From Methanofollis aquaemaris (GTDB lineage: Archaea > Halobacteriota > Methanomicrobia > Methanomicrobiales > Methanofollaceae), in the NCBI RefSeq assembly GCF_017357525.1, contig NZ_CP036172.1, forward strand, positions 186,001 through 250,000: DNA of 64,000 bases, written 5' to 3'. Both the position numbers and the translations under genes were made by a program. The notes below the pieces were generated by a model. It ran no database searches. It saw nothing but the letters and a program-made list of their open reading frames with translations, and was not told where the DNA came from. Shown here piece after piece: positions 1 to 64,000 of the stretch; position 1 is the stretch's first letter; the number at the start of each line of letters is the position of its first letter.

Positions 1-1
1 G

Positions 2-1669
2 AATACGCCGGGAAGCCCGAATTCAGTTCTCGATCGGATTAAGATCTTTTCTGGCCATGATGACCCGCCGGAGTATGAACTTATAAAATTGTACGAACGG
101 CTGGACAGACTGCTGAAATATTGCACACCCGATGAGGTGGGGCACGTTCAGCGTTACTTTGGAGAACACCGGATGATCTTCACGCGGGAAAGAACGTGGG
201 CTTACCCCCACGAAGTGTTCCGTACCATTCCCTGCGCTGAGATGCCGGGTATTTTCGTAGTGCTTCCAGCACTTCGGGATCTTCCACTCTGGAGCCGCAT
301 TGGCGTCGCCCATGAACCGACCATCGATATTCTCATTGGACAGTTAGATAATCTGGAATCGGGATCTTCTGTAGAGGCAGCAGACCGGAATCGTATCAGA
401 ATGATCCTCTCCCGCGCTCCCCACCGTGTCTGGAATGAGACCGGACACTGGTTGAGTCTTGATGCAATCTGGAAGCCTGTTTCGGCCTTTTCGTATTTCC
501 TCTCCAAGAACTTGGCCGGAGGTGTTGACGCCCTGTTCCCGCAGGTAAAGGGGATCACCGCCGATATGAGGATGGTCGACAATCAGGATATTACTACTCT
601 GATTTCTGCTTCTGAACTGAAAGATCTTCAATCGGCGCTCTCTCTCCGGGTGTCCAACCTTGTGGAGGACGGCCCCTCAGAGGGGGACAGGCCATGGATG
701 ACGACTCTTGGGAAACTGCTAAAACGTGTCACGTATGAAAATACCGACGAAGAGCAGGAAATCCAGGGGATGGGGGTTAGGTTATCGGAGACGGTCTGGA
801 AACCAGTCTCTGATATCCGGGTGATGCCCTATCTATGTGGGAGTCCGGCGGGGAGGGAACAAACACCTGAGGTGTTCTGGGATGACCGGGTGTTGTACCT
901 CTGTAAACTGTCGCCAGGGCGTCTCCTGAGAGTCGTGCCAACCGAACTGAGAAAGGCATGCTCTGTTCAGGCCGTGGCCGATGCGATCGTCTATTGCTAT
1001 GATCGTGATCCAGTGATCGTATCTGAATACTGCGAGGCGAATTTTACCCTTCTGCCAGAGGCTCGGGAACCTCTTATCTCTCAACCGCCTGTTCCCGCCG
1101 GTGGTAAAACCGCTTTAGATCCTCAAGAGGGAATACTGCATCTCGCTCCTGTACAGAGCGCCAATTCAGGTTGTTTCAGTGCTGAAACAGAGGAGCAGGA
1201 AGTAACGCTAGAGCCAGAACTTCAAACAGCACCGATCGCCGATAAACATCCATCCCATACACCCTCCCTCGCTACAGGGGGTGGAGATCGGCCACAGCGC
1301 TGCTCACTCATCGAAATTTTTGCAGAACAATATCATTACCAGCGGGCCCAGTCGAACGGCCATTTCACTCATTCAGATGGTTCATGGATCCAGAGATGTG
1401 ATGGGCCTTTCCAGTGGGAAATCTTATCCTCGGATGGCAATGTTCTCGGAAGGCTCTGGATAGAAGATGGAATATTGAGAAGAGGGATAGAGATGCCCGC
1501 GGAGGTGTGGGGAATGATCGAAAAGGATCCGAAGAAATCCGCCGTGTTGTTCCGGGCAGAGGATGATGGTGTGGACGTGATATCAGGTACGGCGCTGCTT
1601 ACCGGGATCAAACACAAAGATTTAGATTTACTCTTGGCAAAGTATCGTTTACGGAGAATTAACGAATGA
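2..1669 (+). CDS. C-terminal part of a large uncharacterised protein (cut by window start)
   Basis: The frame is open from base 2 with no stop and no convincing start, so the gene begins before the window. At least 555 residues are visible. The sequence is hydrophilic, without membrane segments or a signal peptide. A stretch after residue ~65 (IPCAEMPGIFVVLPALRDLP) and a later WKPVSDIRVMPYLCGSPAG block recall the non-ATPase parts of sacsin/NOV-type HSP90-like ATPases that occur in prokaryotic defence islands, but I see no ATPase motif here, so this is a guess. Residues ~360-430 are a low-conservation linker, followed by a C-terminal ~100-residue domain. The stop overlaps the ATG of the following broken methylase gene as ATGA, so the two were probably co-translated. 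Confidence 0.7.
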   Translation, partial: NTPGSPNSVLDRIKIFSGHDDPPEYELIKLYERLDRLLKYCTPDEVGHVQRYFGEHRMIFTRERTWAYPHEVFRTIPCAEMPGIFVVLPALRDLPLWSRIGVAHEPTIDILIGQLDNLESGSSVEAADRNRIRMILSRAPHRVWNETGHWLSLDAIWKPVSAFSYFLSKNLAGGVDALFPQVKGITADMRMVDNQDITTLISASELKDLQSALSLRVSNLVEDGPSEGDRPWMTTLGKLLKRVTYENTDEEQEIQGMGVRLSETVWKPVSDIRVMPYLCGSPAGREQTPEVFWDDRVLYLCKLSPGRLLRVVPTELRKACSVQAVADAIVYCYDRDPVIVSEYCEANFTLLPEAREPLISQPPVPAGGKTALDPQEGILHLAPVQSANSGCFSAETEEQEVTLEPELQTAPIADKHPSHTPSLATGGGDRPQRCSLIEIFAEQYHYQRAQSNGHFTHSDGSWIQRCDGPFQWEILSSDGNVLGRLWIEDGILRRGIEMPAEVWGMIEKDPKKSAVLFRAEDDGVDVISGTALLTGIKHKDLDLLLAKYRLRRINE

Positions 1670-1812
1670 CACAACCTTCATAATTACGCAAGAAACTAAT
1701 TGAGGCTGCCCGACCCCAGGAAGCGATCAACAAGGGGCCGGCGCGCGAGGAATCGATCCGCCATGGCCATCCGTCGACGCTCCACCTTTGGTGGGCCCGC
1801 CGGCCTGTGTGA
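1666..1812 (+). pseudogene. 5' remnant of a DUF1156-type DNA methylase gene
   Basis: An ATG overlaps the stop of the preceding gene (ATGA). It reads MTQPS, then TAA (1681-1683), then [18 protein letters not shown], and on to [18 protein letters not shown] before a TGA at 1810. The segment [15 protein letters not shown] is the hallmark N-terminus of DUF1156 adenine-specific DNA methylases, which are normally about 900-1000 residues. Only about 47 codons survive. The TAA sits where the family usually has a Tyr or similar codon after the first few residues. Homology stops abruptly after ARRP, so the rest was deleted or replaced. Reading frame and motif are seen directly; family assignment is from knowledge of the family. 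Confidence 0.82.
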
Positions 1813-1922
1813 TGGGGGCATTGAGGAGGCAGGCGAGGTGGCTGTGCTCGTCTGGTACTTCGAGGACGGTGTGGAAGTCGACGGTGAAGCTCCGGCTGGC
1901 GGGAGAGGATAAAGGGTGGGGG

Positions 1923-2441
1923 TTATGCGATTGCCTTGATCGTCTCCCTCAGGTCAGCCGCGAAGGCCTCCATCGAATCGAGGTCCCTGAACCCCGTAAG
2001 TATCATCTTCCCGGACGAGAGGATGAGGGCGGTCCCTCCCTCACCGCGATAGATCACGCCAGGGAACTGTTCGGGTTCGTACTCCACATGCTCCATCTGA
2101 AAGGCGACGACGAGTTTGGTCAATGAGATCTCCATCTGAAAATCATCCATGCCGACGATGTTCTGGACCCGTGGTGGTGACACCGGAGTGGGGTCAATGA
2201 TGGGGGAGATGAGGATGAGGAACTCCCGATAAGATCGCTCGACATCGTCGAGAGACTTCAGACCAACCAAGATATATTTCCCGCTCTGGTAGATGGTGAC
2301 CTTCCCTACAGAGAGAAGGATGTAAGCGCCGTGGTACATCTCGGGGTCGTATTTGTAGGACTCAGGAAGGAGTTCAGGCAACCGCTGGAACGGGACAGGT
2401 TGATTGAGGTCGCCGGAACAGACGATATTGGTAATCTTCAT
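1923..2441 (-). CDS. Divergent TATA-box-binding protein paralogue
   Basis: 172 residues, two direct repeats of about 85 residues as in archaeal TBP (usual length ~180). Repeat 2 keeps the signatures VQNIVG, EYEPEQFPGVIYR and SSGKMILTG. Repeat 1 is worn: YDPEMYHGAYILL replaces the usual EKFPGxVYR and IYQSGK replaces IFRSGK. TBP kinks DNA with four Phe residues; by alignment only the one in EQFPG of repeat 2 remains, the others being Tyr, Tyr and Leu. It could therefore be a specialised or inactive TBP rather than the general factor. It lies downstream of the EVE/nuclease pair on the same strand, about 60 bases away, possibly in one transcript. Typical TBP acidic tail is absent. Confidence 0.88.
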   Translation of the reverse strand: MKITNIVCSGDLNQPVPFQRLPELLPESYKYDPEMYHGAYILLSVGKVTIYQSGKYILVGLKSLDDVERSYREFLILISPIIDPTPVSPPRVQNIVGMDDFQMEISLTKLVVAFQMEHVEYEPEQFPGVIYRGEGGTALILSSGKMILTGFRDLDSMEAFAADLRETIKAIA

Positions 2442-2504
2442 CCTGAAAAAAGATGGGATCTATTCCCTCAGATATTTTCCGCCGACTGAGCTTGAAGTCA
2501 AGAT

Positions 2505-3431
2505 CTAGTTCTCCTCATAACTCTTCACGATGAGATCCTTTGCCCGTTCCAGATCGGCATCAGACCGGATCGCAATCTCCAGATCTCCGGGAGCCCAGTG
2601 GCCGATATTCTTCACGTCCCTGGTGAACCCCTCTTCCAGGCGAATGTCATCTGGGTTGAGACGGAGGTAGAGGAGCACCGTGTTCGACTGCGGCCGGATC
2701 TCGACACAGGTGAAATTTTTGATCCGCCGGAATGCTGCATAGAGTTTCGTGACCTTCACCTGGACGTCGTCGCCAAGGGCAAGGGTGAATGCCTTCAACG
2801 CCTCATATCGATCCTTCAGATCAACATTCGAGAGTTCGAGAGATTCACTGAATGTTTTATTGCCACCCACTTTTTTTCTGGGGACTGGCGCGGGAACAAC
2901 TGGTGCGGGAACAGTATCTCCGTTCTGGGCCGTTGCGTTCACCAGTTCGAGAAGAAGGAGGGATTTTTCGAATTTCCTGTACCGGATCAACTCCACATTC
3001 CGGTTGATCTGCTGGACGGCATGGACGTCGTATTTCGTGAAGTCGCCGGCAATACAGAGGAGCCTCGGCCCGGTCCAGTCGATGATCTCGTCGCCTCTTT
3101 TTCCAAGTGTTTTCAGGTAGAGAAGTTCGAATTCGGCCTTGTGGTCGAGGAGCCAGTCGAGATAATAGAGGCCCTGGTTGATGACATTCTCGTTGAGCGC
3201 CCGTTTGTATTCGATGATGACCGGGAACCCGTTCTCATCGATGCCCAGCGTGTCGATCCGTCCGCCATGGGTCTTTCCGGTGGTGTATTCGGTGGCCAGG
3301 AAGGTGACGCCGAGGAGGGAGTCGAGGTTCTGTTCCATATAGGTCTGGAGGGACTTCTCCAGGGCGACGGACGTGCCCTTCAACTCCTCAGCCTGCGGGG
3401 CGTCGATGCGAAAGATGCGGATGTCTCCCAT
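2505..3431 (-). CDS. PD-(D/E)XK-type nuclease-like protein with C-terminal DUF5655-like domain
   Basis: 308 residues. Residues ~50-80 hold GGRIDTLGIDENGFPVIIEYKR: an Asp followed by E-x-K, the pattern of PD-(D/E)XK nuclease folds related to NucS/DUF91. A Lys-rich linker with a Pro/Val-rich stretch (PAPVVPAPVPRKKV) follows, and the last ~110 residues (DLKDRYEALKAF... to the end) match the DUF5655 pattern. The gene starts four bases after the stop of the EVE-domain gene, so the two form a tight pair; a plausible arrangement is a modified-base reader plus a nuclease, i.e. a type IV-like restriction module. That role is inference. No target specificity can be read from the sequence. Confidence 0.8.
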   Translation of the reverse strand: MGDIRIFRIDAPQAEELKGTSVALEKSLQTYMEQNLDSLLGVTFLATEYTTGKTHGGRIDTLGIDENGFPVIIEYKRALNENVINQGLYYLDWLLDHKAEFELLYLKTLGKRGDEIIDWTGPRLLCIAGDFTKYDVHAVQQINRNVELIRYRKFEKSLLLLELVNATAQNGDTVPAPVVPAPVPRKKVGGNKTFSESLELSNVDLKDRYEALKAFTLALGDDVQVKVTKLYAAFRRIKNFTCVEIRPQSNTVLLYLRLNPDDIRLEEGFTRDVKNIGHWAPGDLEIAIRSDADLERAKDLIVKSYEEN

Positions 3432-3435
3432 GTGC

Positions 3436-3894
3436 TCAGTCCCGCGGCGTCTGTGCCGCCTTCATAATGTACGCGTAGTCCTCCTCCGGGATCTTCCGCA
3501 TCGCCTGCCCCCTGATGTGCCCTGACCACTGCGTCTTGTTCGTGATGAACTTCAGATCCGGGATCAAGGGCTTGAACTCCATCGGCGGGTCAAAGACCTG
3601 CATTTTCTTCAATCTGATCCGAAGAGGGAAGACTTCGGCCCCGAGTTTGGGCGGGGCGGTGAAGATCGGCTTCTTATCCTCGTAGACGGCAGAGGTGATC
3701 TCAAAGCACCCGGTGATCGCCGGCGGGAGGGTGGTGTCCTTGTCGATCACCTGCTGCCCGACATAGACGAGGAGAGTGTCACCGGGTTTTGTCTTGCTGA
3801 TCGTGTTGACGTATCTCTTCGGGACGCCCCAGATATGTTTTTTTATTGTGATTTCGGAGTTCTCACGGTTGGAGATGGCGAGCCAGCGGGTCAT
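3436..3894 (-). CDS. EVE-domain protein (putative modified-base reader)
   Basis: 152 residues, the whole length being one EVE (PUA-like) domain: MTRWLAISNRENSE at the start, GVPKRYVNTISKTKPGDTLLVYVGQQ, then PPAITGCFEITSAVYEDKKP, and a C-terminal FITNKTQWSGHIRGQAMRKI. EVE domains bind modified DNA or RNA bases. Standalone EVE genes beside nucleases are known from defence islands. The start codon lies about 75 bases from a TATA-like sequence at 3971-3980. First gene of a minus-strand operon with the nuclease and perhaps the TBP paralogue. Confidence 0.9.
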   Translation of the reverse strand: MTRWLAISNRENSEITIKKHIWGVPKRYVNTISKTKPGDTLLVYVGQQVIDKDTTLPPAITGCFEITSAVYEDKKPIFTAPPKLGAEVFPLRIRLKKMQVFDPPMEFKPLIPDLKFITNKTQWSGHIRGQAMRKIPEEDYAYIMKAAQTPRD

Positions 3895-3969
3895 GATCCA
3901 TGATCATAACGCAGAGGTAAAAAAGGTTGTATTCTCAAAACATTGGTTCACAATGACTGTAGACCTGCA

Positions 3970-3981
3970 AGTATAAATACA
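3970..3981. promoter_or_regulatory. Near-symmetric TATA-like promoter element
   Basis: The sequence AGTATAAATACA is TATA-box-like on both strands. On the plus strand, transcription would begin near the palindromes at 4001; on the minus strand it would begin about 50-60 bases before the EVE gene. The surrounding region is AT-rich compared with flanking genes. No mapped start is available, so this is a prediction. Confidence 0.5.
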
Positions 3982-4000
3982 AGGACATAGTAAGATATTG

Positions 4001-4161
4001 TTGTCGAGATGCACACGACAATTGTGTGTATCTGGTCTCGACAAGATTGCACTCTTGCCGAGTCCCGACCCGAAGGCCAGTGTTGACAGCACACAATCTC
4101 GGACACAGATATGTACTCCCCTGTCAACATGAAATTTTGGGTTCGGGCGTATCGTCATTGA
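4001..4161 (+). other. Palindrome-rich spacer, possible structured RNA or leader
   Basis: Three inverted repeats are visible. TTGTCGAGA at 4001-4009 pairs with TCTCGACAA at 4036-4044, with an inner CACAC/GTGTG pair. CTCGACAAGA at 4037-4046 pairs with TCTTGCCGAG at 4053-4062 (one mismatch, six-base loop), so these two stems are alternatives. TGTTGACAG at 4081-4089 pairs perfectly with CTGTCAACA at 4121-4129. A ten-codon frame (MKFWVRAYRH) starts at 4129 on the right arm. The arrangement, 20-30 bases after a TATA-like box, could be a structured 5' leader of the 4199 gene, a small RNA, or clustered operator sites. Confidence 0.4.
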
Positions 4162-4198
4162 ACCATGAGACAGGGAGGCTCATAGAATCCCCCCAAGA

Positions 4199-4603
4199 AT
4201 GAAGATAAATTATCATATGCGAACGAAACTTCAACCCCTCCAGGGGAAGAGAGTCAGATTCACCGCAACTTTCGGGGAATATGGCACATATCGAAAACAT
4301 GGCGTAACAGGGAAGTCTATTCTTCTCCACGATCTCCGGGATCGGAGCGGCAAGATTCTCGCCGACCACATATGGATAAACTACCCCGCAGGCTTCGACG
4401 CCGTCGGGACATTCCAAAAAGGAGATCTCGTAGAGTTCACCGCCAAAGTCGATGAATATCTGCACGGGTATCGAGGACAAAAGATCGAAGATCGCCTCGC
4501 CCGCCCTCCTACTATCGATTACCGGTTGAAGTACCCAAGGAACGTCAGAAAGATCGGGGCTATTGCGGACTTCGATTATTCACTGAGCGGGACGTGCACC
4601 TGA
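4199..4603 (+). CDS. Small conserved-looking protein, possible OB-fold
   Basis: 134 residues. I do not recognise a named family. The sequence has a beta-rich pattern: GKRVRFTATFGEYGTYRK, then ILLHDLRDRSGKILADHIWI, then FQKGDLVEFTAKVDEYLHGY, typical of an OB-like barrel with a central GD-x-V-x-F strand; the C-terminus is basic (DYRLKYPRNVRKIG). ATG at 4199 has no clear Shine-Dalgarno; an in-frame ATG at 4217 is the alternative. It lies upstream of the restriction genes on the same strand and may be an accessory nucleic-acid-binding protein. An overlapping minus-strand frame (4124-4480) lacks recognisable features and is less likely. Confidence 0.6.
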   Translation: MKINYHMRTKLQPLQGKRVRFTATFGEYGTYRKHGVTGKSILLHDLRDRSGKILADHIWINYPAGFDAVGTFQKGDLVEFTAKVDEYLHGYRGQKIEDRLARPPTIDYRLKYPRNVRKIGAIADFDYSLSGTCT

Positions 4604-4685
4604 CCCGTTCCGTTCCCCCGCACCGACAACGAAACTGAACACCATCGGGGGAATTTCAACCTCTCCCCCTCTAGGACGTGACCAC

Positions 4686-5285
4686 ATGCATCCCCTCCAC
4701 AAGGATTCCATACCTCAAAAGCCCCTCAAAGACCTCCTGAATAAGAAGGTCACAGGCCTGTCGTCGTACTATCTGAAGCCAGAGGAAAACGACCCCACCG
4801 TCGAGATCCCTCTCATCAATCTCGGGGATCTCGTCGACGGTATCATCGACACCGAGACAGTCAAGACCACCCCGGTTCGGAAAACCGGGAAACTGGAGAA
4901 AGATACCCTCCTCTCAGGCGATGTTGTCCTTACCCTCCGTGGCCCGCCCTTCCGTGCAGCGGTTGGCGGCGATGATGTTGTCGGTGCGGCACTCAATGCA
5001 ACCCTTGTGGGGCTACGGTGCTCGGAACTGATGCGGCCGGAGATCCTCGCGGCCTGGTTCAACAGTTCTGCAGGCCAGCGTGCCCTCACCAGACGGGCCG
5101 GCGGGTCTACTCTGATGAGTATCTCCCTTGATGAACTGGTACAGATCGAGATCCCTATCCCCCCTATGGCACAGCAGGACCTCATGAGCAAATATCTGGC
5201 ATTGACATCTGAATATTCCAGGATCCTGAGAAGAGAACAGAAACTCCAGGATTCTATCGTTAACTCGATGATGAACTCTCTTTAA
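4686..5285 (+). CDS. Half-size type I specificity subunit (single-TRD HsdS-like)
   Basis: 199 residues against about 400-450 for a normal HsdS. It has one target-recognition domain (PVRKTGKLEKDTLLSGDVVLTLRG is the typical strand preceding the DNA-contact loop) and one helical conserved region (SISLDELVQIEIPIPPMAQQ followed by a ~30-residue heptad-like helix). Half-size S subunits can dimerise to recognise palindromic-type bipartite sites, or form hybrids with a full HsdS. The stop lies ten bases before the hsdM start. An AGGACGTGA stretch precedes the ATG. A second, full-length HsdS lies at 11603-12940, so one HsdM is flanked by two possible specificity partners. Confidence 0.85.
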   Translation: MHPLHKDSIPQKPLKDLLNKKVTGLSSYYLKPEENDPTVEIPLINLGDLVDGIIDTETVKTTPVRKTGKLEKDTLLSGDVVLTLRGPPFRAAVGGDDVVGAALNATLVGLRCSELMRPEILAAWFNSSAGQRALTRRAGGSTLMSISLDELVQIEIPIPPMAQQDLMSKYLALTSEYSRILRREQKLQDSIVNSMMNSL

Positions 5286-5295
5286 GGTGAATATT

Positions 5296-6801
5296 ATGGC
5301 GATTATTACGTTTGAAGAAATGAAGAAGAAGAGTTGGGAGGCAGCAGACATTCTCCGCGGCTCGATTAGTTCGACTGATTACAAGGACTATATCCTGGGG
5401 ATGCTCTTCCTCAAACGACTTTCCGACGTGTTTGAAGAAGAGGCGGAACGGATCGAGCGGGAGATCGGCGATCACGATCTTGCCTGGAACGATCCCGACG
5501 AACACCAGTACTATCTCCCCGAAGGGTGCCGGTGGAAAGACATCCAGAAATTGACCGACGAGATCGGGGACGATTTGAACAAGATCGCACAGAAGATCGA
5601 GGACCAGAACTCAGTAATGGAAAAAGTCCTTGGGAATATTGATTTTAATTCGTACAAACTCGGGGACGTCAAGCAGCGGGACACCAACCTCTCCGCCCTC
5701 ATCAAGAACTTTTCTGCCATCCCGATGAGGGACGCTGACCTTGAAAGTCCGGACATGCTTGGTGATGTGTACATGTACCTCATTGAGCGGTTTGCCGACG
5801 ACGCCGGGAAGAAGGGGGGAGAGTTTTTTACGCCCTATCAGGTCGCGGCTCTAATGGCTCGGATCCTTGAACCAAAAGAGGAGATGCGCATTCATGATCC
5901 CTGCTGCGGTTCGGGTGGTGCCGTGATCCAGTGCGCAAGGCTTGTGAAGGAGGAAGGAGGCAACCCGGCAAACCTCACCCTGACCGGGCAGGAGAAGAAC
6001 ATCGGGACCTGGGGCCTCTGCAAGATGAATATGCTCCTCCACGGCTACATAGACGCCGACATCAGGGCCGGGGACACGATCCGGGCGCCGCAGTTTCTGC
6101 TTGACGACCATCTTATGCAGTTCGACCGGGTGATCAGCAACCCGCCCTTCTCACTTGACAAGTGGGGCCAGGATACAGCAAAAAAAGATCCGTTCGGCCG
6201 GTTCGGGTACGGCGTACCTCCAAAATCAAAGGGAGACTGGGCCTTTGTGCTCCATATGATCAATGTCCTCAATGAGACCGGGAAACTCGCGGTCATCGTG
6301 CCGCACGGCGTGCTCTTCCGTGGCGGGGCCGAGGGGAAGATCCGGACGGATGTCCTCAAGGACGACCTGGTGGAGGCAGTGATCGGGCTTGCGCCGAACC
6401 TCTTCTTCGGCACGTCGATCCCGGCCGGGATCCTGGTCATCAACAAGGACAAGCCTGCCGAGCGGCAGGGGAAGGTCCTCTTCATCGAGGCTTCGGCCGA
6501 GTTCCAGGAAGGGAAGAACCAGAACTGTCTGCGCCAGAAAGACATCGAGAAGATCGTGCAGGTCTACCGCGAGTACCAGGACGTGGAAAAGTTCTGTCGG
6601 GTCGTTCCGATGGGGGAGATCGCGGAGAACGACTACAACCTGAACATCACCCGGTACGTGGATACGACGCCCGAGGAGGAGCCTGTCGATGTGGTGGCGG
6701 TGGCGCGGGAACTGCACGGCCTGCGCGAGCTCCGCGCCGGGATCGAGGTGGAGATGGACCGGTACCTGGAGGAACTGGGTTATACGGGGCGTTCGGCGTG
6801 A
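5296..6801 (+). CDS. hsdM: Type I restriction-modification DNA N6-adenine methyltransferase
   Basis: 501 residues, normal size. N-terminal helical domain (ILRGSISSTDYKDYILGMLFLKRLSD) is the HsdM_N signature. The SAM-binding region shows GGEFFTPYQVAALM and HDPCCGSGGAVIQ; the catalytic NPPF motif appears as VISNPPFSLDKW. It transfers methyl to adenine in the site chosen by HsdS and is the core of the M2S complex. Start chosen at ATG 5296 because AAGGTGA lies five bases upstream; a GTG at 5287 is also in frame. The stop overlaps the next gene (GTGA). Confidence 0.97.
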   Translation: MAIITFEEMKKKSWEAADILRGSISSTDYKDYILGMLFLKRLSDVFEEEAERIEREIGDHDLAWNDPDEHQYYLPEGCRWKDIQKLTDEIGDDLNKIAQKIEDQNSVMEKVLGNIDFNSYKLGDVKQRDTNLSALIKNFSAIPMRDADLESPDMLGDVYMYLIERFADDAGKKGGEFFTPYQVAALMARILEPKEEMRIHDPCCGSGGAVIQCARLVKEEGGNPANLTLTGQEKNIGTWGLCKMNMLLHGYIDADIRAGDTIRAPQFLLDDHLMQFDRVISNPPFSLDKWGQDTAKKDPFGRFGYGVPPKSKGDWAFVLHMINVLNETGKLAVIVPHGVLFRGGAEGKIRTDVLKDDLVEAVIGLAPNLFFGTSIPAGILVINKDKPAERQGKVLFIEASAEFQEGKNQNCLRQKDIEKIVQVYREYQDVEKFCRVVPMGEIAENDYNLNITRYVDTTPEEEPVDVVAVARELHGLRELRAGIEVEMDRYLEELGYTGRSA

Positions 6802-7859
6802 GTGGGGAGATGCCGGGACCGATCGAAGGGTCGTCCGAATTTTTACTCTATCAGACCGAAGGGGGAGAGACCCGCGTACAGGTCCGTCTTTTTGAAGGGA
6901 CGGTCTGGCTGACGCAGCGGTTGATTTCTGAGTTGTACCAGAAGTCGGTCAAGACGATCAACGAGCATATCAAGAACATCTACGAGGAGGGAGAACTCGA
7001 CCCCCAGGCAACTATCCGGAAATTCCGGATAGTTCAACAGGAGGGTGACCGCCGGGTCGAGCGGTTGGTGGACTTCTACAACCTCGACATGATCCTCGCT
7101 GTGGGCTATCGGGTGCGGTCGCACCGGGGAACTCAGTTCAGGCAGTGGGCGACGAAGCAGTTGCGGGAATATGTGGTGAAGGGTTTTGTCCTGGACGACG
7201 AGCGCTTGAAAGAGGCCGGCGGGATCGGGGCGGACTACTTCGACGAACTCCTGGAGCGGATTCGCGACATCAGGGCGTCGGAACGGCGGTTCTACCAGAA
7301 GATCACCGATATCTATGCGACGAGCGTCGACTACGATTCAAAGCATCCGATGACGATTGAGTTCTTCAAGACGGTGCAGAACAAGATGCACTGGGCGATC
7401 CATGGACATACGGCGGCGGAGACGATCTTCCTCCGGGCCGATGGGAGCAAGCCGCACATGGGGCTGACGACCTGGAAAAGTGGTCCAGGAGGAAGGATCC
7501 AGAAGGCCGATGTGGGTGTGGCGAAGAACTACCTGACGGAGGAAGAGATCTCGAACCTGAACCTGATCGTGAACCAGTATCTCGACTTCGCCGAGTTCCA
7601 GGCCCGCCAACGGCGGGAGATGAGGATGGAGGACTGGATCAAGAAACTCGACGGGTTCTTACGGTTGAATGACCGGAAGGTGCTCAGGAACGCGGGCAAG
7701 GTCTCGGCAGAGAAGGCGAAGCGGAAGGCGCAGCAGGAGTTTGAGCGCTACGAGGCACAACGCCGGATCAGGGAGGCGAGCGAACCGACGAGCGACTTTG
7801 ACCTGATGGTCGATGAGGTCAGGTATCTCTCTGAGGGGAGGGGTGAAGATGAACACTGA
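6798..7859 (+). CDS. RhuM-family protein
   Basis: 353 residues, the usual length for the RhuM (virulence protein RhuM/DUF4062-unrelated) family. Signatures: FEGTVWLTQRLISELYQKSVKTINEHIKNI split over the N-terminus, FYNLDMILAVGYRVRS, and FRQWATKQLREYVVKGFVLDDERL. These proteins frequently sit inside type I restriction operons between hsdM and hsdR; their molecular role is unsettled, though the N-terminal region looks DNA-binding (HTH-like). GTG at 6798 overlaps the hsdM stop; ATG at 6810 is the alternative. The C-terminus is a long charged helix (EKAKRKAQQEFERYEAQRR). It overlaps the first SIR2 gene by 11 bases. Confidence 0.9.
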   Translation: MSGEMPGPIEGSSEFLLYQTEGGETRVQVRLFEGTVWLTQRLISELYQKSVKTINEHIKNIYEEGELDPQATIRKFRIVQQEGDRRVERLVDFYNLDMILAVGYRVRSHRGTQFRQWATKQLREYVVKGFVLDDERLKEAGGIGADYFDELLERIRDIRASERRFYQKITDIYATSVDYDSKHPMTIEFFKTVQNKMHWAIHGHTAAETIFLRADGSKPHMGLTTWKSGPGGRIQKADVGVAKNYLTEEEISNLNLIVNQYLDFAEFQARQRREMRMEDWIKKLDGFLRLNDRKVLRNAGKVSAEKAKRKAQQEFERYEAQRRIREASEPTSDFDLMVDEVRYLSEGRGEDEH

Positions 7860-9726
7860 TGGTGTCGTGCCGGTTGCGTATGCGATGCACGCCTCCCCAA
7901 AACGCTACGCTCTGCTTCTCGGGGCGGGGATCTCGGTCGCGGCGGGTCTTCCGAGTGGGAAAGAAGTGACAGCAAAAATGATTCGAGAAATTGCATTGTC
8001 ACATGAGAGGAGGATTGAAGGAGGCGATGATGCGAAGGTGTGTATTCAATGGTTTACAGATGAATTCGATGAACCACCAACCTTTGATAAACTGATGGCC
8101 AAATTGGGGATTGAAGAAGAAAACCGCCGTGAAACACTCCAACCATTTATCCTCCCGACAGATGAAAAAGAAAATCCCCTGCCTGTAAAACCTACTCCGG
8201 CACATCGGATGATTGCAGAGTTGGTAAAAGATAAGATCGTGAGTCTCATCATTACAACAAACTTTGATCATCTTCTCGAAAGAGCTATTGAGGATGTAAC
8301 AGGTATTCGACCCATCGTTGTCCGTTCGGATTCTAATCAAAATGTCATGTCAATATTTCCTGATATCTGCCGTATTGTTAAAGTCAACGGTGATTTCGAG
8401 AATTTAGAACTTAAAATTACACCTGAAGATTTAGCATCATATGATGTTGATATAAAAAATTATATTCAGAGAATATGCGCTGAATATGGCCTTGTCATCT
8501 GTGGTTGGTCTGGAGACTACGATTATGGACTGAGGGAGATCCTCTCATCTGCAAATTTGCGCAGGTATCCCACATTCTGGTGCCTTCATCCTGACGCGGA
8601 AATCCCTGACGACTCCGATCTCATAAAGGCCCTGAAGCCCATACCTATTGAGATAGAGTCTGCAGATCAGTTTTTCACGGATGTGCATACAGTGGTGAGT
8701 CGCCTTCAATCAATTGAGCGGGTTCAACCACTCACGGTCTCTGTTGCAATCCGGAAGGTTACCGATGCTCTACAACAGCCTAAACCGGATGTAATCCTTT
8801 CTCAGTTAATTCATAATCAGACTGATATCGTACTCAATGGACTTGCTCAGAAGGGTTACGTACCTGCCGGAAATGTTCAGGCCTCGGAGATCTTCAACGA
8901 TCGGGTGAACACCCTTAGTCGGAAAACCGCTTCCCTTGCAGCAATGTTGGCGACTCTCTCCTACTATGATGACAACTACGCTGATCTTGTGTATGATGAT
9001 ATTGAACGATTGGTAAACGTTCAGTTCGTCGAACCCTTCGCTGAAGGGAAAAGGAATTTAAATGGGGTTCCTTCCAAATCATTTTTCCGAGAATGCCTTT
9101 ATAATCTTCGCCTGCTGCCCGCGTTGATAGTTATATATTCCTGTGGAATTGCGGCAACCAAGTCCGAACACTTCAATTCGCTGGAAGCGGTTTTCACACC
9201 CAAGATACGAAAAGATTACACAGAATATGGGGAGGCTTACTTTGAGTATATCAATATTCACCGGATTTTCAGGTGTAGCGATCTCTGGGTAGAGTTAAAT
9301 CGCCACCAATTTGATCAATCAGAAGATATCTTCACGTATACATATGAGACGTGTCATGGAATATTAAGAGATCTTATTCCAGGTAACAATCGATATTCTG
9401 AAGCATTTGATATTTTTGAATATCTTTATGGTCTCGCATATCTCTCGACGGGTATACGAGATCATGACCATACCTCCGCTGATATCGATTATCAAGAGGC
9501 TCACCCTCTGTTTTCCCGCTTCAGGAAAATGCAGGGAAATGTGCTTCCCGACTCCATTCGATCCTATGTCAGTGATTTTGGTGAAAAAATCGAAGGAACC
9601 AGATTTTTTGGAGGAGATCCTCAGTTGTTCGAGAGATGCAACAGAAAATTTGCAGAAATATACGGTTTAAACGCACCCAATTCTGGTATTATGAGTGAAG
9701 ATGTTAATCAAGGGGGGGTATATTGA
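7849..9726 (+). CDS. SIR2-domain protein A (tandem pair, first copy)
   Basis: 625 residues. Residues ~15-260 form a SIR2-like NAD-binding domain: YALLLGAGISVAAGLPSG (dinucleotide-binding loop), IITTNFDHLLERA (catalytic-Asn segment), VKVNGDFENLELKITPEDL and YGLVICGWSGDYDYG. Where SIR2 enzymes usually have a catalytic His in KxHGD, this copy has Asn180. Residues ~290-625 are an unrecognised helical domain ending EGTRFFGGDPQLFERCNRKF. Start at ATG 7849, preceded by a strong GAGGGGAGGGGTGA. SIR2 proteins deplete NAD in several phage-defence systems. The body of this gene is clearly AT-richer than its neighbours, including its own paralogue. Confidence 0.92.
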   Translation: MNTDGVVPVAYAMHASPKRYALLLGAGISVAAGLPSGKEVTAKMIREIALSHERRIEGGDDAKVCIQWFTDEFDEPPTFDKLMAKLGIEEENRRETLQPFILPTDEKENPLPVKPTPAHRMIAELVKDKIVSLIITTNFDHLLERAIEDVTGIRPIVVRSDSNQNVMSIFPDICRIVKVNGDFENLELKITPEDLASYDVDIKNYIQRICAEYGLVICGWSGDYDYGLREILSSANLRRYPTFWCLHPDAEIPDDSDLIKALKPIPIEIESADQFFTDVHTVVSRLQSIERVQPLTVSVAIRKVTDALQQPKPDVILSQLIHNQTDIVLNGLAQKGYVPAGNVQASEIFNDRVNTLSRKTASLAAMLATLSYYDDNYADLVYDDIERLVNVQFVEPFAEGKRNLNGVPSKSFFRECLYNLRLLPALIVIYSCGIAATKSEHFNSLEAVFTPKIRKDYTEYGEAYFEYINIHRIFRCSDLWVELNRHQFDQSEDIFTYTYETCHGILRDLIPGNNRYSEAFDIFEYLYGLAYLSTGIRDHDHTSADIDYQEAHPLFSRFRKMQGNVLPDSIRSYVSDFGEKIEGTRFFGGDPQLFERCNRKFAEIYGLNAPNSGIMSEDVNQGGVY

Positions 9727-11603
9727 CCCCCGACGATGTCCTGCCGGCGGCCTTTGCCGTGGTTCAATCACCGAAGCGCTACGCCCTGCTCCTGGGCTCC
9801 GGGATCTCCCGGGACGCTGGGATCCCGACAGGGTGGGAGATCACCACTGACCGGATCCAGAAGACCGCCGAGGGTTTAGGGGAGACGATCGAGGGGAAGC
9901 CTGAGGACTGGTATCAGAAGAAGTATGGTTATAAACCGACTTTTTCTAACCTCTTCAACGGAGTGGATACACCAGCAGACCGGGAGGCGGCGCTGCGCGA
10001 GTACTTCACCGTCGGTGGGGCCATCCCTCAGCCGACTGAGGCACACCGGACGATCGCTACGATGGTGAAAGAGGGGCTGATCGGTCTCATCATCACCACG
10101 AACTTCGATGACCTGATGGAACAGGCGCTCCGTGATAAGGGCATTAGTCCTGTGGGGATCACGGAAGGGAGTGACCAGGCGAAGATGTCGGTGATCCCTG
10201 ACCAGTGCCGAGTTATCAAGGTGAACGGGGACTATCCGAACACCTCTCTGAAGATGACGTCGACGGATCTAAAAAATTATAACAAAAAACTTAGCGACTA
10301 CCTTAAGAGGATATTCTCGGAGTATGGGCTGATAGTCTGCGGGTGGTCGGGGGTAGACGATAAAGGTCTTGTAAAGATTCTCACCCAGAAAAGAGTGGTG
10401 CGACGTCACTCCCTCTTCTGGTGTCAGCGAGACACGAAACCAGCGATACCAAGTAAGATCATAAAAAACCTGACCCCAATGATTATTCCGATACAATCTG
10501 CGGACGAATTTTTCGGGGAACTGTACACGCGGATCAAGATCCTCCGACGCTACAACAGGACAGAGAGCATGACGGTTGCAACCGCCGTCAAAAAAGTTTG
10601 TGACGCATTGAGGGATCCGAGGCCCGATCTGATCCTCTCTGATCTGATCAATACAGAAACAGATCATATCTACCAAGAACTCACATCCCAGAAGTATCTC
10701 CCAGAAGAGGGTAGTGAGATTGTTGCACACGAATATTTCAAGAACGTCCTGGAAGAGTTTGAGTGCCTCACAGCCCCTCTGGCCGCCATGACGGCCATGA
10801 TCGCCTATTACGACGATGGGGGAAATACCGACCTGATAGTGGATGCCATCGAGCGGTTGATCAATGTACCCGGTCCTGATCTCAGGTCTATTCAAAGCAT
10901 TCAAATTCACGATATTCGTGTAGGCTCTGGGTTCGGAAAAGATTGGTTTTTTGATCTCGTGTGCCAAGTCAGATATTATCCTGCCTTGCTGGTCATCTAT
11001 GCCGCCGGGATCGCAGCCGTGAAGAAGGGAAATCTAAGCATACTGGAGGCTATTCTTGCACGGCCAAAGATTGAGAAATACATCAATTCCTCGCTACAGA
11101 GAGTGCCTTACCATGATGATGTGAATATATGGTCTGCAATGGCGCAGATTCCTGACTGGATCCTGGACTTCAATTATGAGCGGTACGGACAGCATGTGAG
11201 TGTCCCTTACTATCTCTACCGCGTCGTTCAGTCGATCCTCCAACCCATCATACGGAACGAACTCGCATATGATGGGGCCTTTGACACCTTTGAGTATCTC
11301 TACGGCCTTTCGTACCTTCGTCTGGCTTCTTCTCCACTTGAGGGAAAAAGCGTCACCGAAACCCCTCTCCCCTTACTCTCACGGGTCTGGGTCAATACCG
11401 TTAGATTCAACGGAAAGGGTACGTACAGGTTCTCGGATCCGGTCGTCTCCTACCTAAAGGACATTCAGAAAAAGGCAGAAGGGTCTGATTTCTTTGGTGG
11501 CGATATCGAGGCATTTGAGAGACGAAACCAGGAGTTTGCTGAGTTTTTCGGGATACGAGCGCCTGAAACCGGGATTGTGTATCTACGGGGGGGGTTGCTA
11601 TAA
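9723..11603 (+). CDS. SIR2-domain protein B (tandem pair, second copy)
   Basis: 626 residues, aligned over its whole length with copy A: YALLLGSGISRDAGIPTGWE, LIITTNFDDLMEQAL, IKVNGDYPNTSLKMTSTDL, YGLIVCGWSGVDDKG, and at the C-terminus EGSDFFGGDIEAFERRNQEF. The normal SIR2 His is again Asn (residue 168). Start is TTG 9723, overlapping the stop of copy A as TTGA, which implies translational coupling. GC-rich like the island average, unlike copy A, so the pair is probably not a recent duplication. Sharing of the unusual Asn and of the C-terminal domain suggests the two proteins work together, possibly as a heteromer; that is inference. Confidence 0.92.
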   Translation: MTPDDVLPAAFAVVQSPKRYALLLGSGISRDAGIPTGWEITTDRIQKTAEGLGETIEGKPEDWYQKKYGYKPTFSNLFNGVDTPADREAALREYFTVGGAIPQPTEAHRTIATMVKEGLIGLIITTNFDDLMEQALRDKGISPVGITEGSDQAKMSVIPDQCRVIKVNGDYPNTSLKMTSTDLKNYNKKLSDYLKRIFSEYGLIVCGWSGVDDKGLVKILTQKRVVRRHSLFWCQRDTKPAIPSKIIKNLTPMIIPIQSADEFFGELYTRIKILRRYNRTESMTVATAVKKVCDALRDPRPDLILSDLINTETDHIYQELTSQKYLPEEGSEIVAHEYFKNVLEEFECLTAPLAAMTAMIAYYDDGGNTDLIVDAIERLINVPGPDLRSIQSIQIHDIRVGSGFGKDWFFDLVCQVRYYPALLVIYAAGIAAVKKGNLSILEAILARPKIEKYINSSLQRVPYHDDVNIWSAMAQIPDWILDFNYERYGQHVSVPYYLYRVVQSILQPIIRNELAYDGAFDTFEYLYGLSYLRLASSPLEGKSVTETPLPLLSRVWVNTVRFNGKGTYRFSDPVVSYLKDIQKKAEGSDFFGGDIEAFERRNQEFAEFFGIRAPETGIVYLRGGLL

Positions 11604-12940
11604 TGTTCGGCAAGTCGCTGCCCGAAGGCTACAAGCAGACGAAGGTTGGTGTGATCCCGGAGGAGTGGGACGTCGTAAAACTTGGAGATCACACTCTTAA
11701 ACCAGATTATGGTCTTACAACCTCAGCCGTGTGGGAAAGAGTGGGACCAAAATTTATTCGGATCACTGATATTCAGGACGAAGGAGTCGATTGGTCAACT
11801 GTGCCGCATTGTCATTGTTCTGAGAGAGAAAAGGAGAAATATCTCCTAAAGAAAGGGGATATTCTTATTGCAAGGATTGGAGCTACCACTGGAAAGGCCT
11901 ATGTCTTCTCAGGTGATGAAGATGCAGTCTTTGCATCATATCTAATACGGATTAAAGCGAAGAAAGACCTCTTCCCGTCATACCTTTCGCAATTTACACA
12001 TTCCGAACCTTACTGGAGACAGATTAACGCTATAAAATCTGGCAAACTAAAAGAGGGAATAAATTCTCCAGAACTTCAAGGCATAATTATCCCCTTCCCT
12101 CCTCTCCCCGAACAGCACCGCATCGCCACCATCCTCTCCACCGTCGACGCCGCCATCGCCGCCACCGACGAGGTCATTGCAAAGACGGAGGACCTGAAGC
12201 GGGGCCTGATGCAGGCCCTCCTCACGAAGGGTATCGATGAGGAGGGACGGGTGCGCTCCGAGGAGACGCACGTGTTTTGTGAGAAACAGGGGATGCAGGT
12301 GCCGGTGGAGTGGGACGTCATTCAATTGAAAGATGCAATTTCTGAAAAGTTACAGAGCGGATACTCTGGCCCAGAAACAGACGAAAATGATGGATTAAGA
12401 GCATTAACACTTACAGCAGTAACAGAAAACAGGATAGATATTAGCAATACAAAATATATCAAAGCAGATTATGAAAAAGTAAAAAATCTCTTTATCAGAA
12501 AAAATGACATCTTCATCGAAAGATCAAATACATTACAATTCGTTGGTCTTGTAGCTTTATACGAGGGAGATGAATCTTTTGCGATTTACCCGGATATATT
12601 GGTTCGAGCACGAGCAAAATCGGATCTAGTATTACCAAAGATCCTCTTTGAAATTATATTGCATCCCAGAAGCCGGACTTACTTCCAGCGATCCGCAAAG
12701 GGAACATCCGGAAGTATGAAAAAGATCGATCAAAAAATTATCGGGAATCTATATCTCCCTCTTCCCCCTCTCCCCGAACAGCACCGCATCGCCGCCGTCC
12801 TCTCCACCGTCGACCGCGACCTCGCCGTCGAGCGTGACCACCGCGCCCATCTCCAGACCCTCAAGAAGGGCCTGATGCAGGACCTCCTCACCGGACGCAC
12901 GCGGGTGCCCCTCAACGGGGGTGGCCCCCGCGGCGTATGA
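11603..12940 (+). CDS. hsdS: Type I restriction-modification specificity subunit, two TRDs
   Basis: 445 residues with the classical TRD1-CR1-TRD2-CR2 layout. TRD1 starts LPEGYKQTKVGVIPEEWDVV; each conserved region starts with PFPPLPEQHRIATILSTVD or PLPPLPEQHRIAAVLSTVD and continues as a long helix ending LKRGLMQALLTK or LKKGLMQDLLTG. The subunit recognises a bipartite DNA sequence and bridges two HsdM. ATG shares its A with the TAA of SIR2 copy B. The two TRDs are AT-rich while the conserved regions are GC-rich, as expected if TRDs are exchanged by recombination at the conserved repeats. Confidence 0.96.
   Translation: MFGKSLPEGYKQTKVGVIPEEWDVVKLGDHTLKPDYGLTTSAVWERVGPKFIRITDIQDEGVDWSTVPHCHCSEREKEKYLLKKGDILIARIGATTGKAYVFSGDEDAVFASYLIRIKAKKDLFPSYLSQFTHSEPYWRQINAIKSGKLKEGINSPELQGIIIPFPPLPEQHRIATILSTVDAAIAATDEVIAKTEDLKRGLMQALLTKGIDEEGRVRSEETHVFCEKQGMQVPVEWDVIQLKDAISEKLQSGYSGPETDENDGLRALTLTAVTENRIDISNTKYIKADYEKVKNLFIRKNDIFIERSNTLQFVGLVALYEGDESFAIYPDILVRARAKSDLVLPKILFEIILHPRSRTYFQRSAKGTSGSMKKIDQKIIGNLYLPLPPLPEQHRIAAVLSTVDRDLAVERDHRAHLQTLKKGLMQDLLTGRTRVPLNGGGPRGV
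12102..12147 (+). repeat. Direct repeat in hsdS, copy 1
   Basis: A 46-base segment encoding LPEQHRIATILSTV. It matches 12768-12813 with only two mismatches. Such repeats in the two conserved regions of hsdS allow TRD shuffling by homologous recombination. Confidence 0.9.
12768..12813 (+). repeat. Direct repeat in hsdS, copy 2
   Basis: Second copy of the 46-base segment, encoding LPEQHRIAAVLSTV. It begins conserved region 2 of hsdS. The upstream AT-rich TRD2 is bracketed by the two copies. Confidence 0.9.
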
Positions 12941-13898
12941 AGAGGACACCGTCCCTTTCCCCGACCGCCTCCTCTTCATGGCCACGGAAGACCTCGACGC
13001 CTCCATCGTCCTCTACGATGCAGGTCATTACCCCCAGTCGGTCTTCTACCTCCAGCAAGCGGTCGAGAAGGCGGCGAAGTCGTTCTCGATCCGGTTCGGG
13101 ATCATCTCCGAGAAGGATGCAGCCCTTCGTATCGGGCATAAACCCCTCAACATCGTCAGGAAGACCACGAAGACCTTCACCACGGGCCTCAGGTCCCTGC
13201 CCAAAGAACCCGAAGCCCTGGCGCATTTCTCCGGTCTGGGGTTTGACCTCCCGAAGATCATCGAGAACGTCGACCTCATCGAGAGCGGGATCAACACCTA
13301 TCTGAATTCGATCGAAACGTTCGATCTCTCTGAGGCAGACACCCACGAGATCGTTGCCGCACTCAAAAGCACACACGACTCCTGCGATCAGGCCCTGCAG
13401 AACCTTGACACCAAGGGCATCCCCGACGCCGCCTACGAGCAGATGGTCATGCACCTTGAGCAGACCTATCGCTCATGCTATGCCTCTCTTGAGATCCCCG
13501 AGGCAAAGAAGGCAGAACTGATCGAAGGGATCCCGGAGATCACCCGCGAGATCCTGGGCAAGAAGGACCAGGTGGAACTTGTCATTTTCATGGCCCTGAC
13601 CCTGACAGAACCCCTGTTCCTCCTCTTCCACCTCGCCCGTGCCACCGGGCCGCATGCCGTCAAGGCACGGTATCCGGACGCAAAAACAGCGTTCGACCCC
13701 CTCGCCTACTACACCCCCGATCGGCCCATCGTCGCCGCCCTTCCAGAATTCCACACCTACACCCGGACCGCCCTCGACCGCCTTGATCATCTCTACGACC
13801 TCGTCGGAACGCCGGCCGACGAAAAAGACCGAGAGCCCGCCGCACCGATACACGAACTCTGTGCGATACCCGCCACGCTCCAGGAGAACCACCCATGA
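12921..13898 (+). CDS. HEPN-domain protein inside the type I operon
   Basis: 325 residues. The N-terminal ~120 residues resemble HEPN proteins: DLDASIVLYDAGHYPQSVFY followed by LQQAVEKAAKSFSIRFG. The canonical RNase pair R-x4-6-H is not obvious (RIGH is R-x2-H), so nuclease activity is doubtful. Residues ~200-325 are a further helical region with a hydrophobic stretch (ELVIFMALTLTEPLFLLFHL). Start taken as GTG 12921, overlapping hsdS by 20 bases; the next in-frame ATG (12978) would delete part of the domain. HEPN genes in restriction operons are often toxins or abortive-infection effectors. The stop overlaps hsdR as ATGA. Confidence 0.8.
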   Translation: MAPAAYEEDTVPFPDRLLFMATEDLDASIVLYDAGHYPQSVFYLQQAVEKAAKSFSIRFGIISEKDAALRIGHKPLNIVRKTTKTFTTGLRSLPKEPEALAHFSGLGFDLPKIIENVDLIESGINTYLNSIETFDLSEADTHEIVAALKSTHDSCDQALQNLDTKGIPDAAYEQMVMHLEQTYRSCYASLEIPEAKKAELIEGIPEITREILGKKDQVELVIFMALTLTEPLFLLFHLARATGPHAVKARYPDAKTAFDPLAYYTPDRPIVAALPEFHTYTRTALDRLDHLYDLVGTPADEKDREPAAPIHELCAIPATLQENHP

Positions 13899-16852
13899 CC
13901 CACGACCTCAAAGAAAAGACCGAAGTCGAAGACCCCGCCATCGAGGTGCTCACCCAACACCTCGGCTGGACCGAACAAACCGCCCAGGAAGCCGACAAAC
14001 TCCGCCCCTCGCGGAAAGAGCCGGTCCTCGTCGAACTCCTCAAAGAGAAGATCCAGGACCTCAACCCCTGGATCTCAGAAGAAAACGCTGACCGCGTCGT
14101 CCGTCATATCACCACCCTCCCGGCCACGTCAGTCCTCGAAGCCAACGAAAAAATCCATGCCATGCTTGACCTCGGCACCACCGTCCAGCAGGACCTCGGC
14201 GACGGATGGGGCGAACGGAGTCGGACCGTCAGGCTCATCGACTACGACACCATCGAAAACAACGACTTCACCGTCATCAGACAGTATCCCGTCGAACACT
14301 ACTCACCCTGCATCCCTGACATCGTCCTCTTCGTCAACGGCATCCCGGTCACCGTCATAGAGTGCAAAAGCCCCTACATCAACAAGGCGATGGCCGAGGG
14401 CCTCAAACAACTCAACCGATACCAGGAAAACGGTTCAAAGTTCAGAAACCAGGGATGCCCGCAACTCTTCAGGACCGCCCAGATCCTCATCGCCACCCAC
14501 AAACTGGTCGCCAAGGCCGGGACCAACTACGCCCCGCTACGCCACTGGTCTGAGTGGAAAGACCCCTGGCCGCTGACCCTCGAGGACCTCACCCTCACCC
14601 TCGGCAGACTCCCTACCTCCCAGGACACCCTGCTCTTTGGCACCTGCTCGAAGGAAAATCTCCTCGACCTCATCAGGAACTGCACCGTCTTTGAGCGTGA
14701 AGCCGGCCAGGCGGTCAAGAAAATGGCCAAGTATCAGCAGTTCAGGGCCACCGACAAAATCCTCAAACAGGTCACCGCACCCAAACGCAAAGGCGGGTTT
14801 GTCTGGCACTGGCAGGGAAGCGGGAAGAGCCTCACCATGGAGTTCACCGCCGTCAAACTCCGGCGGAACAAAGCCCTTGCCAACCCGACCATCGTCGTCG
14901 TCACCGACAGGACCGACCTTGACCAGCAGATCCACGGCACCTTCCTCCACTGCGGCTTCCCCAACCCCACCAACGCCAGCAGCGCCGCCGACCTCAAGGA
15001 GACCCTCTCCCATCCTGTCGGCCAGACCGTCATGACCACCATCCAGAAATTCCAGGACGCCGCCGCAGTCTACCCCACCCTCACCAAGGAGAAGAACGTC
15101 TTCGTCCTCGTCGACGAGGCGCACCGCAGCCAGTACAACATCCTGGCGGCCAACATGCGCAAGGCCCTCCCGAACGCCTGCTTCATCGGCTTCACCGGCA
15201 CCCCTGTCTCTCAGAAAAAGCGCGACACCTTTGCCGAGTTCGGTGACTGCATCGACCGCTACGATCACCGGCAGTCGGTCACGGACAAGATCACCGTCCC
15301 GATCTACTATGAAAGCAGGCTGCCGAAACTCTCCATCACCGGCAACAACCTGAAAGATCTCTCGGAGCGCCTCTTCGGCGGCTACTCCGACGAACAGCAG
15401 GCGGCCTTCGCCAGGAAGTACGTCACCAAGACCGCCATCGCCATCGCACCCGACCGGGTCAGAAAGATCTGTGAAAACCTCCTCGACCACTACCAGACCC
15501 AGATCGAACCCAACGGATTCAAGGCCCAGATCGTCGCCCCCAACCGTCTCGGGGCGGTCCGGTATAAAGAGGCGCTCGAAGCCCTCGGCAGACATGACTG
15601 TGCCGTCCTCATCTCCACGATGCACAACGATGAAGAGCGGTTCAAACCCTACCACACCTCAAAGACCGAGGAACAGGAGATCATCCGCCGGTTCAAAGAA
15701 GACGACGACCTGAATATCATCGTGGTCTGCGACAAACTTCTCACCGGCTTCGACGCCCCGCGAGAACAGGTGATGTACCTTGACGGTCCCCTCAAGGAGC
15801 ACACCCTTCTCCAGGCCATGGGCCGGGTGAACCGTCGGCACAAAGGCAAAGAGTACGGCCTTGTAGTCGACTACTGGGGCCTTGGCGACGCCCTCCGGGA
15901 CGCCCTCAGCATGTACGACGACGATGACATCGAGGGCATGGTCCACACCGACTTCAAAAAAGAGATCCTTCCCCACCTCCAGGCGGCCCACCGTGCCGCC
16001 ATGAACTTCTTCGCACCGGTGCCGAGGATGAACAGGGACGAGGACTACAAACAGGCCTGTATCCTCTACCTCAAGCCCGAAGACTACCGGATCTCCTTCG
16101 ACCAGAAATTCAAACGGTTCTCCCAGTACCTTGACGTGCTCCTCCCCGACCCCGAGGCCCTGCGCTATGTGCCAGACCTCAAATTACTCGCCGACATCCG
16201 CATTGGGGCGCGGAACATGTTCAGCGAGGACGACGACCCGATCGAAGACCTCGGGGCAAAGGTACAAAAGTTCATCGACGACCATCTCAGGGCCGACGGG
16301 ATTCTCAGGGTCTGTGAACCGATATCCCTTTACTCGACGAATTTTGAGACCGAAGTGGGACGGCTCAATTCGGACGACGCCAAGGCGAGCATGATCGAGC
16401 ATGCCGTCAAGCGGGAGATCCATCTCAAACTCGATGAAGACCCGGTCTTCTATGAAGACCTGCTGGCCCGCCTGAACCGGATCATTGAGGACTACGAGCA
16501 GGATCGGATCACCAGTGCCGAGCGCCTCACCCGCCTCACCGGGGTTCTCGACGATGTCAAACATCCGCAGAGACATGCCGAGACCCTGGGCCTCGACCCT
16601 GAGGTCGCACCCTTCTATCGGGTGATGGCGGCAGATATCGAGGATCCGGAACCTCTCAAGGAGGCGGCGACAGAGATCTGTGCGGTCATCAAGGAATATG
16701 CCGTGATCGACTGGCAAAAGAAAGAGGACACCAAGCGGGTGATGCGCCAGAAGATCAAGCGGGTGCTCAGGTCAGTAGGGTATCCGAAGGATCGGGTCCA
16801 TGACACGGCCGTCAATCTTGTCGATCTGGCCGTACGGAGATATCGGGGATGA
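13895..16852 (+). CDS. hsdR: Type I restriction endonuclease, motor/nuclease subunit
   Basis: 985 residues, normal size. Nuclease domain near residues 137-160: HYSPCIPDIVLFVNG then VTVIECKSPY (PD...ExK). Superfamily 2 helicase motor: Walker A GGFVWHWQGSGKS at ~300-312, DEAH box VDEAHRSQYNI at ~405, motif III GFTGTPVSQKK, and motif VI QAMGRVNRRHKGKEYG. The subunit translocates DNA and cuts it remotely when unmodified sites are met. Both starts and stops overlap neighbours (ATGA at each end). C-terminal helical region contacts HsdM/S in the family. Confidence 0.97.
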   Translation: MTHDLKEKTEVEDPAIEVLTQHLGWTEQTAQEADKLRPSRKEPVLVELLKEKIQDLNPWISEENADRVVRHITTLPATSVLEANEKIHAMLDLGTTVQQDLGDGWGERSRTVRLIDYDTIENNDFTVIRQYPVEHYSPCIPDIVLFVNGIPVTVIECKSPYINKAMAEGLKQLNRYQENGSKFRNQGCPQLFRTAQILIATHKLVAKAGTNYAPLRHWSEWKDPWPLTLEDLTLTLGRLPTSQDTLLFGTCSKENLLDLIRNCTVFEREAGQAVKKMAKYQQFRATDKILKQVTAPKRKGGFVWHWQGSGKSLTMEFTAVKLRRNKALANPTIVVVTDRTDLDQQIHGTFLHCGFPNPTNASSAADLKETLSHPVGQTVMTTIQKFQDAAAVYPTLTKEKNVFVLVDEAHRSQYNILAANMRKALPNACFIGFTGTPVSQKKRDTFAEFGDCIDRYDHRQSVTDKITVPIYYESRLPKLSITGNNLKDLSERLFGGYSDEQQAAFARKYVTKTAIAIAPDRVRKICENLLDHYQTQIEPNGFKAQIVAPNRLGAVRYKEALEALGRHDCAVLISTMHNDEERFKPYHTSKTEEQEIIRRFKEDDDLNIIVVCDKLLTGFDAPREQVMYLDGPLKEHTLLQAMGRVNRRHKGKEYGLVVDYWGLGDALRDALSMYDDDDIEGMVHTDFKKEILPHLQAAHRAAMNFFAPVPRMNRDEDYKQACILYLKPEDYRISFDQKFKRFSQYLDVLLPDPEALRYVPDLKLLADIRIGARNMFSEDDDPIEDLGAKVQKFIDDHLRADGILRVCEPISLYSTNFETEVGRLNSDDAKASMIEHAVKREIHLKLDEDPVFYEDLLARLNRIIEDYEQDRITSAERLTRLTGVLDDVKHPQRHAETLGLDPEVAPFYRVMAADIEDPEPLKEAATEICAVIKEYAVIDWQKKEDTKRVMRQKIKRVLRSVGYPKDRVHDTAVNLVDLAVRRYRG

Positions 16853-17580
16853 CCGAGACAGGGAGCATACAGTTCGGGACGACGACGATCCGGTACACCA
16901 TCTCCTTCAGTCCCCGGCGACAGAAGGTGGCGATTGCAGTCTATCCGGACACGACGGTGACCGTGACGGTTCCGACCGGCACGTCCCCGGAGAAGGTCCG
17001 GGACCTGGTCCATAGGAAGGCCCCCTGGATCCTGGAACAGATCGGGGCGTTCGATCACCTCGCCATGATGGACGCCTCCAAGGAGTATGTCGGCGGTGAG
17101 ACGTTTCTCTACCTGGGCCGGCAGTATCGGTTGAAGATCGTCACCGGCGAAGAGAAACCGTCGGTAAAACTGGTGGGCGGATATTTCGTGGTGACCGTGC
17201 CCGCCGGCGTGCGTCCTGAGGAGCAGAGAGATCTGGTCAGGTGTACTCTCTGTGCATGGTACAAAGAGCACGCCCTGCAGCGGGTGCGTGAGGTGGTGCG
17301 TACCTATGCGCGGCGGCTTCACCTCGACCCCCCTGAGGTGAGGATCAAGCACCAACTGAAGCGGTGGGGGAGTTGCACCAAGGACGGTGTGCTCAACGTC
17401 AATGTCCTGATTCTCATGGCGCCGATGTCGCAGGTGGAGTATGTGGTCGCCCATGAACTCTGCCACCTGCGGCATAAGGACCATTCGGTCGAGTTCTGGG
17501 ATCTGCTTCGGTTGGTGATGCCAGACTATGAGATCAGGAAGGAGAGGTTGCGGAAGGAAGGGTGGAGGTATGTGTTATGA
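16849..17580 (+). CDS. YgjP/DUF45-type metal-dependent protease
   Basis: 243 residues. Contains the zinc motif VAHELCHLRHKDHSVEFW (HExxH plus downstream H), preceded by KRWGSCTKDGVLNVNV, the standard signature of the YgjP/SprT-like M48-related family. This family commonly follows hsdR in type I operons. Probable zinc metallopeptidase; the substrate is unknown, but a role in disposing of restriction subunits or damaged-DNA-bound proteins is often suggested. Start ATG overlaps the hsdR stop (ATGA). The stop overlaps the ATG of the broken HEPN gene. Confidence 0.92.
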   Translation: MTETGSIQFGTTTIRYTISFSPRRQKVAIAVYPDTTVTVTVPTGTSPEKVRDLVHRKAPWILEQIGAFDHLAMMDASKEYVGGETFLYLGRQYRLKIVTGEEKPSVKLVGGYFVVTVPAGVRPEEQRDLVRCTLCAWYKEHALQRVREVVRTYARRLHLDPPEVRIKHQLKRWGSCTKDGVLNVNVLILMAPMSQVEYVVAHELCHLRHKDHSVEFWDLLRLVMPDYEIRKERLRKEGWRYVL

Positions 17581-18341
17581 GTGATGTGGAGGATGAGCCG
17601 TTTCTCAATATTTAGGGTGATGAATTATTGAGTGAAATTCGAGACAACGTTGAGGAGAATCTCTTGCTTTTACCTCTGTTTTACAATCCTTATGTTGGAC
17701 CATTTCTGAGTAATGGGAATTTATTCTACCTCTATGCTGAGTCCTACTGATGTATTGTGTATGGACAGTATCATGCTGGGATCCTTCTGATAGGGCAGTT
17801 GATGGAATTTACTGTCTTTGAGATTATCAGAGTGCATACAGGAAAACGATATAAAGGCAATTTTGCGTCAGCGTTAGACTTCGCAGCGGGCAGGATCAAA
17901 GACTCACCTCAACCATATATCATTCATCCAGAGATTGTTGATCGGATCAAAACCCTGAAAAACAGTATTAGGAATCCATACACTCATGGAGATCTCAAAA
18001 AAATCCTCAAAGGGCAAACCGCAACAGGGGTTATGTTTAAAATTGGGACTAAACCTGAAAATTTACTCAAAAACATTGAAAAAACAGTGAATTCGTTTGA
18101 AAGCGGAACGATGCCATATTCTGAATTTAATCCTGCTGATGACCCTTCTATTGCTTCATACTTCAAAAAAGATGTTGATAAGAAGCGGTGTTTTAGACTG
18201 GCCTGGGAATATTATCCATTATTTGATCTTCTCTTGGATCAGTATCTCAACGGGGAGGTTCAGAAAAATTATGTCAAACAGTATGGATCTCCCTATGCTC
18301 ATATGTCTCTAGTTGACGTTACTTCTGATGATAAAGAATAG
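17577..18341 (+). pseudogene. HEPN-type gene interrupted by in-frame TAG and TGA
   Basis: An ATG overlaps the previous stop (ATGA) and the frame runs to a TAG at 18339 over 254 codons, interrupted only by TAG at 17613-17615 and TGA at 17748-17750. Between and after the stops the translation stays protein-like (VEENLLLLPLFYNPYVGPFL, then YGQYHAGILLIGQLMEFTVF). SIRNPYTHGD is an R-x4-H motif with the typical Asn after Arg, as in HEPN ribonucleases. AT-rich, unlike the upstream genes. Either a recently inactivated HEPN gene, a gene read from an internal GTG (17757), or stop-codon recoding; inactivation is the simplest reading. Confidence 0.72.
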
Positions 18342-18629
18342 TTCAATCTCTACCAGTGTGTCGTGAGGCGGTTCCGCCCTGACTTCCTGATCCGCCTCAC
18401 CAAAGACGAATATCTCGTCCTCGAAACAAAGGGCCGGGACGACCAACAGAACCGCACCAAACGGGCCACCCTTGCCGGGCGGTTCAGGCCCGTCAACGCC
18501 CACGGTGGGCTTGGCACCCGGCACGCCGACGTCTCATTCAACCCGGCCGATGTGGACGGGATCATCGCACAATATGCACCCGACCATCGTGCTGGCAAGG
18601 TAGGCCATGCAAAAAGCCCGGCAGCGTGA
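18342..18629 (+). pseudogene. C-terminal remnant of a Res-type (DEAD/DEAH helicase) restriction subunit
   Basis: Directly in frame after the preceding stop the translation reads FNLYQCVVRRFRPDFLIRL, then TKDEYLVLETKGRDDQQNRT and ADVSFNPADVDGIIAQYA. PDFLIRL...LVLETKG is the PD-(D/E)XK nuclease core at the extreme C-terminus of large Res/BPTD_3080-like restriction helicases (about 900 residues); DVSFNPADI near the end is also characteristic. No helicase portion is present upstream, so this is a stump of a deleted gene. Codon use is GC-rich, unlike the AT-rich HEPN pseudogene before it, which marks a junction at ~18345. Confidence 0.8.
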
Positions 18630-18647
18630 GCAGGCACCTCGCTTCCC

Positions 18648-18755
18648 TCACTTTTTCCGATACACGTTCAACCCGATCTTGATCTCCTCATTCCCCGGCA
18701 CCGAGATGTTCTCCTCGGTCGAGGCTTTCGTGATCACCAGCCTATCCCCCCAGTC
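18648..18755 (-). pseudogene. Possible C-terminal gene fragment, family unknown
   Basis: On the minus strand a short open stretch translates to DWGDRLVITKASTEENISVP followed by GNEEIKIGLNVYRKK and a TGA. The composition and alternating strand pattern look like a genuine protein end, but an in-frame TGA lies immediately upstream and I cannot name a family. It may be the end of a gene lost when the island was rearranged. Confidence 0.3.
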
Positions 18756-19229
18756 TCATATCGACATTTTTCATTTCTCAGCAACTCCCATACATCGGTT
18801 CACCGCCCCTTCGACGGAACTGCCGAAATCAAACCACAGAACACCTCCTGCACTATCTCCCACGCTCGCCCCTATCTCTGAATTTATGGTGGATCTCGGG
18901 AGTCGATCCACTGCAGGGATCTGCTCATCGAGGCCCCCGCCGACAGAAAGACGCCCCCCTCCCCTCCCAGATAAAGCCCAATTTGCCCTTCTTTTCCGCT
19001 TTTCTCCCCATTCTCAGATCCCAAAATCGCCCGCCCCCTAAACCCGCAGATCTCCCTCAGATCGGAAAAATCAGACAAATTCACCCATTATATCGCAAAG
19101 ATTCCGGCCCCGATCCGCCCGAGGTGAATCCCACCAACCCCCTTGAAAGCGCCCATCCTGAGGCGTCGTGAGGGGCGTTTTCCTCGGGCAATTCAGCGAA
19201 AAACCCTCAATGGAGAGCCGTTTGTGCCC
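18756..19229. other. No gene recognised between defence island and paralogue array
   Basis: About 470 bases with C-rich plus-strand runs (CCCCCGCC, CCCCTCCCC) and several low-complexity open frames whose translations are Pro/Ser-rich and unlike proteins. I see no RNA gene, no long palindrome and no convincing promoter. It probably is intergenic or decayed sequence. Confidence 0.5.
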
Positions 19230-20086
19230 CTATAACTTCTCCCCTTCAGGGGCCGGTTTTGTACAATACCGGTATCCCCCCGCCGCCTGCCCGGTCACGA
19301 CCACCGAGCCGTACCGCAGGAACGAATACTTCCACCACACGATCCCCAGGCAGAAGAGAAAGACCACACTCCCAAACATCAGGACACCGACCCAGCCGAG
19401 AGTGCGCAGGATCCGGAGCCAGACGCCGCACCCACCGCACAGACCAGGAGCACCCCGGCACCGGTGCAGCAGCGGGTGAGCAGATCGCCGGGCGCCCGGC
19501 CAGCAAGCACCTCCCCGGTGACGCCGTCGATGGTGGCCTGGTAGGGCCGGCCCCGGTAGGTGTAGCGGGCCACCCAGAGCGGATACGAGACGAGCGTGCT
19601 CTCAAGGAGATCGGTGTAGACCTCTCTGGGGGAATCTCGGTGCTTTTCTTTGAGCATTCCGGCGACGCTCTCTTCGACCATCTTCTTCTGCCTCGCCAGG
19701 GCCTCCTCCTCCGAAACCGTGGCATCGAGTTCGGGTTCCACGCACCAGTTGTCGGGCACCGCCTCGCCGCGGAGAGACGGCAGAAACGAGACCTCGAACT
19801 CGCCGGCATCGCAGGCCGCATCGGTCTTCTCAAGGGGTATCTCATAGACCACTTTGACCGGCGACCGCCTGAAGGACTCGACGAGGGAGACATCCACATA
19901 GGCGGTCGCCCCCCATTTCGTGCTCCAGAACGGCACATAGTGTGTAGTGCATGCGGTGACCGTCCCGGATTTTTCAAGACCGCGTGCCTTCGGCCCGTCC
20001 TGCCACCAGTCCTTGAGAACCTCGACCGCCTCCGCACGGTCGAGAGTATTTTTGAACCTGAGTTTTTGTTGGGGGTGCGAGGTCAT
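19230..20086 (-). pseudogene. Membrane paralogue 1 of the tandem array, frameshifted
   Basis: The main frame (20086 down to 19379) matches the array paralogues: LVSYPLWVARYTYRGRPYQA, then TIDGVTGEVLAGRAPGDLLT. After LLVCAV, at about 19430-19440, similarity continues in another frame as GCGVWLRILRTLGWVGVLMF, GSVVFLFCLGIVWWKYSFL and GGYRYCTKPAPEGEKL, ending at a stop on 19230-19232. The second frame restores the hydrophobic C-terminal segments and the GGYR element seen in the intact copies. A one-base-type frameshift therefore truncates the protein to 235 residues. Unlike the other three copies it has no N-terminal zinc ribbon. Could be a sequencing error. Confidence 0.75.
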
Positions 20087-20139
20087 CGGTATCTCCTCTC
20101 AGGGTGCCAGTTCGAAAGAGAGCAGAGCAGAGATCACCG

Positions 20140-21342
20140 TCACCACTCCTTTTCCCTCTGCATAGGACGCGTATTCCTGGCCCGGCGCCTGGCCTCCTTA
20201 TCCCATGCAGGGTTGTACCAGGACGTGCATGAGATGACATAGGCGACCAGTCCTGCCACGGCCGCGACCAGTGCCGGCCACATCCTCCAGTGGTAGAACG
20301 CCAGTCCCCCGCCGACCATGAAGAGAAAACCGAGAACGACACCGGCAGTCGCGGTGTTGTTCTCCGGAGGCAGACTTTCCGGAGAATCCCTGTACCCGCC
20401 ATATACGTCGCCGGCGGAGATCTCGGCGCCATGGCGGGAGAAGGCGAAGGCGTCGAGGACCGGGGCCCAGCCATACAGCATGATCATAGGCATGGCAAGA
20501 ATGAGGAGAAACATGTCAAGATCAGAAACCGAGCCGGCATCACGAAAAATAGATCTCTCCAATACAACGACCCACACCACGGCCGTCAGGATGCTGACGG
20601 CCGTGGCGGCGACGAACGCGAAGATTCTCCTGAACCGATCTCCCGGCGCCCGGCCGGCGACGACGCTGCCGGTCACCCCGTCGACCGTGGCGAAATAGGT
20701 GCGGTCGGCATAGGCATACCGCACCATCCAGAAGGGATAGATGAGCAGCGTGCTCTCGGGATGCCAGAGAAATAACTTGTGCCCGGTGATATGGGGGATG
20801 CCGGAATGCTTCTGCGCCCCGTACTTCAACGCCCTCTTCCCCTCTGCGATCCCTTCGTCCTGCGGGACGGTCACCTGCCCGGTGAAGACGTCGGAGGGCA
20901 CCGTCTCGCCGAAGAGATTTCTGAGATACAAAACCCCGAGTGCGCTCGTATCGCATGCCGCCCCGGTCCAGACGAAATCTCTGTCGAAGGTCGTCTTCAT
21001 CGGTATTTTCTCATGTGAGTTTTCGTCATATTCGATCCGGTAGCCCTCCACGCGACCTTTGAGACAGGCGGAGAGTCTCCAGAACGGAAAATATTTCAGC
21101 CGGCATTCAATCACCCGGGCCTGGTCCCTCAGGTCCCCGGCCATCAACCTGCCGCCCCACCAGACACGCACCGCGTCGAGCGCCTGCCTCCGGGTGACCG
21201 TGCACGTGAAGAGCAGCGTCTGAGTATCGGGTTCTACCATCGGGGGACGGGCGTCGTTCACCGGAGAGGGCGGTCGCTCCCTGGATGAGATCGGAGCCCT
21301 GCAGTGCAGGCACGATAAGAACATCGGCAAGGTGTCCGTCAT
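20140..21342 (-). CDS. Membrane paralogue 2: zinc-ribbon/soluble/TM protein
   Basis: 400 residues. N-terminal CLHC is the remains of a zinc ribbon (the second Cys pair is lost). Residues ~45-130 contain RRQALDAVRVWWGGRLMAGD and IECRLKYFPFWRLSACLKG; residues ~205-245 hold LLIYPFWMVRYAYADRTYFA then TVDGVTGSVVAGRAPGD. Four or five hydrophobic segments follow. The YxPxW...YxYxxxxYxxxVDGxTGxVxAGRxPGD layout recalls bacterial 'TFIIB-type zinc-ribbon' membrane proteins of unknown function. The spacer upstream carries one of the two conserved promoter blocks, so this copy is probably transcribed separately. Confidence 0.82.
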   Translation of the reverse strand: MTDTLPMFLSCLHCRAPISSRERPPSPVNDARPPMVEPDTQTLLFTCTVTRRQALDAVRVWWGGRLMAGDLRDQARVIECRLKYFPFWRLSACLKGRVEGYRIEYDENSHEKIPMKTTFDRDFVWTGAACDTSALGVLYLRNLFGETVPSDVFTGQVTVPQDEGIAEGKRALKYGAQKHSGIPHITGHKLFLWHPESTLLIYPFWMVRYAYADRTYFATVDGVTGSVVAGRAPGDRFRRIFAFVAATAVSILTAVVWVVVLERSIFRDAGSVSDLDMFLLILAMPMIMLYGWAPVLDAFAFSRHGAEISAGDVYGGYRDSPESLPPENNTATAGVVLGFLFMVGGGLAFYHWRMWPALVAAVAGLVAYVISCTSWYNPAWDKEARRRARNTRPMQREKEW

Positions 21343-21454
21343 ATTATCCCGGACGACGGGCGAGAGGTCTCAGGGTCCACTCCGGGCAACCACAGGCCCC
21401 TGCTCATCTCCCGCCGTCATCATACCGGTTAGAAGTTCACCATGAAGGATAAGA

Positions 21455-21495
21455 TTTCTCGAAATATCTTATGTGCCGCACAATATACTATAGAG
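21455..21495 (-). promoter_or_regulatory. Conserved promoter block of the paralogue array, copy 1
   Basis: Plus-strand reading: TCTCGAAATATCTTATG at 21457-21473 and CTATAGAG at 21488-21495. The same two words with the same 31-base offset occur at 24071 and 24102, upstream of paralogue 4. Read on the minus strand the AT-rich core between them is TATA-like. It lies ~115 bases before paralogue 2. Confidence 0.6.
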
Positions 21496-21561
21496 ACTAT
21501 TTTGCCGGGGTGGATCTCTCGCCTGAAAATGTTTTTTCCCGAAGAATGACGGGCACGCGGA

Positions 21562-22770
21562 TCACCCCTTCTCCACAGGCCAGGTGTCTCTGGCCCAGTG
21601 CCTGCCCACTTTTTCCCATGCAGGGTTGTACAGGGACACGCCCGAGACGATATAGACGACCAGCCCTGCCGCGGCCGCGACCAATCCCGGCCACCTCCCT
21701 TCATTGAAAAACACAAACCCCCCGACGACCATCATACCAAACCCCGGAAGGATGCCGCCAATCGCTCTCGCATTCCTTGAAGGCGCATGCTCCGAGGTAT
21801 ACCTGAACCTGTACCCGCCATGCAGATCGCCGGAGGAGATCTCGGCACCATACCAGGAGAGCGCGAAGACGTCAAGGACAATGCCCCAGCCGGCCGCCAT
21901 AAGGACTGCCAGAATAACAGCGAACCATACAATGTCGCCAAAAATTTCTGAGAAATAACCGGCAGACCCCGGAAATACCACTTCCATCAGGTAAATCCAC
22001 ACCGGGACCGCGAGGAAGGTGACGGTCGTGGCGGCGACGAACGCACAGATTCGCCAGAATAGACTGCCGGGCGCACGGCCGGCGATGATGTCGCCGGTGA
22101 CGCCGTCGACCGTGGCGAAATACGTGCGGCCGGCATAGGCATACCGCACGATCCAGAACGGATAGATGAGCAGAGTGTTCTCGCAATCAGAGAAATGTAA
22201 CTCATGCTCCGTGATGGTGGGGATCTCGGAATGCATCAGCACCCCATATTCGAGACCGGCGATACCCTCGGAGACGGCGTCTGTCCGGGGAACGATCACC
22301 TCCGGGACTCGTCCGGTGAAGGCCCCGACATCGTAGGGCCCGGTCTCACCGTCGAGATTGCGGAGATAGTAGATCCCGAGATCGCTCGCGTCACAGGCGA
22401 TCTCGGTCCAGACAAAGTCATCGTCGACGGATTCCTCCACCGGCACATTAACTTCGGATTCGGTCTTGTAACCCTTCACAAAGCCGGTAAGATGGGCCGT
22501 GAGTTTCCAGAACGGGAAATATTTCAACTGACAGTCGGTGACCTGCGCCCGATCTCTCAGGTTCCATGTCATCAGGATGCCGCCCCACCAGGCACGCACT
22601 GCTTCGATCGCGAGGTCGCCGGTGATCGTGCGCGTGAAGAGCAGCGATCGAGTGGTCTGTTCGATCTCTGAGAGACAGGCGTCGCAGAGAGCGGGGTCAG
22701 GAAACTTCTCAGATATAAGGGGGCCGCCGCAGTGGGGGCAGGACACGGTCTCCTCCTGTTCGTCCGTCAT
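21562..22770 (-). CDS. Membrane paralogue 3: zinc-ribbon/soluble/TM protein
   Basis: 402 residues. N-terminal CPHCGGPL...LCDACLSEIEQ is a complete four-Cys zinc ribbon. The body repeats the array pattern: AIEAVRAWWGGILMTWNLRD, QLKYFPFWKLTAHLTGFVKG, LLIYPFWIVRYAYAGRTYFA, TVDGVTGDIIAGRAPG, then membrane segments. The start ATG 22770 is preferred because CCGGGA precedes it as in the sister copies and the protein then begins MTDEQ, like MTDTL and MTALP; a GTG at 22806 overlapping the previous stop is the alternative. Cytosolic ribbon and membrane anchor suggest a membrane-tethered regulator or quality-control factor, but function is unknown. Confidence 0.84.
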   Translation of the reverse strand: MTDEQEETVSCPHCGGPLISEKFPDPALCDACLSEIEQTTRSLLFTRTITGDLAIEAVRAWWGGILMTWNLRDRAQVTDCQLKYFPFWKLTAHLTGFVKGYKTESEVNVPVEESVDDDFVWTEIACDASDLGIYYLRNLDGETGPYDVGAFTGRVPEVIVPRTDAVSEGIAGLEYGVLMHSEIPTITEHELHFSDCENTLLIYPFWIVRYAYAGRTYFATVDGVTGDIIAGRAPGSLFWRICAFVAATTVTFLAVPVWIYLMEVVFPGSAGYFSEIFGDIVWFAVILAVLMAAGWGIVLDVFALSWYGAEISSGDLHGGYRFRYTSEHAPSRNARAIGGILPGFGMMVVGGFVFFNEGRWPGLVAAAAGLVVYIVSGVSLYNPAWEKVGRHWARDTWPVEKG

Positions 22771-22802
22771 ACTCCCGGAGAGACGGCAGGGCGAGACGCA
22801 GG

Positions 22803-24011
22803 TCACGTCTCCTCCTTCAGAGGATAGTCCTCATGCACCCAGCGTCTGCTGGCTGTTCCGGCTGCAGGGTTGTACATGGACAGAAAGGGGACGATGTACG
22901 CAACCAGTGCCGGGATGGCCATGGCCAGTACCTTCCAACTCCATCCATAGCAAATAGCAAACCCGCTGAGGACCATGAAGTAGAACCCGGTACCGATACT
23001 GATGTATGCGATCTCAGAAACGCGTGGGTATGCATCTTCAGAAGGAGACCGGTACCCGCCGTCCACCTCTCCGCAGGTGATCTCGGCACCGTACCGGGAA
23101 CGGGCGAGGGCTTCACGGACCATCAAGAGGAGTTTCAGGATTACCAGTACCAGAACAAAAGGTAAGATAAAGATGACGACCAGGCACCAGGGACCAAGAG
23201 ATTTGAAATTGAAAAGAAGTTCCAGGTAAAAGATCCCGATCACAGTCGCCAGAAAGGTGACGGTCACGGCTTTGAAGAACGCAAAAATTCTCCTGAATAA
23301 AGTTCCCGGCGCACGGCCGGAGACGAGGTCGCCGGTGACGCCGTCGACCGTGGCGAAATAATGATTTCGGCCATAGGTGTAACGCACGATCCAGAACGGG
23401 TAGACGAGCAGACCGCTCTCCAGATGCCGGAGGCGTACCTCGTCTGCGGTAATGTTGGGTACACCTGAATATCTCAGCATTCCATAGCGGAGTGCTCTCA
23501 AACCCTCTGCAAAACCCTCTGCCGGCGGGACGGTCGTCTCCACAACCCGGGCGGTGCAGGCGCCTGAAGATATCGTTTCACCGATCAGATTCCTGATATA
23601 ATAAATTCCGAGACCGCCCGTATCGCTCGCGGCCCCGGTCCAGACAAAGTTGTTGTTAAGAACCACCACCATCGGCACTTTATGATCTGAGCTATCGGTG
23701 GATTCGATCCTGTAGCCCATCACGTAGCCGGCGATGTGGACGGCGAGTCCCCAGAAGGGAAGATAGTTCAGTCGGCACTCGGTCACCTGCGCCTTCGTCG
23801 CGAGGTCGCCGGCGATCAACGGGTCTTCCCACCAGGTCCGGACAATTTCGAGCGCTTCGTCCCGCATGATCCTGCTCGTGAAGAAGACCGGTTGAACTTC
23901 TTTCTCCATCTTCGCGAGACAGGCGTCGCAGAGAGGAGGGGCCTGCCGCCCCTCAGGTGAAAGAGGGGCGCCGCAGTGTGGGCAGGACGTCGCATCCGGC
24001 AACGCGGTCAT
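22803..24011 (-). CDS. Membrane paralogue 4: zinc-ribbon/soluble/TM protein (first in array)
   Basis: 402 residues. CPHCGAPL...LCDACLAKMEKEV zinc ribbon at residues ~10-35, then ALEIVRTWWEDPLIAGDLAT, CRLNYLPFWGLAVHIAGYVM, LLVYPFWIVRYTYGRNHYFA, TVDGVTGDLVSGRAPGT and four or so hydrophobic segments with RSRYGAEITCGEVDGGYR between them. It is the 5'-most gene of the minus-strand array and lies 60-100 bases after the promoter block at 24070-24109. Its stop lies 33 bases before the next start, so paralogues 4 and 3 are likely co-transcribed. Confidence 0.84.
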   Translation of the reverse strand: MTALPDATSCPHCGAPLSPEGRQAPPLCDACLAKMEKEVQPVFFTSRIMRDEALEIVRTWWEDPLIAGDLATKAQVTECRLNYLPFWGLAVHIAGYVMGYRIESTDSSDHKVPMVVVLNNNFVWTGAASDTGGLGIYYIRNLIGETISSGACTARVVETTVPPAEGFAEGLRALRYGMLRYSGVPNITADEVRLRHLESGLLVYPFWIVRYTYGRNHYFATVDGVTGDLVSGRAPGTLFRRIFAFFKAVTVTFLATVIGIFYLELLFNFKSLGPWCLVVIFILPFVLVLVILKLLLMVREALARSRYGAEITCGEVDGGYRSPSEDAYPRVSEIAYISIGTGFYFMVLSGFAICYGWSWKVLAMAIPALVAYIVPFLSMYNPAAGTASRRWVHEDYPLKEET

Positions 24012-24069
24012 GATAGATCCCGGAAATCGTTCTCAGTACATTTCTGAGATTCAAGATCGAAAATAAACA

Positions 24070-24109
24070 TTCTCGAAAGATCTTATGGGCGGGAATATAT
24101 TCTATAGAG
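24070..24109 (-). promoter_or_regulatory. Conserved promoter block of the paralogue array, copy 2
   Basis: TCTCGAAAGATCTTATG at 24071-24087 and CTATAGAG at 24102-24109 repeat the block at 21455-21495 with identical spacing. Minus-strand reading gives CTCTATAGAATATATTCC, a plausible TATA region for paralogue 4. Flanking bases are not conserved, which argues that these words are functional. Confidence 0.6.
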
Positions 24110-24271
24110 GATTTTTCGAGGGGGCCGGGGAGATATATTTCTGCCACGCGAAATCCAATCAGGCAGAGAGTGAGATCATCGCCACGAGGATCTGATTAAT
24201 TTTCGATTAAAATTAAAATAAACATCTTTTTTACAGATAATATAGAAATAAGCCTATTCGGTGACCTTATA

Positions 24272-26839
24272 TTGGCTACAGAACTCCAGGAAATACTTCA
24301 ACCCTACATCCTCAGGTTTAAACAGGACTTCCCTGAACTTGAAGAAACAACATCAATTCAGGGGAAGACCGGGCTTGAAAGACGTGAATATGTAAAAAAC
24401 AGTGTCCAGAGATTATTTTCAGAAGACACCGTCGACCACATCACAGAGGACGAACTCGTCGACCTCCTTGACTCTACCACGGCGATGTTTGGTTACATCT
24501 ATGACAGCACCACCCTTCTGGAGGGTGTCGGGCTGGATACCTTCCTGACAAAGATGAAATACCTCCTGTATGGGGGTGGCGACCTTGCCGATCGGTATGC
24601 TGCGTTCATCAACGGCACAAAAAATGTCGGCCCTGCATTGACATCTGAACTCCTCTGCTCATTCTCCCCGGATGAATATGCATGCCTGAACGGGACCGCG
24701 GAGAAGGCCCTGAAGATCCTCGGACTCGACACCATGACCGCTCCAAAGACCGGGAGAAGGTGCGGTGAATACTACCTGGAGTTCAATGAGATCGCCGGCA
24801 AGATCCTCGCTGAGATTAGAGAAGACGCTGATCCACTCTTGCAAAATGCCGACTACTCGACCCTTGATTACTTCCTCTACTCGGTCGCCACGGTCAATTT
24901 CTGGAAGATCGCTCCGGGGAAAAATTCGGAAAATTGGGATCTCTGCAAATCCGAGAATGTCATTGCCGTCGGCGGGGAAGAACTGGTCATACCCTATGGC
25001 GAGTCGATCTTCGATCTCAGTCTGGAAGAACTGAAAGAAAAATATGCCGAGAAAGCGCCGGAGAGTTCAGAAAGGAGCATCAGCAACCAGATGGGCCAAT
25101 ACTACTGTTTTCTCCATGATATCAGGGTCGGTGATCTCGTCCTTGCAAATCGGGGTTATCAGGGCGTTCACGGCTGGGGCGTCGTCGTCTCGGGTCCGAA
25201 AGTACAGAAACAATGGAAATATCCAACCTATCATGAGGTGAAGTGGAGATCCACCGACGAGACGATCGTTGACTTAAAAAAATGCAAGCGGAATTTCCAG
25301 AATACAACTGTAGGACTTTCGTTCAAAGAATTTTATTCCATTGTTGAGGCAGACGGTGTCCTTCGGACAGAAAATTACTGGGTCTATCTCCCTCCCTCTC
25401 TGACAGACGGCCCCTGTGCACCCTTTGAAGACTGGAGAGAGGAGGGAGTCGTCGGTCTCCCATACCGGACACTTGCCGAGAAATACGGGGATGAACTGCT
25501 TGAGTTCTCTGATCCTGAGACCTTCAGGAAAATGATCGGGGACGACCCTGACAAAGACCCGATGAACGCCATCCTGGCCTATACCTTCCTCTTCACCCTG
25601 CAGGAAGGTGATACCATGCTCATCAGCAGAGGCCTGCAGACAGCCGTCGGTCAGGTCGTGGTCGTCTCTGAACCTGAGATTGACCCTGACAGAGAATACC
25701 CTATCTCCCGCGAGGCGGAGTGGGAAATCTTTGAGAATGAAGTTTCCATCCCCTCAGACCTCCAGCACGAACTCATCGATAAAAGATTGGTCAGGATCGA
25801 AAAAGCGGAGTATGAAGCATTGTTCCACCAGGACGCAGACACCATGAACCATCCGGAATTCACAAAAATGAACCGGTTGCTCAGGGCCAAAAACCAGGTG
25901 ATCCTCTACGGCCCGCCGGGCACCGGCAAGACCTACACGGCACAGCGGTACATTGCCGCACACAACGCCGGGACACGCGCCTTCGTCACCTTCCACCCCT
26001 CCTTCGCCTACGAAGATTTCATCGAAGGACTCAGGCCGCGGACCGACGACGAAGGCCGGATCTGCTACGAGATCGATGACGGGATCTTCAAGACATTCTG
26101 CAGGGACGCCTTCAACGCCCTGATGAACGAAGCCGGTCTGGAGCGTCGGTGGGAGAAGGGCAGGAGCGTGCCGGCACTCTCGCCCGAAGAGAAGGCAGAT
26201 GCCCTCGCCGCCCGCGAACGCGTTCCCTTCTTCATGGTCATCGACGAGATCAACCGCGGCGACATCCCCAGGATCTTCGGCGAGTTGATCACCCTTCTTG
26301 AGAAAGACAAGAGACTCTGCACCGAGAACGAACTCGTCACCACCCTTCCGTACTCAAAGACCGACTTCGGCATCCCGCCAAACCTCTTCATCATCGGGAC
26401 GATGAACACCGCCGACCGCTCGATCGCCCTCCTCGACATCGCCCTGAGGCGGCGGTTCGGCTTCATCGAGGTGATGCCCGACTACGAGGTGCTGGAGGAG
26501 ATGCTCGACAGCGACGATCCGGCCGTGCAGGAAATATTCGACCTCGCCGTCGACGCCCTCAGGGAGGTGAACGCCCGTATCACCAGGAACTACGACCGCG
26601 ACCACCAGATCGGCCACAGTTATCTGATGAAACTCCAGGGGTGCACAACGCGGGACGAGGCGGTCGAGGGCCTCCGGACCACCTGGGAGTGCGAGGTCAT
26701 CCCTCTCCTCCAGGAGTACTTCTACGACTCGCCGCAGAAACTCAGGGAGTGTCTCGGTTCTGACGTCGGCATGCCGGACGACGAAGAGGAGTTTCTCAGG
26801 GCGCTCTCCACTCTATCCCCCAACGAGAACCAGGTATGA
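24272..26839 (+). CDS. mcrB: McrB-type AAA+ GTPase with EVE-like reader regions
   Basis: 855 residues. C-terminal McrB motor: Walker A LYGPPGTGKTYTAQRYI at ~545, FVTFHPSFAYEDFIEGLRP, Walker B FFMVIDEINRGDIPRIFGEL at ~650, and the McrB signature IIGTMNTADRSIALLDIAL at ~710. The N-terminal half differs from E. coli McrB. Residues ~210-370 (NFWKIAPGKNSENWDL, HDIRVGDLVLANRGYQGVHG) and again ~440-530 (LQEGDTMLISRGLQTAVGQV, YPISREAEWEIFENEV) look like EVE-type barrels that read modified bases. Start is TTG 24272 with GGTGA seven bases upstream; no ATG fits better. The upstream spacer is AT-rich. Confidence 0.93.
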   Translation: MATELQEILQPYILRFKQDFPELEETTSIQGKTGLERREYVKNSVQRLFSEDTVDHITEDELVDLLDSTTAMFGYIYDSTTLLEGVGLDTFLTKMKYLLYGGGDLADRYAAFINGTKNVGPALTSELLCSFSPDEYACLNGTAEKALKILGLDTMTAPKTGRRCGEYYLEFNEIAGKILAEIREDADPLLQNADYSTLDYFLYSVATVNFWKIAPGKNSENWDLCKSENVIAVGGEELVIPYGESIFDLSLEELKEKYAEKAPESSERSISNQMGQYYCFLHDIRVGDLVLANRGYQGVHGWGVVVSGPKVQKQWKYPTYHEVKWRSTDETIVDLKKCKRNFQNTTVGLSFKEFYSIVEADGVLRTENYWVYLPPSLTDGPCAPFEDWREEGVVGLPYRTLAEKYGDELLEFSDPETFRKMIGDDPDKDPMNAILAYTFLFTLQEGDTMLISRGLQTAVGQVVVVSEPEIDPDREYPISREAEWEIFENEVSIPSDLQHELIDKRLVRIEKAEYEALFHQDADTMNHPEFTKMNRLLRAKNQVILYGPPGTGKTYTAQRYIAAHNAGTRAFVTFHPSFAYEDFIEGLRPRTDDEGRICYEIDDGIFKTFCRDAFNALMNEAGLERRWEKGRSVPALSPEEKADALAARERVPFFMVIDEINRGDIPRIFGELITLLEKDKRLCTENELVTTLPYSKTDFGIPPNLFIIGTMNTADRSIALLDIALRRRFGFIEVMPDYEVLEEMLDSDDPAVQEIFDLAVDALREVNARITRNYDRDHQIGHSYLMKLQGCTTRDEAVEGLRTTWECEVIPLLQEYFYDSPQKLRECLGSDVGMPDDEEEFLRALSTLSPNENQV

Positions 26840-28224
26840 ACGCCACGGCGACGCTCTTTGAATTCCAGGCATACCCGTATGAGGTCGCAGGAACCGACTC
26901 TGTCGACGGGAACATCCTGCGCCTGACAGAAGAGACGCTGGCGGCCCTGGACGCCATGAACGCCACCCGACCCATCCTGGAGATCGGCCGGGAGACCATC
27001 AGGCCCCTGAACCTCGTCGGCGTCATGAAAGTTGGCGGGATCACCCTGGAGATCCTCCCCAAACTCTTCAAGGGCGAGGCATACCAGAGGCACCGGACCG
27101 TCATCGCCGGCAACCTCCTCACCATGCTCGCCTGCACGGAGAGACTCTCCATCAGGGAGGTGGACCTCGCCGGCCTCGACCTTGAGCAGACTGACCTCTT
27201 CGAGGTCTTTATTTTTCTCTTTGCGAAACGCCTCGCCCGCCTCCTCAAGAGCACGCAGAGACGGGAGTACACGCGGCAGGACGAGGAACTCCGTTTTGTC
27301 CGCGGACGGATCGACATCAGGGCCTACACAAACCCGGCCCGCCTCCACATCATCCCCTGCACCTTCCACGAATATTCGGTGGACAATCCTCTCAACCGGA
27401 CGTTGAAGTACACCTGCCACCTGATGGCCCGGACCTCCCGCCGCACGGAGACCGTCAGGATCCTCAGGTCGATCACCGACCTCCTCGACGCCGTCACGCT
27501 CACCCCCGTCACCGTCGCCGAGGTGGACACCATCACCTTCACCCGCCTGAACAGGGCCTTCGAGCCCTTCATCAGAGTATGCAGGATCTTTCTTGCCAAC
27601 GCCACCCTCACCCTCCAGGCATCCGACGTCGAGACCTTCTCCCTCCTGATCCCGATGGAGAGACTCTTCGAGGAGTTTGTCGCGGCGGTCATCGCGGAAG
27701 ATCCCGCCTTCTTCTTCGGGCAGGAGATGGAGGTGGCGGCGCAGCAGAGGAACGGTCATCTGGTGAAGAGGATGGGCGGTGGCCATGCCTTCGCCCTCAT
27801 CCCCGACATCGTCGCACGAGGACCGGCAGGGGAGACGATGGTCATCGACACGAAGTACAAAATTCTCAAAGAGGCCGAGACGGCCTACGGCGTCTCCCAG
27901 GCCGACATGTACCAGATCTTCGCCTATGTGGTCAAACTCCCGGCACAGGCCGGGATGCTTCTCTACCCCGACACCGAACTAAAGGCGCCCCTCGACTACG
28001 TGTACGATGTTTCAGGCCGGAAGGTTCCCCTCCTCGTCAGGTCGGTGCGCCTCTCCCATCCACTCGCGACGCGGGAAGGGCGGGAGGCGTTTCGGGAGGA
28101 GTTGGCCGGGGTGGTGCAGGCCCTCTACAATACCCGGACAGACCGGACCGGGGAACGTCATTCTGGCCTCGTCCTCGATCACAGATCCGCGAACAATGAG
28201 ATCCCCGACCTTGCCGACCTCTGA
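26836..28224 (+). CDS. mcrC: McrC nuclease subunit of modification-dependent restriction
   Basis: 462 residues, typical McrC. The N-terminal part (ILEIGRETIRPLNLVGVMKV, GGITLEILPKLF) is the region that stimulates McrB; residues ~320-345 hold the PD-(D/E)XK core, ALIPDIVARGPAGETMVIDT followed by KYK. The complex McrB-McrC cuts DNA carrying modified bases. ATG overlaps the mcrB stop (ATGA). The gene is followed by a MITE-like element rather than another defence gene. Confidence 0.95.
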   Translation: MNATATLFEFQAYPYEVAGTDSVDGNILRLTEETLAALDAMNATRPILEIGRETIRPLNLVGVMKVGGITLEILPKLFKGEAYQRHRTVIAGNLLTMLACTERLSIREVDLAGLDLEQTDLFEVFIFLFAKRLARLLKSTQRREYTRQDEELRFVRGRIDIRAYTNPARLHIIPCTFHEYSVDNPLNRTLKYTCHLMARTSRRTETVRILRSITDLLDAVTLTPVTVAEVDTITFTRLNRAFEPFIRVCRIFLANATLTLQASDVETFSLLIPMERLFEEFVAAVIAEDPAFFFGQEMEVAAQQRNGHLVKRMGGGHAFALIPDIVARGPAGETMVIDTKYKILKEAETAYGVSQADMYQIFAYVVKLPAQAGMLLYPDTELKAPLDYVYDVSGRKVPLLVRSVRLSHPLATREGREAFREELAGVVQALYNTRTDRTGERHSGLVLDHRSANNEIPDLADL

Positions 28225-28287
28225 CCCCGACAGGGAGCATATCCGGAAGTTTCGGAGGGCTTGAACATGCCCCCGGATCAAAGCCTA
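28225..28287. other. Short spacer between mcrC and the MITE-like element
   Basis: No gene. It ends in a T-rich run that forms the left end of the inverted-repeat element. Confidence 0.4.
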
Positions 28288-28608
28288 TTTTTTCGGCTCT
28301 ATTGAATTGCGCATGAGGGGAGGGGCACGCTTCAGGCATACAGGATGAATATTGTTCAAGAGATCTTCAGATCAACGTGCCCTCCCGCACGCTCGCGCCG
28401 GCGACTCCGCCCCCGGACCCTTGAGATTGCGATAGGGCCGGGAAGGCAGAGGGCCGATCGTTCAGAGAGTGACTCTGACCTCTGTGTATCAAGTCCATGC
28501 GGGGCTTTGAGCGGTCAAATCCTCATTCATATCTTCTGGATCATTTTCATAGTCATTCGGCATGAGGCGTGCGTGCGCTTCATGCCCGATTCAATAGAGC
28601 CGAAAAAA
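28288..28608. mobile_element. MITE-like element A (321 bp, 20-bp perfect terminal inverted repeats)
   Basis: The left end TTTTTTCGGCTCTATTGAAT (28288-28307) is the exact reverse complement of the right end at 28589-28608. There is no transposase inside; the open frames across it are arbitrary. The right end, CTTCATGCCCGATTCAATAG followed by AGCC, is closely matched by the right end of a second element at 52051-52082. No clear target-site duplication. Probably a non-autonomous derivative of an insertion sequence whose ends read GGCTCTRTTGAATCGGGCAT-like. Confidence 0.72.
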
Positions 28609-28665
28609 GGATCAGATATTTGAGTGATGATCAGGCACTACAACATCCACATGCCTCGGACGCCC

Positions 28666-29541
28666 CTATCCAAGGATGCTTCTTAATTTCTGTGCATATT
28701 CACTATCTTTTCTGCTCTTCGGAAGGGTCTGAAGAATCTCAAGCACCCTCTCATAACGCTGAGAGGCATAGAATTCATCCGTAGGGTCGAATTTCGGATT
28801 ACCCTGGACTCGCACCGGCATCCCGATACATCCAGGTGAGGATAAGATCGTGAGGGTCTCCCGCTCCTCCTGCGACCCGACGGCGACGACCTTGCCATGG
28901 ATGCACAAGGCCTCATAAGGAACAAACCGGCCATCGATCCCGGCATCACACCGCCAGAACCTCTCTCCGGACTCCCGGATCTTCTTCATTCTTTCCTTGA
29001 GCAGCCAGATCTGTTTCTCGTACTCGCCGGCCTGGACAAATGCCTGGATCTCCAGATCCTCCACCTGCTCATCGGTGACCAGCACCCTCAGGCCGTCCGC
29101 CGGTCGTCTCGTGACCTGGATCTCATTCCGGCATTTCGGGCACTTTTTCTTTTTGAGCGGCTTATTTTTCAGGCGTACCCCACAGTACGGACAGATGGCC
29201 TCGACATTTCCGATGGGAACCAGGTCGTGCGGAATCTCCGCGACGATCTCATCGATCAAGAGATCATAGTCCACCTGCACCACAGCACCAGCATTCTGCG
29301 CCAGTGTGGATGCCGCGAATTGTTTGAAGGCCGTGGTCTCTTCGAATGGGACCTCGGGATCTTTGCCCCCGACCTGAGCGCGGGCGACCAGTTCCTCTGA
29401 CAGGGCCCTGATGACCTCCTCCGGGTCATACCCATTCATGCCCCGCTGACCTCCCCCCAATCCGGACGGCACCTGGCTATGTTTTACCTCTGCGTGGCGG
29501 GCCTTCTTAGAACCACCAAAAAGATCATGAAATAGACCCAT
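28666..29541 (-). CDS. Zinc-ribbon protein of unknown function
   Basis: 291 residues from ATG 29541, which gives a protein starting MGLFHDLFGGSKK; the frame extends upstream but that part (positions 29542-29673) is Arg/Pro/Ser-rich and unlikely. Residues ~120-150 carry CPYCGVRLKNKPLKKKKCPKC, a four-Cys zinc ribbon. C-terminally LTILSSPGCIGMPVRVQGNP and a helical end. I do not recognise a family. Faces the ArsR gene divergently, with a ~400-base spacer. Confidence 0.78.
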   Translation of the reverse strand: MGLFHDLFGGSKKARHAEVKHSQVPSGLGGGQRGMNGYDPEEVIRALSEELVARAQVGGKDPEVPFEETTAFKQFAASTLAQNAGAVVQVDYDLLIDEIVAEIPHDLVPIGNVEAICPYCGVRLKNKPLKKKKCPKCRNEIQVTRRPADGLRVLVTDEQVEDLEIQAFVQAGEYEKQIWLLKERMKKIRESGERFWRCDAGIDGRFVPYEALCIHGKVVAVGSQEERETLTILSSPGCIGMPVRVQGNPKFDPTDEFYASQRYERVLEILQTLPKSRKDSEYAQKLRSILG

Positions 29542-29910
29542 GGAATCACATCCCGGAGAGGTGATCGATAGTCTGAGGGCTCTGTCCGGGTATATCTCTC
29601 TCGACCATGCGAGCATCCAGGATGCACCCGGCCGCACATACACCCTGTGTCCTGATGGAACGGCCCCTCTCACGCTCCTTTCCTGTTACCTCCACCGTCT
29701 TTGCCATGGCCTATTCAATTCTATAATATACGTTCGATGCCATAAATTCATTTCCATATGGGTCTTAATGAATAATAAACAGTAAAAAAAGCCTGGATAA
29801 TATAGATATAATTTTTAAGGCATTCCATCTGAAATCTCTCTCTTCAACGATCCGGAGACGCACCCGGATGGCAGGGCAATGGTCCGGACCCTGTCCTGGT
29901 CCCCAACACT
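29542..29910. other. AT-rich divergent intergenic region
   Basis: No gene seen. Between about 29700 and 29825 the sequence is strongly AT-rich with several TATA-like words (TATAATATA, TAATATAGATATAAT), expected for the promoters of the divergent zinc-ribbon gene and ArsR operon. Confidence 0.45.
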
Positions 29911-29932
29911 CATATGAACACATGTTCATATG
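29911..29932. promoter_or_regulatory. ArsR-family operator palindrome
   Basis: Two perfect 10-base arms, CATATGAACA and TGTTCATATG, separated by CA. ArsR/SmtB repressors bind ATATGAACA-type palindromes of this form. It lies seven bases before the arsR start codon, so binding would block transcription initiation or early elongation. Confidence 0.85.
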
Positions 29933-29939
29933 ATCAATA

Positions 29940-30287
29940 ATGCGAGACACCTGTGTGGTCAGGTGCATCCATCAGGATGCTGTCGAAGAAGCCAGAGACC
30001 ATCTCATCGATGACCGGACCTGCCGGACCGTCACCGAGATCTTCAGACTCCTTGGCGACGACACCAGGCTCAGGATCCTCTTGGCCCTGAACTGCAGGGA
30101 ACTCTGCGTCTGCGACCTTTCGGTCCTTCTCAACCTGAGTCAGTCGGCGGTCTCTCACCAACTGCGCCTCCTGCGCGGGGCGGACCTGGTGAAGTTCAGA
30201 AGAGAAGGAAAGGTCGTCTACTACTCCCTTGCCGACGACCATGTGATCGACCTGCTCAGCGTGGGGATCGAGCATGCCAGGGAGTGA
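29940..30287 (+). CDS. ArsR/SmtB-family metal-responsive repressor
   Basis: 115 residues, winged helix: VTEIFRLLGDDTRLRILLAL, then RELCVCDLSVLLNLSQSAVS (recognition helix) and HQLRLLRGADLVKFRREGK. ELCVCDL is the metal site of CadC/CmtR-like sensors, which bind Cd, Pb or Zn through Cys on the recognition-helix side; two N-terminal Cys (C5, C9) could complete it. It should bind the palindrome just upstream and derepress the downstream P-type ATPase when metal binds. Overlaps the ATPase gene by 14 bases. Confidence 0.93.
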   Translation: MRDTCVVRCIHQDAVEEARDHLIDDRTCRTVTEIFRLLGDDTRLRILLALNCRELCVCDLSVLLNLSQSAVSHQLRLLRGADLVKFRREGKVVYYSLADDHVIDLLSVGIEHARE

Positions 30288-32190
30288 GGGCTGCAGCTGC
30301 AGGGCCTGCGGCCATGCCGAAGAGGAGAGACCGGGACGGCGGGAGGTCGTGCTCATCGCGGGAGCCGCCGTGCTCCTCGCCGCAGGCCTCTTTGTCGACT
30401 GGACAACCCCGTACGGGAACGCGGCCCTTCTGCTCTTCGTCCTCTCCGCGCTCGCCGCCGGGTACGACCTCCTGAAAAACGCCCTCCGCTCACTCGTAAG
30501 GCTCAGGTTCACGATGGAAGTCCTCATCGCCATCGCAGCCGTGGGGGCCTTTCTGATCGGACACGCCGAGGAAGGAGCGAGCGTTCTCGTCCTCTTTGCC
30601 GCGGCCGAACTCCTTGAGGCCCATGCGGCGGATCGGGCGCGTCGCTCGGTCTCTGAACTCTTCTCCCTGGCACCGGTGAACACCCTGGTGCGCCGGGATG
30701 GAAGATGGAGAAAGGTGGAGGTGCACGAGGTCGCGGTCGGTGAGGTCGTGCTGGTCAGACCCGGCGATCAGGTGCCCCTCGACGGCGTCGTGGCGTCGGG
30801 GGCCTCCTCGGTGAACCAGGCGGCCCTGACCGGTGAGAGTCTCCCGGCTACAAAAGGAGTGGGAGACGAGGTCTTTGCCGGCACGCAGAACCTTGAGGGT
30901 TCTCTGGAGGTGGAGGTGACGCGGCGCGATACCGAGAGCACCCTTGCGCGTGTCGCCGCCTACGTGGAGGAGGCGCAGCAGCGGCGGTCAGGGGCCGAGA
31001 AGTTCATCGAGCGGTTCGCACGAATCTACACGCCGACGGTTATCGCCGGCGCCCTTGCCGTCACCGCTCTCCTGCCCCTCATCTTCGGGATCCCGTTCGC
31101 CGACTCGGTCTACCGCGCCCTCTCCCTCCTGGTCATCGCCTGCCCCTGCGCCCTCGCCCTCTCGACCCCGGTCTCGATGGTCTCCGGGATCACCGCCGCG
31201 GCCAGACAGGGGATCCTGATCAAGGGGAGCGACTATCTTGAGACGGTGGGGAAGGCCAGGACCGTGGTCTTCGACAAGACCGGCACCCTCACCACCGGCC
31301 GGTTGGAGGTGGCCGCCGTCCTGGCGTCTGACGATACCGGTGAAGAGGAGGTGCTCAAAACCGCCGCCGCCCTGGAGGCGAGGTCGGCCCACCCGATCGC
31401 CGCGGCGATCATGGAAAGGGCACGGACGGCCGGGGTCGCGGCCGGACCGGTCGAGGGGTTTGTTGCCGTCCCCGGCGCCGGGGTGCGGGGCGTCGTCGGG
31501 AGTAGGGAGTGTGCCCTCGGAAACCGTCGTCTCTTCCCCGATATGAGCACAGGAGAGTGGGAGAAAAAAGCCCGGAACCTTGAAGGCCGCGGCCTGACCG
31601 TCGTCTTCGTCGGTGTCGGCGGTCGGGTGGTCGGGCTGATCGGTTTGATGGACGCGATCCGGGAGGACGCCGCCAGGACCGTCGCCGACCTGCGTGCGCA
31701 GGGTATCAGGACCGTGATGCTCACCGGGGACAACGAAGAGGTCGCGGCGGCGGTCGCCGGGCGCCTCGGGATCGATGAGTATCAGGCCGCCCTCCTCCCG
31801 GTGGACAAGATGCAGGTCGTCGAAGACCTGACCGCACGCCTCGGACCGGTGGTCATGGTCGGCGACGGCGTCAACGACGCTCCGGCCCTCGCCCGCGCCG
31901 ACGTCGGGGTTGCGATGGGCGCGATCGGTTCCGACATCGCCATCGAAACCGCCGACATCGTGCTGATGAACGATCAGGTCGGCGGGATCAGCACGCTCAT
32001 GACGCTGAGCAAAAAGACGATGCGGGTGGTCCGTCAGAACGTCGCCATCTCCATCGTGGTGAAAACCGGAATCGCCATCCTCGCGGTGCCCGGCCTCGTC
32101 ACCCTCTGGATGGCGGTGGCATTCGGGGACATGGGGCTCTCGTTTGCAGTCATCGCCAACGCCCTCAGGATCCCCTGGGAGAGGAGGTGA
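30274..32190 (+). CDS. P1B-type heavy-metal efflux ATPase (Zn/Cd/Pb-type)
   Basis: 638 residues. No separate N-terminal HMA domain; instead a short Cys-rich start CSCRACGHAEEE. Eight or so membrane segments. Metal channel motif VIACPCALALSTP at ~288, phosphorylation DKTGTLT at ~332, SAHPIA, and MVGDGVNDAPALARADVG at ~527. TGES is present (ALTGESLPATKG). The pairing with a CadC/CmtR-like ArsR regulator suggests Zn2+/Cd2+/Pb2+ export. Last 13 bases before the next gene on the opposite strand are a short convergent spacer. Confidence 0.95.
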   Translation: MPGSEGCSCRACGHAEEERPGRREVVLIAGAAVLLAAGLFVDWTTPYGNAALLLFVLSALAAGYDLLKNALRSLVRLRFTMEVLIAIAAVGAFLIGHAEEGASVLVLFAAAELLEAHAADRARRSVSELFSLAPVNTLVRRDGRWRKVEVHEVAVGEVVLVRPGDQVPLDGVVASGASSVNQAALTGESLPATKGVGDEVFAGTQNLEGSLEVEVTRRDTESTLARVAAYVEEAQQRRSGAEKFIERFARIYTPTVIAGALAVTALLPLIFGIPFADSVYRALSLLVIACPCALALSTPVSMVSGITAAARQGILIKGSDYLETVGKARTVVFDKTGTLTTGRLEVAAVLASDDTGEEEVLKTAAALEARSAHPIAAAIMERARTAGVAAGPVEGFVAVPGAGVRGVVGSRECALGNRRLFPDMSTGEWEKKARNLEGRGLTVVFVGVGGRVVGLIGLMDAIREDAARTVADLRAQGIRTVMLTGDNEEVAAAVAGRLGIDEYQAALLPVDKMQVVEDLTARLGPVVMVGDGVNDAPALARADVGVAMGAIGSDIAIETADIVLMNDQVGGISTLMTLSKKTMRVVRQNVAISIVVKTGIAILAVPGLVTLWMAVAFGDMGLSFAVIANALRIPWERR

Positions 32191-32202
32191 TAACCTCCTC
32201 TC

Positions 32203-32628
32203 TCAAGCACTCTTCTGTGTCTCGCCGGCCACCCACTCGTCGCCGCCGGCCCTGTACTCTTTCTTCCAGATCGGCACCGTCTGCTTGAGCCGATCGATGA
32301 CGTACTCGCAGGCGGGAAATGCCTCCTTCCGGTGTCCGGCGCCGACGACGATGACCAGGATCGTCTCGCCGACCTCGAGTCGCCCGATCCGGTGGACGAT
32401 GTCCACCGAGTCGATGGCATATCGCTCCATCGCCTCGTCCCGGATCGTCGAGAGTTCTTCGTGTGCCGCCTCCTCGTAGGCTTCGAGTTCCATCGTCTCA
32501 AGCCCGTCGTCGTCCCTGACAACCCCGACAAAAGTGACCAGCGCGCCCATCTCAGGCGTCTGTGCCGCCCGGATCAGCGCACCGGCGTCGATCTCGTCAT
32601 GTGTGATCGTGATCATCTTTCTCTCCAT
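32203..32628 (-). CDS. moaE: Molybdopterin synthase catalytic subunit
   Basis: 141 residues, normal size. Signatures GALVTFVGVVRDDDG, HRIGRLEVGETILVIVVGAG, HRKEAFPACEYVIDRLKQTV and PIWKKE: the last two contain the catalytic Lys residues of MoaE. It inserts dithiolene sulfur from MoaD-thiocarboxylate into precursor Z. Start taken at 32628; an internal ATG (MITITHD) at 32616 is possible. Follows moaD with no gap. Confidence 0.96.
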   Translation of the reverse strand: MERKMITITHDEIDAGALIRAAQTPEMGALVTFVGVVRDDDGLETMELEAYEEAAHEELSTIRDEAMERYAIDSVDIVHRIGRLEVGETILVIVVGAGHRKEAFPACEYVIDRLKQTVPIWKKEYRAGGDEWVAGETQKSA

Positions 32629-32907
32629 TTATCCGCCGGCGACCGGCGGGAAGACGGCGACCTCGTCCCCGTCAGAGAGAGCCGTCCCGCCGACCGCGGC
32701 ATCTTCGACCCGCCGCCGGTTGTGCATCAGCACCACATGGCTCAGGAGCCGACCGTCTCCGTCGAAGAGGGCGGCATGTCCCTCCTCGCGGCTCTCCGCA
32801 AACTTCTTGAGAAGAACGTCAAGCCCGGCCTCTTCGGGGAGGTCGATGACCTGCTCGGACCCGAAGATCTCCCTGAACCGTGCAAAAGCCCGTACTCGTA
32901 CCTTCAT
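32629..32907 (-). CDS. moaD: MoaD/ubiquitin-like sulfur carrier
   Basis: 92 residues from ATG 32907, which overlaps the moeB stop as ATGA; a longer frame upstream is not protein-like. It begins MKVRVRAFARFREIFGSEQV and ends AVFPPVAGG; the terminal Gly-Gly is adenylated by MoeB and carries the thiocarboxylate to MoaE. Beta-grasp fold. Part of the iscS-iscU-moeB-moaD-moaE operon. Confidence 0.95.
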   Translation of the reverse strand: MKVRVRAFARFREIFGSEQVIDLPEEAGLDVLLKKFAESREEGHAALFDGDGRLLSHVVLMHNRRRVEDAAVGGTALSDGDEVAVFPPVAGG

Positions 32908-33629
32908 TTCGTCTCCTTGCACGCTGTGCAGGCATCGTCCCGCACGATCTCGATCGAGTCGGTCGTCCCTCTCAGTCCGTCCAGAATGAGCAGACGCCCG
33001 GCAAGGAGTTCGCCGGTGCCGGTCAGATACTTGATCGCCTCGTTTGCCTGGATCATCCCGATCAGACCGGGTGTCGTGCCGACCGCCGGGAAGACCACTT
33101 TCGGCGGGGCCTTGGGGAAGATACATCTGAGACACGGGGTCTTGCCCGGGATGAGCACCGTCGCCTGCCCGTCGAACCCGCTGATCGCACCGTGGATGAA
33201 GGGGATCCCCTTCTCGATGGCGACCTGGTTGAGGACGTACCTCGTCTCGAAGTTGTCCAGGGCGTCGATGATCACGTCGGCGTCCCCGACCAGATCGGCG
33301 GCGTTCGCCTGGTCGATCGTCGTGGAGACGGCATTCACCCTGATCTGCGAGTTGAAGGCGGCCAGTTTCTCCCGCACCGAGTCGACCTTCTTCCGCCCGA
33401 CGTCCTTCTCATAATGGAGCACCTGCCGGTTGAGGTTGGTGATCTCGATATGATCGTTGTCGGCAATCGTGATCGTACCGATCCCGGCGGCGGCAAGGTA
33501 GAGGGCGATCGGGCACCCCAACCCGCCGGCGCCGGCGATGAAGACATGGGCATTATCAAGGCGTTCCTGCCCTTCTTTTCCAAAGAGCATCACCTGGCGG
33601 GCATAGCGGTCCGTCTCTCCGGCCGACAC
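32904..33629 (-). CDS. moeB: MoeB/ThiF-type adenylyltransferase
   Basis: 241 residues. ATP-binding FIAGAGGLGCPIALYLAAAG, then IADNDHIEITNLNRQVLHYE and DVIIDALDNFETR, the canonical E1-like motifs. Zinc-binding CLRC (in TPCLRCIFP) and C-terminal CTAC pairs. It activates the C-terminus of the downstream MoaD. The four-base gap from iscU and overlap with moaD indicate one operon. Confidence 0.95.
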   Translation of the reverse strand: MSAGETDRYARQVMLFGKEGQERLDNAHVFIAGAGGLGCPIALYLAAAGIGTITIADNDHIEITNLNRQVLHYEKDVGRKKVDSVREKLAAFNSQIRVNAVSTTIDQANAADLVGDADVIIDALDNFETRYVLNQVAIEKGIPFIHGAISGFDGQATVLIPGKTPCLRCIFPKAPPKVVFPAVGTTPGLIGMIQANEAIKYLTGTGELLAGRLLILDGLRGTTDSIEIVRDDACTACKETK

Positions 33630-33633
33630 CTTC

Positions 33634-34035
33634 TCATGCCTCCCGACGATCGTCCTGCCAGGGAGACAGGCCGCGGCGTTGCCGGTAGTCGTTGATCGCC
33701 GCGTGGATCCCCTCCTCGGCCAGCACTGAGCAGTGGAGTTTCTGGGGCGGCAGGCCGTCGAGGGCCTCGGCGACCGCTCTGTTCGAGAGGGCCCATGCCT
33801 CCTCCAGGTCTCGACCCTTGATCAGGTCGGTTGCCATGCTTGAGGAGGCGATCGCCGCCCCGCACCCGAAGGTCTGGAACTTCACGTCGGTGACGACGTT
33901 CTCTTTCACCTTCAGGTAGATCTTCATGATGTCGCCGCAGGCGGGGTTGCCCACCTCGCCGACGCCGTCGGCGTCAGGGATCTCGCCCTGATTTCTTGGG
34001 TTCATGAAATGGTCCATTACTTTTTCGTTATACAT
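33634..34035 (-). CDS. iscU: IscU-type Fe-S cluster scaffold
   Basis: 133 residues. Three conserved ligand Cys: C33 in GNPACGD, C58 in FGCGAA and C102 in LHCSVLAEEGI. N-terminal YNEKVMDHFMNPRNQGEI is characteristic. Assembles Fe-S clusters from iron and sulfur delivered by the cysteine desulfurase encoded four bases upstream. Confidence 0.96.
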   Translation of the reverse strand: MYNEKVMDHFMNPRNQGEIPDADGVGEVGNPACGDIMKIYLKVKENVVTDVKFQTFGCGAAIASSSMATDLIKGRDLEEAWALSNRAVAEALDGLPPQKLHCSVLAEEGIHAAINDYRQRRGLSPWQDDRREA

Positions 34036-34039
34036 AGTT

Positions 34040-35221
34040 TCACCTGGTCCTCAGTTCAGGGGGTGTCAACGGGGACATGTCCCGTAGTCTCTGGACGATG
34101 CCGGGGACGACCTCCAGCACGCGCTCGACCTCCTTCTCAGTGGTCTCTTCTCCCAGGGTGAGGCGCAGCGAGCCGTGGGCCTCTTCGGCCGGGAGACCGC
34201 AGGCGAGGAGGACGTGCGAGGGGTCGAGAGACGCCGACGAACAGGCGCTTCCGGTCGATGCAGCGATTCCATGGGCATCGAGCAGGAGAAGGATCGACTC
34301 TCCCTCGATATATTCGAAGGCCACATTGACGTTGTTTGGCAGGCGTTCGGTCGGGTGGCCGTTGAGCCTGGTGTGCGGGATCTCCAGGAGTTTGCCGATC
34401 AGGCGGTCCCGCATCCTGGCGATCTTCGCGGCGCGGCCGGGTATGTCTCTCGTCGCCCGTTCGATCGCCGCGCCCAGGCCGACGACGCCGGGGACATTCT
34501 CAGTCCCGGCCCGCCGGCCGCGTTCCTGCGCCCCGCCATGGATGAGAGGGTCGAGCCGTACGCCTTTCCTGACATAGAGCGCCCCGGTCCCTTTGGGGCC
34601 CGCGAACTTGTGGCCGGAGAGGGAGAGGAGGTCGATCTGCATCGCGTCGACGTCGATCGGGACCTGGCCGACGGCCTGGACGGCGTCGGTGTGGAAGAGG
34701 ACACCGTGTTTGTGGGCGATCGCGCCGATCGCGGCGATGGGCTGGATGGTGCCGATCTCGTTGTTGGCCGTCATCACCGAGATGAGGATGGTCTGGTCGG
34801 TGATCGCCTCTTCGACCGCGGCCGGGTCGACCATGCCGTACCGGTCGACCGGGAGGTAGGTGACCGAGAAACCCTGCTTCTCCAGCCACTCGCAGGTGTG
34901 GAGGACGGCATGGTGTTCGATGACGGTCGTGATGATGTGGGTGCCTTTGTTCTTATGGGCGAAGGCAACCCCTTTCAGTGCCCAGTTGTCCGACTCGGTC
35001 CCGCCCGAGGTGAAGAAGATCTCCCTGGGCGAGGCGCCGAGGGCGGCGGCGACCTGCTCGCGGGCACGGGCCACCGCCTCCTTCGACCTGGCCGCGATCT
35101 CGTACAATGACGAGGGGTTGCCGAACTGTTCGGTGAAATAGGGAAGCATCGCTTTGACGACCTCCGGGTGGGTGGGGGCCGTCGCTGCGTGGTCCATATA
35201 GATGAATGTGTCTGGAACCAT
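34040..35221 (-). CDS. iscS: Cysteine desulfurase, IscS/NifS type
   Basis: 393 residues from ATG 35221 (MVPDTFIYMDHAATAP). PLP Lys in SLSGHKFAGPKGTGAL, ISVMTANNEIGTIQPI, and the catalytic-Cys loop STGSACSSASLDPSH. Upstream in-frame residues are not conserved, so the shorter start is used. Provides sulfane sulfur for IscU and, through MoeB/MoaD, for molybdopterin. Its promoter contains the palindrome at 35309-35324, shared with the divergent HTH regulator. Confidence 0.96.
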   Translation of the reverse strand: MVPDTFIYMDHAATAPTHPEVVKAMLPYFTEQFGNPSSLYEIAARSKEAVARAREQVAAALGASPREIFFTSGGTESDNWALKGVAFAHKNKGTHIITTVIEHHAVLHTCEWLEKQGFSVTYLPVDRYGMVDPAAVEEAITDQTILISVMTANNEIGTIQPIAAIGAIAHKHGVLFHTDAVQAVGQVPIDVDAMQIDLLSLSGHKFAGPKGTGALYVRKGVRLDPLIHGGAQERGRRAGTENVPGVVGLGAAIERATRDIPGRAAKIARMRDRLIGKLLEIPHTRLNGHPTERLPNNVNVAFEYIEGESILLLLDAHGIAASTGSACSSASLDPSHVLLACGLPAEEAHGSLRLTLGEETTEKEVERVLEVVPGIVQRLRDMSPLTPPELRTR

Positions 35222-35308
35222 TCTGTACCTCTCCTGTATCCTGCGTGCCGGGGCACGGTCAGGTGCATGTGCTCCTGCAGACAAAGGTATTATGTGTCAC
35301 GGGGGCGA

Positions 35309-35324
35309 ATTCACAATTGTGAAT
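35309..35324. promoter_or_regulatory. Palindromic operator between iscS and the HTH regulator
   Basis: Perfect 16-base palindrome ATTCACAATTGTGAAT, 45 bases before the HTH start and 87 before iscS. Two near-identical copies lie between cysK and nadA (40850-40885). Position between divergent promoters and recurrence upstream of sulfur/Fe-S genes argue for a regulator site. Confidence 0.75.
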
Positions 35325-35368
35325 GTATCCTTAACGTCACATTCCGACCATTTTAATGTTGTGATACC

Positions 35369-35692
35369 ATGAAGTTGCCATGTCAGGTGATCGTCTGGGA
35401 CGTCCTGCCGGCCATCAGGGCGGCGATCGCAGAAGAACTTGTTGAATGCGGGGCCTCGCAGCAGGAGATCGCACAGATGATGGGGATCGCTCCTTCTGCC
35501 GTCTCCCAGTACCTTTCCAAGAAACGTGGCTACAAGATCGTCTTTGAAGGCGAGGTGCGGGATTCGATCCGCCGGCTTGCAAAAGACCTCCATGAGGGCA
35601 GGGTCGACGACCTCTCCAGACGGATCTGCCAGATCTGCATGCAGATGCGCGAGGAGGACGAACCCTGCCGTTCCGACCTCGCCAACGATTGA
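35369..35692 (+). CDS. HTH regulator with Cys-rich C-terminus, candidate Fe-S/sulfur sensor
   Basis: 107 residues. HTH at ~26-52: ECGASQQEIAQMMGIAPSAV then SQYLSKKRGYK, XRE-like. Cys at positions 5, 27, 87, 90 and 100; the last three (CQICMQMREEDEPC) could ligate an Fe-S cluster or metal. It is transcribed divergently from the Fe-S operon, and a perfect palindrome sits between. Small archaeal XRE-like proteins of this layout are widespread but uncharacterised. Autoregulation and control of isc, cysK and nadA are inferences. Confidence 0.85.
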   Translation: MKLPCQVIVWDVLPAIRAAIAEELVECGASQQEIAQMMGIAPSAVSQYLSKKRGYKIVFEGEVRDSIRRLAKDLHEGRVDDLSRRICQICMQMREEDEPCRSDLAND

Positions 35693-35758
35693 GAGGGGGG
35701 GCGGCAGAAGATATATGCGGTGAGGTGACGATTGGCGGGTGTAGAGGGGCACGGTGTT

Positions 35759-36943
35759 ATGAGAGGCATCAAAGACTGTCGTGCTGACTTCCCGCTGGCT
35801 GGAGACCTGGTCTATATGGACAGCGCCTCGGTCAGCCTCTGCCCCGAGCAGGTGATCGGTGCGGTGGCCGAGTACGACCGGCGCTATCGGGCCAATGTCG
35901 GGCGCGGCGTCCACCGGCTGACCAGGTTCGCTTCGCAGCGCTTTGAGGACGCCAGGGCGCGGGTCGCCGGGTTTATCGGCGGGCAGGCCGGGGTGACCGT
36001 GCTCACCGCCAACACGACGGCCTCGGTGAACATGGTCGCCGGCGGGATGCGCTGGCGGTCCGGCGACCGGGTGGTCACTTCCTCCGCAGAACACCACTCC
36101 AACCTCCTCCCCTGGCTGCGGCTCCGTGAACGGGGCGTGGAGGTCGAGGTCGTCGCCCCCGACCCCGACGGACTCCTCGACCCGACCGTCGTCGCGGCGG
36201 CGGTCGACGACCGGACCAGGCTGGTGGCACTCACTCATGCCTCCAACGCCCTTGGGTCGGTCCAGCCGGTCAGGGAGATCGGGCGAATCGCCCACGAACA
36301 CGGCGCCCGCCTCCTGGTGGACGGAGCCCAGTCGGTCCCGCACCTTCCCGTCGATGTGGAGCGTCTCGGCTGCGACTATCTCTGTTTTTCCGGGCACAAG
36401 ATGCTCGGGCCGACCGGGACCGGCATCCTCTGGATGCGGGAACCCGACCTCGACCCTCTCTTCCTGGGCGGCGGGATGATCGAGACGGTTACCTCCGACG
36501 GTTATACGCCGGCCGCGCCGCCGGCACGGTATGAGGCCGGGACGCCGCATGTCGCCGGGATGATCGGGCTGGGGCGGGCGGTCGGCTATCTCGAAGAGAT
36601 CGGGATGGATGAGGTCCGCCGGCATGAAGCACACCTGACCGGCCGACTCTTCGCGGGGCTTTCAGGACTGGACCACGTCACCGTCTTTGGACCGGAAAGT
36701 CCCGAAAAACGGATCGGCGTCGTCTCCTTTGTGGTGGACGGGATGCACCCTCACGACGTGGCCCATATCCTTGACGAGGCCGCCGGGATCATGGTGCGGT
36801 CGGGCGAACACTGCTGCATGCCCCTGATGCGCCACCTCGGCCTGGCGCACGGGACGGTGCGGGCAAGTCTGTACCTCTACAACACGGCGGAGGAGGTCGA
36901 CCTCCTCCTGGCCGCCGTCGAGGAGATCACGCGGATGGTGTGA
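35759..36943 (+). CDS. Class V aminotransferase, second cysteine desulfurase (SufS/Csd-like)
   Basis: 394 residues from ATG 35759, preceded by GAGGGG. MDSASVSLCPEQVI at the N-terminus, PLP Lys in CFSGHKMLGPTGTGILW, AEHHSNLLPW, and the Cys loop RSGEHCCMPLMRHLG, typical of the SufS/CsdA branch rather than IscS. Mobilises sulfur from cysteine. The next gene, fdhD, is overlapped by its stop (GTGA), so this desulfurase may supply FdhD for formate dehydrogenase maturation, as IscS does in E. coli. Confidence 0.92.
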   Translation: MRGIKDCRADFPLAGDLVYMDSASVSLCPEQVIGAVAEYDRRYRANVGRGVHRLTRFASQRFEDARARVAGFIGGQAGVTVLTANTTASVNMVAGGMRWRSGDRVVTSSAEHHSNLLPWLRLRERGVEVEVVAPDPDGLLDPTVVAAAVDDRTRLVALTHASNALGSVQPVREIGRIAHEHGARLLVDGAQSVPHLPVDVERLGCDYLCFSGHKMLGPTGTGILWMREPDLDPLFLGGGMIETVTSDGYTPAAPPARYEAGTPHVAGMIGLGRAVGYLEEIGMDEVRRHEAHLTGRLFAGLSGLDHVTVFGPESPEKRIGVVSFVVDGMHPHDVAHILDEAAGIMVRSGEHCCMPLMRHLGLAHGTVRASLYLYNTAEEVDLLLAAVEEITRMV

Positions 36944-37716
36944 GGATGTTCAGGGAAGTCCCCTGTATCAGGGTAGAAGATGAAGCGTTTGCCGGAGGGG
37001 AGCATGCGGTCGTGGAGGAGATCGCGTTCACCGTCACCGTCAACGGCCGCCAGGCCCTCACCGCCATGACCGGCCCGGCGATGCTCAGGGAGTTTGTGAC
37101 CGGTTTTCTCTTCACCGAGGGGATCGTCAGGGGTCTCGACGAGATCGAGTCCATGACGATCGAAGAGCATGCCGCGAGTGTCCTGACCACCAACCCCTTC
37201 GCCATCCTGGTCTCAAAAAAGACCGTCCTCTCCGGCTGCGGGGGGACCACCTCCTTCCTCGACGGCGCCCGCCTCCCGACGGTCAGTTCTGACCTCGAGG
37301 TGACCCCGGCCATGCTGCGTGCGGCGGTGCGGGACGCCCTCACCTCAGACCTCCATGCCAGGACCGGGGGCGTGCACATCGTCGGGCTGTACGACCGTGA
37401 GGGCCGGGCCTGTCTGGCCGAGGATATCGGGCGGCACAACGCGATGGATCGCGTCATCGGGTACGGTCTACTGCACAAGATCGACTTTTCCCGCACCTTC
37501 GTGGTCTGTTCGGGCCGGATCTCATCTGAGATGGTGAGGAAGTGTCTGGTCGCCGGGGTGCCGGTGGTCGTCTCCAGGGGGGCGACGACCACGCTGGCCC
37601 TCAGGATCGCGGAGGAGGGAGGGGTGACCGTGGTCGGGTTCGCCCGCGGGCGAAAGATGAATATCTACACCAGGCCCGAGCGGGTCGCTGGCGCCCCCTC
37701 ACTCGCCCGCGAGTGA
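36940..37716 (+). CDS. fdhD: FdhD-type sulfurtransferase for formate dehydrogenase
   Basis: 258 residues from GTG 36940 (or ATG 36946). Family signatures: EFVTGFLFTEGIVRGLDEIE, HARTGGVHIVGLYD, DIGRHNAMDRVIGYGL and CSGRISSEMVRKCLVAGVPV. FdhD passes sulfur from a cysteine desulfurase to the Mo/W-bis-MGD cofactor of formate dehydrogenase. The usual CxxC loop is reduced to one Cys, C100 (VLSGCGGTTS). It overlaps ncsA convergently by 18 bases. Confidence 0.94.
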   Translation: MRMFREVPCIRVEDEAFAGGEHAVVEEIAFTVTVNGRQALTAMTGPAMLREFVTGFLFTEGIVRGLDEIESMTIEEHAASVLTTNPFAILVSKKTVLSGCGGTTSFLDGARLPTVSSDLEVTPAMLRAAVRDALTSDLHARTGGVHIVGLYDREGRACLAEDIGRHNAMDRVIGYGLLHKIDFSRTFVVCSGRISSEMVRKCLVAGVPVVVSRGATTTLALRIAEEGGVTVVGFARGRKMNIYTRPERVAGAPSLARE

Positions 37717-38658
37717 GGCGAGCAGAGCGCAGGCCTGGCAGCGTCTGCCGGTCGCGGGCTCGCCGCACTCCTCGCAGCGGCCGAACCCGCCCTCCTCCAG
37801 ATCTCCTTTTTCTTCCAGACAGCGGGCGACCTCCTCCCGGAGCGTGGTGTAGCCCTCCATGAACTGCACGGTCGTGCCGGGGTGACGATATTCAAGGGAA
37901 GAGAGGATGCCGCGGGCCTCCGACCTGAGGGCCCGACCGGCGTACGGACACTCGGGGAGGGGGAGAAAGAGCCCCTGCACCACGGCGTACAGGGTCACCT
38001 CTTTCTCAGGAACCTCTCCCAGCGGCTTGATCCGCGGGACAAAGGCGTCGCCCGGTATGCCGGTCCTGACGATCCGTTTCAGGTCGCCGTTGAGCACATT
38101 CATCAGCGCCGCTTCGGCCTCGTCGTCAAGGGAATGACCGGTCGCGAGTTTTGTGGCCCCGGCACGGCGGGCGGCGGTCTGGAGGGCCCGCCGGCGCAGG
38201 ACGCCGCAGAGGGTGCAGGGGTGGGGGTCGGCCGGTTTCCGGAGGAAAGCATCCAGACTGCTCCCAAAGGCGTCCTCGAAAGAGACGACGATCTGCTCCA
38301 CGCCGAGGTCGGCTGCGAGCGAACGCGCCGCCTTCATCGTCTCCTCGCGATACCCGGCGATCCCCTCGTCGATGGTGATCGCGACGAGCCTGACCGCGGG
38401 CCGGTCTCTGAGCAGGTGGCTGAGAAGGTACAGCAGGACCGAACTGTCCTTGCCCCCGCTCAGTCCGACGGCGATGCAGTCGCCGTCCCGGATCATGCCG
38501 GTACGCTCGATCGTCTCCTGCACCCGTCTCTCGACCGAGGCGACGAAGTGGGCGGCGCAGAGGTGGTCGCCGGTGCTGCGGACCAGGGCGACGGCGGGCG
38601 CCCCGCACCGCACGCAGGGACCGACCCCCGCCACCTTTGTCTCATCCCCCATGGACAA
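37699..38658 (-). CDS. ncsA: NcsA/TtuA-type tRNA 2-thiolation enzyme
   Basis: 319 residues. PP-loop AVGLSGGKDSSVLLYLLSHL, N-terminal zinc pair CVRCGAPA...HLCAAH, central CTLCGVLRRRALQTAARRAG with ATGHSLDDEAEAALMNVLNG, and C-terminal CEECGEPATGRRCQAC. The central Cys residues bind an Fe-S cluster in TtuA/NcsA. It thiolates uridine in tRNA using sulfur from a ubiquitin-like carrier; the carrier gene overlaps its 5' end by 17 bases, which fits well. Confidence 0.95.
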   Translation of the reverse strand: MSMGDETKVAGVGPCVRCGAPAVALVRSTGDHLCAAHFVASVERRVQETIERTGMIRDGDCIAVGLSGGKDSSVLLYLLSHLLRDRPAVRLVAITIDEGIAGYREETMKAARSLAADLGVEQIVVSFEDAFGSSLDAFLRKPADPHPCTLCGVLRRRALQTAARRAGATKLATGHSLDDEAEAALMNVLNGDLKRIVRTGIPGDAFVPRIKPLGEVPEKEVTLYAVVQGLFLPLPECPYAGRALRSEARGILSSLEYRHPGTTVQFMEGYTTLREEVARCLEEKGDLEEGGFGRCEECGEPATGRRCQACALLASLAGE

Positions 38659-38836
38659 ACCTGACGACCGTGAGTTCGTCGTCGTCGCCGACCACCGTGT
38701 CCTCCGGAACCAACCGACCGTCTCGCGAGACGAACACTTCCAGCGGGTTGATCCCGAGGGCGACGAGCACCTCCTCGACGGTGAGGCGCTCCACCGTGAT
38801 CTCCCTGGTCCGGCCGTCAGGAAGATGGACCTTCAT
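38642..38836 (-). CDS. Small ThiS/TtuB-like sulfur carrier
   Basis: 64 residues, MKVHLPDGRTREITVERLTV at the start and LTVVRFVHGG at the end. Beta-grasp fold with terminal Gly-Gly. Directly overlaps ncsA, so it probably is the sulfur donor for tRNA thiolation; it could also serve cysteine synthesis (neighbours cysE, cysK) in the manner of CysO. MoeB at 32904 is the likely activating enzyme, as no second E1 is present here. Confidence 0.92.
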   Translation of the reverse strand: MKVHLPDGRTREITVERLTVEEVLVALGINPLEVFVSRDGRLVPEDTVVGDDDELTVVRFVHGG

Positions 38837-38881
38837 GCTCCCTCGGGGTATATGCTGTGCGGCACGCTCGTATCTTCTCTC

Positions 38882-39877
38882 TCATGCTCGAGTACATTCT
38901 GCATGGTTCAGGTCTTCCTTCCGGTATGATTGTTTCTTCCCATCGCCTTCGTACCGTCCCCAGTCCCAGGGTTCGTCGAGGACTCTCACCTCGGCCGCGG
39001 CCACCCCCTCCACACTCATCACCTGTGCCCGCGCCTGCCCGGCGAGGTGGCTGACAAGCGGGCACGAGGGTGTGGTCAGCACCAGGTCGACCCGTACCGA
39101 GGCGCCGATGACGACGACCTCCTTGACCAGGCCGAGGGTGACGATGTCGGTCCCGACCTCGGGATCGATCACCTGTCTGAGCGCCGCCCATACCTCAGTA
39201 TGGGAGATCCCCGGGTGTAGTTCTGTTGATTCTGCCGGCGACCCCGCACGGCGCTCGAGGGCGGCAAGACGATTTTCAAGACGGTTCTGGTCTTCAAGGA
39301 GCCTGCTGATCACCCTGAGCGCGGGGTCGGGGAGGTCGCCGTGGTCGAGGCGGTCTGAGGACGCACCTGACCTGGGCCCGGCGATCCTGGCAGGGACGCC
39401 GACGACGGTGGCGCCGGGCGGGACCGGGCGGACGACGACCGAACCGGCCCCGACCTTTGCCTCGCGCCCGACCGTGATCGGGCCCAGCACCATCGCCCCC
39501 GACCCCAGGACCGCGCCGTCCTCCACCGTGGGGTGACGTTTCCCCTTTGCAAGAGACGTGCCGCCAAGGACCACGCCCATGTAGATGAGCACGTCGTCGC
39601 CCACGCTGGCGGTCTCGCCGATCACCACGCCCGCACCATGGTCGATGAAGACCCGCCGCCCGATCGTCGCCCCGGGATGGATCTCGATCCCGGTGAACAT
39701 CCGTGCGAGATGGGAGATGCACCTGGCCGCAAGGAAGAACCGGTGTTCCCAGAGGACGTGGGCGAACCGGTGGACCCAGAGGGCGTGGAGGCCCGGATAA
39801 CAGAGAAGCACCTCCGGCACCGAGCGGGCGGCGGGGTCCTTTGCAAAGACGGTCCTGATATCTTCCCTGATCCTCAC
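38882..39877 (-). CDS. cysE: Serine O-acetyltransferase fused to a DUF59/SufT-like domain
   Basis: 331 residues. Residues ~1-165 are a CysE left-handed beta-helix: [61 protein letters not shown] coiled-coil linker ([20 protein letters not shown]) follows, then residues ~225-315 form a DUF59/MIP18 domain: [40 protein letters not shown] and [14 protein letters not shown]59 proteins take part in Fe-S cluster maturation. The fusion is unusual. O-acetylserine formed here feeds the cysK product encoded 14 bases upstream. Confidence 0.93.
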
Positions 39878-39891
39878 CGTCCCCGCCTCCT

Positions 39892-40821
39892 CTACTCCTC
39901 AAAGAGCGAGGTGCTCAGGTATCGCTCGCCGGTGTCGGGGAGGACGGCGACGATCACCTTTTCCCGGTTCTCGGGTCTGGCCGCGACCTGCAGGGCGGCA
40001 TGCACGGCCGCACCGGAGGAGATACCGGCAAGGATCCCCTCCTCCCTGGCAAGACGGCGGGTCGTCGCGGCGGCGTCGGCACTTTTCACCGCCACCACCT
40101 CGTCGATGAGGTCGGTCCTCAGCACCTCGGGTACGAACCCGGCGCCGATCCCCTGGATCTGGTGCGGGCCCGGCGTCCCGCCCGTGAGGACCGCGGACTC
40201 TGCGGGTTCGACGGCGACCGCACGGAATGAAGGTTTTTTTCTCTTGAGGGCGGCGGCGATCCCGGTGAGCGTCCCCCCGGTCCCGACCCCGGCCACCACC
40301 ATATCCACGGCGCCGCCGGTGTCTCGCCAGATCTCTTCTGCGGTCGTGTGCATGTGGGCGGCCGGGTTTGCAGGGTTTGCAAACTGTCCGGCAACGAGGT
40401 AGGCGCCGGGGTCAGAGGCTGCGAGCGCCTCGGCCTCTCTGACCGCCCCGGCCATCCCGTCTTCTCCGGCGGTGAGGACGATCTCTGCACCGAGGGCGGC
40501 CATCAGCCGCCGGCGTTCGATGCTCATCGTCTCCGGCATGAAGATGACCAGGCGGTAGCCCCTGGCCGCACAGACGCCGGCAAGCCCGATGCCGGTGTTC
40601 CCGCTCGTCGCCTCAAGGACCGTCACCCCCTTTCGAAGTCTCCCGGTCTGCTCCGCCTCCTCGATGATGGCCAGGGCGACCCGGTCTTTCACACTCCCCA
40701 TCGGATTGAAGGACTCCACTTTGACCAGCACCTCAGCCTGGAGGCCGGCGGCCAATCTCTTCAGAGTGACCAGCGGGGTATGACCGATCGTCGCGGTGAT
40801 GTCTGGATATATTGTCTTCAT
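39892..40821 (-). CDS. cysK: Cysteine synthase (O-acetylserine sulfhydrylase)
   Basis: 309 residues from ATG 40821. PLP Lys in [68 protein letters not shown]. It converts O-acetylserine plus sulfide to cysteine. First gene of the cysK-cysE-carrier-ncsA operon. Two operator-like palindromes lie 30-65 bases upstream. Confidence 0.95.
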
Positions 40822-40849
40822 GGTGTGCTCACGTCCGGCTCCGGCCCGC

Positions 40850-40885
40850 ATTCACAATTGTGAAAAGGTATTAACAATTGTGAAT
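40850..40885. promoter_or_regulatory. Two tandem operator-like palindromes between cysK and nadA
   Basis: ATTCACAATTGTGAAA at 40850-40865 and ATTAACAATTGTGAAT at 40870-40885; each differs from the perfect palindrome at 35309 by one base. Centre spacing is 20 bases, i.e. two helical turns, which would place two dimers on one face. Controls the divergent cysK operon and nadA. Confidence 0.7.
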
Positions 40886-41010
40886 TATATGCCTTGCGGC
40901 CGGCACGGCACCGTCGCCGGTGCCTCCGCAACCACAACATTCACAACCACGCAACCCATTACCGGCACCAGTGGGAAGAGAGCGGGAAAGAATCGGGAGC
41001 AGGTGATAGG

Positions 41011-41913
41011 ATGAACCAGACCATTCAGGACGAGATCGCACGCCTGAAGAGAGAGCAGGGCGCCGTGATCATCGCACACAATTATCAGATCCCCGAGGTC
41101 CAGGATATCGCCGACCTTGTCGGCGACTCCCTCGAACTTGCACGCGCCGCCGCCGGACTCGAAGAAGAGACGATCGTCTTCTGCGGTGTCGATTTCATGG
41201 CCGAGACCGCCGCGGTCCTCGCCCCCGAGAAACGGGTGCTCCTCCCTGCCGTCGACGCCCTCTGCCCGATGGCCCGGATGGTCACCGCAGGCGAGGTGCG
41301 GTCCCTCAGAGGACGGTACCCGGAGGCCGAGGTGGCCTGTTATGTGAACACCCCGGCAGAGGTGAAGGCCGAGAGCGACATCTGCTGCACCTCGGCCAAT
41401 GCCGTGGCGGTGGTCGAGTCGCTGGACGCCGACCAGGTGATCTTCGTGCCCGACCGGAACCTCGGCCGGTACGTCGCACGCTTCACCGCCAAGGAGATCC
41501 TCCCCTGGGAGGGGTTCTGTTATGTTCACGACCGGATGACGGTCGAGGACATTGACCGGGCAAGGGAGACGCACCCCGACGCCGAGGTGCTCGTCCACCC
41601 CGAGTGCCGGCCAGAGGTGATCGATGCCGCCGACCATGTCTTCTCCACCTCAGGGATGGTCAGGCATGTCTGCTCGTCGCCGGGGGAGGAGTTCGTCATC
41701 GGGACCGAGAACGGGATCCTGTACCCGATGCAGAAGAAATGTCCGGGGAAGCGCTGTTACCCTCTCTCCGAGCAGGCCATCTGTGTCAATATGAAAAAGA
41801 CCGACCTCCCCCTGGTCAGGAAAGCGCTGGAACGCCTGGAACCCAGGGTCACCGTCCCGCCTGAGATCGCCGACCGGGCGCGGGCGGCCATCGAACGGAT
41901 GCTGGCACTGTGA
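41011..41913 (+). CDS. nadA: Quinolinate synthase (Fe-S enzyme of NAD synthesis)
   Basis: 300 residues from ATG 41011, with AGGTGATAGG just upstream; the frame extends further upstream but is not conserved. Motifs: [27 protein letters not shown]-like [29 protein letters not shown]-like [13 protein letters not shown], and [13 protein letters not shown]. The three cluster Cys of NadA are present (ALCPMA, SDICCTS, KCPGKRC regions). It condenses iminoaspartate and DHAP. Its [4Fe-4S] cluster makes regulation by an Fe-S sensor sensible. Confidence 0.96.
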
Positions 41914-41932
41914 AAACCGATCCCCCCGCCTC

Positions 41933-42746
41933 TCACCAGACCGCCAGCAGCACCACCGCCATCACTCCCATCCCGAGGACCAGGCCGTAGACCGCAAGGT
42001 GCGCCTCCCCGTACTCCCTGGCCGCGGGGAGAAGTTCGTCGACGGCGACAAAGACCATGATCCCCGCGACCGCGGCGAAGAGAATGCCGAGCACCGCACC
42101 GCTGAGATAAGGGAGGAGAACGAAAAGGGCAACCACCGCCCCGGCGGGCTCTGCAAGTCCTGAAAGAAGGGAGTACATGAAGGCCGTCCGCCTGTTCCCG
42201 GTCGCATAATAGATCGGCACCGAGACGGCGATACCTTCCGGGATGTTGTGGATGGCGATGGCGACGGCGATCGCCACCCCGATGTTGAGGTCGAGGAGAG
42301 CGCTGGAGAAGGTGGCCATCCCCTCGGGCATGTTGTGGATGGTGATCGCCGCGGCGGTAATGAGACCGGTGCGGTACAGCCCGTCCGACTCCCTGCACTT
42401 CCTCCCCTCGACTTCGCAGATCGCCTCGACTCTCCGCGCCTCGTGCGGGTTCTGCGGGTAGGGAACGACCCGGTCGATGAGGGCGATCACACCCACGCCG
42501 CCGAAGAACGCAGCGGTCGCGAGCGGCGGTCGCGAGCGGCGGCCCCGCCGTCTCCATGGCGCCGGCCAGGAGTTCGACAAAGGAGACATAGAGCATCACC
42601 CCGGCAGAGAACCCGAGGGCGGCCGAGAGAAAACGAGTGCTTGTCTGGCGGGTGAAGAAGGCCATCAGGCTCCCGACTCCGGTCGAGAGCCCGGCCACCA
42701 GGGTCAGCCCGAAGGCCACAAGGAAAGACGTCGGGTCGGTCATCAT
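41933..42746 (-). pseudogene. zupT: ZIP-family metal transporter broken by a 13-bp duplication
   Basis: The N-terminal frame (from 42746) reads [20 protein letters not shown], ...[13 protein letters not shown] and then leaves frame. The rest continues in another frame from [20 protein letters not shown] through [20 protein letters not shown] and [20 protein letters not shown] to a stop at 41933. At 42515-42540 a 13-base unit is present twice; removing one copy restores [15 protein letters not shown] and one 267-residue ZupT/ZIP protein with seven to eight membrane segments. As written, the transporter is inactivated. Neighbour of a DtxR regulator and the feo operon. Confidence 0.85.
42515..42540 (+). 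repeat. 13-bp tandem duplication inside the ZIP transporter gene
   Basis: GGTCGCGAGCGGC occurs twice in direct succession (42515-42527, 42528-42540). The length is not a multiple of three, and losing one copy repairs the frame. Possibly a slippage-prone switch, a recent mutation or an assembly error. Confidence 0.9.
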
Positions 42747-42782
42747 CTGGACGCCTCCTGATCGTCTGCCCTGTTCTAAAAC

Positions 42783-43253
42783 TCACCGGTGGCGCTTCTC
42801 AAAATGGAACTTCTTGCAGAATGCGGAGAAACGCTCACGCGCGTCGAATGAGTTGTTTTTTCCATCCTTGAAAAATTCCACCAGCACCCCGATCTGTTCG
42901 ATGGTCTCGGGATGGAGTTCGTGTTCCATGAAACAGGCGTCTTTGTCGGCGACCATTTCAGGCACCTCGATGAGCATCAGGAAGGACTTGAGGGTGTCGT
43001 GCCTGGACTTGATCACCCAGGCGACCTTCTCCCCCTCAGGCTTGAGCGTCACTCCCTCGTAGCGCCTGTACTCGACCAGATCCATCCGGTCGAGTTTCTG
43101 GAACATCTCCACCACGCTTGAGGGACTGATCTCGAGTTCGCCGGCGACGTCCTTGGTCCTGGCATAGCCTTTCTCAAGAGAGACATTGAGGATGGCCTCA
43201 AGATAATCTTCAGCTTTTCTGGTGAGGGCGGTCACGCCGTGTACCTTTACCAT
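42783..43253 (-). CDS. DtxR/MntR-family metalloregulator
   Basis: 156 residues. Winged helix TRKAEDYLEAILNVSLEKGY, TKDVAGELEISPSSVVEMFQ, KLDRMDLVEYRRYEGVTL; dimer/metal region with CFMEHELHPETIEQIGVLVE (Cys/His/Glu metal ligands) and EKRHR end. No SH3-like third domain, so MntR-type size. Last gene of the feo operon strand; expected to sense Fe2+ or Mn2+ and repress feo and perhaps the ZIP gene. Confidence 0.94.
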   Translation of the reverse strand: MVKVHGVTALTRKAEDYLEAILNVSLEKGYARTKDVAGELEISPSSVVEMFQKLDRMDLVEYRRYEGVTLKPEGEKVAWVIKSRHDTLKSFLMLIEVPEMVADKDACFMEHELHPETIEQIGVLVEFFKDGKNNSFDARERFSAFCKKFHFEKRHR

Positions 43254-43272
43254 GCTTCATCAAAAAGGTTGT

Positions 43273-43734
43273 TCAGGCCCCCTGCCTCTGGTCGAGGAGG
43301 AGCCAGGCGACAATGAGCGTGAAGGGAAGGAGGAGGATCGCCGGAGCGTACGGGGGTGCGAACCCTCCGATGAACCCTCCGAGCGAGTTGAAGAAGGCCT
43401 CGCTTTCCTCTCCCGCCGGGATGCCGCTGCAGATCATACCGAAGATGTCGCATCCGGCGATCAGCCAGACCATGATCACGCCCAGCACCGCGGTGGCACG
43501 CTGGTCGAGGTCGCCGAGGGAGCGGGCGCCTGCAAGCATGAGCACCCCGCCAAGGACGACGACCAGGCCGCCCCAGGCCCAGCGGAAGAAGTCGTCGCCG
43601 GTGATCTCAAGGATGCCGATACTGATCGGCCCGGTGCTGCCCGCCCAGACAAGGACGTCGGCAAGGCCGAGGACAAGGGCGGCCGCCCCGACGAGGGCGG
43701 CACTGATGGATGCAATGGTATATGATGTCTTCAT
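43273..43734 (-). CDS. Small four-TM membrane protein of the feo operon
   Basis: 153 residues with about four hydrophobic segments (SISAALVGAAALVLGLADVL, GGLVVVLGGVLMLAGA, AVLGVIMVWLIAG, PAILLLPFTLIVAWLLL). One Cys-containing loop (GCDIFGMICSGIP) faces out or in. I do not recognise a family. It starts right at the stop of the FeoB membrane half, with no gap, so a role in ferrous iron uptake is inferred from position only. Confidence 0.82.
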   Translation of the reverse strand: MKTSYTIASISAALVGAAALVLGLADVLVWAGSTGPISIGILEITGDDFFRWAWGGLVVVLGGVLMLAGARSLGDLDQRATAVLGVIMVWLIAGCDIFGMICSGIPAGEESEAFFNSLGGFIGGFAPPYAPAILLLPFTLIVAWLLLDQRQGA

Positions 43735-44949
43735 TTATGCCACCCCCAGGAGGATGCCGATGCCGTGGATCACTCCGCCATAGACGAATACGACCACGAC
43801 AAGGGCCGCAATGGCGGCCAGGAGCTGCTTCCAGCCTTCACGGAGCATGACCACAAAAGTGGCCACGCACGGGAAGTAGATGGATACCAGGACGACCGAG
43901 GTGATCATCTGGTACGGGGTCATGGCGATGGTGGAGAGTTGTGCGACCGCGAGATCCTTTCTGAGGAAGGCGGCGATCAGCGGCCCGACTGTCTCGGACG
44001 GCACCCCGAACCAGGTGACAAAGATGGGTGCCAGCGCCGTGGCAAGTGCCTGGATGACGCCGAGAAGATACAGGACGTTGACGATGAGGATACCGAACAG
44101 GACAAAGGGTACCGCTTCCTTGAGGAACCCTTTCGTCCGGTTCCAGAGTTTCTTCGCCACATTCTCGCGGACCGGCCACCGGTACGGCGGGACGTCGATG
44201 AGGATCTCTGGATTCTCCCCTGGTATCAAGCGGTCGAGGAGGAACCCGAAGACCGCAAAACCGGCGAGCAGATACAGGATCACCCAGCCCACCGATTCGG
44301 GGATGACGGCGAGCATGATCCCGAGCTGCGCCCCGCACGGGACGAAGATCGCGAGGAGCGTCATCATCAGGAACCGCTGTTTTTTCGTCTCCAGCACCCT
44401 GGTTGCCGTGACGGCCGGGACATTGCACCCGAGGCCCAGGATCGTCGGGACGATCGCATACCCGTGAAGCCCGATCTTGTGGAGGAAGGTGTCGGCGAGG
44501 ACGGCAAGCCGCGGCAGATACCCTGAGTCCTCAAGGAGGGTCATGGTCAGGTAGAAGATGAGCACCGCCGGGAGGACGACTCCGATAGAAACGAAGAGCC
44601 CTGAACTCAGTACTCCAAAGGCCTCAAAACAGTTGTCCGCGAGCGGGTCGCCGACAAAGAGGAAGTAGAGGACACTGTTCGGATCCGGCCAGGCACTCTG
44701 GAGCCACGGAAGCCAGTGGTTGTCGAAGAGTTTGACCATGAAACCGTCGGTGACCAGGTCGCCGGCGAACGAAGAGAAGATGCTCCAGAAGGCATACAGG
44801 ACGGCGAGGGCGACCGGCAGGCCGGTGAGCGGTTTGACGGTGAGGTCGCCGAGGGCGTCGGCAAGGCTGCGCTGTGAGGTGCCGGTGGAGACGACCTTGC
44901 TGGCGACCCGTTCGACGATCTCCCAGCGTTGGTCTGAGGTGAGTTCCAT
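43735..44949 (-). CDS. feoB: FeoB membrane (gate) subunit of a split ferrous iron transporter
   Basis: 404 residues from ATG 44949. Carries both gate motifs: GYAIVPTILGLGCNVPAVTA and LLAIFVPCGAQLGIMLAVIP, with the conserved gate Cys residues, and the FeoB core FLKEAVPFVLFGILIVNVLY. About eight membrane segments. The GTPase half is encoded separately just upstream; its stop and this ATG share one base (TGATG). In most organisms both halves are one ~700-residue protein. Confidence 0.94.
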   Translation of the reverse strand: MELTSDQRWEIVERVASKVVSTGTSQRSLADALGDLTVKPLTGLPVALAVLYAFWSIFSSFAGDLVTDGFMVKLFDNHWLPWLQSAWPDPNSVLYFLFVGDPLADNCFEAFGVLSSGLFVSIGVVLPAVLIFYLTMTLLEDSGYLPRLAVLADTFLHKIGLHGYAIVPTILGLGCNVPAVTATRVLETKKQRFLMMTLLAIFVPCGAQLGIMLAVIPESVGWVILYLLAGFAVFGFLLDRLIPGENPEILIDVPPYRWPVRENVAKKLWNRTKGFLKEAVPFVLFGILIVNVLYLLGVIQALATALAPIFVTWFGVPSETVGPLIAAFLRKDLAVAQLSTIAMTPYQMITSVVLVSIYFPCVATFVVMLREGWKQLLAAIAALVVVVFVYGGVIHGIGILLGVA

Positions 44950-45560
44950 CAGTGGCACCCCCCGCACCCGGCGCAACCCCCACACCCGCTCATACGGGCG
45001 GTCTCAGGGGATGACCCGTTCGATCGTGCGGCGATGCCGTCGATGTCGCCGGGTTGGGCCTTTCTGAGCATGGCGGCCAGGTCTCTGATCCCCTCGCCCA
45101 TGGTGGCGGAGGTCTGGACGACCGGAACCCCGAGAAGGTTCTGCAGGCGCCGGGCGTCGATTTTGATCGATTTTGCACGGGCGGCGTCCATCATATTGAG
45201 GACGATCAAGACCGGTGCACTCCGCTCCATCACCTCAAGGCTGAGGTAAAGTCCGCGCTCCAGGCGGGTGGCGTCGAGGACAAGGAGCACGACGGCATCC
45301 GGGTGTTCGTCCAGGATACGGACGGCCACTTCTTCGGCGGCGTCCCTCGGTTCAAGCGAGTACGCGCCCGGCACGTCGATGACCTCATAGGTCGTGCCGC
45401 TGTCGATGAGGTTGCCCCTGGTGACGTCGACGGTCGTGCCCGGATAATTGGAGACAACCGCCTGGGCCCCGGTGAGTCGGTTGAAGAGGGCGCTCTTGCC
45501 GACATTGGGGTTGCCGACCATCAGGACCGTCTGGGGGTCGGGGCTCTTTTTATTCGTCAT
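44949..45560 (-). CDS. feoB: FeoB GTPase subunit of a split ferrous iron transporter
   Basis: 203 residues. G1 MVGNPNVGKSALFNRLTG, G2 region SNYPGTTVDVTRG, G3 DVPGAYSLEP, G4 VLNMMDAARAK, G5 near TSATMGEG. Soluble G-domain of FeoB without membrane segments. The end SGCGGCAGCGGCH is Cys-rich and may bind iron or another metal before transfer. Coupled to the membrane half by a one-base overlap. Confidence 0.95.
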   Translation of the reverse strand: MTNKKSPDPQTVLMVGNPNVGKSALFNRLTGAQAVVSNYPGTTVDVTRGNLIDSGTTYEVIDVPGAYSLEPRDAAEEVAVRILDEHPDAVVLLVLDATRLERGLYLSLEVMERSAPVLIVLNMMDAARAKSIKIDARRLQNLLGVPVVQTSATMGEGIRDLAAMLRKAQPGDIDGIAARSNGSSPETARMSGCGGCAGCGGCH

Positions 45561-45581
45561 GTTCTATGCTCCGTAAAAATC

Positions 45582-45806
45582 TCATTCTGATTCTACCATA
45601 ACACGGGCCGCGATCTCAAGGCCCATGGCGACCTCGACCCCGTCTGCAAGGACAACCACCGGCCCCTTGATCGGTTGCCTGGTGATCATCTTCAGGGGCT
45701 TTCCTTTTCTGATGCCAAGGCAGTTTAAATCGTGACGGGAACCAAGGAGTTCGGTGACAACCCCGGTCTCGCCATATTTCATCTGGGTCAATGATTTCTG
45801 TGTCAT
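45582..45806 (-). CDS. feoA: FeoA-like small SH3-type protein (feoA-1)
   Basis: 74 residues from ATG 45806. MTQKSLTQMKYGETGVVTEL, LNCLGIRKGKPLKMITRQPI, KGPVVVLADGVEVAMGLEIA. The standard FeoA SH3-like barrel that assists FeoB. Lies 21 bases upstream of the FeoB GTPase gene. The preceding feoA-like frame runs through this gene by 191 bases. Confidence 0.93.
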   Translation of the reverse strand: MTQKSLTQMKYGETGVVTELLGSRHDLNCLGIRKGKPLKMITRQPIKGPVVVLADGVEVAMGLEIAARVMVESE

Positions 45807-46023
45807 ACAACCTCTCAACAACAATCTGTGATGCCATTCTCCTGCCAAGCACGACCTCTCCGCCACCACTCTGGAGGACGACGGGACCGAAGGTGCAGGA
45901 GACCATGGTGACGATACGGCCTATCTGCACCCCGCGGAGGGCGAGGTGCTGGTTGAGGCCGTCCCGACCGTGGATGTCGATGATCCGTGCACGGTCACCG
46001 GATTTGAGTTCAATCAGCTGCAT
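45616..46023 (-). CDS. feoA: Second FeoA-like protein (feoA-2), C-terminus uncertain
   Basis: The first ~75 residues (MQLIELKSGDRARIIDIHGR, ALRGVQIGRIVTMVSCTFGP, VVLQSGGGEVVLGRRMASQI) are a normal FeoA. As the sequence stands the frame does not stop near 45803 but runs on to 45616, overlapping the next feoA by 191 bases with a tail rich in Arg, Pro and Gly that looks like out-of-frame translation. A one-base change near 45805-45815 would end the protein at a TGA overlapping the next ATG. Either a frameshift (real or in the data) or an unusual extension. Confidence 0.75.
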   Translation of the reverse strand: MQLIELKSGDRARIIDIHGRDGLNQHLALRGVQIGRIVTMVSCTFGPVVLQSGGGEVVLGRRMASQIVVERLYDTEIIDPDEIWRDRGCHRTPWFPSRFKLPWHQKRKAPEDDHQATDQGAGGCPCRRGRGRHGP

Positions 46024-46074
46024 GCAGGCTGTTCCTCATGTAAAGAATTGAAGTTTCGATTGATATGAGGACTC

Positions 46075-46091
46075 CCCGAAAGATCTTCGGG
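46075..46091. promoter_or_regulatory. Palindrome upstream of the feo operon
   Basis: CCCGAA-AGATC-TTCGGG, perfect six-base arms, 52 bases upstream of feoA-2. Its form resembles TTCCAAA-AAATC-TTTGGAA at 47290-47308 on the other side of the spacer. Candidate site for the DtxR-type regulator encoded in the operon; this is inference. Confidence 0.5.
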
Positions 46092-47289
46092 ATTTTCGGG
46101 CATTCGGAAGAAGTTTCGGATCGGGACGATTTTCCGAAGTGGAGGTATCGGAGAGAGCATCGGTACGACCCACCCTCGAATCCGGCTAGATTGTCCCTGG
46201 TTTCAAGGACAAAGCCCCTGATCGAGGGACATTCCGGGCTTCTATTCCGATCGAACTATAGGAATGTTTTTTCGTGCAACGCGGCGAGGGAACCAGGTTT
46301 CTCCCGCCCCCCTGAGCCCCGGCATGACTGCAAGCAATGCAAAACCTCATGGCCACCCGGTATCGCCAGCGAGAGAGGCGAAACAGGAGACAGGATTCCG
46401 GGCGGATTTCTGGTGGGTCGGTCCCGTTGAATCCTCATGCTTTTGTCGGGTTGGACTCTTTGATAAGTCGCCTTCCCCCTTCTGCTCCGCCGGGAAAGCA
46501 ACATCAAAGGTTCTTGAACCGGTCTTTCCGTCTCCGGCTTTATCCTGGTGCCGGGTATGAGCGGAGCAAGCATGGAAACACGGATAATCGAAGACTAGAG
46601 ATCGAATCTTTCAGCACGAGAAACAGGACAAAAGGTGTGTCGACCGGGGGAACCGGTCGAGGAAAAATGAGTTCCTTCCCTCTCAGATCCTATATTGGTG
46701 CGTGGAATCGCTGGAGGGCGACGAAATTTGGCAATTTTTTCGGATATGATTCCGGACACATCCTCCCCAACCAGGTGCCCGGAGATAGTATGGTGGGTTT
46801 TTCCCCTGGAATGCACAAGGAACCTGTGTGTTTGCATGGCCGGGACAGATAGGTACTACCGTCCCGCGGTGTCGGTCACATACGCTCACCCCCTCCGGGC
46901 GGAGGCACTCGTTCCTGTGCCTTTCCCCCAATACGTGATTGCCTGAAGATGGCCCTGAGGCCTTCCGGGAGATCATTGAGATCTTTTATGCCTCTGACCG
47001 AGGCGACGACGCTCATATGTCGACCCCCCGGCGTGCATTTTTTCTGCTCGTGCCTATCCTTCCAGGCCGGTATGGTGCTGATTTCATAAGCCTCTGTATC
47101 TATGGTCGGCCATTCGGGGCTGATGTACCCTCCCCTAAGAATGTTTGGAAAAACGGTGGCGGTGAAATTCCTTTGAGGATTTTCATGAAAACCCAATTTT
47201 TTGACAGTGGAGAATTCCTATCCGGCAGGTGGGCCGCGAGGCGGCCGGCCCCCACATCCCCGGGGAGGAGGTTTCTAAAGGGCCGAATT
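46092..47289. other. 1.2-kb intergenic region without recognised genes
   Basis: Several open frames of 60-170 codons cross this stretch, but their translations are Ser/Pro/Arg-rich, lack domains, and start without ribosome sites. I found no transposase, tRNA or rRNA. Feo and ATPase promoters must lie at its two ends. The middle could hold a small RNA or decayed genes, but nothing specific can be supported. Confidence 0.5.
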
Positions 47290-47308
47290 TTCCAAAAAAT
47301 CTTTGGAA
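47290..47308. promoter_or_regulatory. Palindrome upstream of the second metal ATPase
   Basis: TTCCAAA-AAATC-TTTGGAA, perfect seven-base arms, ~115 bases before the ATPase ATG at 47424. Shares the CCRAA-x-RATC-TTYGG layout with the feo palindrome, hinting that one metalloregulator acts at both ends of the spacer. Confidence 0.5.
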
Positions 47309-47423
47309 TTCTTATATCTGATCCGAAACTCTCTACCTTATCTGTTCATCCAGAACAAAGGCCCGTTATGGACTCCCTGTCCACGCCCTCATGAACTCCC
47401 ACCATACGGAGAATAATAGAATC

Positions 47424-49337
47424 ATGCCAGCACCACAGACTGCCGCACTGTTCAAGAAAGTCGACACACTGCTCGACGCCATCAGCCCGAACCATGACAA
47501 GATGCTCCTCCGGGTCATTGCCGCACTTGTCCCGGTTCTCTGTTTTGCCGGGGACCAGGTCTTTGGCTCTCCGGTTCTCGCCTCGATCGGGGTGGTCACC
47601 TATCTCTTCTGCCTGCTGCTGTACGCCGAAGGGCTGCTCAGGACCATTGTCCTGATGCACCGCGTCAGCGCCGAACTCCTCATCGTTGCCGTGATGACCG
47701 TCACCTTCCTCGACGGTCAACCCCTGAGCGGGGCGCTGGTCGCCTGGGTCGTCGGGCTCGGCCTCTTCATCGCCACCACCATCATCAGGAAGAACCGCGA
47801 GCGTATCGAAGGGCTGGTGAAAGAGGGGAAACCGACGGCACGGGTGCTTGACGGCGGCACCGTCAGGGAAGTCGGGGTGCACGAGGTCTCTGCCGGAGAC
47901 CTGGTGATCGTCCCGAAGGGATCGACGATCCCGGTCGACGGTGTGGTTACTGAGGGGCACTCGTCGGTCGACGAGTCCGCGGTCACCGGCGAGCCTTACC
48001 CTGTTTTCAAGCAGGCAGGAAGCCAGGTCACTTCAGGCACGCTCAATCTCTCGGCACCCCTCCATGTCAGAGCGACGCGGGACGGGGACGACACCTATCT
48101 TGCGGTGGTCACCCGGGAGATCGAGGCGAGTCTTGCAGAGAAATCACAGACCCAGCGGCAGGCCGAGACGATCGTTCAGGTCTTTCTCATCGGGGTGACC
48201 GCGTATGCGGGGCTTCTGTACCTCGTCACCGGCAACCTCCACCTGCCGGCCACCGCCCTCTCGGTGGCCTGCCCCTGCGCCTGGGCGCTGGCCACCCCCG
48301 CCGCCTTCGCCGCGACGATCGGCCGCCTTGGTCGGGAGCATGTCCTCACCAGGGGCGGCGAACCTCTTGAGCGACTCGTCGGGGCCGAGACCCTGGTGAC
48401 CGATAAGACCGGCACCCTCACGAGGGCCGAACCCGAGGTGGGAGAGATCGTCATACTCAATGGTGCCGACAGGAAGGAGGTGCTGAGGTCTGCTGCCGCC
48501 GTCGAGGCCAGATTCTCGCATCCGATCGCTACGGCGATCACGGCATATGCCGTTTCGCAAGGGATCGGTGCGCTGCCTGAGGTGACAGAGAGCGAAGATC
48601 TCCCCGGCCAGGGGGTGCGGGCGGTTATCGACGGGAAATCGATCTTTGTCGGGAGCGGCGAGACCATCCGGGCGGCAGGCGTCACCCTTCCGGCCGTGCA
48701 CTATGAGGGGCGGGCGGTCTGGCTCGCCGTCGAGAACGATCCGTGCGGAGTCTTTGTCATCAGGGATGCCCTGCCCGAAGCGGTGGAAGGGTTTGCCGAC
48801 GCCGTGCGGGCGTGCGGGATCAATCGGGTGGTGCTGGCCACCGGCGATCAGGAAGAGGGGGAGGCGCAACGGGTTACCGCCGCGATCGGTGCCGACGAGT
48901 ACCATGCCGGGTGCAGACCTGAGGACAAGACCGCGCTGGTGAAGGGATTCCAGAACGGCGGGCGCGTGGTGATGGTCGGCGACGGGGTGAACGACGCCCC
49001 GGCCCTTGCGGTGGCGGACGTCGGGATCGCGATCGGCGGCCACCGCAACCCCGGTCTTGTCGTGCGGTCGGCCGAGATCGTCGTCCTGGGCGACGACCCG
49101 GCCGCAGTCCCTGGCATCCTTGCGGCCGGGAAGGCGATGAAACAGGTGATCAGGCAGAACTATGCCTGGGCGGTGGGGTTCAACACCGTCGGCCTCGCCC
49201 TTGCGACCGCCGGGCTGCTCAACCCGATCCTGGCCGCCGTCCTCCACCATATCAGTTCGGTCTTTGTCGTGGCCAATGCCGCAAGGCTATACTTCGGCCG
49301 GGGGGGCGACCCCAAAAGACCACATAATGGCCCTTGA
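47424..49337 (+). CDS. P1B-type metal ATPase
   Basis: 637 residues from ATG 47424, preceded by GGAGA; an in-frame ATG at 47391 is possible. No HMA domain. Motifs: AVTGEPYPVFKQ (TGE), VACPCAWALATPAAF (CPC channel), VTDKTGTLTRAEPE, FSHPIATAI, and MVGDGVNDAPALAVADVGIA. The C-terminal membrane region has LHHISSVFVVANAARL, where P1B ATPases usually have LHNxS/T; this could shift metal preference. Located beside the feo operon and a shared palindrome, so Fe2+, Mn2+ or Co2+ are candidate substrates. Confidence 0.93.
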   Translation: MPAPQTAALFKKVDTLLDAISPNHDKMLLRVIAALVPVLCFAGDQVFGSPVLASIGVVTYLFCLLLYAEGLLRTIVLMHRVSAELLIVAVMTVTFLDGQPLSGALVAWVVGLGLFIATTIIRKNRERIEGLVKEGKPTARVLDGGTVREVGVHEVSAGDLVIVPKGSTIPVDGVVTEGHSSVDESAVTGEPYPVFKQAGSQVTSGTLNLSAPLHVRATRDGDDTYLAVVTREIEASLAEKSQTQRQAETIVQVFLIGVTAYAGLLYLVTGNLHLPATALSVACPCAWALATPAAFAATIGRLGREHVLTRGGEPLERLVGAETLVTDKTGTLTRAEPEVGEIVILNGADRKEVLRSAAAVEARFSHPIATAITAYAVSQGIGALPEVTESEDLPGQGVRAVIDGKSIFVGSGETIRAAGVTLPAVHYEGRAVWLAVENDPCGVFVIRDALPEAVEGFADAVRACGINRVVLATGDQEEGEAQRVTAAIGADEYHAGCRPEDKTALVKGFQNGGRVVMVGDGVNDAPALAVADVGIAIGGHRNPGLVVRSAEIVVLGDDPAAVPGILAAGKAMKQVIRQNYAWAVGFNTVGLALATAGLLNPILAAVLHHISSVFVVANAARLYFGRGGDPKRPHNGP

Positions 49338-49427
49338 TGCTAATTTTAAGTCCATATGACTGCGAAATTTTTCGCACCCAAGGGATCTTATTTTTACCCT
49401 GTGGTTTCATCTCTATGCATGCGACCC

Positions 49428-50990
49428 ATGAAGAAGAACACTGCGCGACGCACCCTCCCCCTCCTGGGTGTGGCCGCCGTCCTCGCCGCCTGTCTTCTTG
49501 CCGCCGGATGCACGGGGCAGACGCCTGACGGGACGGACAATGAAACCGTGCAGGGGATCGATCTGAACGGCACCGCCTGGGATCTTGTTTCGTACGCACA
49601 GAACGGTTCGATGAAGAACACCCTCGAAGGAACCACGGTCTCCCTTGAGTTCGGTGAGAACAACACGGCCGGCGGCTCTGCCGGGTGCAACCATTACTCC
49701 GCCTCGTACACGCTGAACGGTAAAACGATCACCTTCGGCCCCGCGATCTCGACGCAGATGTATTGCATGAAACCGGGTGTGATGGAGCAGGAGAGCGCGT
49801 ACCTCCGACTCCTCGACACGGTGAAATCCTATGAGGTCAGGGACGAGACCCTGACATTCTTCGACGAGAACGGCGCTGCCGTCCTGGTCTTCGCGAAGCA
49901 TCTCCCTCCCGAGCCCGAACCGCTCGTCGGGACAGACTGGGAACTCCGGTGGTACCATGACAAAGAGGCGATCGTCTCTGTCATCTCAGGCACGACCATC
50001 ACCGCCGTCTTCGACGAGGACGGTAAGGTCGCCGGTTCTGCCGGGTGCAACCGCTACTTTGCCTCGTACACGGTGAACGGCACGGAGATGACCATCGGCC
50101 CCGCAGGTTCGACGTTGATGGCCTGTATTGACGAAGACGTCATGAAGCAGGAGAGTACCTATCTCGGACTCCTGAGCACAGTGAAGACCTTCGCGATCGA
50201 GGGTGAGACGCTGACCTTCTTCGACGAGAACGGGACAAAGATCCTTGTGTTCGAGAAGGCCGTCCCTCCGCAGCCCGAACCCCTTGTCGGGACAAACTGG
50301 ACCCTTGAGTCCTACCACACCGGTGACGCCATTGTTTCGGTCATCGCCGGCACCGAGATAACGGCAGTCTTCGACGAAGACGGAAAAGTTGCCGGCTCGG
50401 CCGGGTGCAACCGGTACTTCGCCTCATACGAGGTGAACGGCACTGAGATGACCGTCGGCCCTGCGGGTTCGACCCTCATGGCATGTCCTGACGAGGACGT
50501 CATGAAGCAGGAGAACACCTTCCTCAGCCTCCTCGGGACGGTGAAGTCCTTTGCGATCGAGGGCGACCGCCTCTCGTTCATGGACGAGAACGGCACGGCG
50601 GTCCTGGTCTTTGTGAAGACAGAGGGCCCCACGGCCCTGCCCCTTGTCGGCACCACCTGGGTGCTTGACACCTACCACCTCGGAGACATCGCGGTGCGAG
50701 TCATTGAAGGGACCGAGATCACTGCAGTCTTCGGGGAAGACGGGAAACTCACCGGCTCTGGCGGGTGCAACAACTACTTCGCGACCTACAACCTCTCGGG
50801 GTCGTCCCTGGAGATCGGCCCGGCGGGGTCCACGAAGATGATCTGCGCTGAGCCCGAGGGGATCATGAAGCAGGAGGAGACATACCTGTCGATCCTCAAG
50901 GCCGTGAAGGGCTACGAGATCGAAGGGAACCAGTTGAAGTTGCTCGACATGAACGGCTGGCGGATCCTTCTCTTCAATGCGAAGGTCTGA
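49428..50990 (+). CDS. Lipoprotein with four tandem META-type repeats
   Basis: 520 residues from ATG 49428 (MKKNTARRTLPLLG). Lipobox LLAAGCTG, so secreted and lipid-anchored. Four repeats of ~115 residues, each starting L-N/V-G-T-x-W (LNGTAWDL, LVGTDWEL, LVGTNWTL, LVGTTWVL), with GSAGCNRYFASY or GSGGCNNYFATY, IGPAGST, MKQE-Y and a closing ENGT-x-LVF. META/HslJ domains occur singly in bacteria; HslJ is linked to heat stress and novobiocin resistance. Repeats 2 and 3 are the most alike at DNA level. The gene seems monocistronic. Confidence 0.9.
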   Translation: MKKNTARRTLPLLGVAAVLAACLLAAGCTGQTPDGTDNETVQGIDLNGTAWDLVSYAQNGSMKNTLEGTTVSLEFGENNTAGGSAGCNHYSASYTLNGKTITFGPAISTQMYCMKPGVMEQESAYLRLLDTVKSYEVRDETLTFFDENGAAVLVFAKHLPPEPEPLVGTDWELRWYHDKEAIVSVISGTTITAVFDEDGKVAGSAGCNRYFASYTVNGTEMTIGPAGSTLMACIDEDVMKQESTYLGLLSTVKTFAIEGETLTFFDENGTKILVFEKAVPPQPEPLVGTNWTLESYHTGDAIVSVIAGTEITAVFDEDGKVAGSAGCNRYFASYEVNGTEMTVGPAGSTLMACPDEDVMKQENTFLSLLGTVKSFAIEGDRLSFMDENGTAVLVFVKTEGPTALPLVGTTWVLDTYHLGDIAVRVIEGTEITAVFGEDGKLTGSGGCNNYFATYNLSGSSLEIGPAGSTKMICAEPEGIMKQEETYLSILKAVKGYEIEGNQLKLLDMNGWRILLFNAKV

Positions 50991-51755
50991 AGAATTTTTT
51001 CTCTCTCTCTCTTTTTTTGGTTTTGTAGAAATCATCTTGATAACACTCTGTGGTGGGGGACGTGACGGTCGACGATCTCCAAACTTCTCGACTGCTTGAA
51101 GGTCAGAGATCATCTTAAGTTCGCTGGCGCTCGCACCTCACTACACGATAGGTCAAGGATGGCAACCCCCCTCTTCCTGTTTGTCCATTGTGCCTTCTCG
51201 ACTCATCGTCATCCTGGGGGTTCGGGAGATGCGAGCGTCAGCGAGCTTGAGAATATTTTGAATTTTCGCTGTGCGAGTGAGAACGAGCGTGAGATACACG
51301 GAATATTTCGATGACGACCGAAGGAAGTCGAGAAGAGAGAGTCTTCGAGGAGTCCCCGGCCCGAAGAGTTGGTGAGACAATAGAGTCACGGTCACCCAAG
51401 AGTTGGTGAGGGTTCGTTGGATCCACCGTCTATAACCCTCTCATATCCGACAACGGGGACCATGGGCCTTTCGGCCCCTGGTCCCTTCATCGTGAAGATT
51501 GGTCAAAGGCGGCAGCAGTCGATTAAAATGATAGCATTGGATCCCTCTCTTTGTGATCCTCGAACAATCGCCCTGGCGGGGGTCCGGGGACGACACGCCC
51601 CCGGCGAGAGACAAGCAATACACTCCCCGCACCAACTCCATCACCCTCTCTGATCACCCCAAAACGGGATTCATGAGCCTCCGGCCCATGAACCCCCTCA
51701 TCATGAAGATATGTCGAGAACCGCAAGCAGCCAGAACAATGATAGAATAAAAATC
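50991..51755. other. Gene-free stretch with degenerate duplicated segments
   Basis: No coding frame with protein-like features. The segment around 51416-51520 is echoed at ~51640-51730 (ACGGG..CATGGGCCT..CGGCCC..TTCATC.TGAAGAT pattern) and the 51205-51420 part at 52125-52310. It looks like an accumulation of old mobile-element debris between surface genes. Confidence 0.45.
51230..51257 (+). repeat. Degenerate long direct repeat, copy 1 (best-conserved core)
   Basis: ATGCGAGCGTCAGCGAGCTT plus GAGAATAT; 26 of 28 bases match 52148-52175. Similarity continues more weakly for ~170 bases on the right (GAGTCAC, AAGAGTTGGTGAG words). Confidence 0.75.
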
Positions 51756-52082
51756 GGCTCTGTAGAAAACCTCACCATTTCTTGGTTTAAGCATGATTCA
51801 GCCGCCTTCGTCCATGCTTGTGCCGGGGGCAGCGCCCCCGGCATGGTGGTGTGGGAAGGCACGTCGATCTGATCAGCCGCCCCCCATCGTCGAACCTTCA
51901 CCGCCGTCTCGCACCGGGGGGCGGCCAGCCCCCCGGACCCCCCACGAACCGAAGATAGGCAGGGGCGGCGATGGAGTGAGGTCTCCACCAGTTCTTCTAT
52001 CTTGAAAAGAGAGCGATCAAGCGGCGAGAAATTTTCATCCCGTATGCTTGAACCCCACGTTCATGCCCGATTCTACAGAGCC
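51756..52082. mobile_element. MITE-like element B (327 bp, 12-bp inverted ends)
   Basis: GGCTCTGTAGAA (51756-51767) and TTCTACAGAGCC (52071-52082) are perfect inverted repeats. A second inner pair, GGTTTAAGCATGA near 51784 and GTATGCTTGAACC at 52042-52054, is imperfect. The interior holds GC hairpins, e.g. GCCGGGGGC/GCCCCCGGC at 51822-51842. Its right end TTCATGCCCGATTC matches element A at 28578-28592. No transposase. Similar length to element A (321 bp). Confidence 0.68.
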
Positions 52083-52147
52083 AAAAAATCTTACAGGATC
52101 ACCTGGTCTGCAATCCTCGACCTATCATCGTTCTGAGGATCCATGGG

Positions 52148-52175
52148 ATGCGAGCGTCAGCAAACTTGAGAATAT
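52148..52175 (+). repeat. Degenerate long direct repeat, copy 2
   Basis: Partner of 51230-51257, reading ATGCGAGCGTCAGCAAACTT plus GAGAATAT. Element B lies between the two copies. Confidence 0.75.
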
Positions 52176-52424
52176 CTGTGATTTTCGAGATCTGAGCGGA
52201 TCGAACATGAGATGATTCGTAGGGTCTTCGAAGAACCTCCTACGAGAAGAACCGGGAAGGCGGATGAGTCACGCGTGCATCAAGAATTAGTGAAAATATC
52301 TACAGAACCAAAATAAATGAGTGAAAAAAAGTGACCATGACCCCAGTGTTCACCTGAAATCATTTTGGGAGTGCTCAACGAGGGGATCGCCCCCTCTGTT
52401 TTGATTCATTCTGCACGTGACCAC
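52176..52424. other. Spacer between the repeat region and the pilin genes
   Basis: No gene. AT-rich around 52280-52340. It is the 3' side of the pilin operon and presumably contains its terminator, but I see no clear stem. Confidence 0.35.
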
Positions 52425-53147
52425 TCAGAATATATGCTCGGGCTCAAGGTACCCGGATGAGTAGACCACACCGGTCTTGACATCAGAGAGGGTATACTCA
52501 CTGCCGCCGTTGATATCGATCGCACCACTGGACCATGTATCGGTCGGATTATCTGGGTCTCCGCGATCACAGCGGAAGCCGAGTGTTGCTGGCGATCCCG
52601 GAGAGAAATATTCGCAATAGATAATGAATTGCTCCCCTGGTTCCACGATCGGGTCTTTCAGTTCCTCAAGAGTCAGGCCGCTGCCAAATTTCTGCATCCG
52701 ATAGCCTGTTGCTTCCTTAGGGAGTGTAATACTATATTTTCCTTTACCACTCTGGTATCCGCTGTCCTCGACATAGATGAGGCTGACAGGGTCATTATAG
52801 GTCAGAGTAAATGTTCCCTGTGTGCCACCACTCCACTGCGTAAAGCCCAAACCTGTCATATAGTATTTCAGGTTCCTGAGGTCCAGAGTGCCACCGCCAG
52901 CGTTTTTAAAAACAATCCCTATCTGTGCATATGTCCATCGAGGAGGGTGTGATACATCCTTATATCCTCCGGAAGACACGCCGACCAGTTCCACCTGGGC
53001 GTCTGATCCCGTCTCGACCTCGCTGGTAAGCGAGGTTGCAAGGGAACTGACCACCGCCGCAATGATGATCGTCACGACGAGCATCAGCATCACCCCGACG
53101 ACCGGTGAGACCGCATGCTCCCATTCTTGCATCTTTTTCATCACCAT
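52425..53147 (-). CDS. Archaeal type IV pilin-like protein, type B (pair 3)
   Basis: 240 residues. Short N-terminus MVMKKMQEWEHAVSPVVGVM then LMLVVTIIIAAVVSS, the archaeal pilin N-terminal helix (DUF1628/Pilin_N) processed by a class III-like peptidase. Type B features: LKYYMTGLGF, PGEQFIIYCEYF, and a C-terminal SEYTLSDVKTGVVYSSGYL. Last gene of the operon; overlaps the type A partner by seven bases. Secreted and assembled on the membrane, probably by the ATPase/TadC genes on the other strand. Confidence 0.9.
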   Translation of the reverse strand: MVMKKMQEWEHAVSPVVGVMLMLVVTIIIAAVVSSLATSLTSEVETGSDAQVELVGVSSGGYKDVSHPPRWTYAQIGIVFKNAGGGTLDLRNLKYYMTGLGFTQWSGGTQGTFTLTYNDPVSLIYVEDSGYQSGKGKYSITLPKEATGYRMQKFGSGLTLEELKDPIVEPGEQFIIYCEYFSPGSPATLGFRCDRGDPDNPTDTWSSGAIDINGGSEYTLSDVKTGVVYSSGYLEPEHIF

Positions 53148-53869
53148 GTCGCCACCACATCCTGGTCATACACCGTCTGACCGCTTGGTGTGTGGACGAT
53201 TGTTATATGGACAACCGACCCCTCCTGGAAACCATATGCCGTCCGGTCGGTCACATCGAACCCAAGGAACGCGTTCCTGTCCTTGAACCAGTACGGTTCG
53301 CCCGCTTTGAACAGGCAGGTTCCAAAGCACGGGGGATTGCCAACCATACCATTGCCAGGCACAAGACAGTTCATGGCCGAATCTGGAAGAAGACAATAGC
53401 CATTCACCTGGGGAACGAATGGATTGGAGTTCTCGTCCCACACATCATCCTGACCGATCGCACCGTCCAGCGTGTGCTTGATGACCTTGCCGGCATTCTT
53501 CAGAGGAACCCCGTTATAAGTCTCGGGGACCGTGTAGGTGGTGATGATCTGGAGGTCTGCTGAACTGAGCGTGTCTCCAGAGACCATGGTCAGCACCACG
53601 CACTCTGGGGCAGGACCGGGCGCATTAGATTTCACCCCATTCCCAACTTCATCTCCAGCACGGATGCTGATGTCGAATGCCGTCGTCGGTGCCGGTTCGG
53701 CCGAATCACTCAGGCCACCTGAAAAACTGCTGACCAGCGCGGCGACGATGATCGTCACGACAAGCATGAGCATCACCCCGATCACCGGCGAGACCGCACT
53801 CTCTCTTTCGATGAAAAAGGAGAAGGGACTCTCCGTTTCAGGGCTTATTCTCTCTCTGCACATTGTCAT
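53141..53869 (-). CDS. Archaeal type IV pilin-like protein, type A (pair 3)
   Basis: 242 residues. ESAVSPVIGVMLMLVVTIIV is the pilin N-terminal segment. Type A features: FDISIRAGDEVGN, TLSSADLQIITTYTVPE, VIKHTLDGAIG, the RNAFLGFDVTDRTAYGF block and the end IVHTPSGQTVYDQDVVATW. Four Cys late in the protein (VNGYC.., MNCLVPGNG, PPCFGTCLF) are specific to this copy and could form disulfides. Separated by 21 bases from the preceding pair. Confidence 0.9.
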   Translation of the reverse strand: MTMCRERISPETESPFSFFIERESAVSPVIGVMLMLVVTIIVAALVSSFSGGLSDSAEPAPTTAFDISIRAGDEVGNGVKSNAPGPAPECVVLTMVSGDTLSSADLQIITTYTVPETYNGVPLKNAGKVIKHTLDGAIGQDDVWDENSNPFVPQVNGYCLLPDSAMNCLVPGNGMVGNPPCFGTCLFKAGEPYWFKDRNAFLGFDVTDRTAYGFQEGSVVHITIVHTPSGQTVYDQDVVATW

Positions 53870-53890
53870 TCACCTATTCTGAAACGCAAA

Positions 53891-54547
53891 TCACCGCAGG
53901 ATCAGCGTACCCTTCTGGATGGGCTTGCCGCTCAACTGATTGGTGATCGTATACTCGAAGGGCACATCGGCCTGTACCTTGAAGATACCGCCTGTATCTT
54001 CAGGAGACCAGGTAAGGAACCGGCCTTTTACCACGGTTTTGTCGGTGGATTGAGTGCTGTCATAACAGTCATCTGCAACGATCATGAACGAGTCGCCGAC
54101 GGTGATCAGTTCATCGCCGCCTCCAGGGAGTGCGAAATAGGTTTCCTTCTCTTCGGAATCTTTCACGAGTGTCAGTTTCGATTTGTCGACCGCTGTTGAG
54201 GTGCTGTTGAGGTGCGTCTTCATATTGAAGTTCATCACGCTGTCCCCGTTTTTCAACTGGACCGTAATATCCCGCAGCGAGAAAGAATCCCCACCTGAGA
54301 GACGGAACTTAATGCCATTGTTTGGCTTATCGGAATGATCGGGAACGTCATTCGTTTTGTCGGTATCCGTAATGCTGCAGGTGTAAGAAGTAGAGAGCGA
54401 GACCTGCGGTGCAAGCGTCTGGTCCTGTGAAACACTGCCTGAGAATGCACTCACCATGGCGGCGATGATGATCGTCACCACGAGCATCAACATAACGCCG
54501 ACGACCGGAGAGATCGCATCGTCCTCTTTTCTGTTGATTCCAATCAT
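53891..54547 (-). CDS. Archaeal type IV pilin-like protein, type B (pair 2)
   Basis: 218 residues. EDDAISPVVGVMLMLVVTII N-terminal helix. Type B end: VPFEYTITNQLSGKPIQKGT followed by LILR; VGDSFMIVADDCYDS corresponds to the GDRFVIHAD segment of pair 1. The most divergent B copy. ATG overlaps the stop of type A pair 2 (ATGA). Confidence 0.9.
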   Translation of the reverse strand: MIGINRKEDDAISPVVGVMLMLVVTIIIAAMVSAFSGSVSQDQTLAPQVSLSTSYTCSITDTDKTNDVPDHSDKPNNGIKFRLSGGDSFSLRDITVQLKNGDSVMNFNMKTHLNSTSTAVDKSKLTLVKDSEEKETYFALPGGGDELITVGDSFMIVADDCYDSTQSTDKTVVKGRFLTWSPEDTGGIFKVQADVPFEYTITNQLSGKPIQKGTLILR

Positions 54548-55194
54548 TGTACAACCACCCTGCTGCTGAAAAAGCTCTTCTGGCTTGGGAGATGGATGAT
54601 CTCGAAGTCAACCGCAGACCCTCTCCCAAAACCATATTCATTACGCTTCTCTGGTGTCGAGATGTCAAAGCCGAGCACCGTGCTTGTGCCTTTAGACCCT
54701 CCCGTGCTCATGACATCGCCTGAGGAGAAGGTGTACTCCCCGAAGTTCGTCTCATCGTCTCCGGGTGTGCCGCACGCGACATCATTCAGGTACGGGATCT
54801 TTACAGAGGAGATCTCCTCGCCATGGATGATCATCCCTCTCACAGCCTTTGTCGAGGATGTCACCTCACCGCGCTGCATGGTCTTGTGTGTCGATGCTGG
54901 CGGCGTGTAATAACTGACTATCCGCAGGTCGGACGTTGGGATACTGCTGCCCCCGTGGTGTTCGATCAGCATGACATACTGGTCTTTGTGGTCCCCTCCG
55001 TCGGAGATCATTTTTACGTCGATGGCGGCTGAGGGGGCGGTCTCGGTGTTCCCAAAGGCGTCGCCGGCGAACGCCGAGACAAATGCGGCGATGATTATCG
55101 TCACCACGAGCATCAGCATCACGCCGATGACCGGGGATACTGCGTCGGATTTCTCAGAACTCATTTTATCTCTCTTCCAGATCTGCCTGTTCAT
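54544..55194 (-). CDS. Archaeal type IV pilin-like protein, type A (pair 2)
   Basis: 216 residues from ATG 55194 (or 55164). SDAVSPVIGVMLMLVVTIII helix. Type A features: IDVKMISDGGDHKDQ, IPTSDLRIVSYYTPP, VLGFDISTPEKRNEYGFGRG and the end FEIIHLPSQKSFFSSRVVVQ. Overlaps both neighbours by four bases, so translationally coupled. Lacks the final Trp seen in the other A copies. Confidence 0.9.
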   Translation of the reverse strand: MNRQIWKRDKMSSEKSDAVSPVIGVMLMLVVTIIIAAFVSAFAGDAFGNTETAPSAAIDVKMISDGGDHKDQYVMLIEHHGGSSIPTSDLRIVSYYTPPASTHKTMQRGEVTSSTKAVRGMIIHGEEISSVKIPYLNDVACGTPGDDETNFGEYTFSSGDVMSTGGSKGTSTVLGFDISTPEKRNEYGFGRGSAVDFEIIHLPSQKSFFSSRVVVQ

Positions 55195-55868
55195 AACACA
55201 CTTCCTACAAGAGTACCGGAGGAAATGACCGCTCCTGTGTTCTTATCGCTGAGCGTGTACGTTGTCCTGCTGCTCACCTCGAACTCACCGCTGGTGTATG
55301 GTGAGCCCTCCATGCCGCGGTCGGAGACGTACGCCACACGCCCGTACTTGCTCTTACCGTCCTCGATGAAGCGGTCCGCGTGGATCACGAACCTGTCCCC
55401 GGCCTTGATTTTCGAATTGGCAACAGTCGTGGCATAAGATGCATCATTCGTAGCCTTGCCATCTTTATCTACAATGCCGATCTTTTTCATGCGATACGTG
55501 AAATCAGACAAGAGACGGGCCTCATCTGGCACGGGGATATCAAGATACTTCGAGGAGGGGGCATCGGTGTAGGAGATCGAGACCTCGTCCCCCCCTGACA
55601 GGGTCGACTTCAGGTGAAGGTTCATATCTGACAACAGTAACGTCTCTCCTCCCTTGTTCTCGAATACCAGACCAATCTCCCCAAGACTCCCGCTCTGCCC
55701 TGTGAGCACCCCGACATACTCGACCAGGGTGCCTGGTGCTGCGTCGGTGTCCGAGACAAAACCGGTAGAAAATACGCTCACCGTTGCGGCGATGATGATC
55801 GTCACCACAACCATCAGCATCACGCCAACGACCGGGGAGACTGCATCGTCATTCCTTGAATTTACCAC
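55191..55868 (-). CDS. Archaeal type IV pilin-like protein, type B (pair 1)
   Basis: 225 residues. DDAVSPVVGVMLMVVVTIII helix. Type B features: DMNLHLKSTLSGGDEVSISY, AGDRFVIHADRFIEDGKSKY, and TYTLSDKNTGAVISSGTLVG at the end. Overlaps type A pair 1 by seven bases, exactly as pair 3 does. Confidence 0.9.
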   Translation of the reverse strand: MVNSRNDDAVSPVVGVMLMVVVTIIIAATVSVFSTGFVSDTDAAPGTLVEYVGVLTGQSGSLGEIGLVFENKGGETLLLSDMNLHLKSTLSGGDEVSISYTDAPSSKYLDIPVPDEARLLSDFTYRMKKIGIVDKDGKATNDASYATTVANSKIKAGDRFVIHADRFIEDGKSKYGRVAYVSDRGMEGSPYTSGEFEVSSRTTYTLSDKNTGAVISSGTLVGSVL

Positions 55869-56530
55869 GGTACAATCACGTCCTTATCAAAGAGGACCTT
55901 CCCGTTGCCGGTGTGGACGATCATGACGTTCACCGTAACCCCTTCCCCAAATCCATACTTGCTATACACGCCTGTTTCAAATCCGAGGAAGTTGTCACGG
56001 TTGAAGGTGAGGCGTCCGCCCGGCACAAGAGTGGCCGTCCCGAAGGTCTTCTCCGCAGTTCTCGTGGACACGATGCTGTCGTCGTTGGTCACCTGCGGCG
56101 TAAACGGATATCCAGGAACTTCGGTATCAATGGCGTTCTCCTTGACCGGGGCAAGCGATCCGTCGATGGTGTGTTTGATGAGACACCCACTTTTCTCCAG
56201 TTCACTGGAGCCCCACTTTTCGGGAACAGTAAAAGAACTGACGATCTTGAGGTCTTTTGTCGCCAGAGAATCGCCGCCAAGATGTTCGATCGTCACGTTC
56301 TTCTCGTTCGGCCCGGCAAACATCTTGATATCCAGCGTTGCCACCGGCGCCTTCTCACTGGTAGACCCCAGGCCCCCGGCAAAACTGCTGACGATCGCGG
56401 CAATGATGATCGTCACGACAAGCATCAGCATCACCCCGACGACCGGGGAGACCGCATCGTCCCCTGCGCCGGAGTCCGGTTTTTTTCTGCCCCGTAATGG
56501 GGGTGTACATATCCAGGATTGTAAAATCAT
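55862..56530 (-). CDS. Archaeal type IV pilin-like protein, type A (pair 1, first gene)
   Basis: 222 residues. The pilin segment DDAVSPVVGVMLMLVVTIII follows an unusually long basic N-terminus (about 25 residues), so the true start may lie further in. Type A features: LDIKMFAGPNEKNVTIEHLG, LATKDLKIVSSFTVPEKWGS, LIKHTIDGSLAPVKE, DNFLGFETGVYSKYGFGEGV and the end IVHTGNGKVLFDKDVIVPW. First gene of the six-gene operon, facing an AT-rich divergent promoter region. Confidence 0.9.
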   Translation of the reverse strand: MILQSWICTPPLRGRKKPDSGAGDDAVSPVVGVMLMLVVTIIIAAIVSSFAGGLGSTSEKAPVATLDIKMFAGPNEKNVTIEHLGGDSLATKDLKIVSSFTVPEKWGSSELEKSGCLIKHTIDGSLAPVKENAIDTEVPGYPFTPQVTNDDSIVSTRTAEKTFGTATLVPGGRLTFNRDNFLGFETGVYSKYGFGEGVTVNVMIVHTGNGKVLFDKDVIVPW

Positions 56531-56778
56531 GGCGTCGCTTCTCCATAAACAAATTAATCCAAACTATGACAATAAATTTGTATTATGATATTTCGTAATT
56601 TGATATTTAAACTTTCTTACGGCTTATCGTAGCATATGGGTTGTTTTCTTAAAATAATGCTCTGCAATCTCGCCTATCGGGGTTGCATGCCGACACTGCA
56701 TTGCGATCAAATAAAATAGCGATAAAGCAAACATTTTTGATATGGCGGCCAATCTCCGCCTCATGGAGTCTCACGATT
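56531..56778. promoter_or_regulatory. AT-rich divergent promoter region, pilins versus surface operon
   Basis: About 250 bases, markedly AT-rich at 56560-56660, with TATA-like words (TTTGTATTATGATATTTCG, GATATTTAAAC). It must contain both promoters. I see no clear palindromic operator. Confidence 0.55.
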
Positions 56779-59310
56779 ATGAATCAATATCGGATCATAG
56801 CAGTCCTGTGTATGGCGCTCCTTCTCCTGGCTACAGCCACTGCAATCACTTCAGCGCGTTTCTCAACCCCTGAGGGGCCCAACGCAGGGATAAGTCCTGG
56901 AGATACCATTTTTATAGGGGAAAGAGAGGTAAATTTCTCGGCCTATTCTGACTCCACAAAAGGAGATCCGGTGCGGATCGTAAGAATTGACGAGTCCGGA
57001 CAGCAGGTCGACCCGATTGCGATCACCGACAATGTCGCAAACTACATCCGCGGGAAACCAGGGCAGTATTACCCTGTTTACAGCGATGGAAACCGCAGTG
57101 AGAGCAGGTACTGCCTGATACAGAATGCTGCCGACAGCCTGGGGCAGATGATGATACGCACGGTCGGGACAGATATCAAGCCTGATACCAACCCCAGCCG
57201 GCAGGATGCCATCCCCTACCGGATGGGCATACAGTTCCAGATACCTGACCATAACCTCCCCCTCAATCAGTTTCAAGATTCATCATGGTATGAGTACGAA
57301 CTGCAGGGCAATATCAGAACACACAGCATAATCAACACCGCTGGAAGTACGGTCTCTCTCGAAGACCTCGCCGCAAACCCTGCAGTACCAGACAATAATT
57401 ATGTGTTCCGTCTCTCCGATCAGAGAGCAATCTCTCCTGGCAGCGACGCAACGATGGTGTTCAGGATGACCCTGAATGACCTGAACTATGAACTGCCGTA
57501 TTCATTCAGGGTACAGGACTACCCGCTTACCCTTCAACTCTCTGAGAGTTCGGTGCAGCGTAACGACGACCTCATACTCACCGTCAAGGGCATGCCCTTC
57601 ATGCAGTACGACCTCAGCCTGCCTGTTCCCGAGAATGGAGAAGACTTCCCGTTCTTCGACGGGGGCGGATGGGACGAGCCAAAGATCTCGGACTATCACG
57701 TGCGTGCCCACCCGGGGTGGGACGGAGAGGTGCGGCTGAACATCCATATTCCAAAAGGCGCTCAGCCCACCAGTTATACCGTCTCCGCGACCGGCCCCGG
57801 CACCGTCCAGCCGGTGACGGCGACCTTCTACATCGACCAGAAGGCCATAAGCCTGATCTTTGATGAGCCCGACCAGAACCAGTACGCCATCGGAGATATC
57901 ATCGAATTATCAGGGACCCTGAAAAATATCGACAAAACATCTGCAACAAAGCTCATTCCGATCTATCTCTCAGTCACAGGGCCTAACCTGCCCCCGAACG
58001 GTGCCCCTCTCACTGATCCGTCACAGGAAGTGGTAGACGGCGTCCCGGATTCGTTCACCGTCACCTCGTACAATCCGGTCTTTGGAATATGGAGTTACAA
58101 CTGGGAGACCTCGAAGTTCTCCTGCGATGAAGGGACCTACACCGTCCACGCCAACCTCCAGCCGATCGGGTATCAGAAGAGCAGTTATCCTGGTGCTCCA
58201 GGGTCCATCGACGGCGAAGTCCCCCCCTCGTGGGAGTATGAACTGAGCAGCCCGACCCTTCACGCGAAGTTCGACGAGAATACCGGGGGAGTCTTTGCCC
58301 GCGGGGATTATCTCTATTCCTGGTGGTATGCCAGGGGGAGCCCGGGCAACACCGGGATGACAAGTTCCACCGGTCACATGAAGTGGTACATCTTCGGCCC
58401 CAACTTCAGGTATGCCGACTTCAACCCCAGGTTCCCGCTCGGTGACAAAGAAGAAAAAGGTTCATACGGCATTACCCACTCGCGCAACTTCACCTATGAC
58501 CTCTCCCCGGGGAACTACTTCATCGTCTACCAGCACCCGGGACATGACGGCCAGTTCGGCCTCCTGCCAGAGAATAGCCTCTTTTTCAGGGGCAATCTGA
58601 GAGAATTATTCGATGTGAATAATGGAAACGTGCTCGTCGACCTCGGGAGACTTGATGCGAAAAACGCCGCCGACGCCATGGTGAAGGCGCTGGACTCGCC
58701 GAACATCGACGACACCTTCGTGATGGACACCTTTACCGTCGAAGATCCCCTGATCCGGATCCGGCCGCCTGGCGACCTGGTCGTCGGTGATAAAATGGTC
58801 GTCGAAGGAAACACCAACCTTGCCGGAAAGGGAACAACCGCCGACGGCACAAATGTTGCCGACAAATTAACCCTGAAGATTACTGCGCTTGATCTCTATG
58901 ATTCAGGCAAGGCAAATACCGTCATGAAGATCCCGGTCGACTACACGACTCCAGGGAAGTATGACTCCTCCAGCGGACTCCGTCCGTTCTCCTACGACCC
59001 GGTCGACACCAGTTCATGGTACCCGGGAAAGTACGAGATCACCGTTCAGTGCAAGGATGTCAAGTACAAAAGTACCACCACCTTTGAACTCCTTCGAGAG
59101 GGAAGCCAGAGGACTATCTCAGTGAGCGAACCCGAGCAGGATCCATCCATTCCCGTCACCTCTGCACCAACCTTCACTCCCGACCCGGGCCTCACCCCTG
59201 CCCACGTCGACGAGACCACGCCCATACCCATGACCACCCGGTCTCCTGGTTTTGAAGCATACCTCGCGGTTGCCGCAGTCATCGGGGCGCTTGTCGTGAG
59301 GAGGAGATAA
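56779..59310 (+). CDS. S-layer-like surface protein with PGF-CTERM-type tail
   Basis: 843 residues from ATG 56779, preceded by GGAG; a longer frame to 56683 is not signal-like. Signal peptide IIAVLCMALLLLATATAITSA. The body resembles Methanomicrobiales S-layer-type (DUF3821-containing) glycoproteins: GDTIFIGEREVNFSAYSDST, and several Ig-like repeats. The tail is Thr/Pro-rich, then SPGFEAYLAVAAVIGALVVR and RR, fitting a PGF-CTERM signal recognised by archaeosortase A. Followed after two bases by the transglutaminase-like gene. Probably a glycosylated exported protein; whether it is the main S-layer or a pilus-associated protein cannot be told. Confidence 0.88.
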   Translation: MNQYRIIAVLCMALLLLATATAITSARFSTPEGPNAGISPGDTIFIGEREVNFSAYSDSTKGDPVRIVRIDESGQQVDPIAITDNVANYIRGKPGQYYPVYSDGNRSESRYCLIQNAADSLGQMMIRTVGTDIKPDTNPSRQDAIPYRMGIQFQIPDHNLPLNQFQDSSWYEYELQGNIRTHSIINTAGSTVSLEDLAANPAVPDNNYVFRLSDQRAISPGSDATMVFRMTLNDLNYELPYSFRVQDYPLTLQLSESSVQRNDDLILTVKGMPFMQYDLSLPVPENGEDFPFFDGGGWDEPKISDYHVRAHPGWDGEVRLNIHIPKGAQPTSYTVSATGPGTVQPVTATFYIDQKAISLIFDEPDQNQYAIGDIIELSGTLKNIDKTSATKLIPIYLSVTGPNLPPNGAPLTDPSQEVVDGVPDSFTVTSYNPVFGIWSYNWETSKFSCDEGTYTVHANLQPIGYQKSSYPGAPGSIDGEVPPSWEYELSSPTLHAKFDENTGGVFARGDYLYSWWYARGSPGNTGMTSSTGHMKWYIFGPNFRYADFNPRFPLGDKEEKGSYGITHSRNFTYDLSPGNYFIVYQHPGHDGQFGLLPENSLFFRGNLRELFDVNNGNVLVDLGRLDAKNAADAMVKALDSPNIDDTFVMDTFTVEDPLIRIRPPGDLVVGDKMVVEGNTNLAGKGTTADGTNVADKLTLKITALDLYDSGKANTVMKIPVDYTTPGKYDSSSGLRPFSYDPVDTSSWYPGKYEITVQCKDVKYKSTTTFELLREGSQRTISVSEPEQDPSIPVTSAPTFTPDPGLTPAHVDETTPIPMTTRSPGFEAYLAVAAVIGALVVRRR

Positions 59311-59312
59311 AC

Positions 59313-61001
59313 GTGGACCTCACCTTCGACGAGTCGCTGTTCAAGAAAGTCATCGCCGTTCTTGTGATAGCAATTATTATCGTCGGCGCCATCGCCACCC
59401 TCAAATTTACCGGTCTTCTCGGTGACGACGGCGACGGCCCCCTCGGTCCAGGTCAGGTTCCTTCGACCCCTGAACTCGACGAACCCGACTTCGAAGAGCA
59501 GGAGAGACAGGTCGCCGGACCAAAGTCCTATAACTGGACCTATCGCGGGACCCAGATGGAGATGGACCTCTTCATCTCCAACGCCACCTACCAGCACTTT
59601 GTATCTTCGTCGTACGGGACCTATGAAGACAAACCACAGCGCATGGCAGAATACGTCGTGACCGACGGCGATGACGGGGTCGTCGGCACGATCGCAGAAT
59701 GGTTCCTCACCACCTCTCTGGCCGCGGGCTACGGGGACCGCGACACCGTTGGCAATGTCCTCGCCTTTGTGGAGAACCTCACATACACCACGGACGAAGA
59801 ACGCCGGCAGACCGGAGCGTACCCGAACTACCCGGCCATCACTCTTGCTACCCAGGAAGGGGACAGCGAGGACCACACCATCCTTGCCGCCGCCATCCTC
59901 CATCAGATGGGGTACGGTGTCTCCCTCCTCTATTATCCCGCACAACTCGACCGGCGCATGATCATCCCCGAGGCCACCGCACTCGGCATCGTCAGCGACG
60001 GTGCCCTTCCGGGACGGACTTACGGGGCCGTTGCGGAAACTCCGGCGGGCAAGTTTGTCTACGACGCCAGGAACAAGACCGCTCTCACCCCCCTCCCCGA
60101 AGGGTGCGATGTAGGATCCGGGTGGTACTCGGGCGACGCCGTCTGGCACAACGCCACCTCCTCAGGTTCCCTTGACGATGTACGCTACTACCCGGCAAAC
60201 CGAACCTTCGTCACCTGGACAGACCTGCCTGACGTCGATACTATCGTCATAGAGAACGCCGTCTGGAACCAACCGCTCCTCATCACCGCGGCCTGGACCG
60301 TGAACACCACGGAGAAAGGCATTCCCCGCGGCGCATACGACGGGATGGAGCCGTTCTTCAACGGCGGCGACGGCCTCTGGCAGGGCTGGACCGTCTCGCG
60401 GGACGACCGTCTCGATGCCGGCACCACCATAGCCGGGAAACAACCCCTCAATGAAGCCCCCCCGTTTTCGGCGAACGAGAGTCTTACCGCAGCCCTTCGC
60501 ATGCCGGCCTCTGAGTTCACCTCGCCGCTGATCACCTGGCTTGAACCGGTACAGGAATACTATGCCGACACCTGGTACCCCTCCGGGATCGCCTGGACCT
60601 ATGACGACAAATGGCACCTCCACGAGAACATCCTCGAGATGCAGGACTCCCTGCTTGAGAACCCGGAGGACTACTCGCTCCGGGGTGTCACCGAGGTCGT
60701 CGCACCGGTCCCCTGGCGGGTCTCCTATACGGTCCGGAAGATGGACGAGGACCATACAGAGAAAGAGATGACCCCGTACAGCGACGTGAGGTTCGCGGTG
60801 TACCGCATCGAAGACGGTGCCGCCGTCTTTGACCGGACCTTTGGGTGGCAGACGATCTACGGTGCGGATGTGCGGAAAAACGAGGCTGTATTTGGCGCTG
60901 GAGAATATGCGCTGGCAGTTTTTGTCAGGAACTGCGAGGTGGACGTGGCCATCGAATATCACGGCACACCGGCTGAAAAGACCTATCGTGGAGGGATATG
61001 A
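59313..61001 (+). CDS. Membrane-anchored transglutaminase-like protein, catalytic Cys replaced
   Basis: 562 residues from GTG 59313. One N-terminal anchor (VIAVLVIAIIIVGAIATLKF), the rest extracellular. Residues ~130-260 have a transglutaminase-like core: DRDTVGNVLAFVENLTYTTD, then EGDSEDHTILAAAILHQMGY, where active members read GDCED. Ser185 takes the place of the nucleophilic Cys, and the expected His position reads GRTYGAV. Asp-like DARNKT is kept. So the fold may be structural or binding only. Sits between the surface protein and the secretion ATPase; overlaps the latter by four bases. Confidence 0.87.
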   Translation: MDLTFDESLFKKVIAVLVIAIIIVGAIATLKFTGLLGDDGDGPLGPGQVPSTPELDEPDFEEQERQVAGPKSYNWTYRGTQMEMDLFISNATYQHFVSSSYGTYEDKPQRMAEYVVTDGDDGVVGTIAEWFLTTSLAAGYGDRDTVGNVLAFVENLTYTTDEERRQTGAYPNYPAITLATQEGDSEDHTILAAAILHQMGYGVSLLYYPAQLDRRMIIPEATALGIVSDGALPGRTYGAVAETPAGKFVYDARNKTALTPLPEGCDVGSGWYSGDAVWHNATSSGSLDDVRYYPANRTFVTWTDLPDVDTIVIENAVWNQPLLITAAWTVNTTEKGIPRGAYDGMEPFFNGGDGLWQGWTVSRDDRLDAGTTIAGKQPLNEAPPFSANESLTAALRMPASEFTSPLITWLEPVQEYYADTWYPSGIAWTYDDKWHLHENILEMQDSLLENPEDYSLRGVTEVVAPVPWRVSYTVRKMDEDHTEKEMTPYSDVRFAVYRIEDGAAVFDRTFGWQTIYGADVRKNEAVFGAGEYALAVFVRNCEVDVAIEYHGTPAEKTYRGGI

Positions 61002-62545
61002 TGTTCGACTTCTCTTCACTCTTTAGAAAGAAAACAAAAGAGATCCCTTCAGAAGATATTGCAGCAGATGAAGTTCCGGACCCCGACCCTTTCATCCTGG
61101 ACCTTCCCCCCGCAGACCCGGCAGTGGATATGATAGAACGGTACTGGCTGGTCCCCCCCTTCTCGTACGTCAACATCTCCCGCGGGGACGCGGCCAGTCT
61201 CAGGTACGAGATCGTCGAACCCGGGGTCTCGGAAAAAGAACTGATCATCCTTGAAGAGACGTTTGACCAGCTCAGGGCAATGCTGATCTATGATACCGCT
61301 CGCAAGAGAGGCGAACTCGATCTCGATCCAGATCTCCTGAGAAAGGTGATCCGCTCTTTTGACCCGGAGATGCCTGATGAACGGATGGAAGTTCTGGTAT
61401 ATTATCTCAGGCGCAACTTCCTCGGCTACGGGAAACTCGACCCCCTGATGAACGACGATAAGATCGAGGACATCACCTGCAACGGCCCTGACATCCCGAT
61501 CTTTCTTTATCACCGGAAATATGCCAACATTCAGACAAACTGCATCTATGACAATGAAGAACTGAACAAGTTCGTGCTCAAACTTGCCCAGAAGGCCGAC
61601 AAACAACTCTCACTCTCGACCCCCCTCATCGACGCCGCCCTCCCCGAAGGTTCGAGGGCTCAGATCACCTACTCTGACATCATCTCTTCCAGGGGGAGTT
61701 CATTCACCATCAGGAAGTTCAAGGCCGACCCCATGACCCCGGTCGATCTCATCGAGAACCAGACCTACGACGCCGACCTTATGGCCCACATCTGGCTTGC
61801 CGTCGAGAACCACAAGAGCATGATCATCTCAGGCGGGACCGCGAGCGGCAAGACCTCGACGATGAACGCCACCTCCTTCTTCATCCCGGCGGTGGCAAAG
61901 ATTGTTTCCATCGAGGATACCCGCGAGATCCAGCTCCCGCATACCAACTGGCTTCCGATGCGGACACGCGAGAGCGCCAATGCGAGCGGCACCGGGAATG
62001 TCGGGATGTTCCACCTCCTCAAAGCGGCACTCAGGCAGCGGCCGGAGTATATCATCGTCGGCGAGGTGCGGGGGGAAGAAGCGCAGACCCTCTTCCAGGC
62101 GATGAACACCGGGCACACCACCTACTCCACCGTTCACGCAGGAAACGTGCGGGAGACAATAAACCGCCTGACCCACGACCCCATCAACGTCCCGGTGGCA
62201 ATGTTTAACGCTCTTGATCTGATTCTCGTACAGAGTCTCCTCTATGATAAAGGCAGAGGATTTCGCCGATGTCTCTCACTGAACGAGATCAAGGTCGTCG
62301 ACGATGAAATCAGGTGGGAACCGCTCTTTTCCTGGGACCACCGGACTGATCAGTTTGTCAGGGTGTACAGGCAGTCGACGGTCTTTGATGAGATCGCCTA
62401 CCAGAATGGGTGGGACAAAGAGCAGTTAGAATCAGCACTTGCTGTTCGCAGAAACGCTCTTGAGGAGATGGTCCGGAAAGGCGCCCCCTCTCCTTCGATG
62501 GTCGGGCGGATGATACAGGGAATGACCGTGCAGGAACAGCGATGA
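60998..62545 (+). CDS. Type II/IV secretion ATPase (GspE/FlaI/TadA family)
   Basis: 515 residues. Walker A MIISGGTASGKTSTMNATSF, Asp box IVSIEDTREIQLPHTNWL, Walker B EYIIVGEVRGEEAQTLFQA, His box MNTGHTTYSTVHAGN. N-terminal domain typical of the archaeal family (FLGYGKLDPLMNDDKIEDIT). Cytosolic hexameric motor for pilus assembly. ATG overlaps the previous stop (ATGATG). Together with the next gene and the divergent pilins it makes a complete archaeal type IV pilus set. Confidence 0.95.
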   Translation: MMFDFSSLFRKKTKEIPSEDIAADEVPDPDPFILDLPPADPAVDMIERYWLVPPFSYVNISRGDAASLRYEIVEPGVSEKELIILEETFDQLRAMLIYDTARKRGELDLDPDLLRKVIRSFDPEMPDERMEVLVYYLRRNFLGYGKLDPLMNDDKIEDITCNGPDIPIFLYHRKYANIQTNCIYDNEELNKFVLKLAQKADKQLSLSTPLIDAALPEGSRAQITYSDIISSRGSSFTIRKFKADPMTPVDLIENQTYDADLMAHIWLAVENHKSMIISGGTASGKTSTMNATSFFIPAVAKIVSIEDTREIQLPHTNWLPMRTRESANASGTGNVGMFHLLKAALRQRPEYIIVGEVRGEEAQTLFQAMNTGHTTYSTVHAGNVRETINRLTHDPINVPVAMFNALDLILVQSLLYDKGRGFRRCLSLNEIKVVDDEIRWEPLFSWDHRTDQFVRVYRQSTVFDEIAYQNGWDKEQLESALAVRRNALEEMVRKGAPSPSMVGRMIQGMTVQEQR

Positions 62546-64000
62546 CAAAATCAGCATCCCCCAGTACCTTCAGGGATCAGATAGCACACTCATTGCTGTC
62601 AGCACACATCCCGATCCCTGCCGCCCGATACCTGCAGTATGGTCTGATCGTAACCCTGCTTGCCGGTTTCCTCTATATACTCTCCGTTCTCCTCCTCTCC
62701 CTCTTCGGAGTCGAGGTCAATGTCCTTCCCATCCTCCCGTACGGCATTACGGTCCTGATCGGTTTTATTGTCATTATCGGCCTGCTAATTCTTGGCATCT
62801 ACCTCTACCCTCTCCTTCAGGCGGAAGGGCGCCGGACACGGATCGAGGCGGACCTTCCCCATGCGGTCACCTACATGCAGGCCCTCTCCTCAACCTTTAC
62901 GCTCTATGGCATATTCCGAGCGGTTTACGAGGCAGGCGACCTCTATGGTGAGGTCTCAAAGGAGTGCGGGCTGATTGTGAGGGATGTGGAGGTGTTCGGT
63001 CTTGATCTCCTCACGGCAATGCGAAATGTCCAGGAGGTCACGCCCTCGGCCAACTTCAAAGAACTGATCAACGACCTCTCGCTGGTCTACCGGAGCGGAG
63101 GAAGCCTTGTCAGTTTCTTCAACTCCAAGTCGGAGACATACCGTGAACTTGCACGCCAGGAGCAGGAATCTCTCCTCCAGATTCTGGAAATGATTGCCGA
63201 GATCTACGTGACCGTGTTTGTTGCCGGTCCGATCGCGATCATCATCATGCTGGTGGCACAGAACCTCACCGGCCAGAGTCAACTTGGCGGCATCATGCCG
63301 CTCATGTACCTCGGTCTCCCGCTGGGGGCGATCTGTCTCATCTTCATTCTCTACGTTCTCCTCCCCCCTGACAACCTCGACGTCACGCACCGCGAGGTAC
63401 GGGACTCTGAGTTTGATGCCGATATCCTGGACCCTGCTACCGGAGAAGAACCAGACGAGAAGTTTCTCAAAAACCTTGAGTCAAGAAAACGCTGGCTGCG
63501 TCTTTGTGAGATCCTCCGCCATCCCGGAACATTCTTCATCTCCGATTATACGGTCGGGGCGGTGATTGGTGTTGGACTACTCGTCGGCCTATTCCTCAGT
63601 TTCCAGTTCGGGTTCTTTGAAACGGTATTCTCCACTTATACTCTGGAGGTCTTTCTCTGTCTTGCCATCATTGCGACCGTGGTACCGGTGATGATCGCCT
63701 ACGAGGCGCGTCGCCGGTACGTCATGAAAGTCGAGGCGCAACTGCCTGAGTTTCTCGCCGAGATCGCGGATATGCGTGATATCGGTATGACGCTGCAGGG
63801 TGCCATCTTCATGATCTCCAACACCAAGATGGGCGTTCTCTCCCGTGAGGTGAAGATTGCCGCCGAGGAACTCAAGTTCGGATCCAGTGTTTCAGGGGCT
63901 CTCGTACGGATGGAGGAGCGTATCGGTCTCGTCTCGGTGAAACGGGCGATATCCCTGCTGGTGCGTGCAAGCGAGGTGACCGATTACATCCGCGAGATCC
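62542..64000 (+). CDS. TadC/FlaJ-type membrane protein (cut by window end)
   Basis: 486 residues visible, no stop before the window end. ATG overlaps the ATPase stop (ATGA). Two hydrophobic segments near residues 28-95 (GLIVTLLAGFLYILSVLLLS, GFIVIIGLLILGIYLYPLLQ), then a T2SSF-type soluble domain (ADLPHAVTYMQALSSTFTLY), two more segments at ~220-275 and again a hydrophobic pair with a second T2SSF domain (QLPEFLAEIADMRDIGMTLQ). Polytopic platform protein that works with the ATPase to assemble pilins. Confidence 0.93.
   Translation, partial: MTKSASPSTFRDQIAHSLLSAHIPIPAARYLQYGLIVTLLAGFLYILSVLLLSLFGVEVNVLPILPYGITVLIGFIVIIGLLILGIYLYPLLQAEGRRTRIEADLPHAVTYMQALSSTFTLYGIFRAVYEAGDLYGEVSKECGLIVRDVEVFGLDLLTAMRNVQEVTPSANFKELINDLSLVYRSGGSLVSFFNSKSETYRELARQEQESLLQILEMIAEIYVTVFVAGPIAIIIMLVAQNLTGQSQLGGIMPLMYLGLPLGAICLIFILYVLLPPDNLDVTHREVRDSEFDADILDPATGEEPDEKFLKNLESRKRWLRLCEILRHPGTFFISDYTVGAVIGVGLLVGLFLSFQFGFFETVFSTYTLEVFLCLAIIATVVPVMIAYEARRRYVMKVEAQLPEFLAEIADMRDIGMTLQGAIFMISNTKMGVLSREVKIAAEELKFGSSVSGALVRMEERIGLVSVKRAISLLVRASEVTDYIREI

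Follow-up and report, generated by a model that had tools for sequence, protein, structure and literature searches.

In Haloferax volcanii, six PilA pilins share a conserved H-domain and each of them is sufficient to build a pilus, their genes not being co-regulated with the assembly genes (PMC4371748). The archaellum of Methanocaldococcus villosus is an alternating heteropolymer of ArlB1 and ArlB2 (PMC8821640), and in Streptococcus sanguinis the major pilins PilE1 and PilE2 enter one type IV pilus (T4P) filament in a stochastic arrangement, single mutants being still piliated (PMC10628169). Sulfolobus acidocaldarius carries two Aap pilin genes, AapA and AapB, and its filament consists of AapB only (PMC11178815). 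Paired pilin genes thus need not co-assemble, which is the main caution when heteropolymers are deduced from them. In the cited literature, the non-archaellum archaeal pili of resolved composition are made of one pilin, the M. villosus archaellum being the archaeal exception.

Makarova et al. (2016) link the euryarchaeal T4P of Methanomicrobiales to a transglutaminase-family surface protein, arCOG03450, describe PilA-like pilins and an ATPase in one locus of Methanocorpusculum labreanum, and present an S-layer-like protein as typical of PilA-based systems (PMC4858521). The arCOG03450-linked system is very probably the one described here; the available part of their main text is silent on two pilin classes, on orthology between array positions and on the loss of a nucleophile cysteine (PMC4858521). 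Literature searches on Methanofollis or Methanoculleus pili yielded no paper that, judged by title and abstract, deals with these pilins.

The locus of Methanofollis aquaemaris resembles the H. volcanii system, in which PilB3/PilC3 go with PilA1-PilA6 of the PilA family (arCOG02416) and which belongs to clade 2 of the euryarchaeal T4P of Makarova et al. (2016), in its several paralogous major pilins, near-identical H-domain, PilA-type N-terminus and S-layer-like protein. Unlike in Haloferax, two classes alternate in a fixed A-B order within a single six-gene array, beside dedicated ATPase, S-layer-like and transglutaminase-like genes. As in the M. villosus archaellum, two paralogous members of the pilin superfamily are involved, and that filament is our working model for a putative A-B filament, although it is an archaellum, whereas our locus misses the archaellum cut-offs and carries three pairs. 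S. sanguinis provides a two-major-pilin precedent, albeit a bacterial one. Aap shares the paired pilin genes within an archaeal T4P cluster, but has two pilins only.

The Pilin Array and Its Products

The window analysed, a stretch of 64,000 nt, spans positions 186,001-250,000 of the forward strand of NZ_CP036172.1 (GCF_017357525.1). Its minus strand encodes, at 52425-56530, six archaeal type IV pilins in the order A1-B1-A2-B2-A3-B3:

55862..56530, minus strand: pilin A1, 222 aa (PF07790 89.3 bits; AF2 mean pLDDT 84.8; T1 slot clade), with predicted cleavage between GDD and AVSPVVG ahead of the hydrophobic helix and a beta-rich head
55191..55868, minus strand: pilin B1, 225 aa, GTG start (PF07790 60 bits; AF2 mean pLDDT 81.3; T1 slot clade)
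54544..55194, minus strand: pilin A2, 216 aa (PF07790 84.4 bits; T2 slot clade)
53891..54547, minus strand: pilin B2, 218 aa, the most diverged B (PF07790 72.1 bits; T2 slot clade, 98/99)
53141..53869, minus strand: pilin A3, 242 aa, 6 Cys (PF07790 68 bits; T3 slot clade)
52425..53147, minus strand: pilin B3, 240 aa (PF07790 57.8 bits; dN/dS 0.16-0.23; T3 slot clade, 95/97)
56531..56778, no strand: divergent intergenic region, putative promoter of the array as judged from its sequence

The coordinates and alternating order put forward in the earlier note hold, as do the overlaps of 4-7 bases that it reported inside the pairs (7 bases for A1/B1, 4 for A2/B2 and 7 for A3/B3). However, B1/A2, a junction between pairs, also overlaps by 4 bases, so that within the window overlaps alone do not mark pairs; a gap of 21 bases between B2 and A3 is the sole separated junction. 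Upstream of A1 lie a GGAG at 56544-56541 and a single TATA-like box for the array, TTTAAATA (56611-56604, minus strand), kept in four genus members. The six genes stand behind one conserved promoter-like region, whose role as promoter is probable.

All six products score 57.8-89.3 bits with Pilin_N (PF07790), above its curated cut-off of 25.2 bits. They carry A-[VI]-SPV[VI]GVML after charged residues, a predicted class III signal peptide before the hydrophobic helix, and their N-terminal helices are nearly identical. AF2 models of A1 and B1 show a helix (residues 4-27/28) followed by the strands of a beta-rich head. The best fold match for A is the Haloferax type IV pilus 8fj5; this H. volcanii pilin is also the nearest PDB sequence (E 2e-9, over the N-terminal part), and in the sequence search of solved structures useful matches of both A and B were confined to the N-terminal region. 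For B, the best fold match is weak and falls on the two-subunit M. villosus archaellum 7ofq (Foldseek E 1.6e-3, TM 0.33). Membership in an archaellum was rejected: PF01917 matched B3 only, at 14.9 bits against a cut-off of 29.5, and the motor reached 375.5 of the 550 bits set for NF058587.

Two Classes Duplicated as Pairs

A and B are distant paralogues (profile-profile probability 97.9 %, E 5e-13). Once the shared N-terminal helix had been removed, global z scores between heads ranged from 10.7 to 20.9 among A pilins and did not exceed 3.0 in any A-B combination; among B pilins they were 11.6 (B1-B3), 5.6 (B1-B2) and, weakest, 3.5 (B2-B3). In trees, the classes separate completely, with support of 100/99 each, and the mixing that would have spoken against two types is not observed.

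The A and B trees display matching slot structures and the same history, from AB through ABAB to ABABAB, and the number of A-B pairs in relatives varies from one to three; a scan of named genomes with a narrower A alignment (A5) gave six named loci. Both lines support the earlier proposal that the pair was duplicated as a unit. Its companion expectation, that relatives would be free of unpaired types, stands for the greater part only: downstream of the 134 A genes surveyed over 60 loci there was a B in 105 cases, an unclassified pilin in 12, another A in 8 and no adjacent pilin in 9. Over these loci overlaps do nearly mark the pairs, the A-to-B junction being -4 or -7 in 90 of the 105 cases and B-to-A junctions ranging from -77 to +54. 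Outgroups came from a phylum-level search, since a class-level search reached, among the genomes listed, only the same order. In families of the phylum outside Methanomicrobiales, A orthologues are directly followed by a second short pilin, slightly nearer to B than to A.

Age and Retention of the Array

In both the A and the B trees, slots 1, 2 and 3 each unite orthologues from four Methanomicrobiales families, although in the joint tree the A1 slot branch has weak support (39/80). AU tests reject a recent, window-specific duplication (p 2e-69 for A and 1e-4 for B). Together, orthology and rejection indicate that the duplication is not recent. Moreover, all six genes are kept in 15 of 15 uncut three-pair arrays, and dN/dS values of 0.09-0.29 for the six pilins point to purifying selection. 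The N-terminal codons, where the DNA of the genes is similar, were examined for gene conversion or an exchange of cassettes, and none was seen: there, paralogues differ at 9 of 57 bases and genus orthologues at 0-7, which argues against concerted evolution. At the level of gene sequences, these data demonstrate that an ancestral two-pilin unit was tandemly duplicated twice before the four families split, its six products being kept since. Furthermore, conservation of the six genes and of their order in four families suggests a surface filament whose several subunits differ and cannot replace one another, as opposed to redundant copies.

The Neighbouring Assembly Operon

Divergent from the array, the plus strand carries the following genes:

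56683..59310, plus strand: S-layer-like secreted protein with a PGF-CTERM-like end (partial NF041431 match of 207 bits, below cut-off); the listed start is TTG, and an ATG at 56779 is more likely
59313..61001, plus strand: membrane-anchored transglutaminase-like protein (weak DUF553 match, below cut-off)
60998..62545, plus strand: dedicated pilus assembly ATPase of the PilB/TadA type (PF00437 115 bits)
62542..64000, plus strand: PilC/TadC-type platform protein (PF00482 57.4 bits), running beyond the window end and continuing in L016:20-1339

Just past the window, the operon includes two minor-pilin-like genes and a fourth, diverged A-B pair. The linkage of PilB and PilC to the pilin array is kept across most loci, and multi-pair arrays are divergent from the S-layer-like gene in 19 of 19 cases, against 0 of 24 single-pair loci. 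Of the 12 genomes in the genus, 7 carry arrays and one more carries array fragments; the ATPase and the transglutaminase-like protein have close orthologues in exactly these eight.

In the transglutaminase-like protein, the nucleophile cysteine expected in the GDCED-type motif of the family is replaced (GDSEDH), and 26 of 26 homologues have Ser/Arg/Thr/Lys-type residues instead of Cys at this site. An active transglutaminase or cysteine peptidase was therefore rejected as neighbour. The protein had no match among sequences of solved structures.

A Proposed Pilus System and Its Alternatives

We propose that the six genes would encode structural pilins of one accessory T4P system of the euryarchaeal PilA/PilB3 kind. 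A single promoter would drive their joint transcription; a class III prepilin peptidase would process the products, and the dedicated PilB ATPase and PilC platform encoded next to the array would assemble them. Less certainly, A and B might co-assemble, as heterodimers or mixed strands, each of the three specialised pairs might lend its own surface properties or segments to a shared pilus system, and the S-layer-like and transglutaminase-like partners could anchor the pilus or let it through the envelope. Taken as a whole, with A and B together in the filament and three specialised, co-expressed pairs, we give this proposal an even chance. A stronger version seems unlikely: a single, obligately heteropolymeric filament of several subunits, with A alternating with B and each of the three ancient pair types in a position or segment of its own. 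Specific partnering of each A with its own B is unsupported by the mirror-tree test: raw correlations were 0.79-0.96 for every combination shown, and removal of the common signal left no excess within pairs.

One class, probably A, could instead form the shaft, the B proteins being minor pilins with a capping, initiating or decorating role, as AapA may have beside AapB (PMC11178815). We consider this rather unlikely, though it accords with several differences between the classes. B3 is the fastest-evolving pilin (dN/dS up to 0.23), and its identity to genus orthologues is the lowest of the six; overall, conservation is lower in B heads than in A heads (mean column identity 37 % vs 44 %), and across the phylum A heads are also the better conserved (hhalign 207, against 105 for the partner pilin). 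However, the 4- or 7-base overlaps coupling A to B, together with their one-to-one duplication in the main arrays, suggest a similar stoichiometry, and the assembly operon already has separate minor-pilin-like genes.

Three alternative filaments, or interchangeable paralogues used according to conditions, were suggested by the earlier note as three alternative heteropolymers; H. volcanii PilA1-6, each sufficient for a pilus (PMC4371748; PMC4858521), and ecoparalogous archaellins are the models, and the nearly identical helices of all six pilins would suit them. Nevertheless, the compact array of overlapping genes has no intergenic space for separate promoters, and the slot order and all six genes have been maintained over four families. 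One tight array behind one promoter-like region, triplication before the split, full retention and purifying selection mildly disfavour the suggestion, which we regard as distinctly unlikely; three alternatives explain the data no better than do six non-redundant components of a single system.

Some archaeal proteins carrying pilin-type signals are not pilus subunits. The six products might accordingly remain in the envelope as pilin-like proteins and build, instead of an extended pilus, an S-layer-associated complex for adhesion or secretion, as their large heads and the strict link of multi-pair arrays to the S-layer-like protein would allow. This is very unlikely beside a dedicated PilB ATPase and PilC platform, filament polymerisers in the studied cases, and with a pilus filament subunit as the best structural match of A. 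Finally, the array might have been amplified in tandem recently or serve as a store of variant pilin cassettes (antigenic variation, phage escape), since genes in tandem with similar N-terminal DNA could recombine. This reading is almost certainly wrong, given the slot orthology across families, the AU rejections, the lack of concerted evolution and dN/dS well below 1.

Implications

Four families have retained an array of two classes and three pairs whose slots are orthologous, which argues strongly, on comparative grounds, that several different structural subunits are required by some archaeal pili. The array also ties multi-pair pili to an S-layer-like protein and to a transglutaminase-like protein devoid of its nucleophile. 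Ready systems for work on the filaments exist among related species, which carry between one and three pairs and include Methanocorpusculum petauri and Methanomicrobium mobile. If true, an obligate A/B heteropolymer would exceed in complexity every archaeal type IV pilus whose structure has been solved.

Two pilin classes duplicated as a pair

Six type IV pilin open reading frames, each above the PF07790 cut-off, lie on the minus strand at 52425-56530 in the order A1-B1-A2-B2-A3-B3. When the heads were compared with the shared helix removed, those of A1, A2 and A3 matched one another with z of 10.7-20.9 and those of B1, B2 and B3 with z of 11.6, 5.6 and 3.5, while A against B scored around background; by profile comparison the two classes are distant paralogues (E 5e-13). 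A careful joint tree of 66 heads splits them with supports of 100/99, and the two pilin types proposed in the earlier note are indeed distinct. Overlaps occur at A1/B1 (7 bases), B1/A2 (4), A2/B2 (4) and A3/B3 (7), and B2 and A3 are separated by a 21-base gap. The arrangement that had been noticed is real and unusual; no published description of the A-B classes and their slot orthology was found in the texts of the papers searched, and a supplementary table may already mention them.

In the A tree, the first, second and third pairs of three-pair arrays (slots T1, T2 and T3) form one clade each (SH-aLRT 93, 98 and 97). Where an array has two pairs, its first falls with T1 and T3 and its second with T2, which is also adjacent to single pairs. 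The B tree repeats this pattern (87, 99 and 100), its T3 clade (100) also including one long-branched sequence from a two-pair array (slot D1). In the joint tree the six slots need five changes, the minimum possible, and the A1 clade is weakly supported (39/80). The AU test rejects single clades uniting the window's A1, A2 and A3 (p 2e-69) or its B1, B2 and B3 (p 1e-4). Together, slot clades and rejections show that AB became ABAB and then ABABAB through whole-pair duplication before the family split, unless the array later crossed families. The pair as duplication unit is thus borne out, and the main correction to the earlier note is the age of the duplication.

The f6 array L062 (genome G048) clusters with family f2 at all six slots, consistent with block transfer of the whole array, which suggests that part of the spread may be horizontal. 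Separately, the 6.5 kb contig L058, binned in a Methanoculleus MAG (G147), clusters with Methanofollis, perhaps through misbinning or transfer.

Distribution and constraint

A- and B-head profiles run against 150 genomes of the order Methanomicrobiales recovered the A-B-A-B-A-B array in families f1, f2, f4 and f6. The 60 parsed loci hold 14 such arrays, plus a fifteenth whose first A was missed by the detection rule but is present in a named copy of the same contig; a sixteenth three-pair array, truncated by the contig end, comes from another f4 genome. ABAB occurs at four of these loci and single A-B pairs are common. B directly follows A for 105 of 134 A genes, with a 4- or 7-base overlap at 90 of these 105 junctions. 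Other families of the phylum carry A orthologues (profile score 207) immediately followed by a shorter pilin whose B-likeness (105) slightly exceeds its A-likeness (93), so the two-pilin unit probably predates the order; A-p-A-p arrays are present in one genus of the phylum outside it. Such two-pair arrays (L132, L134 and L136, in another family of the phylum) look independent. Methanofollis and family f2 also hold multi-pilin arrays of another kind, with orders such as AABABB (L093, L095-L098); each adjoins S-layer-like, transglutaminase-like and ATPase genes of its own, mostly together with a PilC gene.

Against genus orthologues, every one of the six genes has a dN/dS of 0.09-0.29. N-terminal codons differ more between paralogues (9/57 bases) than between genus orthologues (0-7), which contradicts gene conversion as the cause of the near-identical helices and argues for protein-level selection. 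Seven of the 12 genus genomes carry arrays (three pairs in 4, two pairs in 3), an eighth (G051) retains fragments and the remaining 4 have none. The ATPase and the transglutaminase-like protein have close orthologues in those 8 genomes only, and the pilin system is therefore an optional, co-inherited module.

Neighbouring genes

The window lies in a 2.75 Mb single-contig genome. Divergent from A1 stand genes for an S-layer-like PGF-CTERM-type protein, a membrane-anchored transglutaminase-like protein, a PilB-type ATPase and a PilC-type platform, and this assembly operon runs past the window edge through two minor-pilin-like genes to a fourth, diverged A-B pair:

56683-61001, S-layer-like and transglutaminase-like genes at the window array
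L016:2637-3697 (continuation past the window end), ~1.6 kb beyond it, fourth A-B pilin pair, 163 + 190 aa, 4-base overlap, last in the assembly operon

The minor-pilin-like genes and fourth-pair layout recur at L115, L116 and L118 and are seen at loci of Methanofollis, Methanocalculus and Methanomicrobium mobile. The genome encodes three further strong PF00437 ATPases, so the array system shares it with other secretion, pilus or archaellum systems. Immediately downstream, at 49356-50990, the array is followed by a gene for a secreted protein with four META domains, an adjacency kept in Methanofollis relatives. Elsewhere in the window, likely defence genes encode a SIR2-like protein (7813-9726), a type I restriction R subunit (13895-16852) and an AAA_5 ATPase (24272-26839).

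The S-layer-like gene is divergent from, or at L069 only beside, 19 of 19 two- or three-pair loci, the transglutaminase-like gene nearly always coming next, and is adjacent to 0 of 24 single-pair loci (Fisher p 1e-12, overstated because the loci are not phylogenetically independent). In the transglutaminase-like protein (59313-61001), which likely belongs to arCOG03450, for which a peptidase or processing role was suggested (PMC4858521), the expected nucleophile Cys is replaced (GDSEDH), and Cys is absent there in 26 of 26 homologues. This points to a scaffold or binding protein, probably a pseudoenzyme linked to multi-pilin arrays, rather than a peptidase or processing enzyme.

Filament composition

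A TATA-like box upstream of A1 is conserved, and the six genes would be transcribed from a single promoter there. The pilins would be processed at DD|AVSP-type sites and polymerised by the adjacent PilB and PilC, A and B perhaps entering a common filament, the least certain step. One-to-one duplication and overlapping genes favour similar stoichiometry and, in turn, co-assembly, for which the chances appear evenly balanced. A mirror-tree test of A1 preference for B1 gave no discrimination either way, and known precedents point in both directions. The Methanocaldococcus villosus archaellum is a two-subunit filament with alternating subunits (PMC8821640), and Streptococcus sanguinis pili co-assemble a mixture of two (PMC10628169); in contrast, any one of six Haloferax volcanii pilins can form a pilus (PMC4371748), and the Aap pilus of Sulfolobus acidocaldarius uses only one of two pilins (PMC11178815), a caution against reading co-assembly from paired genes.

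The comparisons show that pairs were duplicated whole, that slots are orthologous between families, that the genes are retained and tightly coupled, and that they are linked to a dedicated assembly machine. The six genes are old, orthologous and apparently non-redundant parts of one accessory pilus system, and the three alternative heteropolymers suggested earlier are therefore not the leading reading.
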